A DNA stretch of 56,306 nucleotides from Anaerolineae bacterium (GTDB lineage Bacteria; Chloroflexota; Anaerolineae; Aggregatilineales; UBA3940). Location: contig JAFGOY010000079.1 in NCBI GenBank assembly GCA_016926255.1, positions 1 to 56,306 on the forward strand. Direction: 5' to 3'. The number at the start of each line of letters is the position of its first letter. Positions within the stretch are counted from its first letter, which is position 1. Below are positions 1 through 56,306 of the stretch, one piece after another. The notes beneath the pieces are model-generated. The model was not told where the DNA came from and made no database searches. It was given only the letters and a program-made list of their open reading frames with translations. Both the position numbers and the translations under genes were made by a program.

Positions 1-48
1 CAGGTTAAGCATTTGTTTGACTCCTTCAACCAGAGTCAGCTTAACTTG
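1..48. repeat. Long imperfect inverted repeat at window edge
   Basis: Bases 1-10 pair with 39-48 (9 of 10 positions), and an inner stem pairs 19-23 with 33-37. No gene can be assigned in the first 96 bases. The structure lies just downstream of the minus-strand response regulator, so it may be its transcript end, but no clear T-tract is visible. Confidence 0.3.
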
Positions 49-96
49 CCCCTTCACGTTTGTCTACCAAATGGATAAAGTCGAGTTTAAAAGCAC

Positions 97-1011
97 TCAC
101 GCATTGAGCAGCGCCAGAAGCCGAGCCTGTTCGATGCCAATCGCGGCATAATCGGCCAGTGTCGCCAATAGATTTAACTGGTGCTGATCCAGTTCACCGG
201 GAGCGAGGTTTACAGATAACACCCCGATGGCATTTGAACCGATGATCAGCGGGGCGCAGACCTGCGTGGTATTTCGCTGAGACTCGCCGTCGCGATATGG
301 GTCACTGTACAGAACCTTTTCCGCGTTGATCGCTGCCCAGGCCAGTGGATTTTTTACCTGCTTGGATATTAATCGCCCCTCGTCCTCACCGATCTGCTCG
401 GCACGCACAACCAGATCGCGGCCATCTTCGGACATCATCAACAACCTGGCTTCGCGGGAGCGCATCAGGTGCATGGCGGCCCGAATGATATAGAGCAGTA
501 GGCTGTTATAGGAAGGCAAACTGGTCAGGATGCGCCCGACGTCAAATAGGGCTTCCAGTTCATATACACGGCGTTCCAGGTCGCGGTTGGCGACCACCAT
601 CTGTTCGTTGAGCTTTTCATGCTCCTGCCGTAAACGCACTTCCCGGAGCGCCAGTTCAATCGAAGCCAGTAGTTCGTCGACCGTAAACGGCTTGGTGATA
701 TAATCACGCACCCGCATCCGGAAGACCTCGATAGCAATCTCCTCGGATCCATAGAAGGTCATCAGGACGATGGGAAGCCCGATAGCCTCCTTATGTAAAC
801 GGCGGATCAGCCCAAGTCCATCCATCCGGGGCATTTTCAAATCGGTTACAACCAGATCGGGGGTATGCAGCAGGATCAGTTCATAAGCCTCCAGGCCATC
901 TTCTGCTTCCAGCCAGCGGTAGCCGTTGGGTTTGAGGACGTAGTTGATAATGAATTCCCGGATGTCTTTGGCGTCATCCACAACGAGAATACACTCACCA
1001 GCCATTACCAT
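97..1011 (-). CDS. Response regulator, REC domain plus GAF domain
   Basis: A 304-residue cytoplasmic signalling protein. Residues 5-125 form a receiver domain with the acidic pair DD at 12-13, phosphoacceptor Asp57 in TDLKMP, Thr85 and Lys107 in TKPF. A charged coiled-coil linker (about 125-155) leads to a GAF domain (about 160-300). No DNA-binding or enzymatic output domain follows, so it probably acts through protein contacts or as an intermediate in a phosphorelay. The start is set at the ATG where the receiver domain begins; the frame is open upstream, but that stretch has no domain character and no ribosome site. An ATG two codons further in is an equally possible start. No kinase gene is adjacent; the nearest in the window is at 7964. 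Confidence 0.85.
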   Translation of the reverse strand: MVMAGECILVVDDAKDIREFIINYVLKPNGYRWLEAEDGLEAYELILLHTPDLVVTDLKMPRMDGLGLIRRLHKEAIGLPIVLMTFYGSEEIAIEVFRMRVRDYITKPFTVDELLASIELALREVRLRQEHEKLNEQMVVANRDLERRVYELEALFDVGRILTSLPSYNSLLLYIIRAAMHLMRSREARLLMMSEDGRDLVVRAEQIGEDEGRLISKQVKNPLAWAAINAEKVLYSDPYRDGESQRNTTQVCAPLIIGSNAIGVLSVNLAPGELDQHQLNLLATLADYAAIGIEQARLLALLNA

Positions 1012-1096
1012 CTCGCTTTCAACCGGTGTCGTGAACCTTGTATGTGCTTGTTGCCAGTATAGCACTAAACGGGTTGTAAGGCTGAGCTGGTAAATC

Positions 1097-1134
1097 AAAA
1101 AAGACTCCCTCCACTGCGAAGCGGAAGGAGTCTT
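1097..1134 (-). terminator. Rho-independent terminator of pheT
   Basis: Bases 1101-1112 and 1123-1134 form a 12-bp stem with one mismatch. On the minus strand the stem is followed by six T (1097-1102 on the plus strand, partly inside the stem). It sits 23 bases after the pheT stop codon and separates the Phe-tRNA synthetase operon from the response regulator gene. Confidence 0.85.
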
Positions 1135-1156
1135 GATTTCCTCAGAGTATGCTGGA

Positions 1157-3760
1157 CTACGCGCGCAGCTTTGCCCCGAAGTTTTTCTCCAGCATTTTGA
1201 CGATCTTCGTCCGGACCTTGTCAGCGTCTTTGTCACGCAGTGTTTTTTCGTCAGACTGGAAGGTCAGCGCATAGGCCAGGCTCTTTTTACCCGCGCCGAT
1301 TTGCTCACCCTGATACACGTCGAACAGGCGCACTCCGCGCAGCAGGCTGCCGCCCGCTTCCCTGATCGTTGTTTCGACTTCCACCGCCGGGATATCTTCA
1401 TCGACGACGATCGCAACATCCTGGTAGATCGCCGGGAAATTCGAGATCGACCGGATCGCATGTCCTTTGCCCATCGCATCCTGCAAGACATCCAGGTTTA
1501 ACTCTGCTACCAACACAGGTTGTTCGGGCAGTTCGTATGTCTCACAAACCAGTGGATGCAGTTCTCCCAGAACACCGGCATCCCGGTCTTCGATGACCAG
1601 GCGGGCCGTCCGTCCGGGGAAGAACGTGCTGTGTTCCACTGGCTCGAATCTAACGTCGGCCAGATGCAGCCCGCCGACCAGCGTTTCGACAACGCCCTTC
1701 AAGTCGTAGAAGTCCATCACGGATTCACTGCTGGTTTCCTGCCAGGAGGGAGTATCGCGTTTGCCGGTCATCACGATGCACAGTCGACCGGGTTCATCCG
1801 GCAGGTTTTCACCATCTACCGGGAGATAAACCTTGCCGACTTCGAACATCAGCAGGCGATCACGCCAGCGGGCGTTTGCCACCAGAATATCCAGCACACC
1901 CGAAAGCAGCGTATGCCGCATCACAACCTTGTCCTGGCTGATCGGGTTGGCGAGTGTGATGTATCGCAGTTCTGGCCAATCGGATTTGGCCCCGGCGGGC
2001 GTGAGCCGCGCTTCGGCTTCCGGCGTCGTCAGCCGGTAGGTAACGATCTCCTGAAGCCCGGCATTGATCAGCAGATCGCGCACCATCTCTTCCCGGATCA
2101 ATGCCGTGTTCTCGCGCTGCGGGGGCAGCGCATCCTCGATCAACGTATTCGGTATCCGGTCATAGCCATATATCCGGGCGATCTCCTCGATTAAATCCGC
2201 GTGCGCGATCATGTCGGCGATGTCTTCATGTTCCGGCTCGTTGACAAATCCAATATCCATCCGGTGGTCGGGAACCGTTACCAGCAGCGATTGTTCATCC
2301 ACCTTCTCGACGCCGAATTCCAGTCCTACAAGGATGTCCGCAATTTCGTCCTGCGTCAGCGCGATACCGAGCGCCCGTTCCACTTCGCTCAAAGGCAGAT
2401 CGACGGTGATCACCGGGGCCAGAGCAGGATAGGCATCGGCAATGCCCTTTGCCACCGTCCCCCCTGCAAGCTGGCGCATCAGTTCGATGGCCCGCACAAC
2501 ACCCACCCGGGCCTGTTCGGGGTGAACCACCCGGCTGAACCGCGTCCCGGCTTCGGTCACCATTTCGGTGCCGCGCTCGCGCTGGGCGCTTAGCGTCTGC
2601 CGGACGTTGATGAAGTTCCAATTTGCACCTTCCAGCAGAACATTGACCGACTCCTTATGCACTTCCGATTCGGCACCTCCCATGATCCCCGCAATGCTCA
2701 ACGAACCGGCGGTATCAGCCACCAACTCAGTGAAGGGGTCGAGATCATGTTCGACATCGTCCAGCGTCGTCAGCTTTTCCCCCGGTTCGGCGGTGCGGGT
2801 GATGATCGTCGGTGCTTTGCCGCCCGCCCGCTCGACCAAGATATCGTAGTCGAAGGCGTGGAGCGGCTCCCCGACCTCCAGCATGACGTAGTTGGTCACG
2901 TCGACGATATTGTTGATCGGGCGCATCCCCGCCAGTTTCAACCGCCGCTGCACCCATTGGGGTGACGGCTTAATCGTAATCCCCTTGATCAATGCAGCCA
3001 CAAAGCGTGGGTTCAAATCCGGCCTGGTGATTTCCAGTGTGAGTTGATCGTCAATGGTGTCACCTTCGGCCACGACATCTAATGACGGGTAGTTGACCTT
3101 TTGCCCGGTCAGTGCCGCGACTTCCCGCGCAACGCCGAACATCGAGAAGCAGCGGGCGAGGTTGGGCGTCAGGTCGATGTCGAGGATCACGTCGCCCAGC
3201 ACGTCCTGAAGCGGGGTACCTGGGGCCGCGTCCGATTCGAGGATCATGATCCCCTCGTGCTCGTTCGAGAGGCCAAGCTCCTTCTCCGAGCAGACCATGC
3301 TTTTGTTATCGATCCCACGCAGCTTTTTTGGCTTGATCACCAGCCGCGAGCCGTCGTCCTTGTGCCCGTCGATCACTTCGGCGTTTTCCCGCGCATAGGC
3401 AACCACCAGCGGTGGGTCGATTGGCCCCTGGTCTTTGTACGGGTAGAGGTTCGGCGCACCGGTGACGACCGTTTCCACCTCGCCGATCCCCGAATCGACC
3501 ATTGCCAGCACCAGCCGGTCGGCGTCGGGGTGGGATTTCACCTCAAGGATGTGCCCCAGTACGATCTTCTCGCGGTCCCATACCAGGTGGTCGGTCGAGA
3601 CGGGCATCGCCCATTTTTTCGCCATTTCAGGGTCGGCTGGCAGGCCGATATATTCGATGTTCCCGACTTCAAGCCCGGCGAGAGTCAGGCGGTGAGCCAG
3701 TTCTTCGACCGGTATGGTGATGTCGACATAATCTCTTAACCAGGATAGTGGTACAAGCAT
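1157..3760 (-). CDS. pheT: Phenylalanine--tRNA ligase beta subunit
   Basis: An 867-residue protein, close to the usual 780-870 residues of bacterial PheT. It begins with the typical MLVPLSWLRDYVDI segment, followed by a tRNA-binding OB-fold (about 50-190), the B3/B4 editing region, B5 and the catalytic-like core. It ends with the ferredoxin-fold anticodon-binding domain that recognises tRNA-Phe (final ~95 residues, with the FPAIYQDVAIVVDE and SDEKTLRDKDAD type motifs). With PheS it forms the alpha2-beta2 enzyme that charges tRNA-Phe; the beta subunit removes mis-attached Tyr. It is the last gene of a T-box-led operon and is separated from pheS by a membrane-protein gene, with 19 bases between that gene and the pheT start. 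Confidence 0.97.
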   Translation of the reverse strand: MLVPLSWLRDYVDITIPVEELAHRLTLAGLEVGNIEYIGLPADPEMAKKWAMPVSTDHLVWDREKIVLGHILEVKSHPDADRLVLAMVDSGIGEVETVVTGAPNLYPYKDQGPIDPPLVVAYARENAEVIDGHKDDGSRLVIKPKKLRGIDNKSMVCSEKELGLSNEHEGIMILESDAAPGTPLQDVLGDVILDIDLTPNLARCFSMFGVAREVAALTGQKVNYPSLDVVAEGDTIDDQLTLEITRPDLNPRFVAALIKGITIKPSPQWVQRRLKLAGMRPINNIVDVTNYVMLEVGEPLHAFDYDILVERAGGKAPTIITRTAEPGEKLTTLDDVEHDLDPFTELVADTAGSLSIAGIMGGAESEVHKESVNVLLEGANWNFINVRQTLSAQRERGTEMVTEAGTRFSRVVHPEQARVGVVRAIELMRQLAGGTVAKGIADAYPALAPVITVDLPLSEVERALGIALTQDEIADILVGLEFGVEKVDEQSLLVTVPDHRMDIGFVNEPEHEDIADMIAHADLIEEIARIYGYDRIPNTLIEDALPPQRENTALIREEMVRDLLINAGLQEIVTYRLTTPEAEARLTPAGAKSDWPELRYITLANPISQDKVVMRHTLLSGVLDILVANARWRDRLLMFEVGKVYLPVDGENLPDEPGRLCIVMTGKRDTPSWQETSSESVMDFYDLKGVVETLVGGLHLADVRFEPVEHSTFFPGRTARLVIEDRDAGVLGELHPLVCETYELPEQPVLVAELNLDVLQDAMGKGHAIRSISNFPAIYQDVAIVVDEDIPAVEVETTIREAGGSLLRGVRLFDVYQGEQIGAGKKSLAYALTFQSDEKTLRDKDADKVRTKIVKMLEKNFGAKLRA

Positions 3761-3779
3761 CTTGCATTCTCCAGGATGA

Positions 3780-5912
3780 TTATTCAGTAATGACTTCGAT
3801 TGACGTAACCGTTATTCCCTCACAGGCATCTGCCGCTTGGGAGGAAGTTGTATTTACAGCCAGATCATAAACATTACAGGCAGCTTCCAACGCTTGCCTG
3901 ACTTCGATGACCGATTCGGGCGCAGCAGGCCCGGCATAGACAACCGTCTGACTTTGATCCGAAATCCGCAGATCGCACTCACTTTCCGGCTGGCCGATTT
4001 GCAGGCGCAGCAGGCCCTGTACCGGATGCGGAGTATATACTACCAGTTGTGCACTGCCATCCAAATACCGGCTGGCCGATCCATTTTCCAGGGAAGCCTC
4101 ACCCCAGCCGTTCCCGGTCAGGGCAATGACCGGTGCATCCGGTTCCGATGTCCCCTCCACCTGGTAGAGCACAAGCTCCTCATCACCGGCAACCGGCCCG
4201 CCCAGACTGTCCTGCATAACCTGATTGTAGGCCCGTGCTTCAGAAGTAAACCGCTGATTCAGAAGCACATAGGAAATCCCCTGTTCGACCAGCACAGATC
4301 GAAGGGCCGCCGGGTCGGGGTGAGCAACGATATCCTCATCGGGGACGGGCTGTGTCAGCCAGCCCAGCAGTTCCAGCACGCCGGGGCGATTGGGTATCTC
4401 ACGGTCGCTGTAGCCATCCATGATCGGCCAGGAATGGCTGGTCTGGTAGAAAATCGCATAGTGTGACGTGTAGCGATCGCCAACCGGCACGTTGAGTACG
4501 GCTCCATCAGGTGTCATCGAGGCCAATCGCCGGACAGCCGCCGGTTCCACAACCGGGTAGACCTCCATCGGAAACACATACAGATATTCAACCATCATAA
4601 TCAACGCAGCCAGGCTGAACACGATCGTTTTCCAGGGTCTGGCATTCTCCAGAAAAACTCTCACGCCATCGGAGGCTACAATGGCGAGCGCCATCCCGGT
4701 CACCAGGTTGAAACGCCCCGGCGTCCGCCCCAGACTGAACACCGGCAGTTTCGCCAGCAGCGCGTAAGGCAGCGTCAGCGGCTGTTCAGGTGACCAGGGG
4801 GAAGGGATCAACCCTCCCCAGACTTTCAACACCGGCCCTAACGAAAGCAGCATGGCAACCAGCCCGACCAGCAGCCAGCCCCGTGACTCCTCTCTGCCCC
4901 TGACAAGTGATAAAACGGTAAACGCCAGCGGCACCAGCCCCAGGTAGGCGGTGATCTCCGGCAAGAAGAAGCCCATCACTTCGCGTGTTTGTTTCGGCAC
5001 CAGCCCCAGCGCGGTCAGCACCGGATTGTCCGGTGAAGGTGTGATGAACCCCAACAGGTCGGTACTCAGCGCCGGAAGATTCGCTCCACCCTCAAATGCA
5101 TAGTCCGGGGGATTCAGGCTGAACCTGAGCATCGGGATATAAAACGGAAGCATGATTGCCAGCGCAATCCCGGCCCCGATCAAGAGCATTTTCCAGACTT
5201 CCCGGTTAAAAAAGTCACCTTTGCGCAAAATAGAGAGCATAACCGGAACCAGAAAAGCCGACAGCGGCAGCATGACATATACTGTGATGGTCAGGTGCAG
5301 CATACAGGCAAGCGAAAAAGCCACTCCCATCCAGACGGCATTCTTAATCGACGGTAACAGGATCGTCCGGCGCAAGAACAAAAAATATAGCAATGGTAAC
5401 GCGAGGTTTGCAGTCTCTACATGCCCGGCGACCGCTTGCGCCACACGCGACGGGAATACCATGATCAGCACACCGCCGAACAATGCCGCCGCTCGATGGC
5501 CGGTTATATCTTTGCATAGATAGTAGCCTGCCACCCCGGTCAGGATGTAGGTCAGCAAAAACCCGATATTATAGGCCGCCACCGGCGAAAACATCACTTC
5601 GACCGGCAGCAGCAGGATGTGCATGGTCAAACTGGCCTGCCTGATGGGTGAATAGTAGCCATCAGGATAAGCAAGTGTATTGAAAAACGCTGGATTCGTC
5701 CCGTGGGTCAGCGCTTCCTTTGAATACCAGAATCCCCAGACCTTTGCTACCTGATCGGCGTCTTTGTAGCCAACCAGGGAGTTGGACAAGTGAAAGACAA
5801 GCGGCCAGGTCATGATCGCGGTGAGCACGGTGAGGATACTCAGCACGATCAGCAGTTCTACCCAGGGAGTATTCTCTTTCTGTCGGGTGTCGGCTGAAAC
5901 GGCTGTCACCAT
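3780..5912 (-). CDS. Polytopic membrane protein, glycosyltransferase-like, inside the pheST operon
   Basis: A 710-residue integral membrane protein. About 11-13 hydrophobic segments lie between residues 20 and 460, followed by a soluble C-terminal half that probably contains a beta-sandwich. After the first helix comes a loop rich in acidic and aromatic residues (VGYKDADQVAKVWGFWYS), as in GT-C and YfhO-like glycosyltransferases that use polyprenyl-phosphate sugars. That family link is by architecture only. The start is the ATG at 5912, preceded by GAGGGAAG and 16 bases after the pheS stop; open sequence further upstream lies inside pheS and is not protein-like. Transcription should depend on the Phe T-box upstream of pheS, which is odd for such a protein. 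Confidence 0.8.
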   Translation of the reverse strand: MVTAVSADTRQKENTPWVELLIVLSILTVLTAIMTWPLVFHLSNSLVGYKDADQVAKVWGFWYSKEALTHGTNPAFFNTLAYPDGYYSPIRQASLTMHILLLPVEVMFSPVAAYNIGFLLTYILTGVAGYYLCKDITGHRAAALFGGVLIMVFPSRVAQAVAGHVETANLALPLLYFLFLRRTILLPSIKNAVWMGVAFSLACMLHLTITVYVMLPLSAFLVPVMLSILRKGDFFNREVWKMLLIGAGIALAIMLPFYIPMLRFSLNPPDYAFEGGANLPALSTDLLGFITPSPDNPVLTALGLVPKQTREVMGFFLPEITAYLGLVPLAFTVLSLVRGREESRGWLLVGLVAMLLSLGPVLKVWGGLIPSPWSPEQPLTLPYALLAKLPVFSLGRTPGRFNLVTGMALAIVASDGVRVFLENARPWKTIVFSLAALIMMVEYLYVFPMEVYPVVEPAAVRRLASMTPDGAVLNVPVGDRYTSHYAIFYQTSHSWPIMDGYSDREIPNRPGVLELLGWLTQPVPDEDIVAHPDPAALRSVLVEQGISYVLLNQRFTSEARAYNQVMQDSLGGPVAGDEELVLYQVEGTSEPDAPVIALTGNGWGEASLENGSASRYLDGSAQLVVYTPHPVQGLLRLQIGQPESECDLRISDQSQTVVYAGPAAPESVIEVRQALEAACNVYDLAVNTTSSQAADACEGITVTSIEVITE

Positions 5913-5928
5913 CTTCCCTCTTACAGGT

Positions 5929-6954
5929 TTAGAACTGCTCCAGGAACCGCAGGTCGTTCCCCCAGAAATACCGGATGTCCTGGATGCCATAGCGCAGCAT
6001 CGCCATCCGCTCCGGGCCAAACCCGAACGCGAAGCCGGAATACACCGCCGGGTCATAGCCGCCGTTCTTCAACACGACCGGATGAACCATCCCCGAACCG
6101 CAGATTTCCAGCCAGCCGGTGTATTTGCACACGCCGCAGCCTTCCCCATCGCATAGCACACACTCCACGTCGACTTCCATACTCGGCTCGGTGAATGGGA
6201 AGTGCGAGCAGCGGTAGCGCACTTTACGTTCGGCTCCGTACATCCGGCGGGCAAACTCGGCGATTGTTCCCTTGAGATCGGTCATGCGGATGTTCTTCCC
6301 AATTGCCAGCCCTTCAAGCTGGTTGAACTGTACCTCGCTCCGGGCTGATATCTGCTCATAGCGATAGCACATCCCCGGCAGGATCACCCGGATCGGCTCC
6401 GGAGCGTAGTCACGCATTGCCCTGATCTGCCCCGGTGAGGTATGCGTCCGCAGGATCACCCCCTCGTCGGTCGTGTAGAATGTGTCCCACATGTCGCGTG
6501 CCGGGTGATGCGGCGGGATGTTCAGCAGGGTGAAGTTCGTATCGTCGTCTTCCACATCACGGCTGCGATACACCTGGAAGCCCATATCGGCCCAGATGTC
6601 ATAGATGTCACGCAGCATTCTGGTAGTCGGGTGAAGCCGACCGCGCGCCACTGGCCGACCGGGCAGAGTCACGTCGATCTCGCCTTCTTCCAGGCTTTGC
6701 GCCATCTCGTGCGCCTTGACCAGTTCCTCCCGTTCGGCAAATGCCGACTCAAGCTCCTGGGCGATCTCGTTGGCTAACTGGCCAACCGCCGGACGATCTT
6801 CGGGTGCGAGTTGTCCAATCGATCGCTTGATCGTGGTGATCTCGCCCTTCTTCCCGATGACAGCGTTTTTGAGCTGCCTCAGGGATTCGGCATCGGTGAT
6901 TTCTTCCAGCTCTATCAGCGTTTCCGCTTTCAAGGTTTTCAGCTTTTCAAGCAT
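5929..6954 (-). CDS. pheS: Phenylalanine--tRNA ligase alpha subunit
   Basis: A 341-residue catalytic subunit, the normal length for PheS. An N-terminal coiled-coil arm (about 1-85) is followed by the class II synthetase core with motif 2 around PIRVILPGMCYRYE, the HTSPGQIRAM segment and motif 3 near GFAFGFGPERMAMLRYGI. It activates Phe and transfers it to tRNA-Phe. The insert with CVLCDGEGCGVCKYTGW contains four Cys and may bind zinc, as in many PheS proteins. The start ATG at 6954 has an ideal AGGAGG site. It is the first gene after the T-box leader. Confidence 0.97.
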   Translation of the reverse strand: MLEKLKTLKAETLIELEEITDAESLRQLKNAVIGKKGEITTIKRSIGQLAPEDRPAVGQLANEIAQELESAFAEREELVKAHEMAQSLEEGEIDVTLPGRPVARGRLHPTTRMLRDIYDIWADMGFQVYRSRDVEDDDTNFTLLNIPPHHPARDMWDTFYTTDEGVILRTHTSPGQIRAMRDYAPEPIRVILPGMCYRYEQISARSEVQFNQLEGLAIGKNIRMTDLKGTIAEFARRMYGAERKVRYRCSHFPFTEPSMEVDVECVLCDGEGCGVCKYTGWLEICGSGMVHPVVLKNGGYDPAVYSGFAFGFGPERMAMLRYGIQDIRYFWGNDLRFLEQF

Positions 6955-7000
6955 GGTTCCTCCTGTAACAACTGCGGACAGCAAACTGTAAACAGGCAAC

Positions 7001-7026
7001 AAAAATCTCGTCCCATCAGGGACGAG
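7001..7026 (-). terminator. T-box conditional terminator
   Basis: A perfect 8-bp stem CTCGTCCC/GGGACGAG with a 4-base loop is followed on the minus strand by ATTTTTG. It is the off-state structure of the pheS leader. Confidence 0.9.
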
Positions 7027-7319
7027 AGCATTTAGACATCATCATAGCTCGCGCGGTACCACCCTGCTTGACCAGAAATATCATTGGCCCGCTTACTTAC
7101 CAACGGCGTCGGGCTTACAAGCCTTTTCGCGATTGGCCGCCCGGATAACGGGGGGCAACCCGGAATGGACTACTCGACCTGTGTCTTTCACCCATCGGCT
7201 CAGGAGAGAACGCCCGCCGCCAACCGTCGGATTGGGCTTCCAGTCTAAGACCCAATTTCCCTGGCGAGGCTGCCTGCTGCAAGCTCGGCTCCATCGTCGC
7301 CTGTCACATATTGTTGATT
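7001..7319 (-). promoter_or_regulatory. T-box riboswitch leader of pheS
   Basis: On the minus strand the leader carries the highly conserved T-box sequence AGGGTGGTACCGCG (plus-strand 7052-7065). A terminator hairpin follows (7007-7014 with 7019-7026, loop ATCA) and then five T, about 47 bases before the pheS start. Upstream, an extended stem I region includes paired GCCA/TGGC and ATTGGG/CCCAAT segments and a GAGTAG element. Uncharged tRNA should pair with the T-box bulge and favour the antiterminator. The specifier codon could not be fixed by eye; a UUC triplet at plus-strand 7208-7210 is a candidate, and Phe specificity follows from the gene controlled. Confidence 0.93.
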
Positions 7320-7325
7320 CACTGA

Positions 7326-7354
7326 ATTATGCCACTCGCAGTGTGTGTTGTCAA
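7326..7354 (-). promoter_or_regulatory. Sigma-A type promoter of the pheS operon
   Basis: On the minus strand a perfect TTGACA (7349-7354) and CATAAT (7326-7331) are separated by 17 bases. Transcription would start near 7319, right at the 5' end of the T-box leader. Confidence 0.85.
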
Positions 7355-7439
7355 TCAATTTTATGGAACCTTGGCCGGGTTTTCGCATCCAATATACCAG
7401 TGATGGATAAAACTATTTCTTTCAGGAGAGAATAACGGT

Positions 7440-7826
7440 ATGGAAATGGAAATTGTTTTCCCCGGTGACGCACGGGTTGATGCCCGGATGGGCAATATGG
7501 TCATCCCCACCAATCAGGATGGTTCTGCCCCAGCACCATTCGGCCTGTTTCTGGCATCGATTGGCACCTGCGCCGGGATTTATGTATTGAGCTTCTGCCG
7601 CCAGCGGGGGATCCCCACCGATAATATCCGCATCGTCCAGCGGATGCAGTCCAACCCGCTGACCCGGATGATCGAAAAAATCGAGCTGGATATCCAGGTG
7701 CCGCCGGACTTCCCGGACAAGTATAAAGAAGCAGTGATCCGGTCGGCCAACCAGTGTGCCGTAAAGAAGCACCTTGAACAGCCCCCGGTCTTCGAAGTCA
7801 ACACATCGGTCGTTGAGTTGGCCTGA
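7440..7826 (+). CDS. OsmC/Ohr family protein
   Basis: A 128-residue protein of the OsmC-like fold. The sequence GTCAGIYVLSFCRQRG at 42-57 and NQCAVKKHL at 104-112 place the two family cysteines at Cys44 and Cys106; an extra Cys sits at 53. Proteins of this family reduce organic hydroperoxides, although the shorter YhfA-like members have less certain substrates. This one is at the short end. The start ATG at 7440 has CAGGAGAG upstream; a second ATG two codons later is possible. It is monocistronic, with a strong terminator 27 bases after the stop. Confidence 0.85.
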   Translation: MEMEIVFPGDARVDARMGNMVIPTNQDGSAPAPFGLFLASIGTCAGIYVLSFCRQRGIPTDNIRIVQRMQSNPLTRMIEKIELDIQVPPDFPDKYKEAVIRSANQCAVKKHLEQPPVFEVNTSVVELA

Positions 7827-7853
7827 CCGAAGAACCGGAATAACCAGGAGTTT

Positions 7854-7889
7854 CAAAAGGGTGACATTATTGTCACTCTTTTGTTTTTT
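7854..7889 (+). terminator. Terminator of the OsmC-like gene
   Basis: A 13-bp stem (7854-7866 with 7871-7883, one mismatch), loop TTAT, followed by six T at 7884-7889. Confidence 0.9.
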
Positions 7890-7963
7890 AGTAGCCGGAA
7901 TTCGATTTTGGCGTAAAATATCTAAGATGTGACCTGTATACTATTCATACGAAGGGGCCAGCG

Positions 7964-9763
7964 ATGGCAGAAGCCTCCCCCACCAGCTCGAACGAGATAA
8001 CGGCCAAACTGGCAGGTGCCCGACAGACCCTCGATCTTCTGAGAAACCAGATCAAGGTCGGTGACGTTGATGCCACATATTGGGTCACCCGGCTAGGAGA
8101 GATCAACGATCTGCTCGAATTGCTTACCGAAGAATACAAAGCCAGCGATCAACAGCGGCGGCTGGCTGCCCTGTATCAGGTGAGCAAAGCACTGGGAACC
8201 TCGCTCGATCTGGATCAGGTACTGAATCAGACGATGGATGCGATCATCCAGTTGACCAACGCCGAGCGTGGTTTCCTCATGCTGATCGGTGACGACAAAG
8301 AGCTTGCGATCAAGATCGCTCGCAACATGGATCAGGAATCGCTGGATGAGGATGAATTTGCTATCAGCCTCAGCGTCATCGAGATGGTCGTCAAAACCGG
8401 CGAGCAGGTTGTTACCACCAATGCCAGCAGCGATCCACGCTTTTCCGCTCAGGCGAGTGTGATCGTCCACAAACTGCGTTCCATACAATGTGTACCCCTC
8501 AAAGCACGCGGCGAGTTGATCGGTGTGATCTATGTCGATAACCGGCTCAAGAGTGGAGCCTTCGACGAAGACGACCTCGATATGCTTACCGCGTTTGCAA
8601 CCCAGGCAGCAATGGCAATCGAGAATGCCCGCCTGTTCACCCGAACCGACGCAGCACTGGCCCAGCGTGTCGAGGAGTTACAGCGGCTGCAAACCATCGA
8701 TCAGGAGCTTAACGAGACACTGGATTTCAGCCGGGTAATGGGGCTGACCCTTGAATGGGCGGTCAGGGCCACCCAGGCCAACAACGGCGCAATCGCCATC
8801 ATCGACCTTGACGAAGGGAAAACTCGTGTCATTGCCGAACAGGGCAAGACATCGACTGAAGTATCGGCCACTCTCCATGACAGCCAGGTGATCAACTTAA
8901 AAGGCATGCTGAACGTCCCCATCCAGCGGGAAGGTCGCGTCATCGGCGTTATTGCCCTGGGACGAGACGACGGCACCGTCTTCACACATGACGACCAGTC
9001 CTTTGTCCTTCGCCTTGCCGACCACGCCGCGATCTCGATTGAGAACGCCCGCCTCTACGAAGCGGTCAAATTTGCCAACGATGCCAAGACCGAATTCGTT
9101 TCGGTCATGACCCACGAATTACGTGTTCCCATGACTTCCATCAAAGGCTACGCCGAGATGATCGAGATGATGGGATCACTGACCGATCAGCAGAAGAATT
9201 TTTTGGAGATCATCCGCACCAACGTCGTCAGGATGAGCAACCTTGTCAGCGATCTGAGTGATATCTCCCGGCTGGAAAGTCAGCGCTTGAAAGTCGAGGT
9301 CGTCGAAGATGTCAGTATTCAGAAAGCCCTTGACGAGGTGCTTACGACAATCCAGGCTGAAATCAAAAACCGGGAACACACCCTCGATGTAAAAATCCCC
9401 AGGGATCTCCCGGGTGTCAACGTCGATCCACAGCGGTTGAACCAGATATTGACCAATCTGGTCAGCAATGCATGCAAGTACACACCAGACGGTGGAACGA
9501 TCACCATCCGGGCAGGTTCCGAAGCAGGCTTTGTCAGAGTCGAAGTGGAGGATACCGGCATCGGCATGACCCCCGAAGAGATAAGCAACCTGTTCACGAA
9601 ATTCTGGCGGGCAGAAGACCGGTACGTCCGCGAGCAGCAGGGAACAGGCCTCGGACTTGCCATTGCCAAGAATCTCGTCGAAATTCATGGCGGCGAAATG
9701 AGCGTCGACAGCGAGAAGGAAAAAGGAACGATATTTGCGTTCACATTACCGGTGAGTGGATAA
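7964..9763 (+). CDS. GAF-GAF sensor histidine kinase
   Basis: A 599-residue soluble kinase without transmembrane helices. A helical N-terminus (1-70) is followed by two GAF domains (about 75-225 and 245-370). Next comes a HisKA dimerisation domain with phosphoacceptor His384 in the H-box THELRVPMTSIKG, then an HATPase domain with N-box NLVSNACKY, G1 box DTGIGM and G2 box GTGLGLAIAKN. It should autophosphorylate in response to a small ligand or redox cue in the cytoplasm. The start ATG has AAGGGG upstream. The next gene starts seven bases after its stop. No receiver gene is adjacent; the REC-GAF protein at 97-1011 is a possible partner by architecture only. Confidence 0.93.
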   Translation: MAEASPTSSNEITAKLAGARQTLDLLRNQIKVGDVDATYWVTRLGEINDLLELLTEEYKASDQQRRLAALYQVSKALGTSLDLDQVLNQTMDAIIQLTNAERGFLMLIGDDKELAIKIARNMDQESLDEDEFAISLSVIEMVVKTGEQVVTTNASSDPRFSAQASVIVHKLRSIQCVPLKARGELIGVIYVDNRLKSGAFDEDDLDMLTAFATQAAMAIENARLFTRTDAALAQRVEELQRLQTIDQELNETLDFSRVMGLTLEWAVRATQANNGAIAIIDLDEGKTRVIAEQGKTSTEVSATLHDSQVINLKGMLNVPIQREGRVIGVIALGRDDGTVFTHDDQSFVLRLADHAAISIENARLYEAVKFANDAKTEFVSVMTHELRVPMTSIKGYAEMIEMMGSLTDQQKNFLEIIRTNVVRMSNLVSDLSDISRLESQRLKVEVVEDVSIQKALDEVLTTIQAEIKNREHTLDVKIPRDLPGVNVDPQRLNQILTNLVSNACKYTPDGGTITIRAGSEAGFVRVEVEDTGIGMTPEEISNLFTKFWRAEDRYVREQQGTGLGLAIAKNLVEIHGGEMSVDSEKEKGTIFAFTLPVSG

Positions 9764-9770
9764 ACAGGCT

Positions 9771-10448
9771 ATGACACGCACAGGAAACAGAGGGCCATAC
9801 CTTCGTCAAAAATTGCTGATTTACCATCGATTCGCAAAACGCTGGAGAATCGGGCCGCTGCTCACTGCGGTGATGGGCGGATTGCTTTACGGGATGGCCT
9901 GGCTTACCGATAAGAATCTGCTCCGTTCCGCCAATGTCGATTTCTTGCAGATGTTATGGGGGAATCGAATTTATATCCTGGGGTTGATCGGTTTCAGCCT
10001 GATTCTTTATGTATTGATCGTCGGAATCGGTCGATCCAGCTTCGTCGAAATCCGCCCGCAGGCGCTGCGTGTCCGGGCCGGAATGGTTACCTCTGACATT
10101 TCTTACGGGCGCATCCGCCAGATACGACTGGTTCAACTGGCGTCAGTTTATCCTCCCGACTCACTGCATGCGGGTGATTGGGCCACGCTGAAGCCTTTTA
10201 TAGATATGTCCTGCACTGCTGTCGACCTCCAATCCTGGCCGAAGTTGCCCCTCAAACGACTGTGGCACAAGTTCATGTTCACCCGGGATGGCCTCAGCCT
10301 GCTCTTCGTTGTCGAAGATGCGATGGTATTGAACCAGCAGATCGACAGCGCAATAGCAGCGCGGCAGGCCCGCCTGAGCAAATCACAACGCGGCTATCAG
10401 GACCCGGTCGAGCGTGCCGCTGAAATGGCCCGCAAGAAACGGATATGA
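9771..10448 (+). CDS. Membrane protein with PH-like domain
   Basis: A 225-residue protein, unrecognised by name. Two transmembrane helices (about residues 27-48 and 66-88 from the chosen start) are followed by a cytoplasmic part opening with FVEIRPQALRVRAGMVTSDISYGRIRQIR. That pattern is typical of bacterial PH-like (YdbT/YdbS-type) domains that follow a two-helix hairpin. The basic C-terminal tail is rich in Arg and Lys. A GTG at 9756 would overlap the kinase stop codon; the ATG at 9771 is preferred. It is co-transcribed with the histidine kinase and ends at a shared bidirectional terminator, so it may be a membrane partner of that kinase. Confidence 0.75.
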   Translation: MTRTGNRGPYLRQKLLIYHRFAKRWRIGPLLTAVMGGLLYGMAWLTDKNLLRSANVDFLQMLWGNRIYILGLIGFSLILYVLIVGIGRSSFVEIRPQALRVRAGMVTSDISYGRIRQIRLVQLASVYPPDSLHAGDWATLKPFIDMSCTAVDLQSWPKLPLKRLWHKFMFTRDGLSLLFVVEDAMVLNQQIDSAIAARQARLSKSQRGYQDPVERAAEMARKKRI

Positions 10449-10467
10449 TCCGTCCTGCTCCCTGAAA

Positions 10468-10510
10468 ACAAAGAACCGGGATGCCGATTTTTCAGCGTCC
10501 CGGTTTTGTT
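10468..10510. terminator. Bidirectional terminator between convergent genes
   Basis: AACCGGGA (10474-10481) pairs with TCCCGGTT (10498-10505), with T-rich flanks on both strands. It serves the PH-like protein gene (plus) and the sigma factor gene (minus). Confidence 0.8.
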
Positions 10511-10526
10511 TGTCAATATTCTATTG

Positions 10527-11747
10527 TCAGGAAAGGTAGTCGCGCAGATTGACCGCCAGCCTGGGGTGGCGTAGACGACGCAGCGCCTCTTTCTCCAACT
10601 GCCTGATCCGCTCGCGGGAGAGGCCAAACTTGTTGGCGATCTCTTCGAGCGTGTGCTGCTCTCCGCCCCCCAGCCCAAACCGCAGCCGCAGGATATGCGC
10701 CTGACGCGGCGTAAGCTCAGAAAGCACCTCTTCGATTGTTTCCTGAAGCAGGTGATGCGCAGCCGCTTCGGCAGGCTCCGGTGTATCCTGGTCTTCGATG
10801 AAGTCCCCGAATTCACTGTCGCCGTCGTCGCCGACCGGGCGTTCGAGCGCAATTGCATGCTGGCTGGCGTCCATCATCCCCCGGACACTTTCCGCCGGGA
10901 GATTCATCTCTTCGGCGATCTCCTCCGGGGTTGGACGGCGGCCAAGTTCCTGTTCGAGGACCTGCGCCGTGCGGTACATCTGCCGGATCCGCTCGGTCAT
11001 ATGCAGCGGAATGCGGATCGTGCGCGTTTTCTGTGCCAGGGCACGCGTGATCGCCTGACGAATCCACCAGGTTGCATACGTGCTGAAGCGGTTCCCACGC
11101 GTGTAGTCATACTTATCGACCGCCCGCATCAGCCCGACATTACCTTCCTGGATTAAATCCGGGAATGGCAAACCCTGTCCCATATAGCGTTTGGCAATGC
11201 TGACAACCAACCGCGTGTTGGCCCGCCCCAGGTGCTCACGCGCCTCCTGAGCCTGTTCGATTTGCAGGATCAGTTCAGCCCGCTCAGAGACAGAGAGAGC
11301 ATCGGTGTCTTCCAGCATCTTCCGAGCCATGTTCCCGATCTCGATGCTTTTGGCCAGGTCGATTTCCTCTTCAGCGGTCAACAAGGGTTCTTGTGCCATC
11401 TGGCGGAAATACAGGCCAACCGGGTCGTCAGCAGACACGGCATTGATGTCTGCCAGCGGCTCCTCAGGTTCTCCATCTTCGGGAGGTTCTTCGTCGTCCA
11501 ACTTCAAGTCCAGCAGGCTCGCTTCCTCGCCTTTCGAGTTGCGAACTTCGATTCCTACTTCGTCGAGGTCTTCCAGCAGCGTATCAATAGATGTCTCATC
11601 AAGATCGTCTGCCATGACCTCGACTAAATCCTCATAGGTTATGAACCCACGAATTTCCGAACGAGCCAGTAATTCCTGAATCACATCGCTACGGGAATCA
11701 TCGTAGGCGTGAGTCATCGACTGCACCCCGTCGATCATTTCTTCCAT
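10527..11747 (-). CDS. rpoD: Primary sigma factor, RpoD/SigA
   Basis: A 406-residue group 1 sigma-70 protein. A divergent acidic region 1.1 is followed by region 1.2 (DPVGLYFRQMA). Region 2 contains FPDLIQEGNVGLMRAVDKYD and the DNA-melting and -10 recognition helix RFSTYATWWIRQAI. Region 3 comes next, then region 4 with the -35 recognition helix in TLEEIANKFGLSRERIRQLEKEALRRLRHP. It directs RNA polymerase to housekeeping promoters of the TTGACA/TATAAT type found repeatedly in this window. The ATG at 11747 has AAAGG four bases upstream; a TTG four codons earlier is an alternative. A good promoter lies about 50 bases upstream. Confidence 0.95.
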   Translation of the reverse strand: MEEMIDGVQSMTHAYDDSRSDVIQELLARSEIRGFITYEDLVEVMADDLDETSIDTLLEDLDEVGIEVRNSKGEEASLLDLKLDDEEPPEDGEPEEPLADINAVSADDPVGLYFRQMAQEPLLTAEEEIDLAKSIEIGNMARKMLEDTDALSVSERAELILQIEQAQEAREHLGRANTRLVVSIAKRYMGQGLPFPDLIQEGNVGLMRAVDKYDYTRGNRFSTYATWWIRQAITRALAQKTRTIRIPLHMTERIRQMYRTAQVLEQELGRRPTPEEIAEEMNLPAESVRGMMDASQHAIALERPVGDDGDSEFGDFIEDQDTPEPAEAAAHHLLQETIEEVLSELTPRQAHILRLRFGLGGGEQHTLEEIANKFGLSRERIRQLEKEALRRLRHPRLAVNLRDYLS

Positions 11748-11800
11748 GTAGCCTTTCAACCACCTCTACAATAGTTTTTTGCCAGAAGGCAAGTCTTGTT

Positions 11801-11829
11801 ATTTTAGCATAACCTCAGGCTGGCTTCAA
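11801..11829 (-). promoter_or_regulatory. Promoter of rpoD
   Basis: On the minus strand TTGAAG (11824-11829), a 17-base spacer and TAAAAT (11801-11806) with an upstream TG (extended -10). An inverted repeat GGGAACG/CGTTCCC (11836-11842 and 11871-11877) lies directly upstream. The rest of the 11830-12030 gap shows no gene. Confidence 0.7.
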
Positions 11830-12033
11830 GAGCCTGGGAACGCTCTCATACTCGACTAGCCTTGCTGATTCGTTCCCTGCGTGTTGCATAACCTTGATTC
11901 CATTTTACCCTTTCTGGGGCGCAAATGGAACCACCCAACGCAATTTTTAAAGTCACTTCACCATTGGCCAGCAATAGAAATGACTTGGGCGAAGAGCGGC
12001 AACCATTACACACAGGCTATAAATAAACAATAA

Positions 12034-12059
12034 GTGCAGGCCAATTGATCAACCTGCAC
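12034..12059 (-). terminator. Probable terminator of trxB
   Basis: GTGCAGG (12034-12040) pairs with CCTGCAC (12053-12059). On the minus strand a T-rich stretch TTATTGTTTATTT follows. It lies about 105 bases after the trxB stop; the bases between hold no gene. Confidence 0.6.
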
Positions 12060-12164
12060 CTTTACTATTATACACACCTTGTCAAGCCCCTTTGAACCTG
12101 ACAGGGAATTATTCAATTTGCCTACGCTAAACAGGTGATTCCAAACTGCCGCTCCACCGGATAC

Positions 12165-13118
12165 TCACGTGGAAACAACCAGTTTTTCGTGTTCTTCTTC
12201 GTGCTCCTCAAGCCAGCGCGTGCAGGCAATTGCCGCCGCCGCGGCCTGCCCAACTGATGTCGCAACTTGCCGCCAGATCGAGTCCTGGATTTCACCCGCA
12301 GCAAACACGCCGGGCACGCTGGCCTGCATCCGGTCACTGGTGACCAGGTACCCCTGGGCGTCCATCTCTAGCTGGCCCTCAAAGAGCGCCGAGTTCGGGT
12401 AGTGCCCGATGAATATGAACACTCCGTCGGTATCGAGCTGCTCGACTTCGCCCGTCTTCACATTCCTGACCTTCACCCCGGTGACTCTATCATCGCCGAC
12501 GATCTCATCGACGACCGTATCCCAGATGAACGACATCTTCTCATTGTTTCTGGCTCGATTCTGGAGGAAAGCCCCGGCTCGCAGTTCATCGCGCCGGTGG
12601 ATGACGCGCACGCCCGTCGCGAACTTGGTCAGGAACAATCCTTCTTCAATCGCGCTGTCGCCGCCCCCGACGACGACCACATCCTTACCCCTGAAAAAGA
12701 ACCCGTCGCACGTTCCGCAGTAGCTCACGCCCCGGCCAATATATTCTTCCTCGCCGGGAACGCCCAGTCGCCGGGGAGAAGCTCCAACGGTGATGATCAC
12801 CGAGAGCGCCCGGTAGGTTTTCGAAGATGTTTTGACGGTGAACGGCGCCCCGCCGGTAAAGTCCACCTCGGTGACCAGATCGTATTCAATCCGTGCCCCG
12901 AATCGTTCCGCGTGCTGCCTGAACTGTTCAACCATCTCCGCTCCGGTCAGGCCATCGGGGAAGCCGGGATAATTCTCCACCTCGGCGGTGAGCGATACCT
13001 GCCCGCCGATCTGATCCCCGGCGATCACCAGCGGGTTGAGATCGGCGCGGGCCGTATACAATGCCGCCGTCAACCCGGCTGGACCCGAGCCAATAATGAT
13101 CACTTTCTCAACAGCCAT
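12165..13118 (-). CDS. trxB: Thioredoxin reductase
   Basis: A 317-residue FAD/NADPH enzyme that reduces thioredoxin, of normal family length. The FAD-binding GSGPAG is at 11-16 and the redox-active pair is Cys134/Cys137 in CGTCDG (CATCDG in most relatives). The NADPH-binding GGGDSA is at 151-156, and the C-terminal FAD contact is in [10 protein letters not shown], where the usual GD is GE. The gene follows an ECF sigma factor and a zinc anti-sigma gene on the same strand, 53 bases after the anti-sigma stop. This matches the SigR-RsrA-TrxB logic known from Streptomyces and suggests induction by disulfide stress. Confidence 0.95.
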
Positions 13119-13171
13119 TCCTTTTTCTCCAGACCTTACAATAACTTAACAACAGTCGTCGATGAGCCGAT

Positions 13172-13408
13172 TCAGCCAGAATCGGCATGATCTATCTCTC
13201 CTTCAAGGATCGAGATCAGCGCCCGGAACTCCATCTCGCAGCACCGGCACTGCTCCAGGTGACTCTTTACCTGTGGCAGCACCTCCGACGGGTCCTGCCC
13301 GGCGTGGATCATGTCGACGTATTCGTCGATGTGCTCGAAGCACTCATCACAGGTAATGTCGTCCGTTTTTGTATTGAAGATCGTTTTCACGACATCTGTA
13401 ATTTTCAT
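13172..13408 (-). CDS. Zinc-binding anti-sigma factor (RsrA/ZAS type)
   Basis: A 78-residue soluble protein with the zinc anti-sigma signature HX3CX2C at His50, Cys54 and Cys57 (HLEQCRCC). An N-terminal CDECFEH supplies Cys20, Cys23 and His26. In redox-sensing anti-sigma factors such as RsrA an N-terminal Cys and the HCC trio hold zinc; oxidation releases zinc and frees the sigma factor. Cys56 is an additional thiol beside the motif. There is no membrane helix, so sensing should be cytoplasmic. It lies 80 bases downstream of the ECF sigma gene and directly upstream of trxB. The cognate pairing is inferred from position. Confidence 0.82.
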   Translation of the reverse strand: MKITDVVKTIFNTKTDDITCDECFEHIDEYVDMIHAGQDPSEVLPQVKSHLEQCRCCEMEFRALISILEGEIDHADSG

Positions 13409-13488
13409 TTTATTCTTCTCTGCTCTGTCCGATGAAACCTTCGCCGGGATAGTCTCTCAAAGTATAGACGAGATTCGCTGCCCGTCTC

Positions 13489-14142
13489 TTACCCAAACAG
13501 GCTCAGGAGATACTCCAGAGAAAGCCCCTGATCCTCCATATAATGTTTTAGTTTCAGCCGCCCATCATGAACCAGTTTGTAGAGCGCGTTCCGGTTCGTA
13601 TCCATCCGGCGGGCGATTTCCTCGACCGGCACCCCGTCGAAGATATAGGCAGAAAGTGCCGTACGCTGGCGGTCGGTCAGGGCGTTTTCAAAAGCATCTT
13701 TCAGCATATGCAGGATTTCCTGCTGCTCGGCATAGTTCTCCGGGTGAGGGCTGCCCTCCGGCGTGACGCCCAGCGAGGCCAAATCCGGCATGATCTCCCC
13801 TTCGGCGGTCAGGTGCTCCAGGGAGTAGTCTTTGTACCTGACACGCCGCAGCTCGCTGATCGCCACCCGTGCCGCGATTTTCGATGCCCAGGTCGTGAAC
13901 TTACTTTCCCCCCGGAATGTCTCAAGACTGTCGAGTATTTTGATCAGCGCATCCTGGACAAAATCCTGTGCCATCTGCCGGATATCTTCGTCAGGAAGCT
14001 GTGACAGATCGCTTCGATCATGGCGCAGATAGTAGAACACACCCCGTTCCAGGTGTGCCCGCAGCGCTTCAAGCGCGTCGACATAGCTGGCGCTTTCTGA
14101 TTGCAGGTCTGAGAGCCAATCCTGGTTAGTCCGTTCGCTCAT
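13489..14142 (-). CDS. ECF-type RNA polymerase sigma factor
   Basis: A 217-residue sigma-70 family protein with region 2 (about 55-115, including QMAQDFVQDALIKI and the -10 recognition segment FTTWASKIAARVAISELRR) and region 4 (about 155-200, with LTDRQRTALSAYIFDGVPVEEIARRM). Regions 1 and 3 are absent, as in ECF factors; the N-terminal helix of about 50 residues is longer than usual. The ATG at 14142 has GGAG nine bases upstream; the in-frame GTG five codons earlier is less likely. With the next two genes it forms a probable stress unit: sigma, zinc anti-sigma, thioredoxin reductase. Confidence 0.9.
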   Translation of the reverse strand: MSERTNQDWLSDLQSESASYVDALEALRAHLERGVFYYLRHDRSDLSQLPDEDIRQMAQDFVQDALIKILDSLETFRGESKFTTWASKIAARVAISELRRVRYKDYSLEHLTAEGEIMPDLASLGVTPEGSPHPENYAEQQEILHMLKDAFENALTDRQRTALSAYIFDGVPVEEIARRMDTNRNALYKLVHDGRLKLKHYMEDQGLSLEYLLSLFG

Positions 14143-14184
14143 ATGGCTTAACTCCACTGGTGTTAGGCTTTGATTGTACCTATC

Positions 14185-14212
14185 TTGTTTTAATCGCCAA
14201 ACTTGCTATAGT
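14185..14212 (+). promoter_or_regulatory. Putative promoter of the aldo/keto reductase gene
   Basis: TTGTTT (14185-14190), a 16-base spacer and TATAGT (14207-14212). The divergent ECF sigma gene starts only about 40 bases away. Confidence 0.5.
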
Positions 14213-14250
14213 CAGATTCGTCCAGATAACCCAACCAGGAGGTCAAATCA

Positions 14251-15207
14251 ATGCAATATCGCCGATTAGGGCAGTCCGGGCTGAAGGTCAGCGAATTGAG
14301 TTTGGGTGGCTGGCTGACTTTTGGCGGCAGCATCACCGATGCGCAGATCGCCCGCGACATTATTATCAAAGCCTATGACAATGGCATCAATTTCTTCGAC
14401 ATCGCCGATATCTATGCGGGCGGCGAATCCGAACTTGCTATGGGCAGCGTTCTCAAGCTGTTTCCCCGCCACACGCTGGCCATTTCGTCCAAAGTTTTCT
14501 GGCCGATGAGCGACGACATCAACGACCGGGGACTGTCGCGCAAGCATATCATGGAATCGATTGACAAGTCCCTCCAGCGGATCGGCACCGACTACCTCGA
14601 TATGTATTTCTGCCACCGCTGGGATGATGAAACGCCGCTGCTTGAAACCATCCGCGTCATGGACGATCTGATCCACCAGGGGAAGGTCCTCTATTGGGGT
14701 ACCAGCGAATGGAGCGCCGGGCAGATTCAGCAGGCCAACGACCTCGCCAGCCGGTACAATCTGTACCCGCCGCAGGTGGAACAGCCTCAATACAATCTGC
14801 TGGTTCGCCAGCGATTCGAACAGGAGATCATGCCCGCCGCTTCCCGGAACGGGATGGGGCTGGTCACCTGGAGTCCGCTGGGAAGCGGCCTGCTCACCGG
14901 CAAATACGACGACGGCGTCCCCGCCGATTCGCGCCTCGCATCGGAAGACTGGCTGCGAAACGATCTACTGCGTGAAGAACGCCTCGAAAAGGTGCGTAAA
15001 CTCAAACCCATCGCCGATGATTTAGGCGTCACCCGCGCCGAGTTAGCCCTTGCCTGGGCGCTGCGTCACACGGAGATCAGCAGCGTAATCACTGGTGCGA
15101 CAAAACCCGGCCAGCTTGAAAGCAACCTCAAAGCCATATCGATCACCTTAACGAATGACGTTCTGGCCGCCATCGACGCGATTTTCTCTCCCACTGGCGA
15201 GAGTTGA
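14251..15207 (+). CDS. Aldo/keto reductase, potassium-channel beta-subunit-like
   Basis: A 318-residue NADPH-dependent oxidoreductase of the AKR (beta/alpha)8 barrel family. The start MQYRRLGQSGLKVSELSLGG is typical of the subgroup related to voltage-gated channel beta subunits and YghZ. The catalytic tetrad is complete: Asp50, Tyr55, Lys81 and His122. The cofactor pocket motif GTSEWSAGQI and the ITGATKPGQLESNLKA tail are present. Such enzymes reduce aldehydes such as methylglyoxal; the real substrate is unknown. AGGAGG lies before the ATG. The hydrolase gene follows 12 bases after the stop, so the two are probably co-transcribed. Confidence 0.92.
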   Translation: MQYRRLGQSGLKVSELSLGGWLTFGGSITDAQIARDIIIKAYDNGINFFDIADIYAGGESELAMGSVLKLFPRHTLAISSKVFWPMSDDINDRGLSRKHIMESIDKSLQRIGTDYLDMYFCHRWDDETPLLETIRVMDDLIHQGKVLYWGTSEWSAGQIQQANDLASRYNLYPPQVEQPQYNLLVRQRFEQEIMPAASRNGMGLVTWSPLGSGLLTGKYDDGVPADSRLASEDWLRNDLLREERLEKVRKLKPIADDLGVTRAELALAWALRHTEISSVITGATKPGQLESNLKAISITLTNDVLAAIDAIFSPTGES

Positions 15208-15219
15208 GAACTGGCATAA

Positions 15220-15918
15220 ATGGAGGAATACAAAGTCATACAGGTCAATGACCTGTCGATGGCCTACCTGGAACGCGGCGACGGCCCGACTGTCATCGCC
15301 CTCCACGCGGCGACGGCAGACAGCGTCCAGATGGGCTGGCTGACCCGCATCATCGTCCATGAGGGGTTTAACGTCGTCACGCCCGACCAGCGCGGGCACG
15401 GCAGGACCGGCAACCCGGCGGGAGATCTCCATCTCCCCCGGCTGGTCGACGACTTCCTGGAATTTGCCTACCTGCTGGGCCGATCTCCCATACATGGAAT
15501 AGGGTACAGTATGGGCGGAGCAGTGCTGCTTTATGCCGCCCAACGCCGTCCTGACCTGTTCCGCTCGCTGATCCTGCTCGGCACCAGCTATAAGGCCCCC
15601 TCCGAGCAGCGCATCCGGGCGGCGGTCGGCCCCCTTGAAGACGCTCCCGACGGGCCACGCAAAGTCTTCGACCTCGAAACCGGGATCGTCGTCGGCTGGG
15701 ATGCATCGGTCGAGGCGTTCACCGGTGTCACCTGCCCCACGCTGATCATCATCGGGGATCGTGACGAGTTCATCGACCCGGCAGAGAACCTGGAACTATA
15801 CAGCACGCTCCCCAACGCCGAACTGCTGATCATCCCCCGCTGCGATCACCTGGGCCTCGTCAGGCACCCGCTGCTAACCTACGCCCTCACCGATTTCTAC
15901 AGCCACATCTCGCGCTGA
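15220..15918 (+). CDS. Alpha/beta hydrolase
   Basis: A 232-residue alpha/beta-hydrolase-fold enzyme with a compact lid. The nucleophile elbow GYSMGG places Ser97. The acid is in IIGDRDEFIDP near residue 185 and the catalytic His is in PRCDHLGL near 212. The oxyanion region is HAATAD, where HG would be usual. The substrate cannot be told from sequence; esterase, thioesterase and C-C hydrolase roles all occur in this fold. It sits behind the aldo/keto reductase as a probable two-gene operon ending at a strong hairpin. Confidence 0.85.
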   Translation: MEEYKVIQVNDLSMAYLERGDGPTVIALHAATADSVQMGWLTRIIVHEGFNVVTPDQRGHGRTGNPAGDLHLPRLVDDFLEFAYLLGRSPIHGIGYSMGGAVLLYAAQRRPDLFRSLILLGTSYKAPSEQRIRAAVGPLEDAPDGPRKVFDLETGIVVGWDASVEAFTGVTCPTLIIIGDRDEFIDPAENLELYSTLPNAELLIIPRCDHLGLVRHPLLTYALTDFYSHISR

Positions 15919-15924
15919 CGGCAC

Positions 15925-15954
15925 AAAAAGAGACAGGGTAATTAGCCCTGTCTC
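15925..15954. terminator. Terminator hairpin, best in minus direction
   Basis: A perfect 9-bp stem GAGACAGGG/CCCTGTCTC (15930-15938 and 15946-15954). On the minus strand it is followed by five T (15925-15929). The plus-strand side is only moderately T-rich. It can close both the hydrolase operon (plus) and the long minus-strand unit. Confidence 0.7.
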
Positions 15955-15987
15955 CGTTATCTGTCGCTTTTGAAAGAAAAGATATGT

Positions 15988-16034
15988 TGTCCCCCTTTGC
16001 CAAGGGGGGACAGCTTCTCGCACAAGCGAGAAGC
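15988..16034. repeat. Two tandem palindromes
   Basis: A first hairpin pairs TGTCCCCCTT (15988-15997) with 16002-16012, with one bulged base. A second is a perfect 9-bp stem GCTTCTCGC/GCGAGAAGC with loop ACAA (16013-16034), followed by AGGGGGGTG. The design resembles small dispersed palindromic elements found between convergent genes, but no second copy was noticed in this window. Confidence 0.5.
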
Positions 16035-16077
16035 AGGGGGGTGATCGGGAATATATACAGCGCAGGCAGAAATCAGG

Positions 16078-17229
16078 TCACCCTAACCACTTCCTATACA
16101 CCCGGTGACGCTTGTACACTTCGGCCCCCGTCGCCTCCGCCAGATCAGCAAGCATCCGAGTGTTGTCTTCCTGCATCTGGACGATATCCACATGTTTGTA
16201 TGAGGAACCGAGAACCGTCTTGAACAATTCATCGTAGAGAATCGCGTTCGCCCCCAATCCCTGGTAAGCGGGAAGCACCGCGTTCCCGTTGAGATTCAAC
16301 CAGTCGGTGCGCCGACGTTCCAGAACAAGCGCCAGCCAGCCGAAGGGATACAACCGTCCTCTGGTGCGCTGAATCGCCGCCGACAGGTCAGGATAAGCGA
16401 AGCTCAAACCGATCAGTTCCTCGTCTTTGTTGAAGATGATTTTCATCAGTTCCGGCGTGGCGATGATCACCAACCGACTGATCAGTGCTTCGAGTTCCTC
16501 ATCGGGGATCGGCGTGTAAGCCCACACCGATGCAAAAGCCTGGTTGTATGCCTGCTGGATCACGCGGGCATATCGGCGCACCTGGGCTTTCGTTTTGAAA
16601 GCAGGCACGTAGAACCCTCGCCGCTCGCGGATTTTCTCCGCGATCCGCCGGATGCGCTCCGGGTAGAAGAGATCGGCCTGGGCGATATAACTCGATACGT
16701 AATCGACTTCTTTTTCCATACCGCCGACGGTTTCCCAGTGCTCGACGTAGTAGGCCGGATTGTACCCAACGCCCATCGCCGGACGATGCTCGAACCCGTC
16801 GACCAGCAGGCCGAGGCTGTCGCCGGTCAGGAAGCCTTTCGGCCCCACCAGCCGATCCAGTTCGCGCTGCCTCGCCCACGTCTCGACCGCATCGAACAGC
16901 AGTTGGGCAACATCGTGATTGTCGACCGCCTCGTAGAGATAGATCAGCGCATCCCGGTTGTGTCGATAATCGTTGTGCGGGCGATGCTCCAGTACAGCGA
17001 CGCGGCCAACAGCCTTTCGGTTTGCATCCCGAACCAGGTAGAAAGCGGCTTCAGAGTGCTTGAAGAACGCGAAATCGGGCCGGAAGCGTGCCCGCTCGCT
17101 GGGCATCAGGGGCGGCACCCATTGGGGAATATCTCGATAAATCTCAAAAGGTAAATGGATAAAATCACGAACATCGCGCCGGTTGGCGCGATTGACTTCG
17201 ATGACTTCTAGAGGGCTTTTTTCAACCAT
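16078..17229 (-). CDS. GNAT-like acyltransferase family protein, copy 1
   Basis: A 383-residue protein of the GNAT-like superfamily found next to diverse metabolic genes in many bacteria; the exact substrate is unknown. The N-terminal half holds FIHLPFEIYRDIPQWVPPL and a beta-strand region with VGRVAVLEHRPHN. The C-terminal half holds LNGNAVLPAYQGLGANAILYDELF, the pyrophosphate-binding style loop of acyl-CoA N-acyltransferases. It is clearly paralogous to the protein at 47780-48916: both share LPF-[ED]-[IL]-Y near the N-terminus, HRPA-x-GV-x-YN in the middle and an H-x-[VI]-YRK terminus. It lies 15 bases downstream of the universal stress protein gene, so the two are probably co-transcribed. 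Confidence 0.8.
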   Translation of the reverse strand: MVEKSPLEVIEVNRANRRDVRDFIHLPFEIYRDIPQWVPPLMPSERARFRPDFAFFKHSEAAFYLVRDANRKAVGRVAVLEHRPHNDYRHNRDALIYLYEAVDNHDVAQLLFDAVETWARQRELDRLVGPKGFLTGDSLGLLVDGFEHRPAMGVGYNPAYYVEHWETVGGMEKEVDYVSSYIAQADLFYPERIRRIAEKIRERRGFYVPAFKTKAQVRRYARVIQQAYNQAFASVWAYTPIPDEELEALISRLVIIATPELMKIIFNKDEELIGLSFAYPDLSAAIQRTRGRLYPFGWLALVLERRRTDWLNLNGNAVLPAYQGLGANAILYDELFKTVLGSSYKHVDIVQMQEDNTRMLADLAEATGAEVYKRHRVYRKWLG

Positions 17230-17244
17230 CGGCGGAAGCGATTG

Positions 17245-17688
17245 TTATTCGACTTCGTCAAGACCCGGAATCCAGACCTCGACCCCGGTTTCTTCTTCCA
17301 GGCTGGCGGCGACCTGCTGAAGACCCGCCAGCTTGAATGCGCTCTCACCTTCACCCGGTCGACCCAGGATCACCAGGGTTATTTCTGCCTCGTCGATGGT
17401 TGCCTTCAGTTCTTCGGCAAATTTACCATGCCGCACGATATACGTGGCTTCCACGTCCTGCTTCTCCGCCCTCTCAACGGCCATCGCCATCAGGAAGTCG
17501 GCCATCTGAACCATCTCGTCGGTGACCACGTCCGAACGTACCGCGTAGTGTGCACTTGCCATAAACTCCACGTCGACGACGTAGAAAAAAACCAGTTCGT
17601 CGGCCTGCTCTTTAGCACGTGTGATCGCCGCTTCCTGGTTTTTGATTGCAGCTTCGCCGCCGCGCGTTGCACAAAGTATTTTGCCCAT
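17245..17688 (-). CDS. Universal stress protein (UspA family)
   Basis: A 147-residue single-domain Usp fold: MGKILCATRGGEAAIKNQEA at the N-terminus, FFYVVDVEFM for beta-2, and VILGRPGEGESAF for the nucleotide-binding loop. The loop keeps the GRxGxG-S pattern of ATP-binding Usp proteins, with GRPGEGES here. Binding of ATP or AMP is likely but not shown. The ATG at 17688 has AAGGA upstream; a TTG one codon earlier is less likely. It precedes the acetyltransferase-like gene by 15 bases. Confidence 0.85.
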   Translation of the reverse strand: MGKILCATRGGEAAIKNQEAAITRAKEQADELVFFYVVDVEFMASAHYAVRSDVVTDEMVQMADFLMAMAVERAEKQDVEATYIVRHGKFAEELKATIDEAEITLVILGRPGEGESAFKLAGLQQVAASLEEETGVEVWIPGLDEVE

Positions 17689-17796
17689 CAAACGGTCCTT
17701 AGTGGCTTTCGCGGATAAATTTCTGGTCGATAGCAGTGCCTCTATCGATGAGTAAACTCAGTGTACCGGAAGGCATAACCACTGGCAAGAACGAGT

Positions 17797-20769
17797 TCAG
17801 TCAATTTCCACTTCGATTGTCACCCGCTCGCTCACCGTTGTATTTCCGGCGGCATCATAAGCCCGTAGCTCGATGAAATGCGTTCCCCGAGCGGTGATAA
17901 TCCACCGCTCGTTATAAGGAGCAACTGTGCTGATCGCAATCAACTGCCCATCGACATAAAATTCGACCCGATCCATCGAGATATTGTCCTGGACACTCGG
18001 CTGGATCGTCACAAACTCATCCGACAGGGTGTAGGTTTGCCGGTCATGAGGATAGAGAATCTCGACAGTTGGCGGCGAATTGTCAACTGTCAGCGGGATG
18101 ACGAATTCCTCCAGCGACGTGTCCCCCCGCACGACGGTCAGACGCAGACTGTACAGACCATCCAGTGTAAAAGCATCCCAGATACCGAGTTCTGCGTCAT
18201 AGGTTGGAGCAAAATGATTCGAGCCGATCTGTGTCCATTCGGTCGGGTTCAGTCCCTTTCCATAATCCAGTCGGTACAGTTGGAAGTTCTCATCCTGAGC
18301 ATTCCCCCGGATGGTCACCGCACCACGTACATAGCTGAATGGTGCTGGTTCGATGATCGCCACATCGCCATACGTATCAGGCGTTCCGACCACATCATAC
18401 TCGGTCGGTGGCTGCGGAATCCCCGCCTCACGAATCCAGTCGGCGGCTTCCACGGGGAGAATCATATAGACACGCTCCTCCACGTCTTCGGTAGGCGTAT
18501 AGACCGTCGCCAACAGATTCGTCATGCGGTTGACCAGGAACGGCTGGTAAACCGTATCATAGGCCGTCGGCTCATTACCGCTCTGGAATATTTCTGTTCG
18601 CGTCGGACAGTATTCTGTTGGCAGCATTCCTGATGTTTCGCAAACAGTCATTTCGACAATGTCAGCCGGTCGCTGCCATTCCTCCACCGGGCGATCCAGG
18701 TGCGCGTACTCCATCACCGCTTTCCACAGGGGAGCCGCCCCCACAATCGCCGGGAGATTGTCCATCGCCGAGTTGTCCGTGTTGCCCACCCATACTCCGG
18801 TCACGATCTGCGGCGTATAACCAATTGTCAGGTTGTCCCGGTAGTCGTTAGTCGTTCCGGTCTTGACCGCCGCCGGTCGGCTGAGTTGCAGGGAACTGTC
18901 CCGCCCTACACTTGGACGGCGGGCTTCGTCGTCGGCGAGGATATCCGTGATCAGGTAGGCCAGCGACGGCTCGACGATTGAGTTCTGCCCGAACGTCGCC
19001 CCTTTCCCGTATTCCCACAACACATCGCCGTCACGCGTTTCGACCCGTAATATCAGCGTCGGGTCGAGCGTCCGGAAACCCGGTCGGCGCTGGTCGAGCG
19101 GGGTTGGCATCCCCGACATCGTCCCCGTATTGGCAAAAACGCTGTAGGCATAGGTCATATCGTAGAGAGTCGTCTCCCCGCCGCCCAGTGTCAGCGAGAG
19201 GCCGTAGACATCCAATCCCCGGTCGAGTGTGTTGATCCCCATCGCATGCGCCGTCCGGATCACGTTGTCGACCCCCACCCAGTTCAGCACCTGCACCGCC
19301 GGGACGTTATACGAGTTCGCCAGCGCACTGCGGATGCTCTGCGGGCCGTGAAACTCCCGGTCGAAGTTTTCCGGCACATAGGGTTGGTTGCTGCCCGTAT
19401 CGAACGTTGTACGCACGTCGAGCGTCATCGTCGCCGGGGTATAGCCCTGCATGAAAGCTGTCAGGTAGGTGAACGGCTTGAAGGCCGATCCGGGCTGGCG
19501 TTCGGCCAGAGCGACGTTGTAATTACCCGCTATTGCCTCGTCATAATAGTCGAGGCTGCCCATCATCGACAGCACCTCCCCTGTATCGGCGTTCAACACA
19601 ACGACGGCGGCATTGTCGACATTGTGATCCCGCCCCTGGTGCTCTGCCGGTAAGGGGTGGAGATACTGGGCAGCCAGGCATTCCGAGCCATCCGAAACAG
19701 GTACGACAGTATCCGGGTTTTCTCCTGACAGGCGTGCGACGTAGGTTCGCGCTGCGCATTCTGTTTGCAGATACAGGTCGTAATCGAGCGTCGTATAGAC
19801 CACCAACCCGCCCCGGTAGACCAGGTCCGGGCCGACCAGTTCCTCGAGCTGTTTCCGGGCGGCAATCGAGAAGTGTGGAGCTAACAGGTTGAAGCGTTCT
19901 TCCGGCAGCTTGATATCCAACGGCGTCTCGTATGCCAGATCAGCCTGCCGCTGTGTGATATATCCCTGCTCGACCATTTCCTCAAGCACGAGTAGTTGTC
20001 GTTCCTTGGCAAGCGGGAGATTGTCAATCGGGTTCAACGCCGGTGATTGGGGGATTGCCGCCAGCATCGACGCTTCGGCCAGGTTCAGTTCGCGTGCTGG
20101 TTTGTCATAGTACACTAGCGACGCGGCCTCGACGCCGTAAGCCAGGTTGCCGTAGAAATTGGTATTCAGATACCATTCAAGGATTTGATCTTTGCTGTAC
20201 TCGTTGCTGATTCGGATCGACAGGATCAATTCCTGGAATTTACGCTCATAGCTGATCTCTGCCCGTTTTTCCGGGTCGATCAACACCTGCTTGACCAGCT
20301 GCTGTGTGATCGACGAGCCGCCCTGCACTGTTCCACCCGTCAGGTTGTTCCAGACCGCGCGGGCAATACCCTCGGCATCGTAACCGGGGTTCTCGTAGAA
20401 GGTCTTGTCCTCGATGGCAATCGTCGCATTGCGCAGGTCGGCGGGAATTTCCTGGAGTTCGACCCAGGTGCGGTCGCCGCCCAGCGGATCGATTACTTCG
20501 TAAAGCAGCACCTCGCCTGTTCGGTCGTAGATACGTGTCGTCTCGAAGTCTTCTTCAACGACGGTGATCGCCCTCGGTTCCGGAAGCTGCTGGGCATAGT
20601 ACGCATAGACACTGACCGCTGCCCCAATCCCGGTTACCGTCGTTGCCAGGGCCACTCCCAGCAGACTGATCACCGCAACCATCAAACCTCGCAGCAGCAG
20701 TTGTACACCCGTACGGGCCTGCTTCCGGCGCAGCCTTCGTTGTCGAACGATCTGGCGGACACTGGTCAC
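17797..20769 (-). CDS. Class A penicillin-binding protein with C-terminal Ig-like domains
   Basis: A 990-residue bifunctional peptidoglycan synthase. A basic cytoplasmic tail and a membrane anchor (about 27-52) precede the GT51 glycosyltransferase (about 75-250, catalytic Glu near 118 in AIEDKTFYENPG, and GGSSITQQLVKQ). The transpeptidase domain follows, with nucleophile in SAFK near 428, SYN, and KTGTT near 636. The last 220 residues form two beta-sandwich Ig-like modules ending in YDAAGNTTVSERVTIEVEID, outside the cell. The GT51 motif reads EN where EH is common. The start is a GTG with AAGGAG ten bases upstream. It lies 29 bases after the glycosyltransferase gene at 20799, so it may be read with the glycan locus. 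Confidence 0.93.
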   Translation of the reverse strand: MTSVRQIVRQRRLRRKQARTGVQLLLRGLMVAVISLLGVALATTVTGIGAAVSVYAYYAQQLPEPRAITVVEEDFETTRIYDRTGEVLLYEVIDPLGGDRTWVELQEIPADLRNATIAIEDKTFYENPGYDAEGIARAVWNNLTGGTVQGGSSITQQLVKQVLIDPEKRAEISYERKFQELILSIRISNEYSKDQILEWYLNTNFYGNLAYGVEAASLVYYDKPARELNLAEASMLAAIPQSPALNPIDNLPLAKERQLLVLEEMVEQGYITQRQADLAYETPLDIKLPEERFNLLAPHFSIAARKQLEELVGPDLVYRGGLVVYTTLDYDLYLQTECAARTYVARLSGENPDTVVPVSDGSECLAAQYLHPLPAEHQGRDHNVDNAAVVVLNADTGEVLSMMGSLDYYDEAIAGNYNVALAERQPGSAFKPFTYLTAFMQGYTPATMTLDVRTTFDTGSNQPYVPENFDREFHGPQSIRSALANSYNVPAVQVLNWVGVDNVIRTAHAMGINTLDRGLDVYGLSLTLGGGETTLYDMTYAYSVFANTGTMSGMPTPLDQRRPGFRTLDPTLILRVETRDGDVLWEYGKGATFGQNSIVEPSLAYLITDILADDEARRPSVGRDSSLQLSRPAAVKTGTTNDYRDNLTIGYTPQIVTGVWVGNTDNSAMDNLPAIVGAAPLWKAVMEYAHLDRPVEEWQRPADIVEMTVCETSGMLPTEYCPTRTEIFQSGNEPTAYDTVYQPFLVNRMTNLLATVYTPTEDVEERVYMILPVEAADWIREAGIPQPPTEYDVVGTPDTYGDVAIIEPAPFSYVRGAVTIRGNAQDENFQLYRLDYGKGLNPTEWTQIGSNHFAPTYDAELGIWDAFTLDGLYSLRLTVVRGDTSLEEFVIPLTVDNSPPTVEILYPHDRQTYTLSDEFVTIQPSVQDNISMDRVEFYVDGQLIAISTVAPYNERWIITARGTHFIELRAYDAAGNTTVSERVTIEVEID

Positions 20770-20798
20770 TGTTCAGACGCTCCTTGCCGGGATAAACT

Positions 20799-23195
20799 TC
20801 ACTCGACGGTCACCGTCGTCAGGAATAAAGTATCTCCCCACTCCTCACCCTCCGGGCCACTGACGGGTAAACGTTCGAGTGAGGGCCACAGGTAGACAAC
20901 CACGATAATTTGGTACTCCCCCGGCGGCAGATCGTCGGGCAATATAAATCCATAATTATCACGATACGGGTCTCCGACTATCCACGACGAAGTAGGGGCA
21001 AAACCCGCCGCCGGTTGACGATCCTGTTGAAGTATCGATTGTCCATCTGGCCCAAGCAGGTGAACCGAAACTGTGTAGTCTTCACTGATCGGTGCCTCGG
21101 TATACCATGATAATGATACCCCCAGCATATCACCCGGATGCAAGGTTTCAAAGTCCTCCACCTGGCGATCCGTCACCAGATCAAAGCCAGCGAGCAACAT
21201 CGAATCACCGAACAAAACTTCCACTTCGTGACGGTTTGGAACTTTGCCCGCCGCGCTTTTTAATGGCAGGAATTTAACAACTCGGCCAACATTGCTAACA
21301 TCGGTCGCTTCGACGAAATGGGTTTCCAGTGTCAGGTACCACTCCACCGGACGAATGGCCCAATCCAACCAGGGCGTGACATCCTCAACCAGCCAGATTA
21401 TCTGGCTATCGTAATACGTTCCCCCATGTCTAAACATCCCAACAATATCCCTGACATCCTCCCCAACCAATACATCGATGTCATCCGAAGCAACCGCCGG
21501 ATCGTCATCCTGATCGTAGTTTTCGCCAGGCGCATACGGCATACTGTACCATGTCGCATCCGATTTATAGTAGTTCATGAAATAAGGCACGAATTTCACC
21601 GATGACACCAACACGACATCATCCGGGCCGGTCTGTTCATCGAGATAAGCGACAATCGCCTTTAGCGTCTCATCAGAAGCCAAAAAGCGCGGATCGTCAT
21701 AAGCCTGCCACAAAACGAAAACAGCCGCCAGCAGGCTCAATGATGGAATACCCACAAAAGCCAATCTGCATTGCAGCGTTGACATCGTTCTGGAACGAAT
21801 CATCCAGACCAGGCCAACCGCCAGCAGGATCAGCCCGACAGAGAGCGTAGTGATCACCTGCCAGTTCACCCGATCGATAAGCCACAGAATGTCCGGTCTC
21901 GCCTGAGGCAGGTAGAGCAGTGATCCAATCGCCTGCGACCAGCGGAAGTTCCAGATACCCTGCCCGATCCAGACCGGCTGCCCGGTGTTCGCTTCCAGGA
22001 AATGATCATAGTCCAGCAGGTTGACGTACAACCCGCCGATCTGGATCACCACACCCCACAACGCCAGCACCACCAGAATCGCCTTTTGCCACCACAACCC
22101 GCCGTTGAGGAAACGATCTAACAGAGGAAGCACCGACACCATCAAGAAAGGTACCAGGGGCACCATATAACGTGCCCCCCATCCGGTGCCGCCAAACCAG
22201 ACCATACCCCGCACAGCCGCGTAGGTAAACGCGAAGAGTAAAACAAGCCCCAATATCAACCACGACTCGCGCCATCGTGAACGTGGCAGCGCCGCCGGAG
22301 CACCCAAAGCCAGCAGTAAGATAGGCGAATACCACCAGATCGCCTTTCCGGGACTGATCAAAAACCCTGCCATTCCTTCCAGAATGTACGACCGGTGCTT
22401 AATGATCGCCTCAAACCGGGTTAATATGCGATAACGCGATACGATGGCAAGAAACTGGGTGCGAAGAATGATCAAAGCGCCTATAAAAAGAATGGCAATT
22501 ACCCCCAGGCCGATCAATATCCCGGTAAACTGCCTCCGGCTCTTCTCATCGAATCTGGCTACTGGATAGGCAGTCAGAAACAGCACCGGTAGAGCAATCA
22601 GCACGGCTTCTTTGCTCAATAGAGATAGCAACGTCACGATCACCGCCAACCCCAGTGTAATCCAGTGTTTTCGTTTCTTATCGATGAACGCCTGCCGCCA
22701 GTGATTCCAGAGAAACGCCGCCCCGAACAGGCTCAACATTGTTAACGGTTCGCGGAAATATGTCTGTGTATAGGGCCAGACAATCGTTGAGAGGCCAAAC
22801 AGCAGCACTGCGACAACCGCCGTTCGCTCCCTATAGCCCAGATCGAGCGCATAGTAAAAGAGCAGGAACGCTGTCAGCACGGTGACAATCGGTGAGAACA
22901 GGAATAGCGCGTGAACATTCCCCATCCAGGGAATGTGATAGGCGGCCCAGTACAGAGGCACCGACAGCGCAGGCTGGGCCGGTTCGACATCGGTTGTTCG
23001 CACCCGGCTCAGGTAGCCGGTTTCGTTCAGCAGCAGGTTGCCGCGCAGCGCCATACTGTCAACCGTGTCGATGATAAACCTCTCGTCATCGGTTTTGGGA
23101 GCGCCAGAGAAGGTCAGCAGATACGCCAGGAATAAAAGACCGCCAAGCATCAAAGCCAGCATCGCTCGTCGGCGAGGTGTTGGAAGTTTTTCCAT
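20799..23195 (-). CDS. Polytopic glycosyltransferase (GT39/ArnT-like) with C-terminal beta domain
   Basis: A 798-residue membrane protein. The first helix is followed by APKTDDERFIIDTVDSMALRGN, where the acidic residues match the catalytic loop of GT-C enzymes (PMT/ArnT) that use polyprenyl-phosphate sugars. About 12 helices extend to residue 500, with TYFREPLTMLSLFGAAFL as a second family-type segment. The last ~280 residues are soluble. They include a beta-sandwich with the pattern VLFGDSMLLAGFDLV ... HPGDMLGVSLSWYT ... YTVSVHLLGPDG, often found attached to Chloroflexota glycosyltransferases. It starts seven bases after the WecA-like gene. Acceptor unknown; an outer-surface protein or glycolipid is likely. 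Confidence 0.8.
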   Translation of the reverse strand: MEKLPTPRRRAMLALMLGGLLFLAYLLTFSGAPKTDDERFIIDTVDSMALRGNLLLNETGYLSRVRTTDVEPAQPALSVPLYWAAYHIPWMGNVHALFLFSPIVTVLTAFLLFYYALDLGYRERTAVVAVLLFGLSTIVWPYTQTYFREPLTMLSLFGAAFLWNHWRQAFIDKKRKHWITLGLAVIVTLLSLLSKEAVLIALPVLFLTAYPVARFDEKSRRQFTGILIGLGVIAILFIGALIILRTQFLAIVSRYRILTRFEAIIKHRSYILEGMAGFLISPGKAIWWYSPILLLALGAPAALPRSRWRESWLILGLVLLFAFTYAAVRGMVWFGGTGWGARYMVPLVPFLMVSVLPLLDRFLNGGLWWQKAILVVLALWGVVIQIGGLYVNLLDYDHFLEANTGQPVWIGQGIWNFRWSQAIGSLLYLPQARPDILWLIDRVNWQVITTLSVGLILLAVGLVWMIRSRTMSTLQCRLAFVGIPSLSLLAAVFVLWQAYDDPRFLASDETLKAIVAYLDEQTGPDDVVLVSSVKFVPYFMNYYKSDATWYSMPYAPGENYDQDDDPAVASDDIDVLVGEDVRDIVGMFRHGGTYYDSQIIWLVEDVTPWLDWAIRPVEWYLTLETHFVEATDVSNVGRVVKFLPLKSAAGKVPNRHEVEVLFGDSMLLAGFDLVTDRQVEDFETLHPGDMLGVSLSWYTEAPISEDYTVSVHLLGPDGQSILQQDRQPAAGFAPTSSWIVGDPYRDNYGFILPDDLPPGEYQIIVVVYLWPSLERLPVSGPEGEEWGDTLFLTTVTVE

Positions 23196-23202
23196 GAGGT
23201 TT

Positions 23203-24234
23203 CTAACCAGGCTGTTGTTCTGATTCTGTGGGAGGCTGTTGACCGTTGAATTTCACTTCCAGCCAGATCAGCAGACCCACAAAAGCCGCGCCCAGGCCAA
23301 TCAGCACGATTCGCGCCTGGGGAACGGTTGCATCGCGCAGCATGATCGCGACCAGCCCCAGCCCGACCGACATCATATACAGGGTCATCACCGAACGCGC
23401 ATGGGTCATATTCAGAATGGACACCAGTCGATGCGAGGTGTGATCTTTTCCCCCCTCGTAGACTGGTTTACCCCGCCGGAGTCTGGATACGACCACCATC
23501 GTCGTATCGAAGATCGGCACCCCCAGCACCAGAATCGGGATCATCCATGTTGCACCCAATGGGCTGCCGACGAATTCCAACCGAATGCCCAGCACCGCCA
23601 GAATAAATCCCAGCAGCAGACTCCCGGCATCTCCCATGAACAGGCTGGCCGGGTTGAAGTTGTAATACAAAAACCCGACACTCGCGCCGAGCGTCGCCGC
23701 CGCAAGCTGCGCCACCGGTTCCAGGTTCTCGAACAGTGCCAGCACAAAGAAGAACCCGCTGGAAACCATTGACAATCCCGCCGCAAGGCCGTCCATGTTA
23801 TCCTGAAAGTTGATCGCGTTGCAGATGCCGATCACCCAGAACAGCGTCACGGCAATATTGAGCCACCGGGAATCGAAGATTTTTACCTGGATACCAACCA
23901 GGATCAGCAGCACGGTCGCGGCGACCTGCCCGATCATCTTGACCAGCGGAGAGAGACCAACCCGGTCATCCCACAGACCGAACAGGGTCATGATCGTCGC
24001 TCCCCCCAGTATCCCCAGTGTCTGGACAAACGACCGCGTGATCGCAATTGTCAGCGGGATCATGAACCCAAAATAGATCGCAATGCCTCCCAGCATCGGC
24101 ATGGGTGTACGGTGTACTTTGCGCGCCTGCGGGTTATCGACAAAGTTGACTTCTCTCGCGAAACGCCGCATCAGTGGAGTCGCCAGGAAAGAAATGACCC
24201 CCGATGCCAGAATGAGCGATATATATTTAGTCAT
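23203..24234 (-). CDS. Polyprenyl-phosphate sugar-1-phosphate transferase (WecA/TagO family)
   Basis: A 343-residue polyprenyl-phosphate HexNAc-1-P transferase with about 10-11 helices. Typical motifs are HRTPMPMLGG (41-50), the Mg-binding DD at 89-90 in LFGLWDDR, NFQDNMDGLAAG (Asp145, Asp148), FMGDAGSLLLGF near 200 and the basic DHTSHRL loop near 275. It attaches the first sugar-phosphate to undecaprenyl phosphate and so starts glycan assembly on the cytoplasmic face. MraY would show a different N-terminal loop and usually lies in the dcw cluster, so the WecA/TagO assignment is preferred. It lies between a GT4 gene and a polytopic transferase gene with short gaps. Confidence 0.93.
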   Translation of the reverse strand: MTKYISLILASGVISFLATPLMRRFAREVNFVDNPQARKVHRTPMPMLGGIAIYFGFMIPLTIAITRSFVQTLGILGGATIMTLFGLWDDRVGLSPLVKMIGQVAATVLLILVGIQVKIFDSRWLNIAVTLFWVIGICNAINFQDNMDGLAAGLSMVSSGFFFVLALFENLEPVAQLAAATLGASVGFLYYNFNPASLFMGDAGSLLLGFILAVLGIRLEFVGSPLGATWMIPILVLGVPIFDTTMVVVSRLRRGKPVYEGGKDHTSHRLVSILNMTHARSVMTLYMMSVGLGLVAIMLRDATVPQARIVLIGLGAAFVGLLIWLEVKFNGQQPPTESEQQPG

Positions 24235-24252
24235 CTTGTATTTTTGCCTGCC

Positions 24253-25458
24253 TTATCCGCGCCGGTCGAGCAGTTCTCGGTACAGGGTTCGGATATCGCC
24301 TATCAACCGCGCTTCGCCATACTGATCATGGGCCCACTGTCGAGCCTGTTCACCCCGTTCATCTTTCCCACGCCTGAGCGCCTTTCGAATACCTTGCGCC
24401 AGTGCTTTGGCATTTTCTGGTTCGACCAGTTCCCCGAATTTCCCCTCGCATAACAAATCCGGCACACCACCTACCGCCGTCGAGACGACCGGCACATCGG
24501 CGGCCATCGCCTCGATAATCGAAACCGGCGTGCCCTCATTGCGTGAGGCGATCACCACAACATCCAGGTCGGCATAGATCACGGGAAGGTCAGCCCGCCA
24601 GCCGGTGAAACGAACCACGTCCGCCAGTCCCAGGTCGGCAGCCATTTCTTGCAGTTCAGCCCGCCGCTCCCCATCGCCGACGATCAAAAACCTGACCTGT
24701 GGATTATCTACTGTGATCGCTCTGGCAGCTTCCAGGAACAGTTCATGTCGTTTAATCGGCACCAGTCGCCCGATCATACCGACCAGCGGGGTATCTGTCG
24801 AATAGCCTAACTCCGAGCGCAGTATCCCCCGCTTGGCGTCGAGATCGAAAAACTGATCCAGTGGCAGGCCAAGCGGCACCACCCTGATCTTCTCCGCCGG
24901 TGCAATACGATACCCGATCAGTTCTTCGCGCAGGCGCTCGCTGATCGTCAATATCACGTCCGTCCAGCGTGCCGACATCCGCTCAAGTGTCAGGAAAAGC
25001 TGCGTTTTGATTCGACCGAAATATCCGTGAAAGACATGCCCGTGAAAGGTGTGGATCACCACCGGAACCCGCGTCAGGCGGGCGGCCAGCCGCCCCACCA
25101 GTCCTGCCTTTGCCGTGTGCGTATGGACGATCTGCGGTCGATACTCGCGCATCAGCCGGGTCAGCGCCAGCAGCGCCCTGAGATCATCCCGCAGGGAAAT
25201 CTCCCGCTGCAGCGAGGGGATGATCACCGGCTCGACGCCCATCTGCTGCGCCAGATAGCCCATATCCCCTTCCTCCTCGCCGATCTGCCCGGCGGCCAGC
25301 AGGCTTTGAAACCCGGCATCGTTCAGGCCAGCAGTCAACAGCGAAACATGCACCGCCGGACCGCCGATATTCAACCGGGCGATGACGCGCATCACCCGGA
25401 TCGGTTCAACTTCCTCTGCCAGCGGTTGGGGATCGCCCCGTTTCTCTTCACGCATCAT
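24253..25458 (-). CDS. Glycosyltransferase family 4
   Basis: A 401-residue cytosolic GT-B enzyme. The N-terminal domain starts at IRVMRVIARLNIGGPAVHVS, where the glycine-rich loop binds the acceptor side. HTHTAKAGLVGRLAARL and HTFHGHVF are typical of GT4 members acting on polyprenyl-linked sugars. The donor-binding EX7E motif is in EGTPVSIIEAMA near 320. Retaining chemistry is expected; the sugar is unknown. The ATG overlaps the stop of the epimerase gene in an ATGA arrangement, indicating translational coupling. The next gene downstream encodes the lipid-carrier sugar transferase, so it probably adds an early sugar. Confidence 0.93.
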   Translation of the reverse strand: MMREEKRGDPQPLAEEVEPIRVMRVIARLNIGGPAVHVSLLTAGLNDAGFQSLLAAGQIGEEEGDMGYLAQQMGVEPVIIPSLQREISLRDDLRALLALTRLMREYRPQIVHTHTAKAGLVGRLAARLTRVPVVIHTFHGHVFHGYFGRIKTQLFLTLERMSARWTDVILTISERLREELIGYRIAPAEKIRVVPLGLPLDQFFDLDAKRGILRSELGYSTDTPLVGMIGRLVPIKRHELFLEAARAITVDNPQVRFLIVGDGERRAELQEMAADLGLADVVRFTGWRADLPVIYADLDVVVIASRNEGTPVSIIEAMAADVPVVSTAVGGVPDLLCEGKFGELVEPENAKALAQGIRKALRRGKDERGEQARQWAHDQYGEARLIGDIRTLYRELLDRRG

Positions 25459-26399
25459 AAGTTAGTGCGATACCAGTCGACGGTGATCTTCATACCATCC
25501 AGGAACGAGATATGCGGCGCATAGCCCAACAGCCGTTCCGCCTTGCCGATGTCAGCCCGCGAGTGCTTGATATCGCCGGGACGAGGGTCTTCATACACAG
25601 GCGCTGTATTTTCCCCGGTGATCTCCTGCAAAATTCCAACCAGATCATTGAGCGAGGTTTGTCCGCCTGCAGCAAGGTTCATCACCTGCCCGGCCACTCT
25701 GTCAGCCGGGGCAGCCGCCGCCAGCAGGTTGCCGGCCACAACGTTCCCCACAAACGTAAAATCGCGGGTCTGTTCGCCATCCCCATAGATCGTTGGCGGT
25801 TGGTCATTGAGCAGAGCCTTTGTGAATTTGGGGATGACGGCGGCGTAATCGCTCTGAGGGTCCTGCCGGGGGCCGAATACATTGAAGTAGCGCAGCGACA
25901 CAGTTTCCAGTCCATACACCTGGAAAAACACCCGGCAGTAATATTCGGCGGCCAGCTTTGCTACACCGTAAGGCGAGATCGGGCTGGGGATCATCGTCTC
26001 GACTTTGGCTTTATCGACATGCTGATCGCCATACACCGACGAAGATGAGGCATAGACGACCCGCCGGACTCCGGCATCCCGCGCTGCCACCAGTACATGA
26101 AGCGTTCCGGTTACATTCGCCGCATTCGAGCCGACCGGGTCACTCACCGAACGCGGCACCGACGGAATCGCCGCATGGTGTAATACCACCTCGATATCCC
26201 GAACCGCTCGCTGAACGTCTCCGAGGACGGTCAGGTCGCCTTCACACAGGTCGACCCGGTCTCCAAAATCTTTCAGATTCTCCCGTCTGCCGGTCGAGAA
26301 ATTGTCAAGAACTCGAACACTATGTCCCTGTTCCAGTAAAGTCTCGACAAGGTTCGAGCCGATGAAACCGGCTCCACCAGTCACCAGATAGTTAGACAC
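25455..26399 (-). CDS. NAD-dependent nucleotide-sugar epimerase (extended SDR)
   Basis: A 314-residue extended short-chain dehydrogenase. NAD binds through GGAGFIG at 8-14, and the active site is SSSS at 118-121 with Tyr144/Lys148 in YGVAK. The DNFSTGRREN loop and RYFNVFGPRQDP segment are usual for UDP-glucose/GlcNAc 4-epimerases and related enzymes. It should make the sugar donor used by neighbouring transferases. Substrate specificity (UDP-Glc, UDP-GlcNAc or their acids) cannot be read with certainty. The stop codon overlaps the start of the GT4 gene. Confidence 0.9.
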   Translation of the reverse strand: MSNYLVTGGAGFIGSNLVETLLEQGHSVRVLDNFSTGRRENLKDFGDRVDLCEGDLTVLGDVQRAVRDIEVVLHHAAIPSVPRSVSDPVGSNAANVTGTLHVLVAARDAGVRRVVYASSSSVYGDQHVDKAKVETMIPSPISPYGVAKLAAEYYCRVFFQVYGLETVSLRYFNVFGPRQDPQSDYAAVIPKFTKALLNDQPPTIYGDGEQTRDFTFVGNVVAGNLLAAAAPADRVAGQVMNLAAGGQTSLNDLVGILQEITGENTAPVYEDPRPGDIKHSRADIGKAERLLGYAPHISFLDGMKITVDWYRTNL

Positions 26400-26425
26400 T
26401 TACCACTCCTTACATCTAACGATTG

Positions 26426-28348
26426 TCAACTGAAATAGCGCTGCAGCCACATCTCGAATGTGAACAGCGGCCATAGAATATGCCCGGCATCCACTTCCCC
26501 GCTGGTATGAATATCCAGCAGCGCATGCAAAGCAGAGGAATCGAGCAGGCCGTTTCTGGTCGCATAGCCATCTAACAGCAGACCCTCCACATCACCGATC
26601 TGCCCGTTACGAAACCAATTATCAACCGGCAGTTCAAAAACGCACTGCTGTCGGTTGATCAATGTATCGGGCAGGATGGTTCGCAGAGCCTGCTTCAATA
26701 TATATTTCGAGACGCCGCGCTTGACCTTCAGCGCAGACGGGATCGTAAGCGCAAAGCGCAGCAGGTGCCGATCCAGAAACGGTATTTCCCACTCCAAGGA
26801 TGCAGCCATCCCGCACCGATCCAGGCGCACCAGCAGATTGTCATAAACATAAGTCCGCATATTGACGTCGAGCATATGGGAGATGACATCAAGTCGTTTA
26901 CCATCCGCCGATGTCCCAAACATATCCTCGTAATGATGCAGTACCGCTTTTTCGGCGTCGTCTCCCATCAGGCCGACCAGCCATTCGCGGGGAACAAGCC
27001 TGATCAATTCAAGATAATAGTCGGCCAGCGATTGATCCGCCGACTGAACGATCCTCTGTGCAGACTTCAACAGCGTTCCATAGTCGAGTATATCCGGCAG
27101 GCGGTCGATTACGCCGCCAATCGCCCGGTTAGCCACCCCGCCTAACTGCATATAACGATGTGAGAGCCGCCTGATACGAAAGCTGTCATAACCGGCAAAA
27201 AGTGCATCTCCCCCGTCACCGACAAAGAGATTTTGACGTTCCTTGCCGATCTGATCACCCAGCCCCATCATCAGGATGACTGCCGGATCGCCAAACGGCT
27301 GGTCATAGTGTCGAACAGCCCGTTCGGCCAGTGCAAAGATATCTGGTGCAATTTCGATATGGTGGTGCTCGGTCACAAAACGTGCGGAAAGCTGCCGGGT
27401 ATAGCGGTTCTCATCGAAGCTGCTCTGCCCTTCCAGTCCAACCGACAAAGTTGTGATTGGCTGCTGGCTCTCCTGGGTAAGCAGCGCCACAATCGCCGTC
27501 GATTCGGGGCACTCGTTGATCAAAACAGTATTTGGCCGATTGGGATCGATCCGCTGGCGGATCGCGCTTCTCAAGTAGGCCAGCAGATCGACCATATATG
27601 ACTGTTCATGCCGCGTATCATCAGCATCCGGGTAAGGAAGCCGCCAGTAGACCTCAATGTGAAACTCTGGCCGGTCCTCGCTAAGGTCAATAGTTAACAG
27701 GCGTCCGGGCGGCAGCACCTTGATCGAATCGAACAATGTGTCCGGGCCAGGTGAATATCCATGGGCCAAGTAATGGGGAACCCGCACCTCGTTCAGCCGC
27801 CGCGAAACAGCCGGGTGGGCTAAAAGGGCTTTGATCTCCGAGCCAAACAGCAGCCATTCGCCGTTCTGGAAGATATACAGCGGTTTCTTGCCGATCTGGT
27901 CGCGGGCCAGCAGCAGCCTCTGGCGGGCATCGTCCCAGATAGCGAAGGCAAATGCCCCTCGCATTGATTTGATGAAATTGGGATAGCCATATTTATGATA
28001 GGCGTTTAAGATGATCTCTGCATCGGAGTCGGAGGACACCTGGAGTCTGGAGGCTTTCAGCGCCGCCCTGATCTCCCCCCCGTTATGCAGTCGCCCATCC
28101 AGCGCTATCCAGGCTTTCGATGCGGGCCTATCACCGAGAAAGGGTGCCACGTAGTCGATTCGCATCGGCTGGCTGATGGCTTCCGAGCCAAAGGGAGCTA
28201 AGAGAGAGCAACCCAAACCGCAGGGGCCGTTGACGACAACACCAAGATGATCTGGCCCCCGGTGGCGAAGTGTCTCCACCATTCCCCCCAGGATTTTCTC
28301 ATCAGGGCGCTGCCCGTTCAGGGCTAAGGCTCCGCATATTCCAGACAT
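26426..28348 (-). CDS. Asparagine synthase-like protein with altered active sites
   Basis: A 640-residue protein with the full two-domain AsnB layout. Both catalytic sites have lost key residues. The glutaminase nucleophile Cys2 is Ser: it reads MSGICG where the family has MCGI-x-G, and HRGPD at 29-33 fixes the register. The VYNGEIYN segment is LDGRLHNG. In the synthetase domain the ATP-binding loop SGGIDSS is NECPEST (278-284). The later GGD-LFAGY and the hydrophobic core are kept. AsnB-like proteins amidate acids, sometimes sugar acids in polysaccharides; this one probably has a structural or regulatory role, or uses different chemistry. A canonical asnB lies at 38552. The frame is intact, so it is not a decayed pseudogene. 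Confidence 0.88.
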   Translation of the reverse strand: MSGICGALALNGQRPDEKILGGMVETLRHRGPDHLGVVVNGPCGLGCSLLAPFGSEAISQPMRIDYVAPFLGDRPASKAWIALDGRLHNGGEIRAALKASRLQVSSDSDAEIILNAYHKYGYPNFIKSMRGAFAFAIWDDARQRLLLARDQIGKKPLYIFQNGEWLLFGSEIKALLAHPAVSRRLNEVRVPHYLAHGYSPGPDTLFDSIKVLPPGRLLTIDLSEDRPEFHIEVYWRLPYPDADDTRHEQSYMVDLLAYLRSAIRQRIDPNRPNTVLINECPESTAIVALLTQESQQPITTLSVGLEGQSSFDENRYTRQLSARFVTEHHHIEIAPDIFALAERAVRHYDQPFGDPAVILMMGLGDQIGKERQNLFVGDGGDALFAGYDSFRIRRLSHRYMQLGGVANRAIGGVIDRLPDILDYGTLLKSAQRIVQSADQSLADYYLELIRLVPREWLVGLMGDDAEKAVLHHYEDMFGTSADGKRLDVISHMLDVNMRTYVYDNLLVRLDRCGMAASLEWEIPFLDRHLLRFALTIPSALKVKRGVSKYILKQALRTILPDTLINRQQCVFELPVDNWFRNGQIGDVEGLLLDGYATRNGLLDSSALHALLDIHTSGEVDAGHILWPLFTFEMWLQRYFS

Positions 28349-28367
28349 CAGGCTCAGTCAGTCTCCA

Positions 28368-29483
28368 TCACAGTTGTATTATGTCCTCGTATACTGACAA
28401 TGTTCCCCGGATCATTTTATCCACAGAAAACTGTTCGACCAGCCGCCGGTAACCGGCTTCGCCCAATCGCAAAGCCAGGGGCCGATCCGACAGCACCGGG
28501 GTGATCGCCTTGGCCAGCGCCGCCGGGTCGTCGGGCGGAACCAGCAGACCGGTTTCACCGTCGACGACGATCTCCGGCAGGGCGCTCACCCGGCTGGCGA
28601 TCAGCGGGCGGGAACTGCCCATCGCCTCCAATGCGACCAGCCCGAATCCTTCCCAGCGTGACGGCATAGCGATCGCATCGCAGGCAGGCATCAACTTGTA
28701 GGCTTGAGGCACCCACCCGGCAAACGTCACCGCCTCGCTAATGCCCAGGCTCTCCGCCAGTGCTTGCATCTCCGACCGCTGATCCCCATCACCGACGATC
28801 AGCAGGACCGCATCGGGGACAGCCTGCCGAACCTGCACGAAGGCATTGAGCAGCGTATCGACGCCCTTCTGCTCGATCAACCGTCCGAACATCCCGATCA
28901 CCGGCCTGTCGCCGCTGTATTCAAACCAGCGGCGGCCCTCTTCGCGTGCATTGGCCGGGAAATCGGGGGGATTCAGGCCGTAATGAACCGTTATCACTTT
29001 CTCCGGCGCGATTCCCTCAACCTCCCGAACGAACCGGTTGAGCGCTTCCGAAATCGTGATCACCCGGTCGGCACGGCCCATCGCCCTTTGATTCGCCAGC
29101 CTGATCGCCGGGTTGCGCCGGAAAGGGTTGTCGTTGTGCCGTGAAGAGATTGTTCCCCTCACTTCTGCTCGACGCGCGGCAGCCATCCCGTACAGGTCGG
29201 CGTGGATCAGGTGGGTGTGGAGGATATCCGGCTTGAGCCGATTCAATGTTTTGACCAATCGCCGGGTCAGGGTCAGGTCGATATGGGAGCCAATCGCCAC
29301 TCGTTCGACAGTAACCCCGCGCGCCGCCATCGCCTCGTAAAAATCATCGGCCCGGCGTGTCGGGTCTTCCAGCATGATCATGGTCACGTCGATACCCTGC
29401 CCGGCCAATCCAGGCAGCAGCATCAATAGATGAGTCTCCGAACCGGCGATGCCTGTCACTTTGCTGAGATGCACCACATGCAT
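28368..29483 (-). CDS. Glycosyltransferase family 4
   Basis: A 371-residue GT-B enzyme. It begins MHVVHLSKVTGIAGSETHLL, with the GT4 acceptor-side glycine loop, and has HTHLIHADLYG near 93. The donor site EX7E lies in EGFGLVALEAMG near 290, preceded by ACDAIAMPSRW. It is expected to transfer a sugar from a nucleotide donor with retention on the cytoplasmic side. Five bases separate it from the upstream DUF2304 gene and 19 from the AsnB-like gene downstream, so it belongs to the same transcript. Confidence 0.92.
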   Translation of the reverse strand: MHVVHLSKVTGIAGSETHLLMLLPGLAGQGIDVTMIMLEDPTRRADDFYEAMAARGVTVERVAIGSHIDLTLTRRLVKTLNRLKPDILHTHLIHADLYGMAAARRAEVRGTISSRHNDNPFRRNPAIRLANQRAMGRADRVITISEALNRFVREVEGIAPEKVITVHYGLNPPDFPANAREEGRRWFEYSGDRPVIGMFGRLIEQKGVDTLLNAFVQVRQAVPDAVLLIVGDGDQRSEMQALAESLGISEAVTFAGWVPQAYKLMPACDAIAMPSRWEGFGLVALEAMGSSRPLIASRVSALPEIVVDGETGLLVPPDDPAALAKAITPVLSDRPLALRLGEAGYRRLVEQFSVDKMIRGTLSVYEDIIQL

Positions 29484-29488
29484 CGCTA

Positions 29489-29845
29489 TCAGGCCTTATT
29501 CTCTGATTCTGATTCGTGTTTGCGTTCCAGTTCCCGCACACGGGTGCTGAGCAGCGCGATATGCTGCGCTGCCTCTTTGTTCTCACGGGTCAGCCGGGTG
29601 ATCACCACCGAAAACTGGATCATCACCAGCAGCATCAACCCAAACCCGATCACGAACAATGCGGTCGGTGGGTAGGCGATCCCCATCACTCCGGAAATCA
29701 TTTCAAGCAGGCTGTTTCTGAAAAGAGACAGGACGACTAGCACGCCGAAAGTGATCAGCCAGAGCAGCGAATAATCTTCCCTCAGGCGGCGGCGCCGTAC
29801 CAGTTCCAGCACGATCAACAGCATCAGCGCTGGCCCGGCGATCAT
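29489..29845 (-). CDS. DUF2304 membrane protein
   Basis: A 118-residue protein with three hydrophobic helices (about 1-16, 30-48 and 60-82) linked by the basic RRRRLREDYSLLWL segment. A charged coiled-coil C-terminus follows (RLTRENKEAAQHIALLSTRV). This is the DUF2304 pattern, a family found almost always beside DPM1-like GT2 genes and thought to help polyprenyl-phosphate glycosyl transfer. That is the case here: the GT2 gene ends seven bases before it. The ATG at 29845 has GAGGTG upstream and is preferred over an earlier TTG inside the GT2 gene. Confidence 0.85.
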   Translation of the reverse strand: MIAGPALMLLIVLELVRRRRLREDYSLLWLITFGVLVVLSLFRNSLLEMISGVMGIAYPPTALFVIGFGLMLLVMIQFSVVITRLTRENKEAAQHIALLSTRVRELERKHESESENKA

Positions 29846-29852
29846 GATCACC

Positions 29853-30650
29853 TCAACTCGTGGGATGTTCGTGAACAATCTGCACCTCCCTTACCGCCTC
29901 TGGCCGCTGGCGCAGCAGGCCGATGAAGATCGACATGATCACTTTGACCATGTAATAGCCTGAATGCAGAGGGGTAATCGACGACTGCCCACCGTAGCGC
30001 GGGTTCATCGTCACCGGCACCTCGGCGATACACAGTCCGGCCCGTTTGAGCGTTACCACCGATTCCGGCTCCGGGTAGTCGAAGGGATAATCCGACGAGC
30101 AGAAATAGATCGCCCGCCGATTCATTGCCCTGAACCCCGACGTCGGATCCGTCATTTTTTGCCCGACAAGCAGCGAGATGATCCCGGAGAGGATCAGTAT
30201 CCCCAGGCGGCGCAGCTTCGGGGTAATGTACCCCCGGTCTTCGATGTACCGGGAGCCGATCACCACATCAGCTGTTCCCTGGATAAGCGGGCTGACCAGT
30301 TCCGATATCTCGACAGGGTCATGCTGTCCGTCGCCGTCGACCTGCACCGCAACATCATAATAATAGTCGCGGGCAAACATGAACCCGGTCTGCATCGCCG
30401 AGCCGATCCCTAGATTATAGGGCAGCGAAGCGACCCGAACGCAATAGCCGTCGGCGATCTCCGGCGTGGCATCGACTGATCCGTCGTTGACCACCAGGAT
30501 ATCGGCCTGGGGCAGTGCCGTCTGGACATTGCGGATCACGCGTCCGAGGCTGTCTTCTTCGTTATAAGCCGGGATAATCACCAGCAGGCGCTGGTGTGCC
30601 GCAAAGTCCGGCTCTTTTTCGTCGAACGTCGCAATGACGTGCGTGGACAT
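29853..30650 (-). CDS. GT2 glycosyltransferase, dolichol/polyprenyl-phosphate mannose synthase-like
   Basis: A 265-residue inverting GT-A enzyme. IIPAYNEEDSLGRVI (30-44) opens the nucleotide-binding fold, VVNDGSVDAT holds the uridine/guanosine contact, and VDGDGQHDP is the DXD-type metal site. The segment SGFRAMNRRAI near 180 is characteristic of DPM1 and related enzymes. It has amphipathic C-terminal segments but no full membrane domain. It probably makes a polyprenyl-phosphate hexose donor for the polytopic transferases at 20799 and 40443. It is followed directly by DUF2304, its usual partner. Confidence 0.9.
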   Translation of the reverse strand: MSTHVIATFDEKEPDFAAHQRLLVIIPAYNEEDSLGRVIRNVQTALPQADILVVNDGSVDATPEIADGYCVRVASLPYNLGIGSAMQTGFMFARDYYYDVAVQVDGDGQHDPVEISELVSPLIQGTADVVIGSRYIEDRGYITPKLRRLGILILSGIISLLVGQKMTDPTSGFRAMNRRAIYFCSSDYPFDYPEPESVVTLKRAGLCIAEVPVTMNPRYGGQSSITPLHSGYYMVKVIMSIFIGLLRQRPEAVREVQIVHEHPTS

Positions 30651-30672
30651 TGTTTAATCACTCACCCTTTTA

Positions 30673-31878
30673 TCAACCAGTGGCGCTGACACCACTGATT
30701 ATCACATCCGCCAGAGCAGTCGATACGGCATCAAAACGCCCGCGCCAGGTATGGTGTCGGGCTTCGGCCATCCGCTCTCTATCACGCCCATCGGGGGAGT
30801 GTACCGCTTGTCCGACCAGTTCTACAAACTCGTCCGCGCTGCCCGCAATAGAAATCAAATGGGCAAACTGGCGTGCCTCCGGCATATCGACCGAAACGAT
30901 TGGCTTGCCGGTGGCAAGATACTCGTAGAGCTTGAGCGGGCTGCAATGCTCGGCGACGGCGTCCAGCACATAAGGATTGACACACACATCGAACGCTTTG
31001 ACATAGCCGGGCACATATTCATACGGCACGCGGCCCGTCATTACCACATTCGACAATCCCTTCAACGGTTCAAGATCGGCCAGCAGGTCCGCCGGGCCGA
31101 CCATCGCCACCGTCCATTCCGGGTTTTCCCGCGCGATTCGCGCCAGTAGGTGCGTGTCGATCCAGTAGTTGATCCCACCCAGGTAACCGATAACCGGGTG
31201 TTTGAGTCCGACCACCGCTTCCGCCACCGGCAGATCGGGATCGGCAGCGCGGGCCAGATGTTCCGCTTCGACGCCGTTGGGCACGACCTCGGTTCGCTTC
31301 GCCCACGCTTTGCGCTTCTCGGCCAGCGCCGGGTGGGTGGCGATGAACAGGTCAACCGCTTCGATCAACCGCCGTTCCAGCCGGGCGATCACCTTCGGGT
31401 GGATCAGCCCCTTCGACGCGGTGAAATCATCGACACACTCATAGACGGCGACCTTTTCGTCCAGTTTACCGATGAAGTCAGCAGAATGTGGTGTATACGT
31501 CCAGACGATTGGTTTGTCGAACCCCAGCCGCCGCAGTTGGGCGCGCAGCACGGTCAGCAAAAAGAAATTATTGATCTTATTGATCAGCCCCGACATCTGG
31601 AAGAAAGGCAGCACGATTGGCAGCGTAAAGACCCACAGGTTAGGGACGACTTCTCGCGGGCCTTTCAGCCAGCGCCAGATGCGGCTGAACTGGTTCCTGA
31701 TGTCGACCAGCCACCCGGCGAAATGCATCTGCTGTTCGACGTACAGCACCCGGTTACCGCCTTCCGCCCACCAGCGTGCGAAACGATGCTTGCGGGTCGG
31801 GAGCGCCTCCCAGTCCTGAGTTGAGAGGATGACGAAGTCCTCCCCACTGATCGGATGTAAAGGTTGGGTGTCTGTCAT
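30673..31878 (-). CDS. Glycosyltransferase, TuaH/GT4-like
   Basis: A 401-residue GT-B enzyme. The N-terminal FVILSTQDWEALPTRKHRFA and NRVLYVEQQMHF segments are typical of TuaH-like transferases of teichuronic acid and related polysaccharide loci. The region VWTYTPHSADFIGKL ... YECVDDFTA is also characteristic. The C-terminal donor domain has CSPLKLYEYLATGKPIVS, in which the Glu of the EX7E-type site is kept. It should add a sugar in the cytosol; specificity is unknown. The ATG overlaps the oxidoreductase stop by ATGA coupling. Confidence 0.88.
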   Translation of the reverse strand: MTDTQPLHPISGEDFVILSTQDWEALPTRKHRFARWWAEGGNRVLYVEQQMHFAGWLVDIRNQFSRIWRWLKGPREVVPNLWVFTLPIVLPFFQMSGLINKINNFFLLTVLRAQLRRLGFDKPIVWTYTPHSADFIGKLDEKVAVYECVDDFTASKGLIHPKVIARLERRLIEAVDLFIATHPALAEKRKAWAKRTEVVPNGVEAEHLARAADPDLPVAEAVVGLKHPVIGYLGGINYWIDTHLLARIARENPEWTVAMVGPADLLADLEPLKGLSNVVMTGRVPYEYVPGYVKAFDVCVNPYVLDAVAEHCSPLKLYEYLATGKPIVSVDMPEARQFAHLISIAGSADEFVELVGQAVHSPDGRDRERMAEARHHTWRGRFDAVSTALADVIISGVSATG

Positions 31879-34037
31879 GATCCGCCGCTGTCCGGATCAG
31901 CCGCCGGGCTTTCCTGCCATGCCCGCATGTCGATGGTCTCGCCGCCACGCATGCTCTCTCGCGCCACCAGTGCGATCCGCGTCGCCCGCAGGCCATCCAG
32001 CCCGCTGACTCCCAGCGCCGCCTTGCCCTGAATCGCCGCGCCGAAGTTTTCGAGCAGCGCCCGGTGTCCCTTGTCCGCCCCACCCCGGATCGGCTGTCCG
32101 TGCATTCTGCTGAAGGCCAGCGTCTTGAAATCATCCAGCACGGCCACGCCGCCTCCGGCGAATGCCTCTACCCGTTCCTTTGGGAAGGCCGGGTCGCCCC
32201 GCCCGGTGTAAGCAACCACTCCCAGCGAGTCATCCACAAAGCGCATCGTGATCACGAAGTCCTGCCCGTCCAGGCTGCCCTGCGCGCTGACCGTCAGCGG
32301 GTCGCCGCCGATCATCCCTGCCACAAAATCTACAAAGTGGACGCCCTCACCCAGCAGCCGACCACCACCCTCGTTGAGATCGTTCAGCCAGTGTGAAGCC
32401 GCCAGCGGCCCGGCATTGACCCGGAAGATCACCGTCTTTGGCCCGCCGATCTGGTCGAGGGCCGCCTTCAATGCCTGCGCAGTCGGGGCCATCCGCCGGT
32501 TGAAATCGACTGTCAGCAGTACCCCCGCTTCCTGCGCCGCCTCGATCATCGCCCGGCAGTCGGCAACGGTGAGCGCCATCGGTTTTTCGACCAGCACGTG
32601 TTTTCCTGCCCGCAGCGCCCTGATCGTCTGCCCCGCGTGTAGATGGTGCCGTGTGGCGATCAGCACCACGTCCACGTCCGGGTCGACCAGTGCCGCGTCG
32701 AGATCGGTCGTAGCAATCTTCGCACCAGTCTTTTCAGCCACCTGCGCCGCTGACACGCCGTCGCTGATGACTGCCTGTAAATCAAAGAATTCGCTCTTTT
32801 TGATGTTCGGCAGATGCACCGCCTTGGCGAAATTCCCCGCGCCGACCAGCGCCAATCCGATTTTTCCACGCTTTGGAGTCGATGCCCTGACCAGCACCTT
32901 CTCAACCGCAGGCACTCCTTCTGCGGTGGGTTCGCCATAAGTCAGCAGCACGCCGACTGCGCCTTCCTGCACCGCCTGATACGCTTCTCCGGCCTGCTCG
33001 ACCGGGAACTCGGCGGTAATCAGCGAATCGAGGTCGAGCTTGCCATCGGCGACAAGCTGCAAGAACGCCGCCATGTTGCGCTGTTCCGTCCACCGGACGA
33101 GGCCATACGGGTAGTCGATCCCCCGTTCTTCATAATCCCGGTCGTAGCGCCCCGGCCCGGTCGAACGCGAGATGACGAAGTCGAGTTCGCGGTTGTAGAA
33201 CTCCGTCCGTTCGATGTCCATCCCCATCGCCCCGACCATCACCACGCGCCCGCGCTCGCGGCACATCTTGAATGCCTCGTTGGTCGGTGAGCTCGATTTG
33301 GTCGCCGCGCACAGAATCACTTTGTCCGCGCCCAGCCCACCGGTCAGGGCCATCACCTGCGCGGACGCATCCCCCAGCGTCGGGTCGATGGTCTGCGCCC
33401 CGGAGAGCTTCGCCGCCAGTTCGCGCCGTTCACCCACCGGATCGGAACCGATCACCAGACAGCCTGCCGCATCCAGCAGTTGGGTGGTGATCTGCCCGAT
33501 CAGCCCCAGCCCGACCACGACTACCGTTTCGCCCAGCGACACCTCCGCCCGGCGAACACCTTGCAGCGCAATCGAACCGACCGAGGTAAACGCCGCCTGT
33601 TTGTAGGCCACGCCGTCGGGGATCGTCGCCAGCAGATTCTGCGGCACCGCATCGACTTCGGCATGGTTGGCGAATCCCGCCCCAGAGCAGGCCACGCGAT
33701 CACCGGCCTGAAAATTGCCCGATTCGCGCCCCGGCTCGATGATCATCCCCGCCGCGCTATAGCCCACCGGGAACCACGACTCGGAAATGTCCTGCACCTG
33801 CCCCGCCGTAAATTTGATCCCTTCGCGCAGGGCCAGTTGGATCGCCCTGCCGATCAACTGCGGCTGTTCCAGCGCCTTCTTGATCAGGCTCCCTCCGCCC
33901 GAAGCGGCGGTCATCTCCGTCCCGCTTGAGATCAATGAGGCATAAACGCGTACCAGTGCGCCATTCGCCGGGGCCGCCGGAGCCGGGACATCCTGTACCA
34001 GCAGCTTTCCTTTTCCATCAAAAAAGACTTGTTTCAT
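31875..34037 (-). CDS. Two-domain oxidoreductase (MDR dehydrogenase fused to Gfo/Idh/MocA)
   Basis: A 720-residue fusion. The N-terminal part (about 1-350) is a medium-chain dehydrogenase/reductase with a GroES-like domain and the nucleotide loop GLGLIG near 175; SSGTEM replaces the catalytic zinc Cys seen in true alcohol dehydrogenases. The C-terminal part (about 388-710) is a Gfo/Idh/MocA oxidoreductase with ALVGAGNFAKAVHLPN and the catalytic EKPMALT motif. This bi-domain family is known from surface polysaccharide clusters and is thought to modify nucleotide sugars, but its reaction is poorly defined. It overlaps the TuaH-like gene and follows the heparinase-like gene after a 122-base gap. 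Confidence 0.9.
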   Translation of the reverse strand: MKQVFFDGKGKLLVQDVPAPAAPANGALVRVYASLISSGTEMTAASGGGSLIKKALEQPQLIGRAIQLALREGIKFTAGQVQDISESWFPVGYSAAGMIIEPGRESGNFQAGDRVACSGAGFANHAEVDAVPQNLLATIPDGVAYKQAAFTSVGSIALQGVRRAEVSLGETVVVVGLGLIGQITTQLLDAAGCLVIGSDPVGERRELAAKLSGAQTIDPTLGDASAQVMALTGGLGADKVILCAATKSSSPTNEAFKMCRERGRVVMVGAMGMDIERTEFYNRELDFVISRSTGPGRYDRDYEERGIDYPYGLVRWTEQRNMAAFLQLVADGKLDLDSLITAEFPVEQAGEAYQAVQEGAVGVLLTYGEPTAEGVPAVEKVLVRASTPKRGKIGLALVGAGNFAKAVHLPNIKKSEFFDLQAVISDGVSAAQVAEKTGAKIATTDLDAALVDPDVDVVLIATRHHLHAGQTIRALRAGKHVLVEKPMALTVADCRAMIEAAQEAGVLLTVDFNRRMAPTAQALKAALDQIGGPKTVIFRVNAGPLAASHWLNDLNEGGGRLLGEGVHFVDFVAGMIGGDPLTVSAQGSLDGQDFVITMRFVDDSLGVVAYTGRGDPAFPKERVEAFAGGGVAVLDDFKTLAFSRMHGQPIRGGADKGHRALLENFGAAIQGKAALGVSGLDGLRATRIALVARESMRGGETIDMRAWQESPAADPDSGGS

Positions 34038-34159
34038 AGTTATTTTGATTTCCGTTTACCGGGTATCGGCGAGGTCTTGATGCTCGCCCCAAACCGTCGA
34101 GGGTTAAAACGATGATCAACTATCTATACTGTGTGCGAAATGTAGTTCCGAACGGTTGT

Positions 34160-36391
34160 CTACTCTGATCCCAACACTTCCGCCATTTTTACCAGGGCCT
34201 GCTTACCGGCATTCAGTGCCGCTTCGGCATCGGTCTGCCCCTGGCTCGGATAGAGTACAAAAGATTGTTCGGATGGGAGTTTAACGCACCCGGCAAATTT
34301 GGCAACCGGCGCTTTCCGTTTGATTCCATAACGAGGGGAGTACCAACCATCGACCACCTCGGCTTTTAAGGATGTTGTTTTCAATGGCAGAATCATCAGG
34401 TTTGGGCCATCACTTTCCTGCGTGGCGACCGCGTTATTGTCAGGCAAAACCGACAGCGGCAGAGGGGCAAAGTGGAACCAGATCGTTGCTTTGATTTCGC
34501 CCTCCGGTGAAGAATTCTCGCCATAGGCCGCCGGCAGAACGAAGTCCCGGAGCAGCCAGAGTTTGTCATTTTTATTGAACCATATCACCCGCCGGTGAAT
34601 CACACCGGGCGACAGCCTTGTGTAGCCATCATGCTCAACATCCAGGAGATCGTAGCTGGCTTTGGTATGCCACCGGTGGACGGTCACTCTGGCCGCATTG
34701 GGCAGACTGAACAACTGATCGGGCAGCGGGATGATCTCTTCTTCACCGATCTGTAATACGTTGTGGGAGGCCGTCGAACGGAAGGCGTTGCGCTCTACCG
34801 GGTTAGAGGTGTAGAGGTAGCTCCCCGGGTCGATCAGGAACGTCCGGCCATAGGCGCTGAGTGTGATACTCAACGTGTCATTGTGAGCATGTCCGCCTGC
34901 GCCGTCCTGACCCACCCCCCCCGCATCGACTGTCAAATGGCAGTCGCCGCGCCGCATGATAGTCAGGCCGCTGTTTGGGAAAATGCTCGACCCGACAGCA
35001 TCGCCGGACAAGACGGGATTTTTAGCCATGGCACGGGCTTTCACCCGGACGCCGGGCTTGATGGTTATCCAGTCGTCAGGTGATATCCCCTCCGGCCTTG
35101 GCGTCGTATAGGTAATCGTGTCCGTCAGCCGCGAAGCCGCATCCGAAAAGAAGTACCACAGCGCTGCCTGCCATTCGTCGCCCGCAGCGATTGCCCACCC
35201 CTTTTCACGCGGATCGACAAACCCAGCCCATTCCCCAAGCTGCCTTTCCAGCACCATCGATCCAAGTGCCAGCAGTGGCCGGTGATCGTTCACCGCTTTC
35301 TCCGGGTTATCATATACCGAGAGCGGGAGCAGCCGCCCGTCGTCGGCATCGCCGATAACCGGGGCGGTGCCATCCGGCTGCGTGTAAGCCATGATCGCGT
35401 TCAGCATCTTGCCCAGCCGCGCCTCGACCTTGTCGGGAATCTCGATACCGTTTTGCAGGCACAGCCCGGCCACACTGAGTCCCATCTCCGTTACCAGCCG
35501 ATGGTATGGGATCGACGCCTCGTAATCCATCCCATCGGGGTAAACCTGGTTCTCAAGCTCATCCCACAGCCGCCCCAACCCCACCGACCGCCAGCGCGAG
35601 GCATCCCCAAATTCCGGGAACATGATCCCCAGGTAGGCCAGCCCGGTCAGGTTAGCGATCAGGTGATTGGTGCGCGGCCAGCCGTCTTCGAGATGCTTGA
35701 GCAGGTATTCGCCGTGCTGTTCGAGGCTCGCCAGCCACTTCGCTAGGAAGTCGGGGGTCAACATCGCCGACTCGATAACCATGTAATAGGCCCATATCCA
35801 GTTCACCACCCGGATCGCCACGTCCATCGGCCCGGCCCAGTTGACGCCGAACTCGTACGGGTTATGGTCGATCCAGTGCGTGATCTGGTTGACCGCTTCC
35901 TGCGCGTAGAATTCATCCTGGGTAAAAAGATAAGCCTGCCCTAATCGAAGCGCATGGTGAAAGCGGCTCAGTTCCCAGGGCACTTTCACATCGAACCCGC
36001 CGTCGGGGGAAGTCAGTTTCAGCCGGGTGTGGTGATCGACCGGCCAGCGGTACCCGCTTTTGAAGTCCGTATGCCAGTCGATCTCGCTGCCTGCATCCAC
36101 TTCGACGCCCAGCAGGTCGAACCGGTGCTCCCGGATTTCATCCGCCTGCTGGATGGTTAATCGGTAGGCTTCCGGGTAGAACTTACGAATCAATGAAGCC
36201 TGTTCGGGAAGCAGGCCATAAAATCGGGGCACCTGCCGCTCGCGGAGCTGCTCGGCGATTTTCTGAACGCTGGAACCGACCAGAATCGCGCGTGGTTCGC
36301 GGGGAGCAGTGCGGGTGCGCAGTTCGCGGACGATTCGACGCCATGCGACCTGTGGTAACTTTCGGCCTGGGACTGATGGTGTTTTACTCAT
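34160..36391 (-). CDS. Heparinase II/III-like protein
   Basis: A 743-residue protein with the fold of heparinase II/III and alginate lyases. An N-terminal (alpha/alpha) toroid (about 90-370) includes PMDVAIRVVNWIWAYYMV and GWPRTNHLIANL. A C-terminal beta-sandwich contains the family motif GGHAHNDTLSITLSAYGRTF, then IDPGSYLY and FRSTASHNVLQIG. The His/Asn of HAHND and the Tyr residues fit polysaccharide lyase chemistry, cleaving uronic-acid glycans by beta-elimination. No signal peptide is visible, so it may act in the cytosol, as related proteins in O-antigen and EPS loci appear to do. It starts two bases after a GT4 gene. Confidence 0.88.
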   Translation of the reverse strand: MSKTPSVPGRKLPQVAWRRIVRELRTRTAPREPRAILVGSSVQKIAEQLRERQVPRFYGLLPEQASLIRKFYPEAYRLTIQQADEIREHRFDLLGVEVDAGSEIDWHTDFKSGYRWPVDHHTRLKLTSPDGGFDVKVPWELSRFHHALRLGQAYLFTQDEFYAQEAVNQITHWIDHNPYEFGVNWAGPMDVAIRVVNWIWAYYMVIESAMLTPDFLAKWLASLEQHGEYLLKHLEDGWPRTNHLIANLTGLAYLGIMFPEFGDASRWRSVGLGRLWDELENQVYPDGMDYEASIPYHRLVTEMGLSVAGLCLQNGIEIPDKVEARLGKMLNAIMAYTQPDGTAPVIGDADDGRLLPLSVYDNPEKAVNDHRPLLALGSMVLERQLGEWAGFVDPREKGWAIAAGDEWQAALWYFFSDAASRLTDTITYTTPRPEGISPDDWITIKPGVRVKARAMAKNPVLSGDAVGSSIFPNSGLTIMRRGDCHLTVDAGGVGQDGAGGHAHNDTLSITLSAYGRTFLIDPGSYLYTSNPVERNAFRSTASHNVLQIGEEEIIPLPDQLFSLPNAARVTVHRWHTKASYDLLDVEHDGYTRLSPGVIHRRVIWFNKNDKLWLLRDFVLPAAYGENSSPEGEIKATIWFHFAPLPLSVLPDNNAVATQESDGPNLMILPLKTTSLKAEVVDGWYSPRYGIKRKAPVAKFAGCVKLPSEQSFVLYPSQGQTDAEAALNAGKQALVKMAEVLGSE

Positions 36392-36393
36392 GC

Positions 36394-37617
36394 CTATTGC
36401 ATATACAGGATTTTGTCGTAAATGGCAACCGTCTCCGCCGCATTTTGGGCAGAATCGAAATGTTTTTGTGCGTTCTGATAGGCCGCCTTGCCCAGCCGAT
36501 GGGCATATTGACCATTACTCGCGATGCTGGCCAGCGCTTCGGCCAGCGCCGCCGGATCATTGGGCGGAACCAGCAGCCCGGTTTCGCCGTGAACGATCAA
36601 TTCACGCGGGCCGCCCAGATCGGAAGCGACCGAGGGGATGCCCATCGCCGCAGCCTCGATGATCGGACGGGCAAAGTGCGGCACCGCCGAAGGGAACACC
36701 AGGCAGGTGCTCGCCGCAAGGATGTCGGGAACGTCCCGCCGGATACCCGTGAACAGGATCGACCGGCGGACACTTTCGTCCAGCCCGTTGATCGCCCGTT
36801 GAACGGCTTTCTGGTAAGCATCCACGTCCAGGAGTCTTTTCGCCAGCCCCTTGATCCCCGCTTCCCTGAGTGGTTTGGGTTCTGGCCCAGCGATCACCAC
36901 CCGCACGCCGGGAACGGCTTCGACCAGTTCCGGCAGCGCACTGACCAGTGTCAGCGTGCCTTTTGGCTCTGCGACGCCCCCCAGCATGGTGACTACCGGC
37001 GCACCTGCGTCGATTCCCACCTCCTGCCGGAAGTTCTCGCCGGTCAGCGACCGGTCGAACTGGCCGAAATCCACAAAATTATAGACGACATGTATCCGGT
37101 CGCTTGGGATGAGTTGATCGGCGTCGTTCTGGCAGATCGCGATCACTGCTGCCGCGTGTCGATCCACCACCCGCCTGATCCACTCCCGGCGCAGCCCAAA
37201 ATATCCCTTTGCCAGCGGTTCGCGAATATGCCAGACCACCGGCACATCTTCTCGTGCGCAGCCGATTGCCACCGAGGCCAGCGTCGACGAGTTCAGATGA
37301 ACCAGATCAGGTTGAAACCGCTGTACCAGTTTTCGCGTCCGCCAGATCGACGGGCCGATCCGCAGCAGCTTGCCCGGTAAACGCCACAGGTCGCGCCTGC
37401 CGTACCACTCCAGCGTCGTATGGCTGAAATCGCTGATCCCCGTCTCGACGTGCGTTTCGATCCCTTCCTGTCGGTACAGATCGACAATTGGGCCATGTTT
37501 GAGCGTCACGACAATTGGTTCGTATCGTGATCGGTCTAGCTGCCGCAGCAGATAGAGGAGACTGAGCGGTGCCCCACCGATCCCGCCCCCGTGATGGATG
37601 TAGAGGATTCGTTTCAT
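36394..37617 (-). CDS. Glycosyltransferase family 4
   Basis: A 407-residue GT-B enzyme. MKRILYIHHGGGIGGAPLSL opens the acceptor-side Rossmann fold with an unusually glycine-rich loop. VVWHIREPLAKGYFGLRREW lies mid N-domain. The donor site is FPSAVPHFARPIIEAAAMG, where the second Glu of EX7E is kept and the first position is not Glu. An insert near 245-275 (LAKRLLDVDAYQKAVQRAIN) is longer than in the two other GT4 proteins here. The ATG overlaps the GT2 stop (ATGA), and the heparinase-like gene follows after two bases. Confidence 0.9.
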   Translation of the reverse strand: MKRILYIHHGGGIGGAPLSLLYLLRQLDRSRYEPIVVTLKHGPIVDLYRQEGIETHVETGISDFSHTTLEWYGRRDLWRLPGKLLRIGPSIWRTRKLVQRFQPDLVHLNSSTLASVAIGCAREDVPVVWHIREPLAKGYFGLRREWIRRVVDRHAAAVIAICQNDADQLIPSDRIHVVYNFVDFGQFDRSLTGENFRQEVGIDAGAPVVTMLGGVAEPKGTLTLVSALPELVEAVPGVRVVIAGPEPKPLREAGIKGLAKRLLDVDAYQKAVQRAINGLDESVRRSILFTGIRRDVPDILAASTCLVFPSAVPHFARPIIEAAAMGIPSVASDLGGPRELIVHGETGLLVPPNDPAALAEALASIASNGQYAHRLGKAAYQNAQKHFDSAQNAAETVAIYDKILYMQ

Positions 37618-38549
37618 GCTGGTTTGTTCAGCCCCAGCCGGGCGATCTCCCGGCAGCCATTCCAGTATCCGGCCCCGGTCGCCGCCATCTCAACGGTTCG
37701 CGCCCACCACAGCGCCAGCAGATCGCGCCTGCCGCGCGGTGAGTAGGGAGTCAGCCGCCAGGAGTCGATCAACGCGGGGATACCGATCAGAGTCAGAAAC
37801 CACGTCCCGATCACCGACCGCACGACCGTCCCCCAACGCAGAGGGCGTTTCTCGTGGACGTAGAGCCGATACGCACCGCCGCGTCCCCGACCAAGCCGCT
37901 GAACCCAGTATTCACAAAACGCCGCCGGCGCGACATGAGGAACCACAATCGAAAAATCGGCAGCGTGCCGGTAGTGACGGCGGCTCAACCGCTCGGTAAA
38001 GACACCGTCCTCCCCGGCGGTGTTGCGCCCAAACGTCTCCGGGAACCCCCCAGCGTCTAATGCAGCGGCGAGTCGGCAGGAGAATCCTTCCGTCCAGGCC
38101 GCTTCTTCCGGGTTGTGCTGTTGATCGTATACGTGCTGGGCCTGGATAAAACAGGGAAAAGCGTGATCCAGGTTTGCTACCTTTGAATCGACTGAGAGAT
38201 AGTCGGCTCCGTTCTGGTAATGAGGCACGATCCGCTCGACGAAATCCGGCTCCGGGAAAACGTCGGCGTTCAGAATGACGACAATCTCCCCGGTCGCTGC
38301 CCTCAGCCCGTCGTTCCGTGCCACCGAAACCCCCGGCTGGGGGCGCTGGCGCAGCAGTCGCAAATTGGGGATGCGATCTGAATAACTCTGCACAATCTCC
38401 GGAGTACGGTCGCGTGAAGCATCGACCACAACCACTTCAATTGATGGGTAGGTCTGAGCGGCGAGGGCATCCATTGTCCGGGCAATATCAGCCTCTTCGT
38501 TGTAAGTCGGTACGATAATGCTAACCAGTGGATTCTGGGAGTCGGGCAC
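37614..38549 (-). CDS. Glycosyltransferase family 2
   Basis: A 311-residue GT-A enzyme. SIIVPTYNEEADIARTMDAL and VVVDASRDRTPEIV form the nucleotide-binding half, and VILNADVFPEPDF carries the DXD-like site. A GED near 185 (NTAGEDGVFTERL) matches the catalytic base region. The C-terminus has a hydrophobic stretch (VRSVIGTWFLTLIGIPALI) that may associate with the membrane. The start is a GTG at 38549, two bases after the asnB stop and with AAGGA nine bases upstream. A longer frame reaching into asnB is less likely. It overlaps the following GT4 gene by four bases. Confidence 0.88.
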   Translation of the reverse strand: MPDSQNPLVSIIVPTYNEEADIARTMDALAAQTYPSIEVVVVDASRDRTPEIVQSYSDRIPNLRLLRQRPQPGVSVARNDGLRAATGEIVVILNADVFPEPDFVERIVPHYQNGADYLSVDSKVANLDHAFPCFIQAQHVYDQQHNPEEAAWTEGFSCRLAAALDAGGFPETFGRNTAGEDGVFTERLSRRHYRHAADFSIVVPHVAPAAFCEYWVQRLGRGRGGAYRLYVHEKRPLRWGTVVRSVIGTWFLTLIGIPALIDSWRLTPYSPRGRRDLLALWWARTVEMAATGAGYWNGCREIARLGLNKPA

Positions 38550-38551
38550 CG

Positions 38552-40441
38552 CTATAATTCCTTCCCATCCACGAACTGCCTGAGCCACAGTTCAAGCACG
38601 GCCAGCGCCCAGGCCCGCATATACGGCCCGCGCCCTTCCCGGAAATCTCGATAGGCCTTTGAGGCCGCCTCGTATTCGAACAACCCACGCCTCTCGACCG
38701 ACTCTTTTGAGAAGACGTCCTCCAGCACATCTCGCAGATCGTGATGCATCCAGGCTGCAACCGGCATCTCGAAGCCTCTCTTGGGCCGGTTAAGCACCGA
38801 TTTGGGGAGTATGTCTTGCAGCGCCTTGATAAAAATCCACTTACCTCGTCCCCGTTGCAGCTTGAGTTCTGCCGGAATCCGCGCCCCGAACTCAACCAGC
38901 TTGTGATCGATCAGGGGGACGCGCACTTCGAGCGAGTGAGCCATGCTCATTGCATCGGTATCGCGCAGCAGCGTATGGGTCATATAGTTCATCAATTCAA
39001 GTCGGGTCAGCCGGGCGATGCTGTCGGTTTCGGCGGGATGCAGATAGCGGCCCAGGTATTGTAAAGACGGCTCAGGTGCCGCCAGCCACCCGACCGTATG
39101 TTGAGTATAGAGGCTTAATTTCTCTTCTTCATTGAACAGGATCCGCACACGCCCGTACCGGTCGAGCATATCCCCATCGAGCCAGGTAACCGCCCGCTGA
39201 AGTGGATCGACCAGTCCCGCCGTGCCGCGTGTTGCCCTTTTGGCAACACCGGGCAGCTTTTCCCACAGTCCACGAGCGCGATCCGCCCGCTGGAACATGG
39301 TGAACTGTGGGTACCCGGCAAACAGTTCGTCGCCACCCAACCCGGACAGCGCCACTTTGACATGCCTCGCGGTGGCCTGTGAGACGAGGAACGTATTCAG
39401 CCCATCGCCGCTGGGTTGATCCATCGAGCGGATAATATCGCCAATCTGGTCACGCACCTGCGTTCCATTGACGATCACCTCAGTGTGTTCGGTGCCATAA
39501 TACTCAGCCAGGACGCGAGCCGCCGACCGTTCGTCGATGGCGGCCCCTTCCGCGCCAAATCCAATCGAGAAGGTGCGCAGCCGTTCGCCGCTCGCGCGGG
39601 TCATCAACGCGACCACCGCGCTGGAGTCGATCCCCCCCGACAGGAATGCCCCGACCGGCACATCGGCGATCATCCGGAACCGAATCGATTCCTCTAGCAG
39701 CGCCCGGAGCTTTGCGACGATCTCTTCGCTGCTCATGTTGATCGGTTCATAGGGCGGCAGCGCCCAGTATCGTTTGGTTCGCACCACGCCGTCTTTGTAG
39801 GTCAGAATGTGGCCGGGGGGCAGCGCTTCGACGCCCTGGAGCATCGTATAGGGAGTCGGCACGGAATAAAACGACAGGAAATGATGCAGCGCCTCGTAAT
39901 TGATATGCGGATCGACCAGCCCGCTGGCTAAAATGGCCTTCAACTCCGAGCCGAATACGAGCGGTGCGTCTGTGTCGCCGGGAAGACCTCGCTGGGCATA
40001 GTAAAACGGCTTGATCCCCAGCCGGTCGCGCGCGGCAAACAGCGTTGATGTTTGGTTATCCCAGATCGCAAATGCAAACATTCCCCGCAGATTATCGAGG
40101 CATTGTTCGCCCCATTCCTGGTAGGCATGGAGGACGACTTCCGTATCGCTGGTCGATCTAAACGTGTGGCCTGTTTCGCCCAGTATCTGCCGGAGTGCCT
40201 GGTAGTTATAGACTTCGCCGTTATAGACGATCCAGTAGCGCCCGTCGGGTGTGCTCATCGGCTGGTGGCCGCTCTCGCTCAGGTCGATAATCGCCAACCG
40301 GACGTTGACCAGCGTGACCGGCGTCGGATCGGTATTGACATAGACTCCGTGATCGTCAGGCCCGCGATGCTGCATAGCCTGGGCAACTGTCTCGCCGATC
40401 TTCTCGTCGGCAATATTTACAACGCCCCAGATTCCGCACAT
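38552..40441 (-). CDS. asnB: Asparagine synthase (glutamine-hydrolysing)
   Basis: A 629-residue enzyme with all expected residues. Cys2 in MCGIWG is the glutaminase nucleophile, and HRGPD (25-29), VYNGEVYNY and ARDRLGIKPFYY follow. The ATP-pyrophosphatase domain has SGGIDSS at 268-274, SGLGGDELFAGYP and RPKRGFEMPV. It makes Asn, or amidates another acid, using Gln and ATP. In polysaccharide loci such enzymes often amidate sugar uronic acids, which would fit the epimerase and oxidoreductase nearby. It starts one base after the polytopic transferase gene ends. Compare the altered paralogue at 26426. Confidence 0.95.
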   Translation of the reverse strand: MCGIWGVVNIADEKIGETVAQAMQHRGPDDHGVYVNTDPTPVTLVNVRLAIIDLSESGHQPMSTPDGRYWIVYNGEVYNYQALRQILGETGHTFRSTSDTEVVLHAYQEWGEQCLDNLRGMFAFAIWDNQTSTLFAARDRLGIKPFYYAQRGLPGDTDAPLVFGSELKAILASGLVDPHINYEALHHFLSFYSVPTPYTMLQGVEALPPGHILTYKDGVVRTKRYWALPPYEPINMSSEEIVAKLRALLEESIRFRMIADVPVGAFLSGGIDSSAVVALMTRASGERLRTFSIGFGAEGAAIDERSAARVLAEYYGTEHTEVIVNGTQVRDQIGDIIRSMDQPSGDGLNTFLVSQATARHVKVALSGLGGDELFAGYPQFTMFQRADRARGLWEKLPGVAKRATRGTAGLVDPLQRAVTWLDGDMLDRYGRVRILFNEEEKLSLYTQHTVGWLAAPEPSLQYLGRYLHPAETDSIARLTRLELMNYMTHTLLRDTDAMSMAHSLEVRVPLIDHKLVEFGARIPAELKLQRGRGKWIFIKALQDILPKSVLNRPKRGFEMPVAAWMHHDLRDVLEDVFSKESVERRGLFEYEAASKAYRDFREGRGPYMRAWALAVLELWLRQFVDGKEL

Positions 40442-40442
40442 C

Positions 40443-42335
40443 TTATTCTCTTTCCGTCCACGTCAACTGATAAAGTCGTGTTCGAGGCCCATCATAAACG
40501 AGCCTTGCATAAGTTGATAGAAATTCCGGTTCTGTAAACAATACATTGTCATCCGGATCGACATTGTAAACCAGGATATAGTTGATCTCCTGCGCCTCCA
40601 ATAAATCGGCCAGCGTTTCACCGTCGGTAATTGTATCCAACCGTTCGCGCATCCCCCATTGGCCGGAAACCAGGTATGGCTTGATATACAGGGGATAGCT
40701 GGCATGTTCGGCCAGCACCTTCTCCGAAGGTGACAGATCGTTCAGCACGCCGATCGTTTCCCAATCCGGGAAAACGCGGTAAGCAACCTCGTCAAAAAAA
40801 CGCTCTAAATACTGGTCACGACTTTCCAGGCCAAAGGCAACCCGCCAGGCACCATTCCAGTATAACATGCCCAGCCCCTGAGACAGATTCCCAACCAGCA
40901 CAAAAATGGCGATCAGTCTGGTGATCCAGGCCTGCCAGCCTCGCTGCACGCTCAACCAGTCGAAAACGACCGCGCTCGCTACCGAAAGAAGTATCCATCC
41001 GGGTAGGTAGTGCCGCGCCGCCTGTTTGACCAGAAACCACACAATCGAAAAGACGAAGGCATAGCCCAGCATCCGCCAGATTTCCCGCTTGCCCCGGTAG
41101 ACACCCAGCAGTGCGCCGATTGGGATCGCCAGCAGAAACACCGGCCCGGCGATGAATCCCAGGTAGAAGCTCGGATCGGTATGCCCCAGCGAAGCGTTCC
41201 ACAGATTGGCAAAATATCCACCCACCGACCAGGGATAAAAGACCTCGGTACCCAACTCGCTGCGCGGTGACGGCGTCGCACCGAACCACCGCTCGGTCGG
41301 CCCGGCGAACACCGGATAGAAGGGATTGTAATGAACGATGCCGTTGTATAGATAGTACGGCAAAGCCGCCGCGAGGGTTCCCAGCCCGAAGATCAACCCG
41401 GCTTTCAGCAGCCCCGCCCAGTCTTTAGCAAAGGCTTTGTAAAGTACCAGCCAGCCGCCCAGCAAAGCTACGCTGATCCAGGTCTGGTTTTTCGACCCGG
41501 CGGCCAGACCGAGAAAAACCCCTGCCAGCAACAGCCAGCGATCTGATTTGGGGTCCTCCTGCCGATCTAAGTCCATCCACCTGAAGAAAGCGGCCAGCGC
41601 AAGCGCCTCGAAGAACGCCCACCCCATATCAACCTTCCCCGACTGCGCCAGGTAGACCGCGTCGGGCATGGTGGTGATGATGACGGCGGCAATTGCACCG
41701 ATCTTTGGCTCGAAGTACAGCCGCGCCAGCGCGTACACACCCAGTGCCAGCAAGAGACTCATCCCGAACCCGGTGATCAGCGTCGCCAGGCTGAAACTTC
41801 TCCTGAGCAGCATCGCCCAGGCCGAGATCATCATCATGTTGCCGGGGAGCGTCCCCGCCCAGATATGCTCAGGCTGTATATAGCGATGCTGATCGACCCA
41901 GTAGCGGGGAACGATCAGATACTGCTGAACCGTGTCGCCCTCGACCGGTGGGGCCAGGTCGCCGATCAGATTCATCAGCACAAAGACCAGCCCCAGCCCG
42001 AACACAATCTTCACGAACCACGAACCCGCAAACACCGTCCGGGCCGCCTGCCAAAGTCTTTTGGAGTCTGCCATCAGTGTTCGATACCGTATACCCGCCA
42101 GCGACAGCCCGACACCCAGCAGAATCCAACCGGCCGCCGGATACAGCAGACCGAGCACCCCCAGCAGGAACAACAGAGTAAAGACAATGCCCAGCCCAAA
42201 TCCAAAAGCGAGGGCCAGTTCCGCCGAGTGACTCCAGGCGGCGATGCCGGTCAGCCGGTAAACGGTGCACCCAATCCCGTAGAGCGCCGCCATCATTAGC
42301 CCGGCCAGCAGAATATCAACCAGTAAATCGATCAT
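40443..42335 (-). CDS. Polytopic membrane glycosyltransferase-like protein
   Basis: A 630-residue membrane protein with about 12-13 helices over residues 1-470 and a soluble C-terminal domain of about 150 residues. The loop PPVEGDTVQQYLIVPRYWVDQHRYIQPEHIWAG contains acidic residues in the place where GT-C transferases hold their catalytic Asp/Glu. ALALAAFFRWMDL and WLLLAGVFLGLAAGSKNQTW are also typical of GT39/GT83-like proteins. It should use a polyprenyl-phosphate sugar on the outer membrane face. It is the second gene of the locus and abuts asnB with one base between. Confidence 0.75.
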   Translation of the reverse strand: MIDLLVDILLAGLMMAALYGIGCTVYRLTGIAAWSHSAELALAFGFGLGIVFTLLFLLGVLGLLYPAAGWILLGVGLSLAGIRYRTLMADSKRLWQAARTVFAGSWFVKIVFGLGLVFVLMNLIGDLAPPVEGDTVQQYLIVPRYWVDQHRYIQPEHIWAGTLPGNMMMISAWAMLLRRSFSLATLITGFGMSLLLALGVYALARLYFEPKIGAIAAVIITTMPDAVYLAQSGKVDMGWAFFEALALAAFFRWMDLDRQEDPKSDRWLLLAGVFLGLAAGSKNQTWISVALLGGWLVLYKAFAKDWAGLLKAGLIFGLGTLAAALPYYLYNGIVHYNPFYPVFAGPTERWFGATPSPRSELGTEVFYPWSVGGYFANLWNASLGHTDPSFYLGFIAGPVFLLAIPIGALLGVYRGKREIWRMLGYAFVFSIVWFLVKQAARHYLPGWILLSVASAVVFDWLSVQRGWQAWITRLIAIFVLVGNLSQGLGMLYWNGAWRVAFGLESRDQYLERFFDEVAYRVFPDWETIGVLNDLSPSEKVLAEHASYPLYIKPYLVSGQWGMRERLDTITDGETLADLLEAQEINYILVYNVDPDDNVLFTEPEFLSTYARLVYDGPRTRLYQLTWTERE

Positions 42336-42348
42336 AATCGGCTGCCTG

Positions 42349-42534
42349 TTACCTCAAGAAAGCGCGCAGAGGTTCGAAAATAACGGTCTGCAAAGAACGC
42401 CAGTTAATGATCACCTGGTGAATCACGTAGTTGACCAGAATAAACACGGCCCACAAAACCATCAAAGTATGACCCAGGCCGGTTTTTGAACGAACAGCAT
42501 CGATCAGTTTAGAGTACATCTTGGGAATTTCCAT
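42349..42534 (-). CDS. Small single-helix membrane protein
   Basis: A 61-residue protein of unknown function at the head of the glycan locus. A basic N-terminus (KLIDAVRSKTG) precedes one hydrophobic helix (GHTLMVLWAVFILVNYVIHQVI). An amphipathic tail FEPLRAFLR follows. An internal ATG at 42519 with GGAA upstream is an alternative start. Thirteen bases separate its stop from the next gene, so it is likely part of the same transcript. It may be a small subunit of the polytopic transferase; this is a guess from position. Confidence 0.55.
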   Translation of the reverse strand: MEIPKMYSKLIDAVRSKTGLGHTLMVLWAVFILVNYVIHQVIINWRSLQTVIFEPLRAFLR

Positions 42535-42591
42535 ACGGCATTAACAGAGTGCCTTCAGTATGATGTCCTAATCTCGGCACTTGACGCGGCG

Positions 42592-42597
42592 ATTGTA
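42592..42597 (-). promoter_or_regulatory. Possible extended -10 element for the glycan locus
   Basis: On the minus strand TGTTACAAT gives TACAAT with an upstream TG. No good -35 is visible. It lies about 55 bases before the first gene. The 42535-42760 gap otherwise shows no gene. Confidence 0.3.
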
Positions 42598-42760
42598 ACA
42601 TAACCCGCTAAACACCAGCTAACATCAGGCCCGTCTTTTTTCGATTTCACTGTCCCGGACACTTGCTTGGATTGGTCTCTGCGTGCTATATTGAGTCCAG
42701 CCTGTACTATAAATATCGAACCCAAACGTGATCAGGCCCATCGATTAAGGGACGCGTTGA

Positions 42761-43492
42761 ATGAGTAGCTTTGATTATGACCCAGGCGATACACCATCTA
42801 TAGGCGCTCGCTCGCACAGAATACGAGAGGAACTGCAGCGCGACGAACTTCCCAAGGGCACCGGGCGGTTGAATCCAAACGCGCTTGCTTCACATGCCCG
42901 TATATCGGCCCAGGATCGCCAGCGTTTGCTGCGCGACCTGAGCGGGACAGGTTCGCTGCGCCGCAGCATCAAGATCGATCAGGCCCCGACCACCATCAAG
43001 CAGTTCCTGCGCGGAGAAATCGACCTTGACACCGAGTTAGCCAGGCGTTTTGCAAAAGCGCCCTTGCTTACCACCATCGCCCGCTCTCCGCAGGATGCCC
43101 GTCCGGCTGGCCGGGCAACTGCCATGCTCATCAGCCAGGATTCGGGTGCGATGTTGACCTTTGATATCTACAGCGATCAGGATATCTCAGAGGCAACCTT
43201 TACGCTCAATCATATGCTGGCACTGCGCTTTCACTTATCGAACCTGAGCAGTTATGATAAGCGCCGCTGGCTCGATCTGATGCGCCGGGATGCAGGTGTG
43301 GCCTTCCTCTGGACCAGCCGCCGCTGGGAAGATGATTATTTCATCTTCGTTTTGCGTCCGCATTACGTTCGCCTTTACGCTTTCTCACCTCAGCGTTTTG
43401 AGGCATCGGTCCGGATTACCCATCCGGTTTCGCGGCAGTTGATCAACTGGCTGGATATGCGCTGGTTCCAGGCTGATTACTCTCACCCATAA
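42761..43492 (+). CDS. Protein of unknown function
   Basis: A 243-residue protein I do not recognise. The first ~120 residues are polar and probably disordered, rich in Arg, Asp and Gln (SHRIREELQRDELPKGTG). The second half looks like a folded alpha/beta domain with a run of aromatics (SYDKRRWLDLMRRDAGVAFL, WTSRRWEDDYFIFVLRPHYV). It ends with a segment resembling an ordinary domain closure (INWLDMRWFQADYSHP). No membrane helix, signal peptide or metal motif is seen. AAGGGA lies upstream of the ATG. It stands alone and divergent from the glycan locus. Confidence 0.7.
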   Translation: MSSFDYDPGDTPSIGARSHRIREELQRDELPKGTGRLNPNALASHARISAQDRQRLLRDLSGTGSLRRSIKIDQAPTTIKQFLRGEIDLDTELARRFAKAPLLTTIARSPQDARPAGRATAMLISQDSGAMLTFDIYSDQDISEATFTLNHMLALRFHLSNLSSYDKRRWLDLMRRDAGVAFLWTSRRWEDDYFIFVLRPHYVRLYAFSPQRFEASVRITHPVSRQLINWLDMRWFQADYSHP

Positions 43493-43603
43493 ACTGCTTG
43501 GCGGATGGATCGAACGCTAACCACACACCCGATTTTGCATCATGGCCGAAAGCTCGGTACTTTCCAGATGGCAGATCGTTATTTAGGAAAGGATTGAGGA
43601 ACC

Positions 43604-44077
43604 ATAGACTTTGAAGTAAGAAGCAGCGCGTTCGATCCAGGTGATCCCCTTCCGGAACTTTACACCTGCGATGGACAGAACATCTCACCACCGCTGTCCT
43701 GGACAGGCCTCCCGGATAATACCAGAAGCCTGGCATTGTTCTTTGATGATATCACTTCACCCTATGGCACATGGTGTCATTGGGTTCTGTATAATATCGC
43801 GGCAGATTACCGCATCCTTCGTGAGAACATTCCTCCCGAATGGGTGCTTCCCTGGAAAGGTATGCAGGGCCGGAACGACTATGATCGAATTGGCTACGCT
43901 GGCCCCTGCCCACCCGAAGGAGAAGAGCGCCAGTATGCGTTTCGCCTCTTCGCCCTGGATTGTGAACTGGACGTCGAACCCCGAATCACGCGGATTCTTC
44001 TCCTCAAACATATGAGGGGTAGTATAATCGACCGCGCAGAGTTACTCTGTACGTATACCAGAAACAGTTCAGGTTGA
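43604..44077 (+). CDS. YbhB/YbcL (PEBP, Raf kinase inhibitor-like) protein with ATA start
   Basis: A phosphatidylethanolamine-binding-protein family member of 157 residues, counted from an ATA codon at 43604. The frame has a stop at 43595 and no ATG, GTG or TTG before the family core. SSAFDPGDPLPELYTCDGQN, the ligand-pocket strand LALFFDDI with its DD pair, and GTWCHWVLYNI are all present. GAGGA lies three bases before the ATA, and the length from there matches the usual ~155-160 residues. So ATA is the likely start, unless the base is a sequencing error for ATG. The biochemical role of bacterial YbhB proteins is unclear. The last base is 30 bases from the RNase Z start. Confidence 0.75.
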   Translation: MDFEVRSSAFDPGDPLPELYTCDGQNISPPLSWTGLPDNTRSLALFFDDITSPYGTWCHWVLYNIAADYRILRENIPPEWVLPWKGMQGRNDYDRIGYAGPCPPEGEERQYAFRLFALDCELDVEPRITRILLLKHMRGSIIDRAELLCTYTRNSSG

Positions 44078-44107
44078 TAACCCTTCTGACGTCATAAGGA
44101 CCGCATA

Positions 44108-45049
44108 GTGTTTGAAGTTATGTTCCTGGGCACATCGGCCAGCGCTCCGTCTATACAACGCGGCCTGAGTGCTCAGGTTGTTATTCACAAGGAATACCGT
44201 TTTCTGGTCGACTGTGGCGAAGGCACGCAGCGCCAGATTCTTCGCAGTGGCATCGGCTTTCGAAGATTGGACAAAATCCTCCTGACGCACAGCCACCTGG
44301 ATCATATCCTGGGGTTGGGCGGCCTTATTTCGACCTTCGCCCGCTGGGAAACCGCCGAACAGATCGAGGTATGGGGCGGCAAATCGACCCTGGATCGTGT
44401 CTACGATCTGATCTATGGTGTGGTGCTGCGTGGTGCCCGGCCATCCGTCAACATTGAGTTGTATGAAGTCAAACCTGGGGTTCTGATGGAAGACGATGAG
44501 TTTGTCCTCAGCGCCTTCCCGGTGGAGCATCGCGGGCCAGATTGTTTTGGTTACACCTTCGAACGTAAATCCCATCGACCGTTCATGAACGATCTCGCCG
44601 AATCGCTGGGCGTGCCGCGCGGTCCGGAACGACGCCAGTTGGTCAACGGGCAGTCTGTTCACCTGGAAGATGGCCGGACGATCCTTCCCGATGATGTGCT
44701 GGGCGATCCCATCCCCGGCGACAAGCTGTGCATCACTGGCGACATTGGGCGGACAGCCGGGTTATCTCAATATATTGCCGGGGCCGATGCATTGATCAGT
44801 GAAGCAACTTACCTTAACTATGAGGTCGATCTGGCCCGGCGGTTCGGTCATATCACTGCTCGTGAAGCGGCTGAACTGGCCTTTAGCTCGGACGTGAAAA
44901 ACCTGATGCTCACTCACATTTCACGCCGCTACAGGGAACACGAAATTGCTGCCGAGGCAAATGAAACTTTCCCCGGAGCAGTCGTGGTTCGCGATTTCGA
45001 CCACTTCCGCATTCGAAGTGGCTGCCAGTTAGAGCGTGTTGAAGAGTGA
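44108..45049 (+). CDS. rnz: Ribonuclease Z
   Basis: A 313-residue metallo-beta-lactamase-fold endonuclease that trims the 3' end of tRNA precursors, of the normal short RNase Z length. The zinc site HSHLDH is at 61-66. Further ligands are His in FPVEHRGPDCFGYTF near 140, Asp in CITGDIGRT and His in LTHISRRY near 268. The FLGTSASAPSIQRG start is characteristic. The start is a GTG with AAGGA seven bases upstream. It follows the YbhB-like gene and converges with the Rrf2-type regulator gene. Confidence 0.95.
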   Translation: MFEVMFLGTSASAPSIQRGLSAQVVIHKEYRFLVDCGEGTQRQILRSGIGFRRLDKILLTHSHLDHILGLGGLISTFARWETAEQIEVWGGKSTLDRVYDLIYGVVLRGARPSVNIELYEVKPGVLMEDDEFVLSAFPVEHRGPDCFGYTFERKSHRPFMNDLAESLGVPRGPERRQLVNGQSVHLEDGRTILPDDVLGDPIPGDKLCITGDIGRTAGLSQYIAGADALISEATYLNYEVDLARRFGHITAREAAELAFSSDVKNLMLTHISRRYREHEIAAEANETFPGAVVVRDFDHFRIRSGCQLERVEE

Positions 45050-45066
45050 CGTTCGTAGCCGAGGTT

Positions 45067-45501
45067 TCAGGAAGCCTGGGCAGCTTCTAACCTTTCAGCC
45101 TTGGCTACGATCTCGGCCAAATTGGTTCCTCCCAGCCTGTCGACCAGCATTTTTTGCGCATCGGTGAAGATCTCGCAGAATGGGCAGGCATCTGCCAAAT
45201 GGCAGACCTCGGGATCGCGCGTACAGCGATTGACCATGATCGGCCCGTCGATAGCCTCGATGACCTCCAACATGGTTATCATCTGCGGAGGGCGGGCAAG
45301 GCTAACACCGCCGCTTGCGCCGCGTGTTGCTTCCAGGATGCCCCTCACAACAAGCTGAGACACAATCTTGGCAAGAAACGGGAGGGGAATTTGCTGTCTT
45401 TCGGCGATGGTCGAAGTCGGGGCGCGCTCCCCTTCAGGAAGCCGTGCAACCTCGACAACAGCACGGAGGGCGTAATCAGCCTGTCTTGTTATTTCTAACA
45501 T
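45067..45501 (-). CDS. Rrf2-family regulator, IscR-like
   Basis: A 144-residue winged-helix regulator. MLEITRQADYALRAVVEVAR starts the DNA-binding domain, and TSTIAERQQIPLPFLAKIVSQL forms the recognition helix-turn-helix. The wing RGASGGVSLAR and Cys93, Cys100, Cys106 and Cys109 follow. The spacing C-x6-C-x5-C fits a [2Fe-2S] site as in IscR/RsrR-type proteins, so it likely senses iron-sulfur status, redox or NO. It is divergent from ssb; a palindrome at 45590-45603 could be an operator. No Isc or Suf genes lie nearby. Confidence 0.9.
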   Translation of the reverse strand: MLEITRQADYALRAVVEVARLPEGERAPTSTIAERQQIPLPFLAKIVSQLVVRGILEATRGASGGVSLARPPQMITMLEVIEAIDGPIMVNRCTRDPEVCHLADACPFCEIFTDAQKMLVDRLGGTNLAEIVAKAERLEAAQAS

Positions 45502-45589
45502 CTAATTTCACCTAGTATTTATCAATTCAGAAATTTGGGTATGAGTAATCTTAAATAAGAATTTTAAGACAGGCGGGTAACTGTAACAA

Positions 45590-45603
45590 GTGATTTCTAT
45601 CAC
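45590..45603. promoter_or_regulatory. Palindrome between the Rrf2 gene and ssb, possible operator
   Basis: GTGAT-TTCT-ATCAC is a perfect 5-bp inverted repeat in the divergent gap. Its size would suit a dimeric winged-helix regulator. The 45502-45716 gap also holds a run of nine C (45674-45682). Otherwise I see no clear gene in it, only a weak 34-codon frame from 45613 that stops at 45720. Confidence 0.3.
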
Positions 45604-45716
45604 TCCCCGCACATGACACCCGCCACCAGCGAGATCGCGGTCACCGGCGGGGCCACAGCCCAGCACCTTTGCACCCCCCCCCGCTTTGGAGTACCCTTAA
45701 TTCAATTGGACTGGGA

Positions 45717-45833
45717 GTGACCGTTGTTGTCACACCAGCAGATTATGATCAATTGTCTGACCTTATTCCTGAATGGATAAGCGATTTATATTCCGAAACA
45801 ACCCGGATTTTACCCAGATCAAAGGAGGAGTAA
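45717..45833 (+). CDS. Possible 38-residue leader protein upstream of ssb
   Basis: A GTG-started frame of 38 codons ending one base before the ssb GTG. The product is acidic and protein-like (VTPADYDQLSDLIPEWISDL). Its last codons AAG GAG GAG form the ribosome-binding site of ssb, so translation of the two could be coupled. No family is recognised. The ribosome site for the frame itself is weak (GGGA directly before the GTG). It could instead be the remnant or 3' part of a longer gene disturbed at the nearby run of nine C. Confidence 0.35.
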   Translation: MTVVVTPADYDQLSDLIPEWISDLYSETTRILPRSKEE

Positions 45834-45834
45834 A

Positions 45835-46236
45835 GTGTTTCAACAATGCATGATAATCGGCAACCTTGGGCGTGATCCTGAGATGCGCTATATGCCCGAT
45901 GGTCGCCCGGTGACCAATTTCACCGTGGCAGTGAACAAAACCTGGGCCAACGCCGATGGCACCCAGGGAGAAAAAACCTGGTGGTTCCGAGTTAACTGCT
46001 GGGGACGGCTGGCCGAGACTACCAACCAGTATCTCAAAAAGGGCCGCCAGGTTATGGTGATCGGCGAAGTTGACGCTTCGGCCTACATGCCAAAAGACGG
46101 CACCACTGAACCGAGAGCAACTCTCGAACTACGGGCGCAGGTCGTCAAGTTCCTCGGCGGGCGTGACGCGGTTGACGTTGATGATTTCGGCGGCGGCGGC
46201 AGTTCTTACCAAAGTGAAGAGGATATCCCGTTCTAA
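45835..46236 (+). CDS. ssb: Single-stranded DNA-binding protein
   Basis: A 133-residue SSB with one OB-fold (1-105: MIIGNLGRDPEMRYMPDGRPV, NCWGRLAE, LKKGRQVMVIGEV) and a short Gly/Ser linker. The acidic tip EEDIPF is the conserved partner-docking tail. It binds single-stranded DNA as a tetramer. The tail is short compared with typical 150-180 residue SSBs. The start is a GTG with an ideal AAAGGAGG. The translin-family gene follows after two bases, an unusual neighbour; rpsF and rpsR, the common ssb neighbours, are absent. It may be an accessory rather than the only SSB. Confidence 0.95.
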   Translation: MFQQCMIIGNLGRDPEMRYMPDGRPVTNFTVAVNKTWANADGTQGEKTWWFRVNCWGRLAETTNQYLKKGRQVMVIGEVDASAYMPKDGTTEPRATLELRAQVVKFLGGRDAVDVDDFGGGGSSYQSEEDIPF

Positions 46237-46238
46237 AC

Positions 46239-46880
46239 ATGAATAATCTTGATTCCATCGGCGATACTATTCGTACAGAGCTTGAGATGAAAAACGCTGC
46301 GCGGGATGCAGCGCTCACCCAATCCCGTCTGTTGATCCGGTACTGTGCCAACACCATCAAATCTGTTCATCGCAAAATGTGGGATGAGGCCAAAGAGGGC
46401 TTACAGACTGTCAAAGAGGCCGCCAATGGCCTGATCGAGAGCGTCAAAGATTATCCAGACCTGTACCACTCTGGATATACGCAGGACGCACTGAAAGAAT
46501 ATGTCGAAGCATTCGTGACCTATGCACTGGTTCGCGGTGAGCCGCTTCCCGGTTCGGAAGAACTGGGAGTGCCCGGCAGCACCTATCTGAATGGTCTGGC
46601 TGAAGCCGCCAGCGAGATGCGCCGTACCATCCTCGATATCATCCGGACAGATCACGATGAAAAAGCGGAGCGGCTTCTCGAAGACATGGATACGATCTAC
46701 AACCTGTTGATGACCTTTGACTTCCCCGACGCCATCACCTACGGCCTTCGACGTCGTGTCGACAGTCTGCGTGGAGTCGCAGAACGGACACGTGGCGATC
46801 TGACCAACAGCCTGCGCCAGAAGCGATTGCAGGCGGCCCTCAGCAATTTAGAGGAGCGCCTCAAAGATACTTTGGAATAG
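46239..46880 (+). CDS. Translin/TRAX-family protein
   Basis: A 213-residue all-helical protein of the translin superfamily, known mainly from eukaryotes and archaea. LKEYVEAFVTYAL (85-97) matches the TRAX segment that holds two catalytic Glu. TYLNGLAEAASEMRRTILD (115-133) matches the GLADLxGELRR-type motif. Glu87, Glu90, Glu122 and Glu126 therefore occupy the positions of the TRAX acidic quartet, with Glu for one Asp. The tail VDSLRGVAERTRGDLTN fits the last translin helix. Family members form ring-shaped or football-shaped oligomers that bind and, when acidic residues are present, cut single-stranded RNA or DNA. It has no ribosome site of its own and is probably coupled to ssb. Confidence 0.85.
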   Translation: MNNLDSIGDTIRTELEMKNAARDAALTQSRLLIRYCANTIKSVHRKMWDEAKEGLQTVKEAANGLIESVKDYPDLYHSGYTQDALKEYVEAFVTYALVRGEPLPGSEELGVPGSTYLNGLAEAASEMRRTILDIIRTDHDEKAERLLEDMDTIYNLLMTFDFPDAITYGLRRRVDSLRGVAERTRGDLTNSLRQKRLQAALSNLEERLKDTLE

Positions 46881-46890
46881 TCTCGCGGCG

Positions 46891-47157
46891 ATGAAACAAC
46901 TGGCGGAAAGGTTGGACGGCGATTCGCAGTATCCCACCCTGATCACCGTTCAGGGGATCGGAGCTTATCTCGTTTGTCACCGGGCCTGGTGGCTGGCCGA
47001 GGTACTGGACTATGCGCCGGACGATGAGAGCCGCCTGGCCCGTCAAATATTATCCCGACGAAAGAAGCTTGCTCAGCGATTGGCACTGATCGGCGGGCTG
47101 ATGATCGCTACTGCCATTCTGATCATGGTGCTGGGCCTGCTGCTGGGATCAAGCTGA
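46891..47157 (+). CDS. Cas4-like protein, N-terminal part with membrane helix
   Basis: An 88-residue protein. Residues 16-37 (TLITVQGIGAYLVCHRAWWL) match the beginning of Cas4/DUF83 proteins, where the first iron-sulfur Cys sits in a C-x-R-x-[YWF]-L context; here it is Cys29. The basic stretch RLARQILSRRKKLAQR replaces the usual G-x3-H motif, so motif I His is missing. A transmembrane helix follows at 64-86. The remaining Cas4 elements are found in the next gene, which starts one base after this stop but in another reading frame. The pair reads as one Cas4-like protein divided in the middle of a helical hairpin. Function unknown. Confidence 0.7.
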   Translation: MKQLAERLDGDSQYPTLITVQGIGAYLVCHRAWWLAEVLDYAPDDESRLARQILSRRKKLAQRLALIGGLMIATAILIMVLGLLLGSS

Positions 47158-47158
47158 C

Positions 47159-47689
47159 ATGGCCGCAGCCGGACAGATCATCCCGCTGCTGCTTTTCGTG
47201 ATCGGAGCGTTGCTTCTGATCGCCTCCTACCGCCTGACCCGCGCCATCCGCCCCACCGGGCATGTCGATCAGGTTGACGGCGACACTGAAGCCTATGTAC
47301 CACACGGCCTGCTGATTCTCGTCGAAGACAGGTTGGCCGGTCAGCCTCATGGTCTGCTGCGCTTGGCCGACAGGCAGCAGACCATTCCTATCCAGGTGAT
47401 CGACAGGGCATCTCCCGCTGTTCCCGATCAGGTTGCTGGCTGCCAGATGTCAGCCTTCTGCTATTTGGTAGAGGCGATCTACGATCAGGAAGTGCCCTAT
47501 GGGATGCTGCGCTATGCCGATCTCGACGTTCAGATCGACTGGACGCCGGAAAACCGTCAGGCATTGGCAGATCTGTTGTCCGAGATGCGCTTACAGGCAG
47601 AGGCGAGCAACGTTGACCGCTCTCATAACACCCCTTCGATCTGCGCGGCTTGTATCGTCAAAGAGGTTTGTGATCAGGCTTTAGTCTGA
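47159..47689 (+). CDS. Cas4-like protein, C-terminal part, nuclease residues replaced
   Basis: A 176-residue protein with an N-terminal helix (7-24) and a Cas4/DUF83 (PD-(D/E)XK) C-terminal region. PYGMLRYADLDVQIDWTPE and SAFCYLVEAIYDQEVPYG are strongly family-like. The three C-terminal iron-sulfur cysteines are Cys162, Cys165 and Cys171 (C-x2-C-x5-C). The nuclease triad is lost: the GxPD Asp reads His64 (GQPHGLL), and the PVE-x-K pair reads PIQVI, with Gln79 and Ile81. With Cys29 of the preceding gene all four cluster ligands exist. A membrane-bound Fe-S protein without nuclease activity is therefore expected. No cas1, cas2 or CRISPR lies in the window. Confidence 0.75.
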   Translation: MAAAGQIIPLLLFVIGALLLIASYRLTRAIRPTGHVDQVDGDTEAYVPHGLLILVEDRLAGQPHGLLRLADRQQTIPIQVIDRASPAVPDQVAGCQMSAFCYLVEAIYDQEVPYGMLRYADLDVQIDWTPENRQALADLLSEMRLQAEASNVDRSHNTPSICAACIVKEVCDQALV

Positions 47690-47779
47690 CCCTCGGAAGC
47701 GTGGATTTCACGTATCGTTCCGTGCGCCGCCGGGTTTTGTAATACATATCTCCATCGAACCAGCCTAGAGGAGTTCGCA

Positions 47780-48916
47780 ATGCTGACTATCCACGAAATT
47801 GACACAACCAGACGCCGCGATGTCAATCGCTTCATACAATTCCCTTTCGATCTCTACGAAGGTTGCCCTCAATGGGTGCCAATGCTGGTCGGAGATTCGC
47901 GCCTGCAGCTCAACCGCAAAAAGAATCCCTTCTATAAATACAATGACGCCGCCTTCTTCATTGCTGAAAAAGACGGCAAGGACGTTGGGCGCATCGCTGT
48001 GCTGCATCCCAAATTCTTCAACGAGTTCAAAGGTACTCAAAATGTCCACTTCTACCTGTTCGACTGCATTGACGATCAGGAAGTCGCCAACCTGCTGTTT
48101 GATACAGCTGCAGCTTGGGGAACCGAGCGCGGCCTGAATCTCATCCGGGGTCCGCTGGGGTTCATGGCCCTTGACGGTTTCGGGATGCTGGCGAAAGGCT
48201 TCGACCATCGCCCGGCAGTCGGGGTGCCGTATAACTACGATTACTATCCCCGCCTGACTGAAGCCTGGGGCTTTGAACTCGAAGAAAGGGTCTATTCTGG
48301 CTATCTGGACGTAGCAGAGATTAGAAATACCTTCCCCGAAAAAGTCCTCCGGCTCTCCGATAAGATCAAAGAACGCTATGGATTTGAGATCAAGACATTC
48401 AAGACAAAGCGTGAACTCGTAAAATGGGCAACCCCGCGCCTCGCAGATCTCTACAATCGCACATTGACCCACATCGCGGGCGACACGCCCGTCACGCAGG
48501 AGGAAGCCGAAGTTGTCGCCGAAAGCGCCATGACCATTACCGATCCCAGGCTGATCAAGATCATCATGAAAGACGATGATATTGTCGGCTTTCTGTTCTG
48601 CTTCCTGAATATCTCCGACGGCCTCAAAAAATCACGCGGGCGGCTGTTCCCCTTCGGCCTGATTCACATCCTGAACGACCTGAACAATACCATCTACATC
48701 GATCTGAATGGAATGGGCGTCCTGCCCGAATACCAGGGACAGGGCGGAACGGCAGTAATGTACGCCGAGCTGTACCGGTCACTTGAGGCGTTTCCTCGCT
48801 TCAAGCATGCCGATGTCGTCCAGATATCGGAGTTCAACTCACAGAGTCTCAACGAGTTAAAACGCTTTGGAGTTGATATGTACAAAGCGCACCATATCTA
48901 TCGTAAGGAACTCTGA
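47780..48916 (+). CDS. GNAT-like acyltransferase family protein, copy 2
   Basis: A 378-residue paralogue of the protein at 16078-17229. Shared segments include FIQFPFDLYEGCPQWVPML, VGRIAVLHPKFFN, the central GFDHRPAVGVPYNYDYY and the acyl-CoA-binding-type loop MGVLPEYQGQGGTAVMYAELY. The terminus is HHIYRKEL. The substrate is unknown; the family is annotated only as N-acetyltransferase-like. GAGGAG lies before the ATG. It has its own 90-base upstream gap and a strong terminator, so it appears to be transcribed alone. Confidence 0.8.
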   Translation: MLTIHEIDTTRRRDVNRFIQFPFDLYEGCPQWVPMLVGDSRLQLNRKKNPFYKYNDAAFFIAEKDGKDVGRIAVLHPKFFNEFKGTQNVHFYLFDCIDDQEVANLLFDTAAAWGTERGLNLIRGPLGFMALDGFGMLAKGFDHRPAVGVPYNYDYYPRLTEAWGFELEERVYSGYLDVAEIRNTFPEKVLRLSDKIKERYGFEIKTFKTKRELVKWATPRLADLYNRTLTHIAGDTPVTQEEAEVVAESAMTITDPRLIKIIMKDDDIVGFLFCFLNISDGLKKSRGRLFPFGLIHILNDLNNTIYIDLNGMGVLPEYQGQGGTAVMYAELYRSLEAFPRFKHADVVQISEFNSQSLNELKRFGVDMYKAHHIYRKEL

Positions 48917-48942
48917 TATCGGTTCATAGCAAAATTCTGGTG

Positions 48943-48980
48943 CTGCCGGGTCGAGTGATGTTACCCGGCAGTTCTGTTTT
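48943..48980 (+). terminator. Terminator after acetyltransferase-like copy 2
   Basis: A perfect 9-bp stem CTGCCGGGT/ACCCGGCAG (48943-48951 with 48963-48971) followed by TTCTGTTTT. A TATAAT (49001-49006) downstream may be the -10 of the next gene. Confidence 0.85.
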
Positions 48981-49064
48981 CTGAAAATCACCGGCACCGG
49001 TATAATCAGGGACTGGCAGTCAGGCCAGTTCAATAACCCACTAATATCCCAAGAGTCTGGATTG

Positions 49065-49316
49065 ATGACTGTAACACATTGTCATATCTGCGATAAAAAC
49101 CCCAACGAAGCACGCCGTTTCAGAGATACCGGCCATGATCAGGGACAGGAATGCCCGATTTGCCAGCGCCCTACCTGCCGCCATCATCTGGTCAGGGTCA
49201 GGTGGCGCTGGCGTACCCCCAACCGCGAAACAGGTTCGGCATTGATCTGCCGCGAATGCCATCGCAGTTATGCCCACCGCAATTGGGATCCGATCAACCG
49301 CGAGTGGATCAGCTAA
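49065..49316 (+). CDS. Small zinc-finger protein
   Basis: An 83-residue basic protein with three Cys/His clusters: CHIC at 6-9, CPIC at 30-33 with Cys38, His40 and His41, and CREC at 62-65 with His71. This suggests two zinc sites in treble-clef or cross-brace order (RING- or AN1-like spacing, not a confident family match). Between the clusters the RVRWRWRTP segment is strongly basic. Such proteins bind nucleic acid or partner proteins; the actual role is unknown. The ATG is taken as start rather than the TTG one codon earlier. Confidence 0.65.
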   Translation: MTVTHCHICDKNPNEARRFRDTGHDQGQECPICQRPTCRHHLVRVRWRWRTPNRETGSALICRECHRSYAHRNWDPINREWIS

Positions 49317-49441
49317 ATTAAGACGCTACAATAATCTATAGGGTAGAGTGACCGTTGTCAGGCAATTGCCAGGATAAACAGTCGATTTCCTTACGGTTCT
49401 CACCTGTCATATCAAATAGTAAAACCGATAAGGAGTTGGTA

Positions 49442-50512
49442 ATGAGTAAAGTCCGGGTGGCGATAATTGGTGTTGGAAACTGCGCCTCCTCGCTGGTTCA
49501 AGGTGTGCAATATTATAAGAATGCCAAAGATGATGATGTCGTCCCTGGCTTGATGCATGTCAATCTGGGTGGCTATCACATCAGCGATATCGAGTTCAGT
49601 GCGGCTTTTGATATCGACGTGAAGAAAGTCGGCCTCGACCTGTCGAAAGCGATCTGGGCCGGGCCAAACAATGCCCTCAAGTTTGCCGATGTCCCCAATC
49701 TTGATGTTCCGGTGCATCGCGGCATGACGCATGATGGCCTGGGCAAGTATCTCAAGATGAAGATTACCAAAGCGCCAGGGGCGACATCGAATATCACCCA
49801 GATTTTACAGGACACGAAGACCGATGTCGTTATCAACTACCTCCCGGTCGGCTCGGAGCAGGCGACCAAGTGGTATGTTGAGCAGGTGCTTAATGCGGGC
49901 TGTGCCTTTGTAAACTGCGTCCCGGTTTTCATCGCCAACCAACCTTACTGGCAGCGGCGATTCGAAGAACGCGGCCTCCCGGTGATCGGCGATGATATCA
50001 AAAGCCAGGTCGGAGCGACGATTGTCCACCGCGTTCTCACCCATCTTTTCGAGCAGCGCGGCGTACAGCTCGAACGCACCAGCCAGCTCAATGTCGGCGG
50101 GAACATGGACTTTTACAACATGCTCGAACGGGAGCGATTGGAAAGCAAGAAAATCAGCAAGACCAACGCCGTGACTTCTCAGGTTGATCGAGAACTCCCC
50201 GCCGACAACGTCCACATCGGCCCCAGTGACTATGTCGCCTGGTTGACCGACCGCAAGTGGGCCTATATCCGCATGGAAGGGCGCAGTTTCGGTGATGTGC
50301 CGCTCAACGTCGAATTGAAGCTCGAAGTCTGGGACGGTCCCAATTCAGCCGGGGTCGTGATCGATGCCGTGCGCTGTGCCAAGCTCGGCCTGGATCGCGG
50401 GATAGGCGGTGCATTGGAAGCCCCAAGCAGCTACTTTATGAAATCGCCGCCGACCCAATATCCGGACGATGTCGCCAGGCAGAAAACCGAGGCATTCATC
50501 AACCAGGAGTGA
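49442..50512 (+). CDS. ino1: Myo-inositol-1-phosphate synthase
   Basis: A 356-residue NAD-dependent enzyme that turns glucose 6-phosphate into inositol 1-phosphate, the first step of inositol lipid and inositol-solute formation. The NAD loop is [16 protein letters not shown] at 6-21. [39 protein letters not shown] and the conserved [13 protein letters not shown] are diagnostic. The length fits the short prokaryotic form. The ATG at 49442 has AAGGAG upstream; the open frame before it is not protein-like. A terminator follows. The oxoamine synthase at 51660 nearby raises the possibility of inositol-containing sphingolipids. Confidence 0.95.
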
Positions 50513-50548
50513 TGGGAGTTCTTTCGCCCAGTAAGGATACATCAGGCC

Positions 50549-50582
50549 AAAAGCCCGTCACAATCCGGTTGGCAGGCTTTTT
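50549..50582 (+). terminator. Terminator of ino1
   Basis: AAAAGCC (50549-50555) pairs with GGCTTTT (50575-50581), followed by T. The stem lies 36 bases after the ino1 stop. Confidence 0.7.
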
Positions 50583-50625
50583 CGTATCTAACTGGTATTT
50601 CACACACATGGGTAACCATTCTTGA

Positions 50626-50634
50626 TGATATAAT
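50626..50634 (+). promoter_or_regulatory. Extended -10 promoter of the ParB-fold gene
   Basis: TGATATAAT is a perfect extended -10 (TGnTATAAT). It overlaps an upstream in-frame ATG at 50633, so that ATG cannot be the start of the main transcript. No good -35 is visible, as is allowed for this promoter class. Confidence 0.65.
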
Positions 50635-50671
50635 GGCTGTACTGATTTGCCAGGGGAAGAGAGTAAACGTC

Positions 50672-51583
50672 ATGCTGGATAACGATACGAATAAAGGCTA
50701 CGCCGTCGTTCAGGCCGGGAAAGACTGGGATCGCGCCCGGCAGTCGGCGCTTGTCGATGATATCCTGGGGGTCTTCACCCGCCGTTCCGCCGACTTATTG
50801 TCGTTTGAGGATGTTCAATCACGGCTTCGTCTGACACAGAAGAATTACCGGGGAATCCAGGATGTCGAGCTTGACCGTATCCGGGGGAGTGTCGGGCGCT
50901 ATCAGGATTTCACCAGGGAATTTTTGCCCCGTAACGACTCGATGCGTCAGCGCTGGCAGCGCGTCGATGCCATTGCCATTACCAGGGGCATGGACCCCAT
51001 CGAAGTCTACCAGGTTGGCGAAACCTACTTTGTGCTCGATGGTAACCACCGGGTGTCGGTCGCCCACCAGTCGGGTATGGAGACTGTCCAGGCCCATGTT
51101 TGGGAATACGTCACACCGGCAGGTCTGAGTCCCGAGGCCGACCTTGACGAAGTCCTGATCAAAGCCGAATATACCGACTTTCTCAACAAAACGAAGCTCA
51201 ATGAACTACGCCCTGAACAGGAAATCGTATTTACCACGCCAGGGCGTTACCGTGAGATTGAATGCCAGATCGCGATGTATCAGCAGGTGCTGGAACAGAT
51301 CGACCAGGAGCCAATCGACTATTTCGATGCAGTCACGGCATGGTACGACATGATCTACACCCCCTCGGTTCAGATCATCGAAGAACGCGGGGTGCTGAAG
51401 CGCTACTCAAACCGCACCGAAGCCGATCTTTTCATCTGGGTTTGGGAGCATCATGAAGAACTGCGGGATCGGGGCATAAAAAGTCTCGCCCAGGCCGCCG
51501 ACGAAGTGAAAGCTTCGAAGCAGCCCTTCCTGACTCAGGTATGGGAAGGGATTACCAGCCTGTTCCAGAGAAATCCTGAGTAG
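50672..51583 (+). CDS. ParB/sulfiredoxin-fold domain protein
   Basis: A 303-residue protein, not recognised by name. The segment PIEVYQVGETYFVLDGNHRVSVAHQ near 105-130 carries the DGNHR box of the ParB/Srx fold, which binds CTP or ATP in characterised members. The N-terminal part is basic and helical (RARQSALVDDILGVF). The C-terminal part is all-helical with many aromatics (VTAWYDMIYTPSVQIIEE). No helix-turn-helix typical of ParB is evident, so a role in chromosome partition is not supported. The start ATG at 50672 is preferred because the -10 element overlaps the earlier ATG. A bidirectional terminator follows. Confidence 0.7.
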   Translation: MLDNDTNKGYAVVQAGKDWDRARQSALVDDILGVFTRRSADLLSFEDVQSRLRLTQKNYRGIQDVELDRIRGSVGRYQDFTREFLPRNDSMRQRWQRVDAIAITRGMDPIEVYQVGETYFVLDGNHRVSVAHQSGMETVQAHVWEYVTPAGLSPEADLDEVLIKAEYTDFLNKTKLNELRPEQEIVFTTPGRYREIECQIAMYQQVLEQIDQEPIDYFDAVTAWYDMIYTPSVQIIEERGVLKRYSNRTEADLFIWVWEHHEELRDRGIKSLAQAADEVKASKQPFLTQVWEGITSLFQRNPE

Positions 51584-51608
51584 TGACCGCCGCACAGGTA
51601 AGAATCAA

Positions 51609-51643
51609 AACGGCGCAGAGTTAAAACGCTCCGCGCCGTTTTT
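51609..51643. terminator. Bidirectional terminator
   Basis: AACGGCGC (51609-51616) pairs with GCGCCGTT (51633-51640). T-runs flank both sides (five T on plus, four T on minus). It closes the ParB-fold gene and the convergent oxoamine synthase gene. Confidence 0.85.
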
Positions 51644-51659
51644 GTTTCGAGTTCAACCT

Positions 51660-52862
51660 CTAGATGATTTCACACTCTTTGCCGACCCGCGCCAGAATGT
51701 CAAGTGCCTTCTGAAGTTGTTCTTTTGTATGGGTCGCCATGTAGCTGGTACGCAGCGATGATTTGTTTGGCGGAACCGCCGGTGGAATGAACACATTCGT
51801 ATACACACCGGCATCGAACAGCGCCCGCCAGAACATGATCGCCCGCATATCATCGCCGACGATAATCGGGATAACCGTCGTCTCGCTGTTGCCGATATTG
51901 AATCCCAGTTCAGACAAACCTTTTTTCATGAAATTGGCGTTATCCCAGACCTGCTGAACATAGTCCGGGTTGTTCTCGATGACATCCAGGGCAGCCAGTA
52001 CCGCAGCAACGTTCCCAGCCGGGAGACTGGCGCTGAAAATCATCGAACGGGCATGGTGCTGGATATAATCGATGACTTCCGCATCCCCGGAGATATGCCC
52101 CCCAATCGACGCGAACGATTTGCTGAACGTCCCCATAATCAGGTCTACATCGTCGGTGACGCCGAAGTGGGCTGCGGTGCCTCGCCCCTTCCCCAGCACG
52201 CCAACGCTGTGTGCATCATCGACCATCAGGCGCGCCCCATGTTTCTTACATACCTCGATCAGATCGGGGAGCGGCGCGATATCGCCGCCTGCGCTGTAAA
52301 CTCCGTCGACGACCACCAGCATTCCCGCATCGTTAGAAATCTGGCCCAGCACCCGGTCCAGGTCTTCGATGTCGTTGTGCTTGAACCGTTTCATTTCGCC
52401 CATTGCCAGCATGCAGCCGTCGATGATGCTGGCGTGGTCTTCCTTGTCGGTGATGACGACATCCCCACGCCCAACGACCGCCGAAATGGTGCCGACGTTG
52501 GTCTGGTAGCCGGTGCTGAATACCAGCGACGCCTCTTTCCCGACAAAGTGAGCAAGCCGTTCCTCAAGCTCATGATGCAGTGCCAATGTGCCGTTCAGAA
52601 ACCGGGAGCCGGTGCAGCTCGTCCCGAAACGCCGCACCGCATCAGCCGATGCTTTGACGACATCCGGGTGTGAAGTCAACCCCAGGTAGTTGTTCGACCC
52701 CAGCATAATAATCTCGCGTCCCTGGTATTTGACGGTCGTTCCCTCGGAGTCCTCGAAGGCAATAAAATATGGATACCAACCTTCTGCTCTCGCGTCTCTG
52801 GCGCGGGTAAAGTTTCTTGCTTTTTCAAAAATGTCCAACTGCTCACTTTTTTCGATTCCCAT
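51660..52862 (-). CDS. Alpha-oxoamine synthase, possible serine palmitoyltransferase
   Basis: A 400-residue PLP enzyme that condenses an amino acid with an acyl-CoA. The PLP Lys is 248 in GTFSKSFASIGG, the ring-stacking His is 143 in DHASIIDG, and Asp215/His218 are in VDDAHSVG. The family includes BioF, glycine C-acetyltransferase (Kbl), ALA synthase and serine palmitoyltransferase (SPT). The N-terminus GWYPYF and the C-terminal PPAVPPNKSSLRTSYMATHT look closer to bacterial SPT sequences than to Kbl, judged from memory. No other sphingolipid gene lies in the window, and no BioA/BioD or threonine dehydrogenase is near, so the choice is open. Confidence 0.88.
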   Translation of the reverse strand: MGIEKSEQLDIFEKARNFTRARDARAEGWYPYFIAFEDSEGTTVKYQGREIIMLGSNNYLGLTSHPDVVKASADAVRRFGTSCTGSRFLNGTLALHHELEERLAHFVGKEASLVFSTGYQTNVGTISAVVGRGDVVITDKEDHASIIDGCMLAMGEMKRFKHNDIEDLDRVLGQISNDAGMLVVVDGVYSAGGDIAPLPDLIEVCKKHGARLMVDDAHSVGVLGKGRGTAAHFGVTDDVDLIMGTFSKSFASIGGHISGDAEVIDYIQHHARSMIFSASLPAGNVAAVLAALDVIENNPDYVQQVWDNANFMKKGLSELGFNIGNSETTVIPIIVGDDMRAIMFWRALFDAGVYTNVFIPPAVPPNKSSLRTSYMATHTKEQLQKALDILARVGKECEII

Positions 52863-52983
52863 GGAAACGTTGACCTCATGCTAAGAAGAAAGGATAATAC
52901 CCAACCGGGTAGTTTTGTCGCGGGTGGGCCTTTACAAAGCACAAACCCCCGTCAGCCTGTTAAGTTACACGTTTTACATCATA

Positions 52984-53012
52984 TTGACAAGCTAATTCTG
53001 GCAACTTATACT
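52984..53012 (+). promoter_or_regulatory. Promoter of the amino-acid ABC transporter operon
   Basis: TTGACA (52984-52989), a 17-base spacer and TATACT (53007-53012). The leader would be about 135 bases. Apart from this promoter I see no gene between 52863 and 53153. Confidence 0.8.
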
Positions 53013-53153
53013 CGTCTGGAGTTGCGCCAGTCCCTGGATTAGTCTAACCGTACAAACGACCGAAATTTTATAACTGTCATTTATTCGGAGTTGACGTCTG
53101 CCAGGCTGGAGACCAACACTATATATCCCAAAAAGGAGCAGGAGAAAGAACTC

Positions 53154-53909
53154 ATGAAGAGAACCAAGCTATTGGTCCTGGTCGTTCTTGCCGTTGTCAC
53201 GCTGTCGCTCGTTGCCTGCGGCGGTAGCAAGACATCCGATGTCGTCGTCGTGGGTACAAATGCCGAATACCCTCCATTCGAGTATGTCGACGAAGACAGC
53301 AATATTACCGGCTTTGATGTCGATATCATCAACGCCATTGCCGAGAAGCAGGGCTTCACAGTAGAAATCGTCAACACCCGCTGGGACGGTATCTTCGTCG
53401 CCCTGGCCTCGGGTGAGTTTGATATGGTTATCTCTGCAGCAACCATCACTGAAGAGCGCAAAGAAACCGTCAACTTCACCGATCCCTACTTCAATGCCGG
53501 TCAGATGATCGCCGTTCGCATGGAAGATGCTGAAACCATAACCTCACCAGACGATCTTCCCGGTTTGACGGTTGGTGTCCAGCTTGGCACCACCGGTGAC
53601 ATCGCCGCATCAGAGATGGATGGCGTGGAAGTCGCACGCTACGACGAGATCACCCAGGCATTCCAGGCACTAGCAAACGGCAGCGTTGATGCGGTTGTCA
53701 ACGACGGCCCCGTTTCCGCCGACGTTATCCGCAGCAATCCGGAATTTGGAGTTACATTGGTCGGCGAGCCTTTCACCGACGAACTCTACGGTATGGCTGT
53801 TCGGAAAGAACTGCCCGATCTGCTGGATTCGCTCAACGAAGGGCTGGCAGCGATCAAAGCCGATGGCACCTACGACAAAATCTACGATAAGTACTTCGGC
53901 GTTGAGTAG
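53154..53909 (+). CDS. Amino-acid ABC transporter substrate-binding lipoprotein
   Basis: A 251-residue extracellular binding protein of the polar amino-acid (PAAT, HisJ/GlnH-like) family. A lipoprotein signal peptide ends at LVAC (residues 18-21), so Cys21 is lipidated. The mature part has GTNAEYPPFEYVDEDSNITGFD at its start and GIFVALASGEFDMVISAATI with the ligand Arg in EERKETVNFTDPY. VNDGPVSADV is in the second lobe. Glu, Gln, Asp or basic amino acids are possible ligands. The ATG at 53154 has GGAGAAAG upstream. It heads a three-gene transporter operon and is set apart from the permease by a strong hairpin. Confidence 0.95.
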   Translation: MKRTKLLVLVVLAVVTLSLVACGGSKTSDVVVVGTNAEYPPFEYVDEDSNITGFDVDIINAIAEKQGFTVEIVNTRWDGIFVALASGEFDMVISAATITEERKETVNFTDPYFNAGQMIAVRMEDAETITSPDDLPGLTVGVQLGTTGDIAASEMDGVEVARYDEITQAFQALANGSVDAVVNDGPVSADVIRSNPEFGVTLVGEPFTDELYGMAVRKELPDLLDSLNEGLAAIKADGTYDKIYDKYFGVE

Positions 53910-53945
53910 CCTTTCTTAGGCTGTTCGACTTAGTATATAGATAGC

Positions 53946-53973
53946 GGGTTCCGGGGCGTTTGCCCCGGAACCC
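53946..53973 (+). promoter_or_regulatory. Intercistronic 12-bp hairpin
   Basis: GGGTTCCGGGGC (53946-53957) and GCCCCGGAACCC (53962-53973) form a perfect stem with loop GTTT. No T-run follows. Such a structure after a binding-protein gene usually protects its mRNA or limits read-through, giving more binding protein than permease. Confidence 0.7.
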
Positions 53974-53998
53974 CTATATGGTGGGAAAGGTTCAACCT

Positions 53999-55009
53999 AT
54001 GTCAGATACCACCCAGACGCCCCGTCAATCATTCTATGAGCGGGCCATTTCTTTTCTTGCCGGCCTTCCCTGGTGGGCGATTATTATTGGCATCGCCGGT
54101 GTTGCCATCACCTATGGCATACTCTCTTCGGCCCTCTACATTGAAGCGATCCGTTTCTTAACTGACGATCCGCACCTGATCACCCATGACAAAACTGCCG
54201 TTTCTTTTCGCCTGGAAGATGGCGACATTGTTACAGGCATGTTGGTCGACGAAACCGACCAGGCGGTTTCTGTCCGGACAGAGGATGGCACAATAGTCTC
54301 TGTTCAGATGGATGAGATCAAACAGGAACTCATGCGTGAACCGGCTGTTTGCGCCATTAACAATCTTCGCGGGTGTAATGAAGGTATTTTCCTGACGCTC
54401 AAAGCCACCTTGCTGAGCTTTGCGCTTTCCCTTATCCTCGGCCTTGTTTTTGGATTGATGCGTATTTCGAAAAATCCGGTTCTCTTTGCGATTTCGACCA
54501 TCTACGTCGAGGTCATTCGCGGTGTGCCTCTGCTGGTGATCTTGCTATACGCCGGGTTCGTCATCTCCCCCTGGATCAGAGATACATTTGGTATCGCCCT
54601 GACTGACATTCAGGAAGCCGTAATCGGTCTTGCTTTTGGCTATGGCGCCTACGAAGCCGAAGTTTTCCGGGCTGGGATCGAATCCATTCATAAGGGCCAG
54701 ATGGAAGCAGCGCGCAGCCTGGGAATGAACTACTTCCAGGCGATGAGGCATATCGTTCTTCCACAGGCGATCCGCGTTATTCTCCCACCTTTGGGCAACG
54801 ACTTCATCGCCATGCTGAAAGACTCGGCGCTGATCTCGGTGCTGGCCCTCCCCGACCTTTTGCAGCAGGGCCGCCTTTTCGTCTCGCGAACTTTCCGTGC
54901 TTTCGAGGGCTACAACTCGGTGGCGATTCTTTACCTGATCATGACCCTTTTCCTCTCGGCCATGACGCGTGTCATCGAAAAACGCTCAAAACTGCCCGAA
55001 AGTCGTTAG
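53999..55009 (+). CDS. Amino-acid ABC transporter permease with inserted beta domain
   Basis: A 336-residue membrane permease of the PAAT family. After the first helix (about 26-48) comes an unusual soluble insert. Residues 65-110 have the alternating pattern of a small SH3- or LSm-like barrel (SFRLEDGDIVTGMLVDE, SVRTEDGTIVSVQMDEI), followed by Cys118 and Cys126. The normal permease core starts at 130 (GIFLTLKATLLSFALSLILG) and contains the EAA-type loop EAARSLGMNYFQAMRHIVLP. If the N-terminus is inside, the insert faces outward and could dock the binding protein. The ATG at 53999 has AAAGG eight bases upstream and is preferred over two earlier ATGs in the hairpin region. Confidence 0.9.
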   Translation: MSDTTQTPRQSFYERAISFLAGLPWWAIIIGIAGVAITYGILSSALYIEAIRFLTDDPHLITHDKTAVSFRLEDGDIVTGMLVDETDQAVSVRTEDGTIVSVQMDEIKQELMREPAVCAINNLRGCNEGIFLTLKATLLSFALSLILGLVFGLMRISKNPVLFAISTIYVEVIRGVPLLVILLYAGFVISPWIRDTFGIALTDIQEAVIGLAFGYGAYEAEVFRAGIESIHKGQMEAARSLGMNYFQAMRHIVLPQAIRVILPPLGNDFIAMLKDSALISVLALPDLLQQGRLFVSRTFRAFEGYNSVAILYLIMTLFLSAMTRVIEKRSKLPESR

Positions 55010-55036
55010 GCACAGTGCCCAATAGGTGAAATAACT

Positions 55037-55774
55037 ATGACCGAACCCATTATTCAAATTAAAAATGTACACAAACGCTTTGGCCGGACTTCTGCACTGC
55101 ACGGTGTCTCGCTTGATATCATGCCCGGCGAAGTGGTGACCATCATTGGCCCCAGCGGATCAGGGAAAAGCACCCTGCTGCGCTGCATCAATCACCTGGA
55201 AGTCTTCGAAGAAGGCAATATCATCGTCGATGGCATTCCCCTCACCAATGCTCGCAATATCAACGAAGTTCGAACCGAAGTTGGGATGGTGTTTCAACTC
55301 TTCAATCTCTTCCCTCACCTGACCGTTTTGGAGAACATCGCCCTTGCTCAACGAGTTGTTCGGAAACGCTCAAGGGACAAAGCCGAAAAAACAGCCAGGC
55401 AGCAGCTTGAACGTGTCGGCATCCCTGAACAGGCTGACAAGTACCCGGCGCAGCTTTCAGGTGGCCAGCAGCAGCGCGTTGCGATTGCCCGCGCGCTTGC
55501 CATGAATCCCAAAATCATGATGTTCGACGAACCCACCTCCGCCCTTGACCCCGAGATGATCAAAGAGGTTCTGGATGTCATGCTCGAACTGGCCGAAGGC
55601 GGTATGACAATGGTTGTCGTCACCCATGAAATGGGCTTCGCACGGGCCGCCGCCGACCGGATCGTCTTTATGGATTTTGGGCAGATCATCGAGCAGGCAC
55701 CGCCCGAAGTGCTCTTTAACAACCCGGAAAGCGAACGCCTCCAATTGTTCCTGAGTAAAATCTTGCAGCATTAG
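55037..55774 (+). CDS. Amino-acid ABC transporter ATP-binding protein
   Basis: A 245-residue ATPase of the GlnQ/HisP group that powers the transporter encoded just upstream. Walker A is GPSGSGKST at 38-46 and the Q-loop is in [18 protein letters not shown]. The signature is [15 protein letters not shown], Walker [12 protein letters not shown], and the H-loop [10 protein letters not shown]. Members work as dimers on the cytoplasmic face of the permease. It starts 27 bases after the permease stop. No separate regulatory domain is present. Confidence 0.97.
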
Positions 55775-55873
55775 CACCGAAACCATAAAATGAGTTTCGT
55801 ATCGAACCTGGTGGATTGGTGAACCTGTCAAATCAATTGTTAGAATGCAGTTTGAAGGGAGCCGCTAACCGAT

Positions 55874-56170
55874 ATGCTTACGAAACGCTATTTGTCGAAC
55901 GATACCATTTGTAAAGTGACCTTCTATCTACCCAAATCGGCAGAGGTAAGGACTGCCTACGTTGTTGGTGATTTTAACCAGTGGGACAAGTCAGCCACGC
56001 CAATGGAGTTGTTGAAAGACGGTCGTTGGAAGGCTGAGATGAAGCTTGATGCTGGCAAAGAATACCAGTTCCGTTACTTCATTAACGGCAACCAGTGGCT
56101 CAACGACGACGAGGCGGATGGTTTTGTCGCCCACCCCTATGGGGGAGAAAATTCGGTTGTGAGGGCCTGA
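55874..56170 (+). CDS. Stand-alone CBM48 / isoamylase N-terminal-like protein
   Basis: A 98-residue protein consisting almost wholly of one glycogen-binding immunoglobulin-like module (AMPK-beta/CBM48). TAYVVGDFNQWDKSATPMEL and GRWKAEMKLDAGKEYQFRYFI carry the Trp and Lys residues that contact alpha-glucan, and the NGNQWLNDDEADGFV segment closes the module. Small proteins of this type may act as glycogen-binding adaptors; the role is unknown. Its own 100-base upstream gap suggests separate transcription. No other glycogen gene is in the window. Confidence 0.88.
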   Translation: MLTKRYLSNDTICKVTFYLPKSAEVRTAYVVGDFNQWDKSATPMELLKDGRWKAEMKLDAGKEYQFRYFINGNQWLNDDEADGFVAHPYGGENSVVRA

Positions 56171-56194
56171 CCACCCACCGGCCACAAGAATCGA

Positions 56195-56222
56195 TTGCGA
56201 ACACCTGAGAAAGCTGTATAAT
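56195..56222 (+). promoter_or_regulatory. Promoter of tRNA-Gly
   Basis: TTGCGA (56195-56200), a 16-base spacer and a perfect TATAAT (56217-56222). Transcription would begin a few bases before the mature tRNA. Confidence 0.75.
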
Positions 56223-56232
56223 TGAAGCCACT

Positions 56233-56304
56233 GCGGGTATAGTTCAGCGGTAGAACGTCAGCTTCCCAAGCTGAATGTCAGGGGTTCGAGTCCCCTTACC
56301 CGCT
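56233..56304 (+). tRNA. tRNA-Gly (anticodon CCC)
   Basis: A complete cloverleaf. The acceptor stem is GCGGGTA/TACCCGC, the D arm follows TAGTTCAGCGGTAGAAC, and the anticodon stem TCAGC/GCTGA has loop TTCCCAA, giving anticodon CCC for GGG codons. The T arm is GGGGTTCGAGTCCCC and the discriminator base is T. CCA is not encoded within the visible bases. Confidence 0.93.
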
Positions 56305-56306
56305 TA

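Follow-up and report, generated by a model that had tools for sequence, protein, structure and literature searches.

Related systems

Beta-lactam synthetase and carbapenam synthetase are relatives of AsnB in which no glutaminase cysteine is known and whose ATP site still works. In P. gingivalis, a uronamide is produced by WbpS, which has been assigned to family TIGR03108 (PMC7468200). Pseudoenzymes are already a known kind of protein: PDX1.2, prozyme, the viral vGATs and SCRN1 lost catalytic residues while the protein was kept, as described in parts of PMC6829848, PMC8092204, PMC9140057 and PMC5201418.

The window, by which we mean the whole analysed stretch of 56,306 nucleotides, encodes at 26426..28348 an AsnB-like protein of 640 residues (P0001, here the window protein) on the minus strand. 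With WbpS/WbqG and TIGR03108 (XrtA/PEP-CTERM) it shared full-length homology and a polysaccharide locus containing an epimerase and glycosyltransferases; unlike them, it scored far below the family cut-off (as did its active sisters) and had lost both catalytic sites. It resembled AsnB (1ct9) and TIGR01536 in its two-domain sequence, its predicted fold and a score above the TIGR01536 cut-off, but was devoid of Cys2, Arg49, Asn84, Glu86, the SGGxDSS loop and E382. The beta-lactam and carbapenam synthetases were also matched by its predicted fold, whereas the window protein had lost the ATP site as well. PDX1.2, prozyme, the vGATs and SCRN1 are comparable in their loss of catalytic residues but belong to other folds or families, and a partner has been proven in those systems. 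Searches of the open-licence literature for AsnB-family or glycan-locus pseudoenzymes brought up no bacterial glycan-locus member of this family in which both sites are dead.

Gene, domains and catalytic residues

The open frame of 640 codons recorded in an earlier, sequence-only reading of this DNA was confirmed, the correct strand being minus: it ran from ATG through the stop, while the plus-strand translation contained stops. Pfam domains GATase_7/GATase_6 and Asn_synthase were above their cut-offs. The top NCBIfam match was TIGR03108 with 355.5 bits, below the cut-off of 816.9, which the active sisters L010 and L011 likewise failed to reach (554.8 and 581.2 bits). The equivalog cut-off of TIGR01536 (glutamine-hydrolysing asparagine synthase) was exceeded (298.0 vs 267.1 bits). 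Automatic annotation would therefore name the window protein an active asparagine synthase, and annotators should be warned that a dead protein can pass this 'asparagine synthase' threshold.

An AlphaFold model computed with 54 homologues displayed a pLDDT of 90.4 and a pTM of 0.91, the alignment being made of active homologues and so favouring an intact-fold outcome. The top Foldseek matches were TsnB9 (7ylz), E. coli AsnB (1ct9), beta-lactam synthetase and human ASNS. The AsnB fold is predicted to survive in the window protein.

The roles of Cys2, Arg49, Asn84, Glu86, the ATP loop, Glu382, Asp109 and Lys548 are presumed here to be those established for E. coli AsnB. Direct reading showed that the nucleophile Cys2 (TGT in L010 and L011) was replaced by Ser (MSGICG; codon TCT at 28343..28345, minus strand, like all residues and slot genes given below), as the sequence-only reading had stated. 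That reading had also given the glutaminase motif YNGE as LHNG. The motif was indeed altered but the register was wrong, since alignment to homologues placed LDGRLHN (residues 83-89, 28082..28102) opposite YNGEVYN, with replacements N84D and E86R. The ATP/pyrophosphate loop LSGGxDSS was replaced by INECPEST at residues 277-284 (27497..27520), in line with the NECPEST previously noticed. Direct reading and alignment further uncovered a loss that had escaped the earlier list, that of E382 in the second ATP motif, which read GDGGDA instead of GDGGDE (residues 377-382, 27203..27220).

In the alignment, positions 2, 49, 84 and 86 of the window protein were S, L, D and R, where C, R, N and E occurred in 100% of 125 other rows, counting rows with a letter there. 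Asp109 and Lys548 were retained. From these residues, the window protein would be capable neither of glutamine hydrolysis (Cys2, Arg49, Asn84, Glu86) nor of ATP activation (SGGxDSS loop, E382).

Active and dead orthologues in the same slot

Nine genomes of family f1, including that of the window (G000, in which the window is contig C30), were searched for the gene. Full orthologues in the same slot were encountered in G002 (L010, 46% identity to the window protein), G006 (L011, 45%), G007 (L012, 41%) and G008 (L013, 36%), with the same gene order around all of them. In G001, all that was seen of the slot gene was a C-terminal piece, which lay at the end of a contig and had active-like residues. 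The search yielded no slot orthologue in G003, G004 and G005 (87, 91 and 80% complete). L010 and L011, from two genera, retained every catalytic residue. Cys2, Arg49 and the ATP loop were lost in three genera, those of the window, L012 (MSGICG, KDGLAFN, LQGGLSSS, GNGGDE) and L013 (MSGICG, FNGEIYN, LDGDLNST, ADGADD). Loss of Asn84 and Glu86 concerned the window protein and L012; L013 retained FNGEIYN and Asp109.

Joint loss of Cys2 and the ATP loop was seen only in the window protein, L012 and L013 among 134 aligned homologues. Of the 130 reaching the N-terminus, 127 displayed Cys2 and these three Ser; the counts are no census, because the homologues were gathered by similarity to the window protein and partly with a motif filter. 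Judged from these alignments, the losses are neither chance nor generic divergence. A sequencing or assembly artefact was ruled out by intact frames in the same slot in three genera.

An order-level search gave matches at E 1e-95 or better in 61 of 154 genomes, and loci were obtained for 30 of the 61. In f2, another family of the order, active enzymes occupied a similar slot (G017, G013). The gene is classified as an orthologue of WbpS/TIGR03108-like AsnB amidotransferases in a fixed slot of a Chloroflexota glycan locus. Since related genera and another family keep the residues, catalytic loss does not extend beyond part of a single family. The sequence-only reading had assumed long conservation without either active site, and had held that catalytic residues in related orthologues would speak against it. 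L010, L011 and the f2 slot orthologues do carry them, and the dead versions evolve faster, so that long conservation is not supported. It had also advised looking for orthologues with the same replacements; the loss of Cys2, Arg49 and the ATP loop is shared by the window protein, L012 and L013.

A second case in family f7

Two MSGICG patterns, scanned across 396 genomes of the class, were matched in 22 and 11 genomes. Most were not AsnB; besides the window protein and L012, five AsnB-like proteins were recovered (L207, L208, L236, L238 and L240). L236 and L240, found elsewhere in the class, kept the ATP loop and had lost only the glutaminase side, and L238 ended before the ATP loop.

L207 and L208 belonged to one genus of family f7, from the same order as the window. 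The gene was present in 16 of 17 genomes of this genus, dead in three and intact in 13. The dead copies, L241:8802-10649 (G046:C118:52802-54649), L244 (G058) and L208+L245 (G048), displayed Ser2, HDGE instead of FNGE, Asp109->Ser, a loop reading LDG[GS]LDS, DE->A[AV] and loss of Lys548. All residues altered in them were kept by the 13 congeners. The most eroded blocks were again located in the synthetase part (269-480). A large neighbour gene was common to the dead G046, G058 and G048 and to the active G060 and G050; it did not turn up in G062.

The case was found through a Ser2 search, and its Ser2 is therefore not independent evidence for serine; its other losses are. Taken together, the two independent cases suggest that an AsnB slot was converted in place into a retained pseudoenzyme on at least two occasions. 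Each case sets active orthologues of one gene beside related dead ones, which makes the two a natural test of the change from enzyme to non-enzyme and of the selection that follows.

The glycan locus and the intact paralogue

The glycan genes formed a minus-strand run from 20799 to 42335 in the window. Domain search and slot comparison gave the following order: a large protein, a WecA/MraY-like Glycos_transf_4 protein (23203..24234), a GT4 glycosyltransferase of the slot (24253..25458), an SDR epimerase/dehydratase of TviC/GalE-like type that is the next gene in the conserved slot (25455..26399), the pseudoenzyme, the other GT4 of the slot (28368..29483), a small DUF2304 protein (29489..29878), a GT2 (29853..30650), a TuaH-like glycosyltransferase, a fused dehydrogenase, a heparinase II/III-like protein, a GT4, a GT2, the intact AsnB paralogue P0002 (38552..40441) and a PMT_2 protein. 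The fused protein (zinc dehydrogenase/GFO-IDH-MocA) and its heparinase II/III-like neighbour occupied 31875..36391, within a biosynthetic glycan cluster, and the order of this pair was conserved in G008 (L268). A gene for a PBP1-type transglycosylase/transpeptidase was located downstream of the locus (17797..20769); in G002 and G008, too, this gene adjoined the locus (70-72% identity).

P0002 displayed every motif (MCGIWG, YNGEVYN, SGGIDSS, GLGGDE) and was encoded ~10 kb upstream of the pseudoenzyme in the same co-oriented cluster, whose order matched G008. The co-oriented glycan locus with a normal asnB at 38552, as first read from the letters, thus stood up to the domain search and to inspection of these motifs. 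Recent duplication of this neighbour as the source of the pseudoenzyme was ruled out, P0002 being placed in another clade. The window's own genome also harbored, at a contig end, an N-terminal fragment of a further AsnB, in which Cys2 and NGE were intact (L066, G000:C70:24-791).

Proposed role and the possible partner

By analogy with the TIGR03108 member WbpS, which makes a uronamide, amidation of a uronic acid in the glycan is the probable activity of the active slot enzyme; the dead copy would not be expected to carry it out. For the window protein, the reading that we favour, and consider probable, is that of a genuine pseudoenzyme kept folded by purifying selection, with a non-catalytic subunit or scaffold as its likeliest role, perhaps together with the intact paralogue. 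A glutamine amidotransferase of the WbpS/XrtA type of the AsnB family would have occupied the fixed slot and then lost both active sites, its body being retained by purifying selection. The dead protein would now serve as a non-catalytic subunit or scaffold of an assembly of sugar-modifying enzymes and glycosyltransferases, possibly paired with P0002 from the same cluster. The uronamide-forming step would have been lost, or taken over by P0002. A non-catalytic subunit is the best reading because the body appears selected and because the slot between two GT4 genes and the epimerase is fixed. A more general proposal can be put forward tentatively: the fixed-slot AsnB amidotransferases of this Chloroflexota order may have turned in place, at least two independent times, into obligatory non-catalytic subunits, with losses at largely the same positions and the rest of the protein under selection, the window copy acting with intact P0002.

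A special case of the favoured reading would make the window protein a regulatory partner that forms a heterodimer with P0002 and activates or stabilises it. Both genes belonged to one co-oriented cluster in the window, and the same order was found across two contigs of G008: the first carried the P0002-type gene and the cluster and ended in a GT4, and the second started inside the same GT4 and led to the dead gene. A P0002-type gene was present in five of the six f1 genomes with a slot gene and in none of the three without (Fisher p 0.048, from a small and phylogenetically dependent sample), and all three dead f1 genomes were among its holders. Precedents are offered by prozyme, PDX1.2 and the viral vGATs, in the portions of PMC6829848, PMC8092204 and PMC5201418 that bear on them. 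Heterodimerisation is nevertheless far from assured, as P0002 displayed only 29-32% identity to the window protein and formed a separate clade in the tree. Furthermore, G002 has both a P0002-type gene and an active slot enzyme, which means that the partnership is not specific to dead slot genes. We regard this special case as rather doubtful.

Selection or decay

According to a second alternative, the gene is decaying: amidation would no longer be needed, and the frame would still be open because decay is recent or slow, or through polar effects in a tight operon. This seems unlikely, although several observations point that way. In the tree (48 rows; seven fragmentary or distant rows omitted), the terminal branches of the window protein, L012 and L013 measured 0.93, 1.08 and 1.31 vs 0.19 and 0.33 for L010 and L011, so that dead branches were ~3-7 times longer than those of the active sisters. 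Catalytic replacements differed per lineage, as if unconstrained (278 N/Q/D, 282 E/S/N, 568 Q/E/T). Conserved positions outside the catalytic sites were lost too, 22 of 86 in the window protein: the number retained was 64 (window), 61 (L012) and 67 (L013), compared with 82 (L010) and 84 (L011). For the 17 catalytic positions conserved at >=90%, the corresponding values were 7, 10, 9, 16 and 16, and concentration of loss at catalytic positions was significant for the window protein only (p 0.01; L012, 0.39; L013, 0.066).

Against decay, the 640-codon frame was intact, as were the frames in all three dead genera, whereas neutral simulation to 68% identity produced a mean of 8 stops and a minimum of 2 (200 runs). 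Identities between the window gene and L010 at codon positions 1, 2 and 3 were 0.556, 0.702 and 0.392, vs 0.27, 0.26 and 0.28 expected by chance. For the three dead branches, a branch model of codon evolution fitted to 611 codons from 7 taxa rejected omega=1 (lnL -13377.0 vs -13217.6), with synonymous sites saturated and time before the loss possibly included; because of this saturation, the fitted omega of ~0.09 on these branches is not trustworthy. When the neutral length was fixed at 1.5, 2, 3, 4 and 6, omega became 0.76, 0.56, 0.36, 0.27 and 0.18, each fitting better than 1. The highest of these values, obtained under an extreme short neutral clock, is the one most in keeping with decay.

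Divergence was also uneven along the protein. Identity to L010 was lower for the window protein than for L011 in residues 1-60 (55 vs 80%), 269-330 (45 vs 73%) and 331-400 (37 vs 81%), with little fall in 201-268 (46 vs 48%) and 401-480 (40 vs 44%). The extra divergence therefore peaked at both catalytic centres (1-60, 269-400) and was near nil in 201-268 and 401-480. The parallel clade of family f7 provided unsaturated estimates after a fixed loss: omega among the three dead copies was 0.216, 0.197 and 0.174 (dS 0.38, 0.37 and 0.23), and omega=1 was rejected in each pair (2dlnL 97.7, 107.2 and 83.6). Active f7 congeners displayed omega values of 0.015-0.095 in 21 pairs of seven, many of them saturated. 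The rejection of omega=1, the uneven divergence and the omega of 0.17-0.22 in the parallel clade agree with the initial idea of a pseudoenzyme kept intact and not in neutral decay.

The serine at position 2

New catalysis, with Ser2 acting as N-terminal nucleophile after removal of Met1 (a serine-type amidohydrolase) or with a remodelled synthetase pocket for another substrate, is quite improbable: Arg49 was gone in all three f1 pseudoenzymes and Asn84/Glu86 in two, and replacements at the other catalytic positions were not conserved among them, which speaks against a new active site in common. Position 2 was Ser in all three, which had been found by homology, with two or more codon paths (TCT, AGT) leading to it, and L013 preserved the glutaminase motif and Asp109; however, of the eight non-synonymous codons that lie one base away from TGT, with stop counted, two encode Ser, and Ser2 in the parallel clade, having been searched for, adds no evidence. 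Parts of PMC9140057 describe Ntn hydrolases with a serine nucleophile, but also SCRN1, a Cys-to-Ser Ntn relative that is not processed.

One or several losses in family f1

The window's Ser2 codon was TCT and that of L012 and L013 AGT, two base changes apart, which ruled out that Cys2 was simply lost once in a common ancestor. The dead genes may go back to a single founding event followed by separate erosion, or to several events, and the locus may have been transferred. An rpoB+rpoC tree rejected a clade of the three dead genomes (p 7.5e-11; 0.0057 with G005 added), and a clade of G000, G005 and G007 was not rejected (p 0.50). The neighbour genes did not reject a clade of the three dead genomes (p 0.135).

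In the tree of the slot proteins, the window protein, L012 and L013 clustered together (100/98) within the five-row family clade (100/100), with a risk of long-branch joining. Each dead row, when placed alone, fell on or beside the L010 branch. The three dead rows had in common the multi-base replacements V271R and S447E as well as Glu455: Arg271 (27536..27538) was a two-base change from the Val of both active sisters, Glu447 (27008..27010) corresponded to their Ser, and Glu455 (26984..26986) to Thr/Gly in L010/L011. The shared V271R and S447E argue for a common origin, and the founding change may thus have preceded the loss of Cys2. Where both rows of a dead pair had changed, they agreed at 16/66, 14/61 and 13/76 positions, the corresponding range for seven unrelated long rows being 8-18%; this agreement lends modest support to common descent of the dead rows.

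Follow-up and report, generated by a model that had tools for sequence, protein, structure and literature searches.

Solo-Cas4 proteins have been noted in "many Chloroflexi" (Hudaiberdiev et al. 2017, PMC5704561), and all Cas4 proteins in that study were reported to possess the catalytic motifs together with four cysteines; no mention of transmembrane forms or of translin was found in its main text. Proteins of the translin/TRAX family are known from Archaea (AfTRAX of Archaeoglobus, 3zc0/3zc1; NEQ131 of Nanoarchaeum, 5jr9), where the TRAX gene is linked to that of SepRS, an aminoacyl-tRNA synthetase (PMC5424206). The Translin-Trax complex prefers RNA (PMC5085120), the catalytic residues of human TRAX are E126, E129, D193 and E197 (PMC9753400), and fission yeast that lacks translin shows raised transcription-associated recombination and genome instability (PMC9246224).

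In the window, by which we mean the whole 56,306-nt stretch of Anaerolineae DNA that was analysed (contig JAFGOY010000079.1), genes for a single-strand binding protein (SSB), a translin-family protein and two short Cas4-related membrane proteins follow each other on the forward strand. The original prediction had held that this combination matches no known system and, in the open-access papers searched, none of such make-up was found described. The same search yielded nothing on a split or transmembrane Cas4, on an ssb-DUF3467-translin-Cas4 unit, on the function of DUF3467, or on Chloroflexi translin beyond the SepRS work. Solo-Cas4 in Chloroflexi is thus known, while the split transmembrane form and the gene unit described below are undescribed in the literature covered.

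A largely vertically inherited gene set of Anaerolineae

The features of the locus are:

45067-45501, reverse strand: Rrf2-family regulator with three cysteines (NRCTRDPEVCHLADAC); PF02082, 113.7 bits
45820-45830, forward strand: strong Shine-Dalgarno sequence AAAGGAGGAG ahead of the ssb GTG, read from the sequence
45835-46236, forward strand: ssb paralogue (SSB-A), 133 aa, GTG start; PF00436, 102.5 bits
46239-46880, forward strand: translin/TRAX-family protein (PRK14562), 213 aa; NF011160, 264 bits; AfTRAX 3zc1, E=6e-21
46891-47157, forward strand: Cas4N, 88-aa ORF, N-terminal half of a Cas4-type protein split over two genes; alignment of cysteine and motifs, homologues matching positions 1-47 of the Cas4 model
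47159-47689, forward strand: Cas4C, 176-aa ORF, transmembrane helix and Cas4 core; Cas_Cas4, E=0.0013; PADLOC Cas4, E=1.5e-7; AlphaFold (AF2) fold

The four ORFs with their coordinates, their strand, their intergenic gaps of 2, 10 and 1 nt and the restriction of a strong ribosome site to ssb were all reproduced from the sequence, and the gene identities first proposed agree with the family scans (PF00436, NF011160, AfTRAX, Cas_Cas4) and with the match of an AlphaFold model to Cas4. A promoter and terminator scan, the counts of which were near the shuffled expectation, found no forward terminator inside the four-gene unit.

Neighbourhoods were compared for 80 translin genes, 40 of them from the window's order, 18 from the rest of its class and 22 from outside the class. 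An ssb gene lies co-directionally upstream of translin in 22 of the 40 and in 11 of the 18, which makes 33 of 58 for the class, and in none of the 22 neighbourhoods sampled outside it. Chance adjacency of ssb and translin was rejected, as the order recurs across many families and about 0.0004 such adjacencies would be expected per genome. The conserved synteny in Chloroflexota that the original prediction had called for is thus found, and the genes are not adjacent in this genome only.

In relatives the unit is longer and reads ssb - DUF3467 - translin - Cas4N - Cas4C, so that the four-gene make-up first described is correct for the window and misses a fifth gene of the relatives' unit. Cas4N-Cas4C is found downstream of translin in families f5, f6, f10, f11, f84, f85 and f87; a single genome from a different class shows it too. 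Cas4C loci number at least 80; among the 80 named loci in the matches listed, all from Chloroflexota, translin is present at 27, the four-gene set at 17 and the complete five at 13. Anaerolinea thermolimosa IMO-1 (L180) possesses ssb-translin-cas4N-cas4C. In genomes of the window's own family, translin closely follows ssb, mostly with gaps of -1 to 9, and linkage is absent in some families of the same order (f2, f86). Of 262 genomes from outside the class, 128 have translin; among the 57 that have Cas4C, it occurs in 54 (P=1.5e-16, with no correction for common descent), and the two genes are mostly non-adjacent there. From these comparisons we conclude that the four genes of the window represent a local form of a gene set which Anaerolineae have, for the most part, inherited vertically.

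Translin or SSB is often present without Cas4, and the Cas4 pair is often located elsewhere, so the parts of the unit can function separately. Away from translin, the Cas4 pair adjoins genes of RseP-like site-2 proteases (L142, L150, L152, L153, L156) or a group of NAD kinase, B-box zinc-finger membrane protein and RecN genes (L140, L144, L145, L148), identities that were judged from sequence in both cases. Other genes are also seen behind translin. In family f3 (L107, L108, L111, L113, L114), a putative membrane protein of ~206 aa, for which no Pfam match was found, occupies the usual place of Cas4N-Cas4C, and a ~220-aa protein that we judge from its sequence to combine FHA and winged-helix domains follows translin or a fused Cas4 at L060, L062, L065, L079, L085, L091 and L093. 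Two clusters of antisense ORFs (c7, c18) were set aside as artefacts of greedy ORF picking.

Genes for RNase Z, Rrf2, GNAT and inositol-3-phosphate synthase are the neighbours of the unit in the window. The Rrf2 gene is divergent from ssb at a distance of 333 bases, and its product scores 69 bits against the IscR equivalog model (cut-off 207). It had been proposed to add Fe-S or redox control; the divergent gene and its three cysteines are present as described, and the regulator lies outside the conserved unit, since it adjoins this divergently in one sampled relative (L060) and is ~2 kb off in two others (L068, L071), all of the same family. It was thus rejected as a general member, and control of the window's unit by Rrf2 is at most a local possibility.

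Other parts of the window deserve brief mention. Two GNAT-type paralogues, 37% identical, are encoded at 47780-48916 (+) and 16078-17229 (-), inositol-3-phosphate synthase at 49442-50512 (+) and a serine palmitoyltransferase-like enzyme at 51660-52862 (-). The ceramide synthase of bacteria belongs to the GNAT proteins, and these genes possibly represent a sphingolipid/inositol-lipid group adjoining the ssb-translin unit. A 720-aa ORF at 31875-34037 (-) combines one half that resembles alcohol dehydrogenases with another of Gfo/Idh type; it is located in a large cluster of glycosyltransferase/asparagine synthase type at ~20.8-42.3 kb.

A Cas4-type protein in two halves

As their alignments show, Cas4N and Cas4C together correspond to a single Cas4-type protein, which is interrupted at an inserted transmembrane (TM) hairpin. 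In relatives, Cas4N matches positions ~1-47 of TIGR00372 and Cas4C positions ~57-179, complementary stretches on separate ORFs, which bears out the earlier description of the protein as split. When compared to canonical one-chain Cas4 of the same class, the motifs are collinear and the break occurs directly after the G..xH motif, flanked on each side by a TM helix that the canonical protein lacks. Such helices were found in about 94% of Cas4N and of Cas4C, and the two window proteins have one strong hydrophobic helix each, in line with the membrane anchoring that had been predicted. Cas4N carries the motif-I His site and the first Fe-S cysteine (in the motif YLVCHRAWW in the window), which is followed by its TM helix, while Cas4C carries the D / E-x-K / QxxxY core and three cysteines (C-x2-C-x5-C). 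Judging from the order in which helices and domains follow each other, the two cores are probably cytoplasmic and the break probably lies outside.

A sequencing frameshift or an assembly error was rejected as the cause of the split. Among the 80 named Cas4C loci in the matches listed, 68 have separate halves, with Cas4N upstream of Cas4C, and in 21 the two are at least 150 bases apart; at the wide-gap loci examined, a gene for a YkuD or a repeat protein lies between them. Natural Cas4N-Cas4C fusions exist in L085 and L091. Because separate halves recur, with other genes in between at wide-gap loci, and because fusions also occur, we consider the split to be real and to be the old and usual form in Chloroflexota.

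The intervening genes are of two kinds. An L,D-transpeptidase (YkuD) gene, its identity established by a Pfam search with one sequence, is located between Cas4N and Cas4C inside the translin operon at L099, L112, L169, L196, L205 and L207. In another group of Anaerolineales (L163, L171, L172, L176, L179, L185, L191 and others), the position is taken by a helical-repeat protein of ~210 aa with a weak match to Adaptin_N.

Cas4C of the window scores under the cut-offs of PF01930 (19.3, with 22.7 needed) and TIGR00372 (18.4, with 65 needed); among its relatives, that of L082 passes PF01930 and many exceed the TIGR00372 cut-off. Its AF2 model (pLDDT 88) superimposes on the Cas4 part of the Cas4-Cas1 fusion 7mi4 with Z=13.2 and an rmsd of 3.1 over 108 residues, so that the predicted fold is that of Cas4.

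A further observation concerns the catalytic residues. The Fe-S cysteines are invariant (92/92 for Cas4N, 109/109 for each of the three on Cas4C), and all four are present in the window. The D, E and K of Cas4C are kept in 108, 105 and 108 of 109 homologues, respectively, and the motif-I G..xH of Cas4N in 87 of 89, and most relatives keep the full PD-(D/E)xK nuclease motif. In the window, H, Q and I stand at the three positions and motif I is lost as well, the sole case of joint loss of D, E, K and the motif-I His among about 109 homologues; three loci of the same order (L081, L085, L091) have lost only the E (E to L). With these residues gone, the Cas4-like protein of the window is, by its sequence, no plausible nuclease. 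The original view of an Fe-S Cas4 relative is upheld as far as the four cysteines are concerned, and had overlooked that the catalytic residues are gone. The two genes are not obviously decaying, as their codon-position composition is normal, with GC values by codon position that match those of neighbouring genes. Within the window's own family, the pair is kept only in the window genome, with no Cas4C match in 8 other genomes and, being both alone in its family and nuclease-dead, it may be heading for loss.

The protein resembles solo-Cas4 (PF01930/TIGR00372) in its fold, its four Fe-S cysteines, its QxxxY motif and, in the window, the lack of CRISPR neighbours, and relatives also share the full PD-(D/E)xK motif. 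It differs in being encoded by two genes, with TM helices flanking the break on either side, in its linkage to ssb, DUF3467 and translin, and in the loss of the catalytic residues from the window copy. The inactivated Cas4 that serves as nucleocapsid protein of TTV1 (cited in PMC5704561) is likewise a reused, nuclease-free Cas4 derivative; however, that is a viral structural protein, whereas the window encodes a bacterial membrane protein which keeps its cysteines.

Translin, SSB-A and DUF3467

The translin of the window stays under the curated cut-offs of NF011160 (264, with 291 needed) and PF01997 (22.5, with 25.9 needed), and is clearly related to the solved AfTRAX (E=6e-21). Homology to archaeal TRAX/C3PO extends across most of the domain and the acidic active-site positions are kept, with E87, E90, E122 and E126 aligning to E126, E129, D193 and E197 of human TRAX. 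One catalytic Asp is replaced by Glu (E122 in the window) throughout the aligned Chloroflexota set and, for this reason, activity of the protein as an RNase is likely, not certain. Translin is 60-72% identical to members of the window's own family; it was detected in only three of 14 control genomes, all archaea. While archaeal TRAX is linked to SepRS (PMC5424206), the Chloroflexota protein is linked to SSB and Cas4.

SSB-A of the window shares with bacterial SSB the OB domain and an acidic C-terminal tip (...EEDIPF), the last two residues of which, P132 and F133, are conserved in 50 of 50 sequences. There are three ssb genes in the window genome, including one between rpsF and rpsR (L161). 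In a tree of 74 SSB sequences, a long branch with full support sets the housekeeping type apart, and the SSB-A clade, the one linked to translin, largely tracks taxonomy. That the window's ssb is the housekeeping copy was therefore rejected; SSB-A belongs to a clade of accessory paralogues, distinct from the rpsF-ssb-rpsR copy. SSB-A and DUF3467 are also seen together without adjoining translin (L277, L279, L283).

The gene often found between ssb and translin in relatives encodes a protein of ~110 aa that belongs to DUF3467 by score (PF11950, 61.9 bits, cut-off 25). No counterpart was found in the window genome, and the idea of a copy hidden elsewhere in it was rejected for want of a match. 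The structural model has the order beta-beta-beta-alpha; a fold search gave no confident match and returned only PUR, PC4 and COMM entries with Z below 5, so the weak likeness to PUR/PC4 single-strand binders should be taken as a lead only.

Proposed function and alternative explanations

Of several possible explanations for this gene set, we tentatively favour, at a little under an even chance, a membrane-tethered complex which processes single-stranded nucleic acids for genome maintenance and in which the two Cas4 halves are joined as one Fe-S protein. Cas4N and Cas4C would associate on the inner side of the membrane and would complete the Fe-S cluster, and in relatives the active site, in trans. 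SSB-A would coat exposed ssDNA, and SSB-A, DUF3467 and translin may all bind single-stranded DNA or RNA. A putative C3PO-like oligomer of translin would bind and cut RNA associated with the exposed ssDNA, possibly at transcription-replication conflicts or RNA:DNA hybrids, while Cas4NC would trim ssDNA ends in relatives. In the window, a non-cutting Cas4NC could act as an Fe-S anchor, scaffold or sensor, or could be in the process of being lost, and any remaining cutting would be left to translin. A role on the DNA side is suggested by the intact Cas4 motifs of relatives, the SSB tip and the RecN/NAD kinase and RseP neighbourhoods; the translin step is supported by the increase in transcription-associated recombination upon translin loss in fission yeast (PMC9246224). 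As to novelty, we think it possible, with slightly less confidence, that this is an undescribed Anaerolineae complex where a Cas4 nuclease is distributed over two membrane proteins that share one Fe-S cluster and active site in trans, accompanied by a dedicated SSB, DUF3467 and a C3PO-type RNase, and where the Cas4 part is a non-catalytic Fe-S scaffold or sensor in some lineages, including that of the window.

The strongest rival, which is compatible with this general picture, is that the window's Cas4 pair is a dying remnant with open frames and that the working unit consists of ssb-translin only. The unique joint loss of D, E, K and the motif-I His, the 8 genomes of the family without a Cas4C match, and the fast divergence of Cas4 (~25-38% identity to relatives, compared to 60-72% for translin within the family) would all be expected of a remnant. 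However, neither frame is interrupted, codon-position composition is normal in both, and the pair has retained its four Fe-S cysteines, its two TM helices and its fold, a retention that neutral decay would not favour; moreover, a partial catalytic loss (E to L) is seen again in L081, L085 and L091 of the same order, implying that non-catalytic forms may be selected. We regard a mere remnant as rather unlikely. A role restricted to RNA appears improbable to us. Translin would then mature or degrade RNA (tRNA fragments, structured RNA), with SSB-A and DUF3467 as chaperones of RNA or ssDNA and the Fe-S Cas4 as tether and redox sensor, which would be in keeping with the TRAX-SepRS linkage in archaea (PMC5424206), the preference of Translin-Trax for RNA (PMC5085120) and the weak resemblance of the DUF3467 model to PUR/PC4 proteins (Z below 5), but the intact Cas4-type nuclease motifs of most relatives indicate DNA, and the SSB tip (P132, F133) is of the canonical acidic type, which binds DNA-maintenance proteins.

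Antiphage defence and DNA uptake, which the original prediction had also offered, gained no positive support. An antiphage or spacer-acquisition-like system that seizes single-stranded invader DNA at the membrane would account for the homology to Cas4 (the PADLOC matches of the window's Cas4C are to Cas4 and Cas4-Cas1 type models only), and solo-Cas4 genes stand beside restriction-modification genes in DPANN archaea (PMC5704561). We nevertheless consider it highly improbable: there is no cas1 or cas2 beside the window's Cas4 genes and no known defence gene among its neighbours, no PADLOC model matches SSB, translin, Cas4N or DUF3467, many of the genomes carry separate canonical Cas4 genes, and the distribution is broad and mostly vertical across the class, unlike that of patchy defence islands. 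The membrane anchoring of the Cas4 pair, and the roles that SSB has in competence in other bacteria, could also be reconciled with uptake, where the pair would degrade or process incoming strands that are passed to SSB, as in natural competence. This we find the least credible reading, and scarcely probable at all, as no competence gene was recognised among the annotated neighbours of the unit, the catalytic core is C-terminal to the TM helix and probably cytoplasmic, and the Cas4 core of the window appears inactive.

The gene set matters beyond the window. Translin is an ancient protein whose DNA and RNA functions are disputed. Since a conserved, presumed operon of bacteria links it to SSB and to a protein of the Cas4 type, its ancestral role can be put to the test in the named strain Anaerolinea thermolimosa IMO-1. 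The unit also supplies a working context for the uncharacterised DUF3467 family. If our reading is true, an Fe-S site and an active site divided over two membrane proteins would represent a new architecture within the Cas4 family, and the dead copy in the window suggests that the Fe-S part can outlast the nuclease.

Follow-up and report, generated by a model that had tools for sequence, protein, structure and literature searches.

A pair of neighboring genes from an Anaerolineae bacterium raises the question of what a Cas4-type protein does once its cutting site has gone and its iron-sulfur (Fe-S) cysteines have stayed. The genes lie in a stretch of 56,306 nucleotides (contig JAFGOY010000079.1), which was analyzed at its full length and is called the window below. 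A preliminary description, made from the letters alone, had proposed a Cas4 relative divided over two genes, and comparisons of sequence, profile, and fold bear this out. On balance, the pair is best explained as a two-subunit, membrane-anchored, Cas4-like Fe-S protein, represented in the window by a pseudo-nuclease that probably holds ssDNA or partner proteins at the membrane.

The Locus and Its Two Genes

The two genes, termed the N-half and the C-half, lie in a short gene series and are separated by one base between the N-half stop and the C-half start. The features of the locus are as follows.

45067-45501, - strand: rrf2, encoding a regulator of the Rrf2 type whose three cysteines are clustered; oriented divergently from ssb
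45835-46236, + strand: ssb (Pfam SSB, E 1.5e-29), which opens the conserved ssb-translin-N-C arrangement
46239-46880, + strand: translin-like gene (Pfam Translin, E 1.2e-4; 22.5 bits, below the cutoff of 25.9), directly upstream of the N-half
46891-47157, + strand: N-half, 88 amino acids, the Cas4 N-terminal segment with Cys29 and without the motif-I His
46975-46977, + strand: Cys29 codon (Cas4 cysteine 1 of 4; invariant column, alignment A4)
47062-47151, + strand: predicted N-half membrane helix, residues 58-87, at the extreme C-terminus (AlphaFold2 helix, block pLDDT 85-98 over the main part)
47159-47689, + strand: C-half, 176 amino acids, a membrane helix followed by the PD-(D/E)XK/Cas4 core and cysteines 2-4
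47177-47245, + strand: predicted C-half membrane helix, residues 7-29 (AlphaFold2)
47348-47350, + strand: His64, replacing the catalytic Asp (alignment with relatives)
47393-47401, + strand: Gln79 and Ile81, replacing the catalytic Glu and Lys (alignment with relatives)
47642-47671, + strand: Cys162, Cys165, and Cys171, Cas4 cysteines 2-4 (invariant in alignment A3)
47780-48916, + strand: GNAT gene, downstream of the C-half

The preliminary description had placed Cys29 in the first gene and Cys162, Cys165, and Cys171 in the second, and had considered the active site lost; both statements hold. The cysteine columns are invariant in relatives, that of Cys29 containing Cys in 196 of 198 N-half rows and a gap in the remaining two. 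The Asp, Glu, and Lys of relatives are replaced by His64, Gln79, and Ile81 in the window, and the N-half has no motif-I His. The window C-half keeps Gln96 of the QhxxY motif, the Tyr of which has become Phe100 (motif names partly follow passages of PMC4625639). The pair lies far beyond chance, since homologous gene pairs occur in most genomes of the class. Elsewhere in the window, GNAT-like N-termini appear similar by eye in two genes, 16078-17229 (- strand) and the GNAT gene at 47780-48916 (+ strand).

Homology and Fold

Taken alone, the window C-half is a weak match to Pfam Cas_Cas4 (PF01930), with an E value of 0.0013 and 19.3 bits against a curated cutoff of 22.7, which it misses. Relatives such as L029 pass this cutoff, and the model matches all 14 members of the family alignment, including the window C-half, with a best E value of 3.2e-14. 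NCBIfam TIGR00372 ("CRISPR-associated protein Cas4") and the PADLOC Cas4 models also match 14/14 family members, and the family profile retrieves the solved Cas4 chains 8d3l, 4r5q, 7mi4, and 4ic1.

The preliminary description had made its case depend, in advance, on a PD-(D/E)XK fold, and a fold of this Cas4 type is indeed predicted for the C-half. The AlphaFold2 model, based on 79 sequences (mean pLDDT 85.9, pTM 0.72), consists of the helix at residues 7-29 and an alpha/beta core. When this model is searched with Foldseek, Cas4 ranks first (E 2.9e-4). With VIA-align, 103 residues are aligned to 7mi4_A at an rmsd of 1.9 (Z 12.7), and 8d3l_J and 4ic1_G give Z 10.5 and Z 8.1; other PD-(D/E)XK nucleases (AdnA, MGME1, RecE) come next after Cas4 at Z 8-10. 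The tertiary fold of the N-half is unsure owing to the lower scores of its model (mean pLDDT 72.5, pTM 0.36), in which helix 20-39 contains Cys29 and a long confident helix spans residues 58-87. At E values up to 1, 13 of 23 N-halves touch Cas_Cas4 (best 0.005) and 8 of 23 touch PDDEXK_1 (best 5.7e-4). The assignment of the N-half to Cas4 thus draws on a conserved motif, gene pairing, and natural fusions, and not on a strong profile match.

Measured against the Cas4 family, the window pair has the predicted fold and the four Fe-S cysteines (one plus three, over two genes); it lacks a score above the curated profile cutoff, the catalytic Asp, Glu, and Lys with the motif-I His, and the single polypeptide.

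Division, Pairing, and Distribution

The preliminary description had called for a comparison of split and fused relatives, as the division could have reflected a sequencing frameshift. Relatives are divided at the same point, and a frameshift or assembly split was therefore rejected. Across 199 genomes of the class, both halves occur in 135, the C-half only in one (G043), the N-half only in three (G044, G100, and G166), and neither in 60, giving C-halves in 136 and N-halves in 138 genomes (Fisher p 5e-46, relatedness ignored). Depending on the genome, the halves are adjacent, one gene apart, or far apart; in many genomes (e.g., G003, G010, G156, and G196) they occupy distant loci or other contigs, and in G010 they lie at 0.24 Mb and 3.05 Mb of one contig. 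A 4-base overlap was counted in 27 of 103 adjacent pairs, a figure biased by choosing the start codon nearest the N-half stop and given no evidential weight.

Beyond the class, the C-half profile finds matches in 149 of 400 genomes of the phylum at E values up to 1e-8, although some of the weaker matches are probably ordinary single-chain Cas4. Among 26 loci outside the class (L198-L223), an N-half match was found in 24, the exceptions being L210 and L221, of which L221 is of the ordinary single-chain kind. When GTDB species contigs were scanned, 310 relatives were returned, and of the 80 listed, 79 bear Chloroflexota names and one is an "uncultured bacterium." Across the phylum, members of this family are ordinarily split and mostly have an intact active site; inactivation came later, in several lineages. 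The overall interpretation of the preliminary description accordingly stands in part: homology, split, helices, topology, and a dead site with retained cysteines remain, and it is amended in that inactivation is later than the split.

Natural single-chain loci, with both halves in one frame and joined at the split point, number ten. Two adjacent membrane segments are kept in five of them (L071, L073, L218, L252, and L257), and both segments are lost in the other five, all of one genus. A further apparent fusion, L046/L070 in G213, consists of broken N and C frames and reflects an assembly error or a pseudogene. Two C-half matches each were seen in G251, G292, and G248 of family f2. A phage origin was also considered and rejected, as an IMG/VR scan with a single peptide pattern gave 35 pattern matches and zero relatives.

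Membrane Topology

One membrane helix per half had been proposed, and both the AlphaFold2 models and a Kyte-Doolittle hydrophobicity scan agree with this prediction. In 185 of the 186 separate N-halves and 206 of the 215 C-halves, the scan detects a hydrophobic segment of 19 residues. The C-halves it misses are L081, which is a single-chain Cas4 of the ordinary kind, L113 (1.55), L259 and L263, both cut by contig ends, and five fused forms from a single genus. The segment lies at the end of the N-half (median of 3 residues after it) and at the start of the C-half. On average, 2.75 Lys/Arg residues fall in the 12 residues before the N-half helix, 0.46 after it, and 3.28 in the 12 residues after the C-half helix. 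From this asymmetry and the positive-inside rule, both working segments are predicted to be cytoplasmic, in keeping with the hairpin topology put forward in the preliminary description, with both domains on the Lys/Arg-rich side. The window has the gene-level features of the proposed membrane-bound two-subunit Cas4, namely an N/C gene pair with a predicted membrane helix in each product.

Loss of the Catalytic Site and Retention of the Cysteines

Among 223 distinct C-halves, the catalytic residues read Asp-Glu-Lys in 194, Asp-Asp-Lys in 4 (L081, L082, L084, and L221, ordinary single-chain Cas4 types by sequence), and are altered in 25. The altered forms comprise the window, the 10 genomes of family f3 with a match (same order), members of another group, f76, and a few others; in L256 the alteration is mild (Asp to Glu). 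The Cys triad is kept in 25/25 altered C-halves. A readable triad is missing in 5 of the 198 unaltered C-halves, four of which (L046, L143, L277, and L223) have gaps at contig ends or in a broken frame, while in L262 the triad columns hold C, G, and a gap. Once the sequences are dereplicated below 60% identity (15 altered and 74 intact), the altered set has the three cysteines as its sole invariant positions. In L029 numbering, conservation falls from intact to altered forms from 1.00 to 0.13 at Glu76, from 1.00 to 0.53 at Asp63, and from 0.99 to 0.33 at Tyr97. Group f76, in which the motif-I column is partly misaligned, was left out of any His-loss count. Parsimony on a FastTree phylogeny gives 9 changes of catalytic state, of which at least 3 are forced by well-supported branches. 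In addition, Asp40 (L029; alignment A1), located before the known motifs, is almost fully conserved in intact forms (0.99) but not in altered ones (0.20); its disappearance alongside the catalytic residues suggests a possible place in the active site.

It might be asked whether the window protein still cuts DNA by means of other residues. A reviewer's comment in the portion of PMC4625639 concerned notes that some nucleases are active despite changes at the Glu. In the window, however, Asp, Glu, Lys, the motif-I His, and the Tyr are all changed together, and no second copy turned up in the window genome, which makes continued nuclease activity very improbable. The loss of the cutting site with all four cysteines kept points to a second, non-cutting job, such as the anchoring of ssDNA or partner proteins favored here.

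Selection on an altered form could be examined in genus g4 (five genomes, family f3), which carries a fused version without helices. Over 10 genome pairs, dN/dS is 0.023-0.062, with 0.023-0.047 in six pairs of dS 0.20-0.77 and 0.037-0.062 in four saturated pairs. These low values indicate strong purifying selection on the fused altered form, which belongs to a family other than that of the window. The g4 loci L229-L233 (e.g., L229:5692-6333) encode a soluble fused Cas4-like protein of 183 residues with Glu replaced by Leu and without the motif-I His; their neighbors look, by eye, like MurJ-type flippase and patatin-like genes.

Genuine fusions, which exclude L046/L070, are all altered: they make up 9 of the 25 altered forms and 0 of the 194 Asp-Glu-Lys forms, and they come from two or three clades only. 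That every genuine fusion in the set is catalytically altered would suggest that the split guards against uncontrolled cutting. This belongs to a broader, tentative reading, less likely than not, in which a single Fe-S cluster formed across two separately encoded chains of a Chloroflexota membrane enzyme is a clasp that turns the divided nuclease on; in lineages without catalysis, the clasp function would persist and the genes might fuse.

The Window Copy within Its Order

The window copy is an orthologue by position within an ancestral ssb-translin-N-C operon, as the same gene order is found in L054 and in L134, the latter being the cultured Anaerolinea thermolimosa IMO-1. Within the order, 21 of 154 genomes give a strong C-half match (E below 1e-30) and 20 of 154 an N-half, and 11 of the 21 C-halves are altered. 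The window pair itself has been seen in a single genome and is missing from the 8 further members of its family (f1), two of which (G200 and G206) give weak Cas4-like matches. The window branch is very long, at 1.92 changes per column, and its placement in the tree is unsure.

This patchy occurrence and the long branch would fit a decaying remnant of an active split Cas4 that has no present function, and at L033, in the window's own family, an FHA/winged-helix gene (L033:2317-2967) stands in the pair's place with the rrf2, ssb, translin, and GNAT-type genes present. However, the window pair has two open frames, all four cysteines, and both predicted helices, its core continues to be modeled with a Cas4 fold, and other altered lineages recurrently keep the cysteines as well. 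In a neutral simulation started from the intact orthologue L054, absence of stops together with retention of the four cysteines survived in 4.2% of runs at 0.1 substitutions per site and in 0.2% at 0.2, a test that is uninformative for a recent catalytic loss. Under neutral change, retention of frames and cysteines is therefore unlikely beyond about 0.2 substitutions per site. Decay thus appears rather unlikely, and the open frames, four cysteines, two helices, and intact predicted fold suggest that the window copy is functional.

Gene Neighborhood and CRISPR Association

The company kept by the pair offers a further indication of its role. Of the 178 N-halves with at least 700 bp of upstream sequence, 63 have a translin gene no more than 300 bp upstream. 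Among C-halves, ssb is encountered up to 2.5 kb upstream in 19 of the 132 with sufficient sequence, NAD kinase (nadK) up to 400 bp downstream in 44 of 206, and RecN at a distance of up to 2.5 kb in 25 of 133 (NAD kinase and RecN being identified by Pfam on L131). In some lineages, L,D-transpeptidase genes lie between the halves. The mixture of ssb, translin, and recN, although each association is partial, points to single-strand or end metabolism and would suit housekeeping rather than defense. At L131:3696-7591, the N-half, C-half, NAD kinase, a B-box zinc-finger-like gene, and a RecN-type gene follow in series.

The Rrf2-type regulator bears on the suggestion, which goes back to the preliminary description, that the pair is a redox or DNA-damage sensor, in which the cluster would report oxidation state or DNA contact to membrane partners. 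Such a role would account for cluster ligands being the sole invariant positions once catalysis is lost, and a three-cysteine regulator divergent to ssb would suit it. Nevertheless, no signaling partner or output domain was seen, Rrf2 occupies the same place in just one other compared locus (L033, which is without the pair), and a purely structural cluster explains the same conservation; a sensor is accordingly an unlikely reading, less likely than decay.

The models that name the family after CRISPR, TIGR00372 and the PADLOC Cas4 set, could be taken to imply a CRISPR adaptation protein. Yet no Cas1, the mark of an adaptation Cas4, was found in the window genome (completeness 95.99), and within the class Cas1 is present in 84 of 136 genomes with the pair and 34 of 63 without it (p 0.35, no association). 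A CRISPR role was rejected for the window genome on these grounds and has next to no probability.

Proposed Function and Known Relatives

The two-subunit anchoring protein favored here draws on what comparisons of sequence, profile, and fold show, namely the homology of both halves to Cas4, their near-obligate pairing, and their hydrophobic anchors, together with a nuclease site that is lost in the window and repeatedly lost elsewhere with strict cysteine retention, and purifying selection on one altered lineage. Each subunit would be a cytoplasmic segment on a single membrane helix, the two helices standing in for a hairpin. The halves would dimerize through these helices and through one Fe-S cluster ligated by Cys29 of the N-half and Cys162, Cys165, and Cys171 of the C-half, meeting at the cytoplasmic face clasped by the shared cluster. 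In most Chloroflexota, the pair may serve as a nuclease that is held at the membrane and processes single strands or ends. The version in the window lineage would be a non-cutting, cluster-stabilized anchor that binds DNA or a partner beside SSB and translin; the window, f3, and parts of f76 would thus keep only the binding and clasp functions.

The solo-Cas4 proteins of the Chloroflexi are plausibly the C-halves analyzed here. Passages of Hudaiberdiev et al. describe a monophyletic solo-Cas4 group in many Chloroflexi, consider all Cas4 active from their motifs, and report four conserved cysteines in all members (Hudaiberdiev et al., 2017; PMC5704561). In a search of the text of that paper, "split" and "transmembrane" occur 0 times, and the open-licence PMC literature yielded no description of a Chloroflexota Cas4 that is split or membrane-bound. 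With Cas4 and RecB-like PD-(D/E)XK Fe-S nucleases, the window protein shares the fold, motif order, CxxC(5)C triad, and N-terminal Cys; unlike them, it consists of two polypeptides with two predicted membrane helices, lacks a CRISPR link, and has a dead site.

DNA2, AddB, and Bad have a nuclease core stapled by four cysteines in the same way, but they are single chains joined to helicases, soluble, and active. Papers on Fe-S nucleases of this kind include PMC7311471, PMC3466216, and PMC7430649. The one precedent found, an inactivated Cas4 divided so that Cys1 and Cys2-4 fall in separate proteins, is TP1/gp7 of the archaeal virus TTV1, turned into a viral nucleocapsid according to the relevant passages of PMC4625639. 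The gene is divided there as well and the site altered. In contrast to the window pair, it comes from one virus, TP1 carries the motif III position, so that the break lies further downstream, and those passages judge TP1 to be without a cluster and report no membrane helices.

Phylum-wide matches to the model "CRISPR-associated protein Cas4" appear to be one half of a membrane-bound two-subunit protein without a CRISPR link, the other half being short and easily missed. The family also constitutes a natural experiment, in which catalysis is repeatedly lost and Fe-S ligands never, making a non-catalytic role of Fe-S clusters in DNA-processing proteins directly testable. For such work, a cultured strain is available in A. 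thermolimosa IMO-1, which carries the intact ssb-translin-N-C operon.
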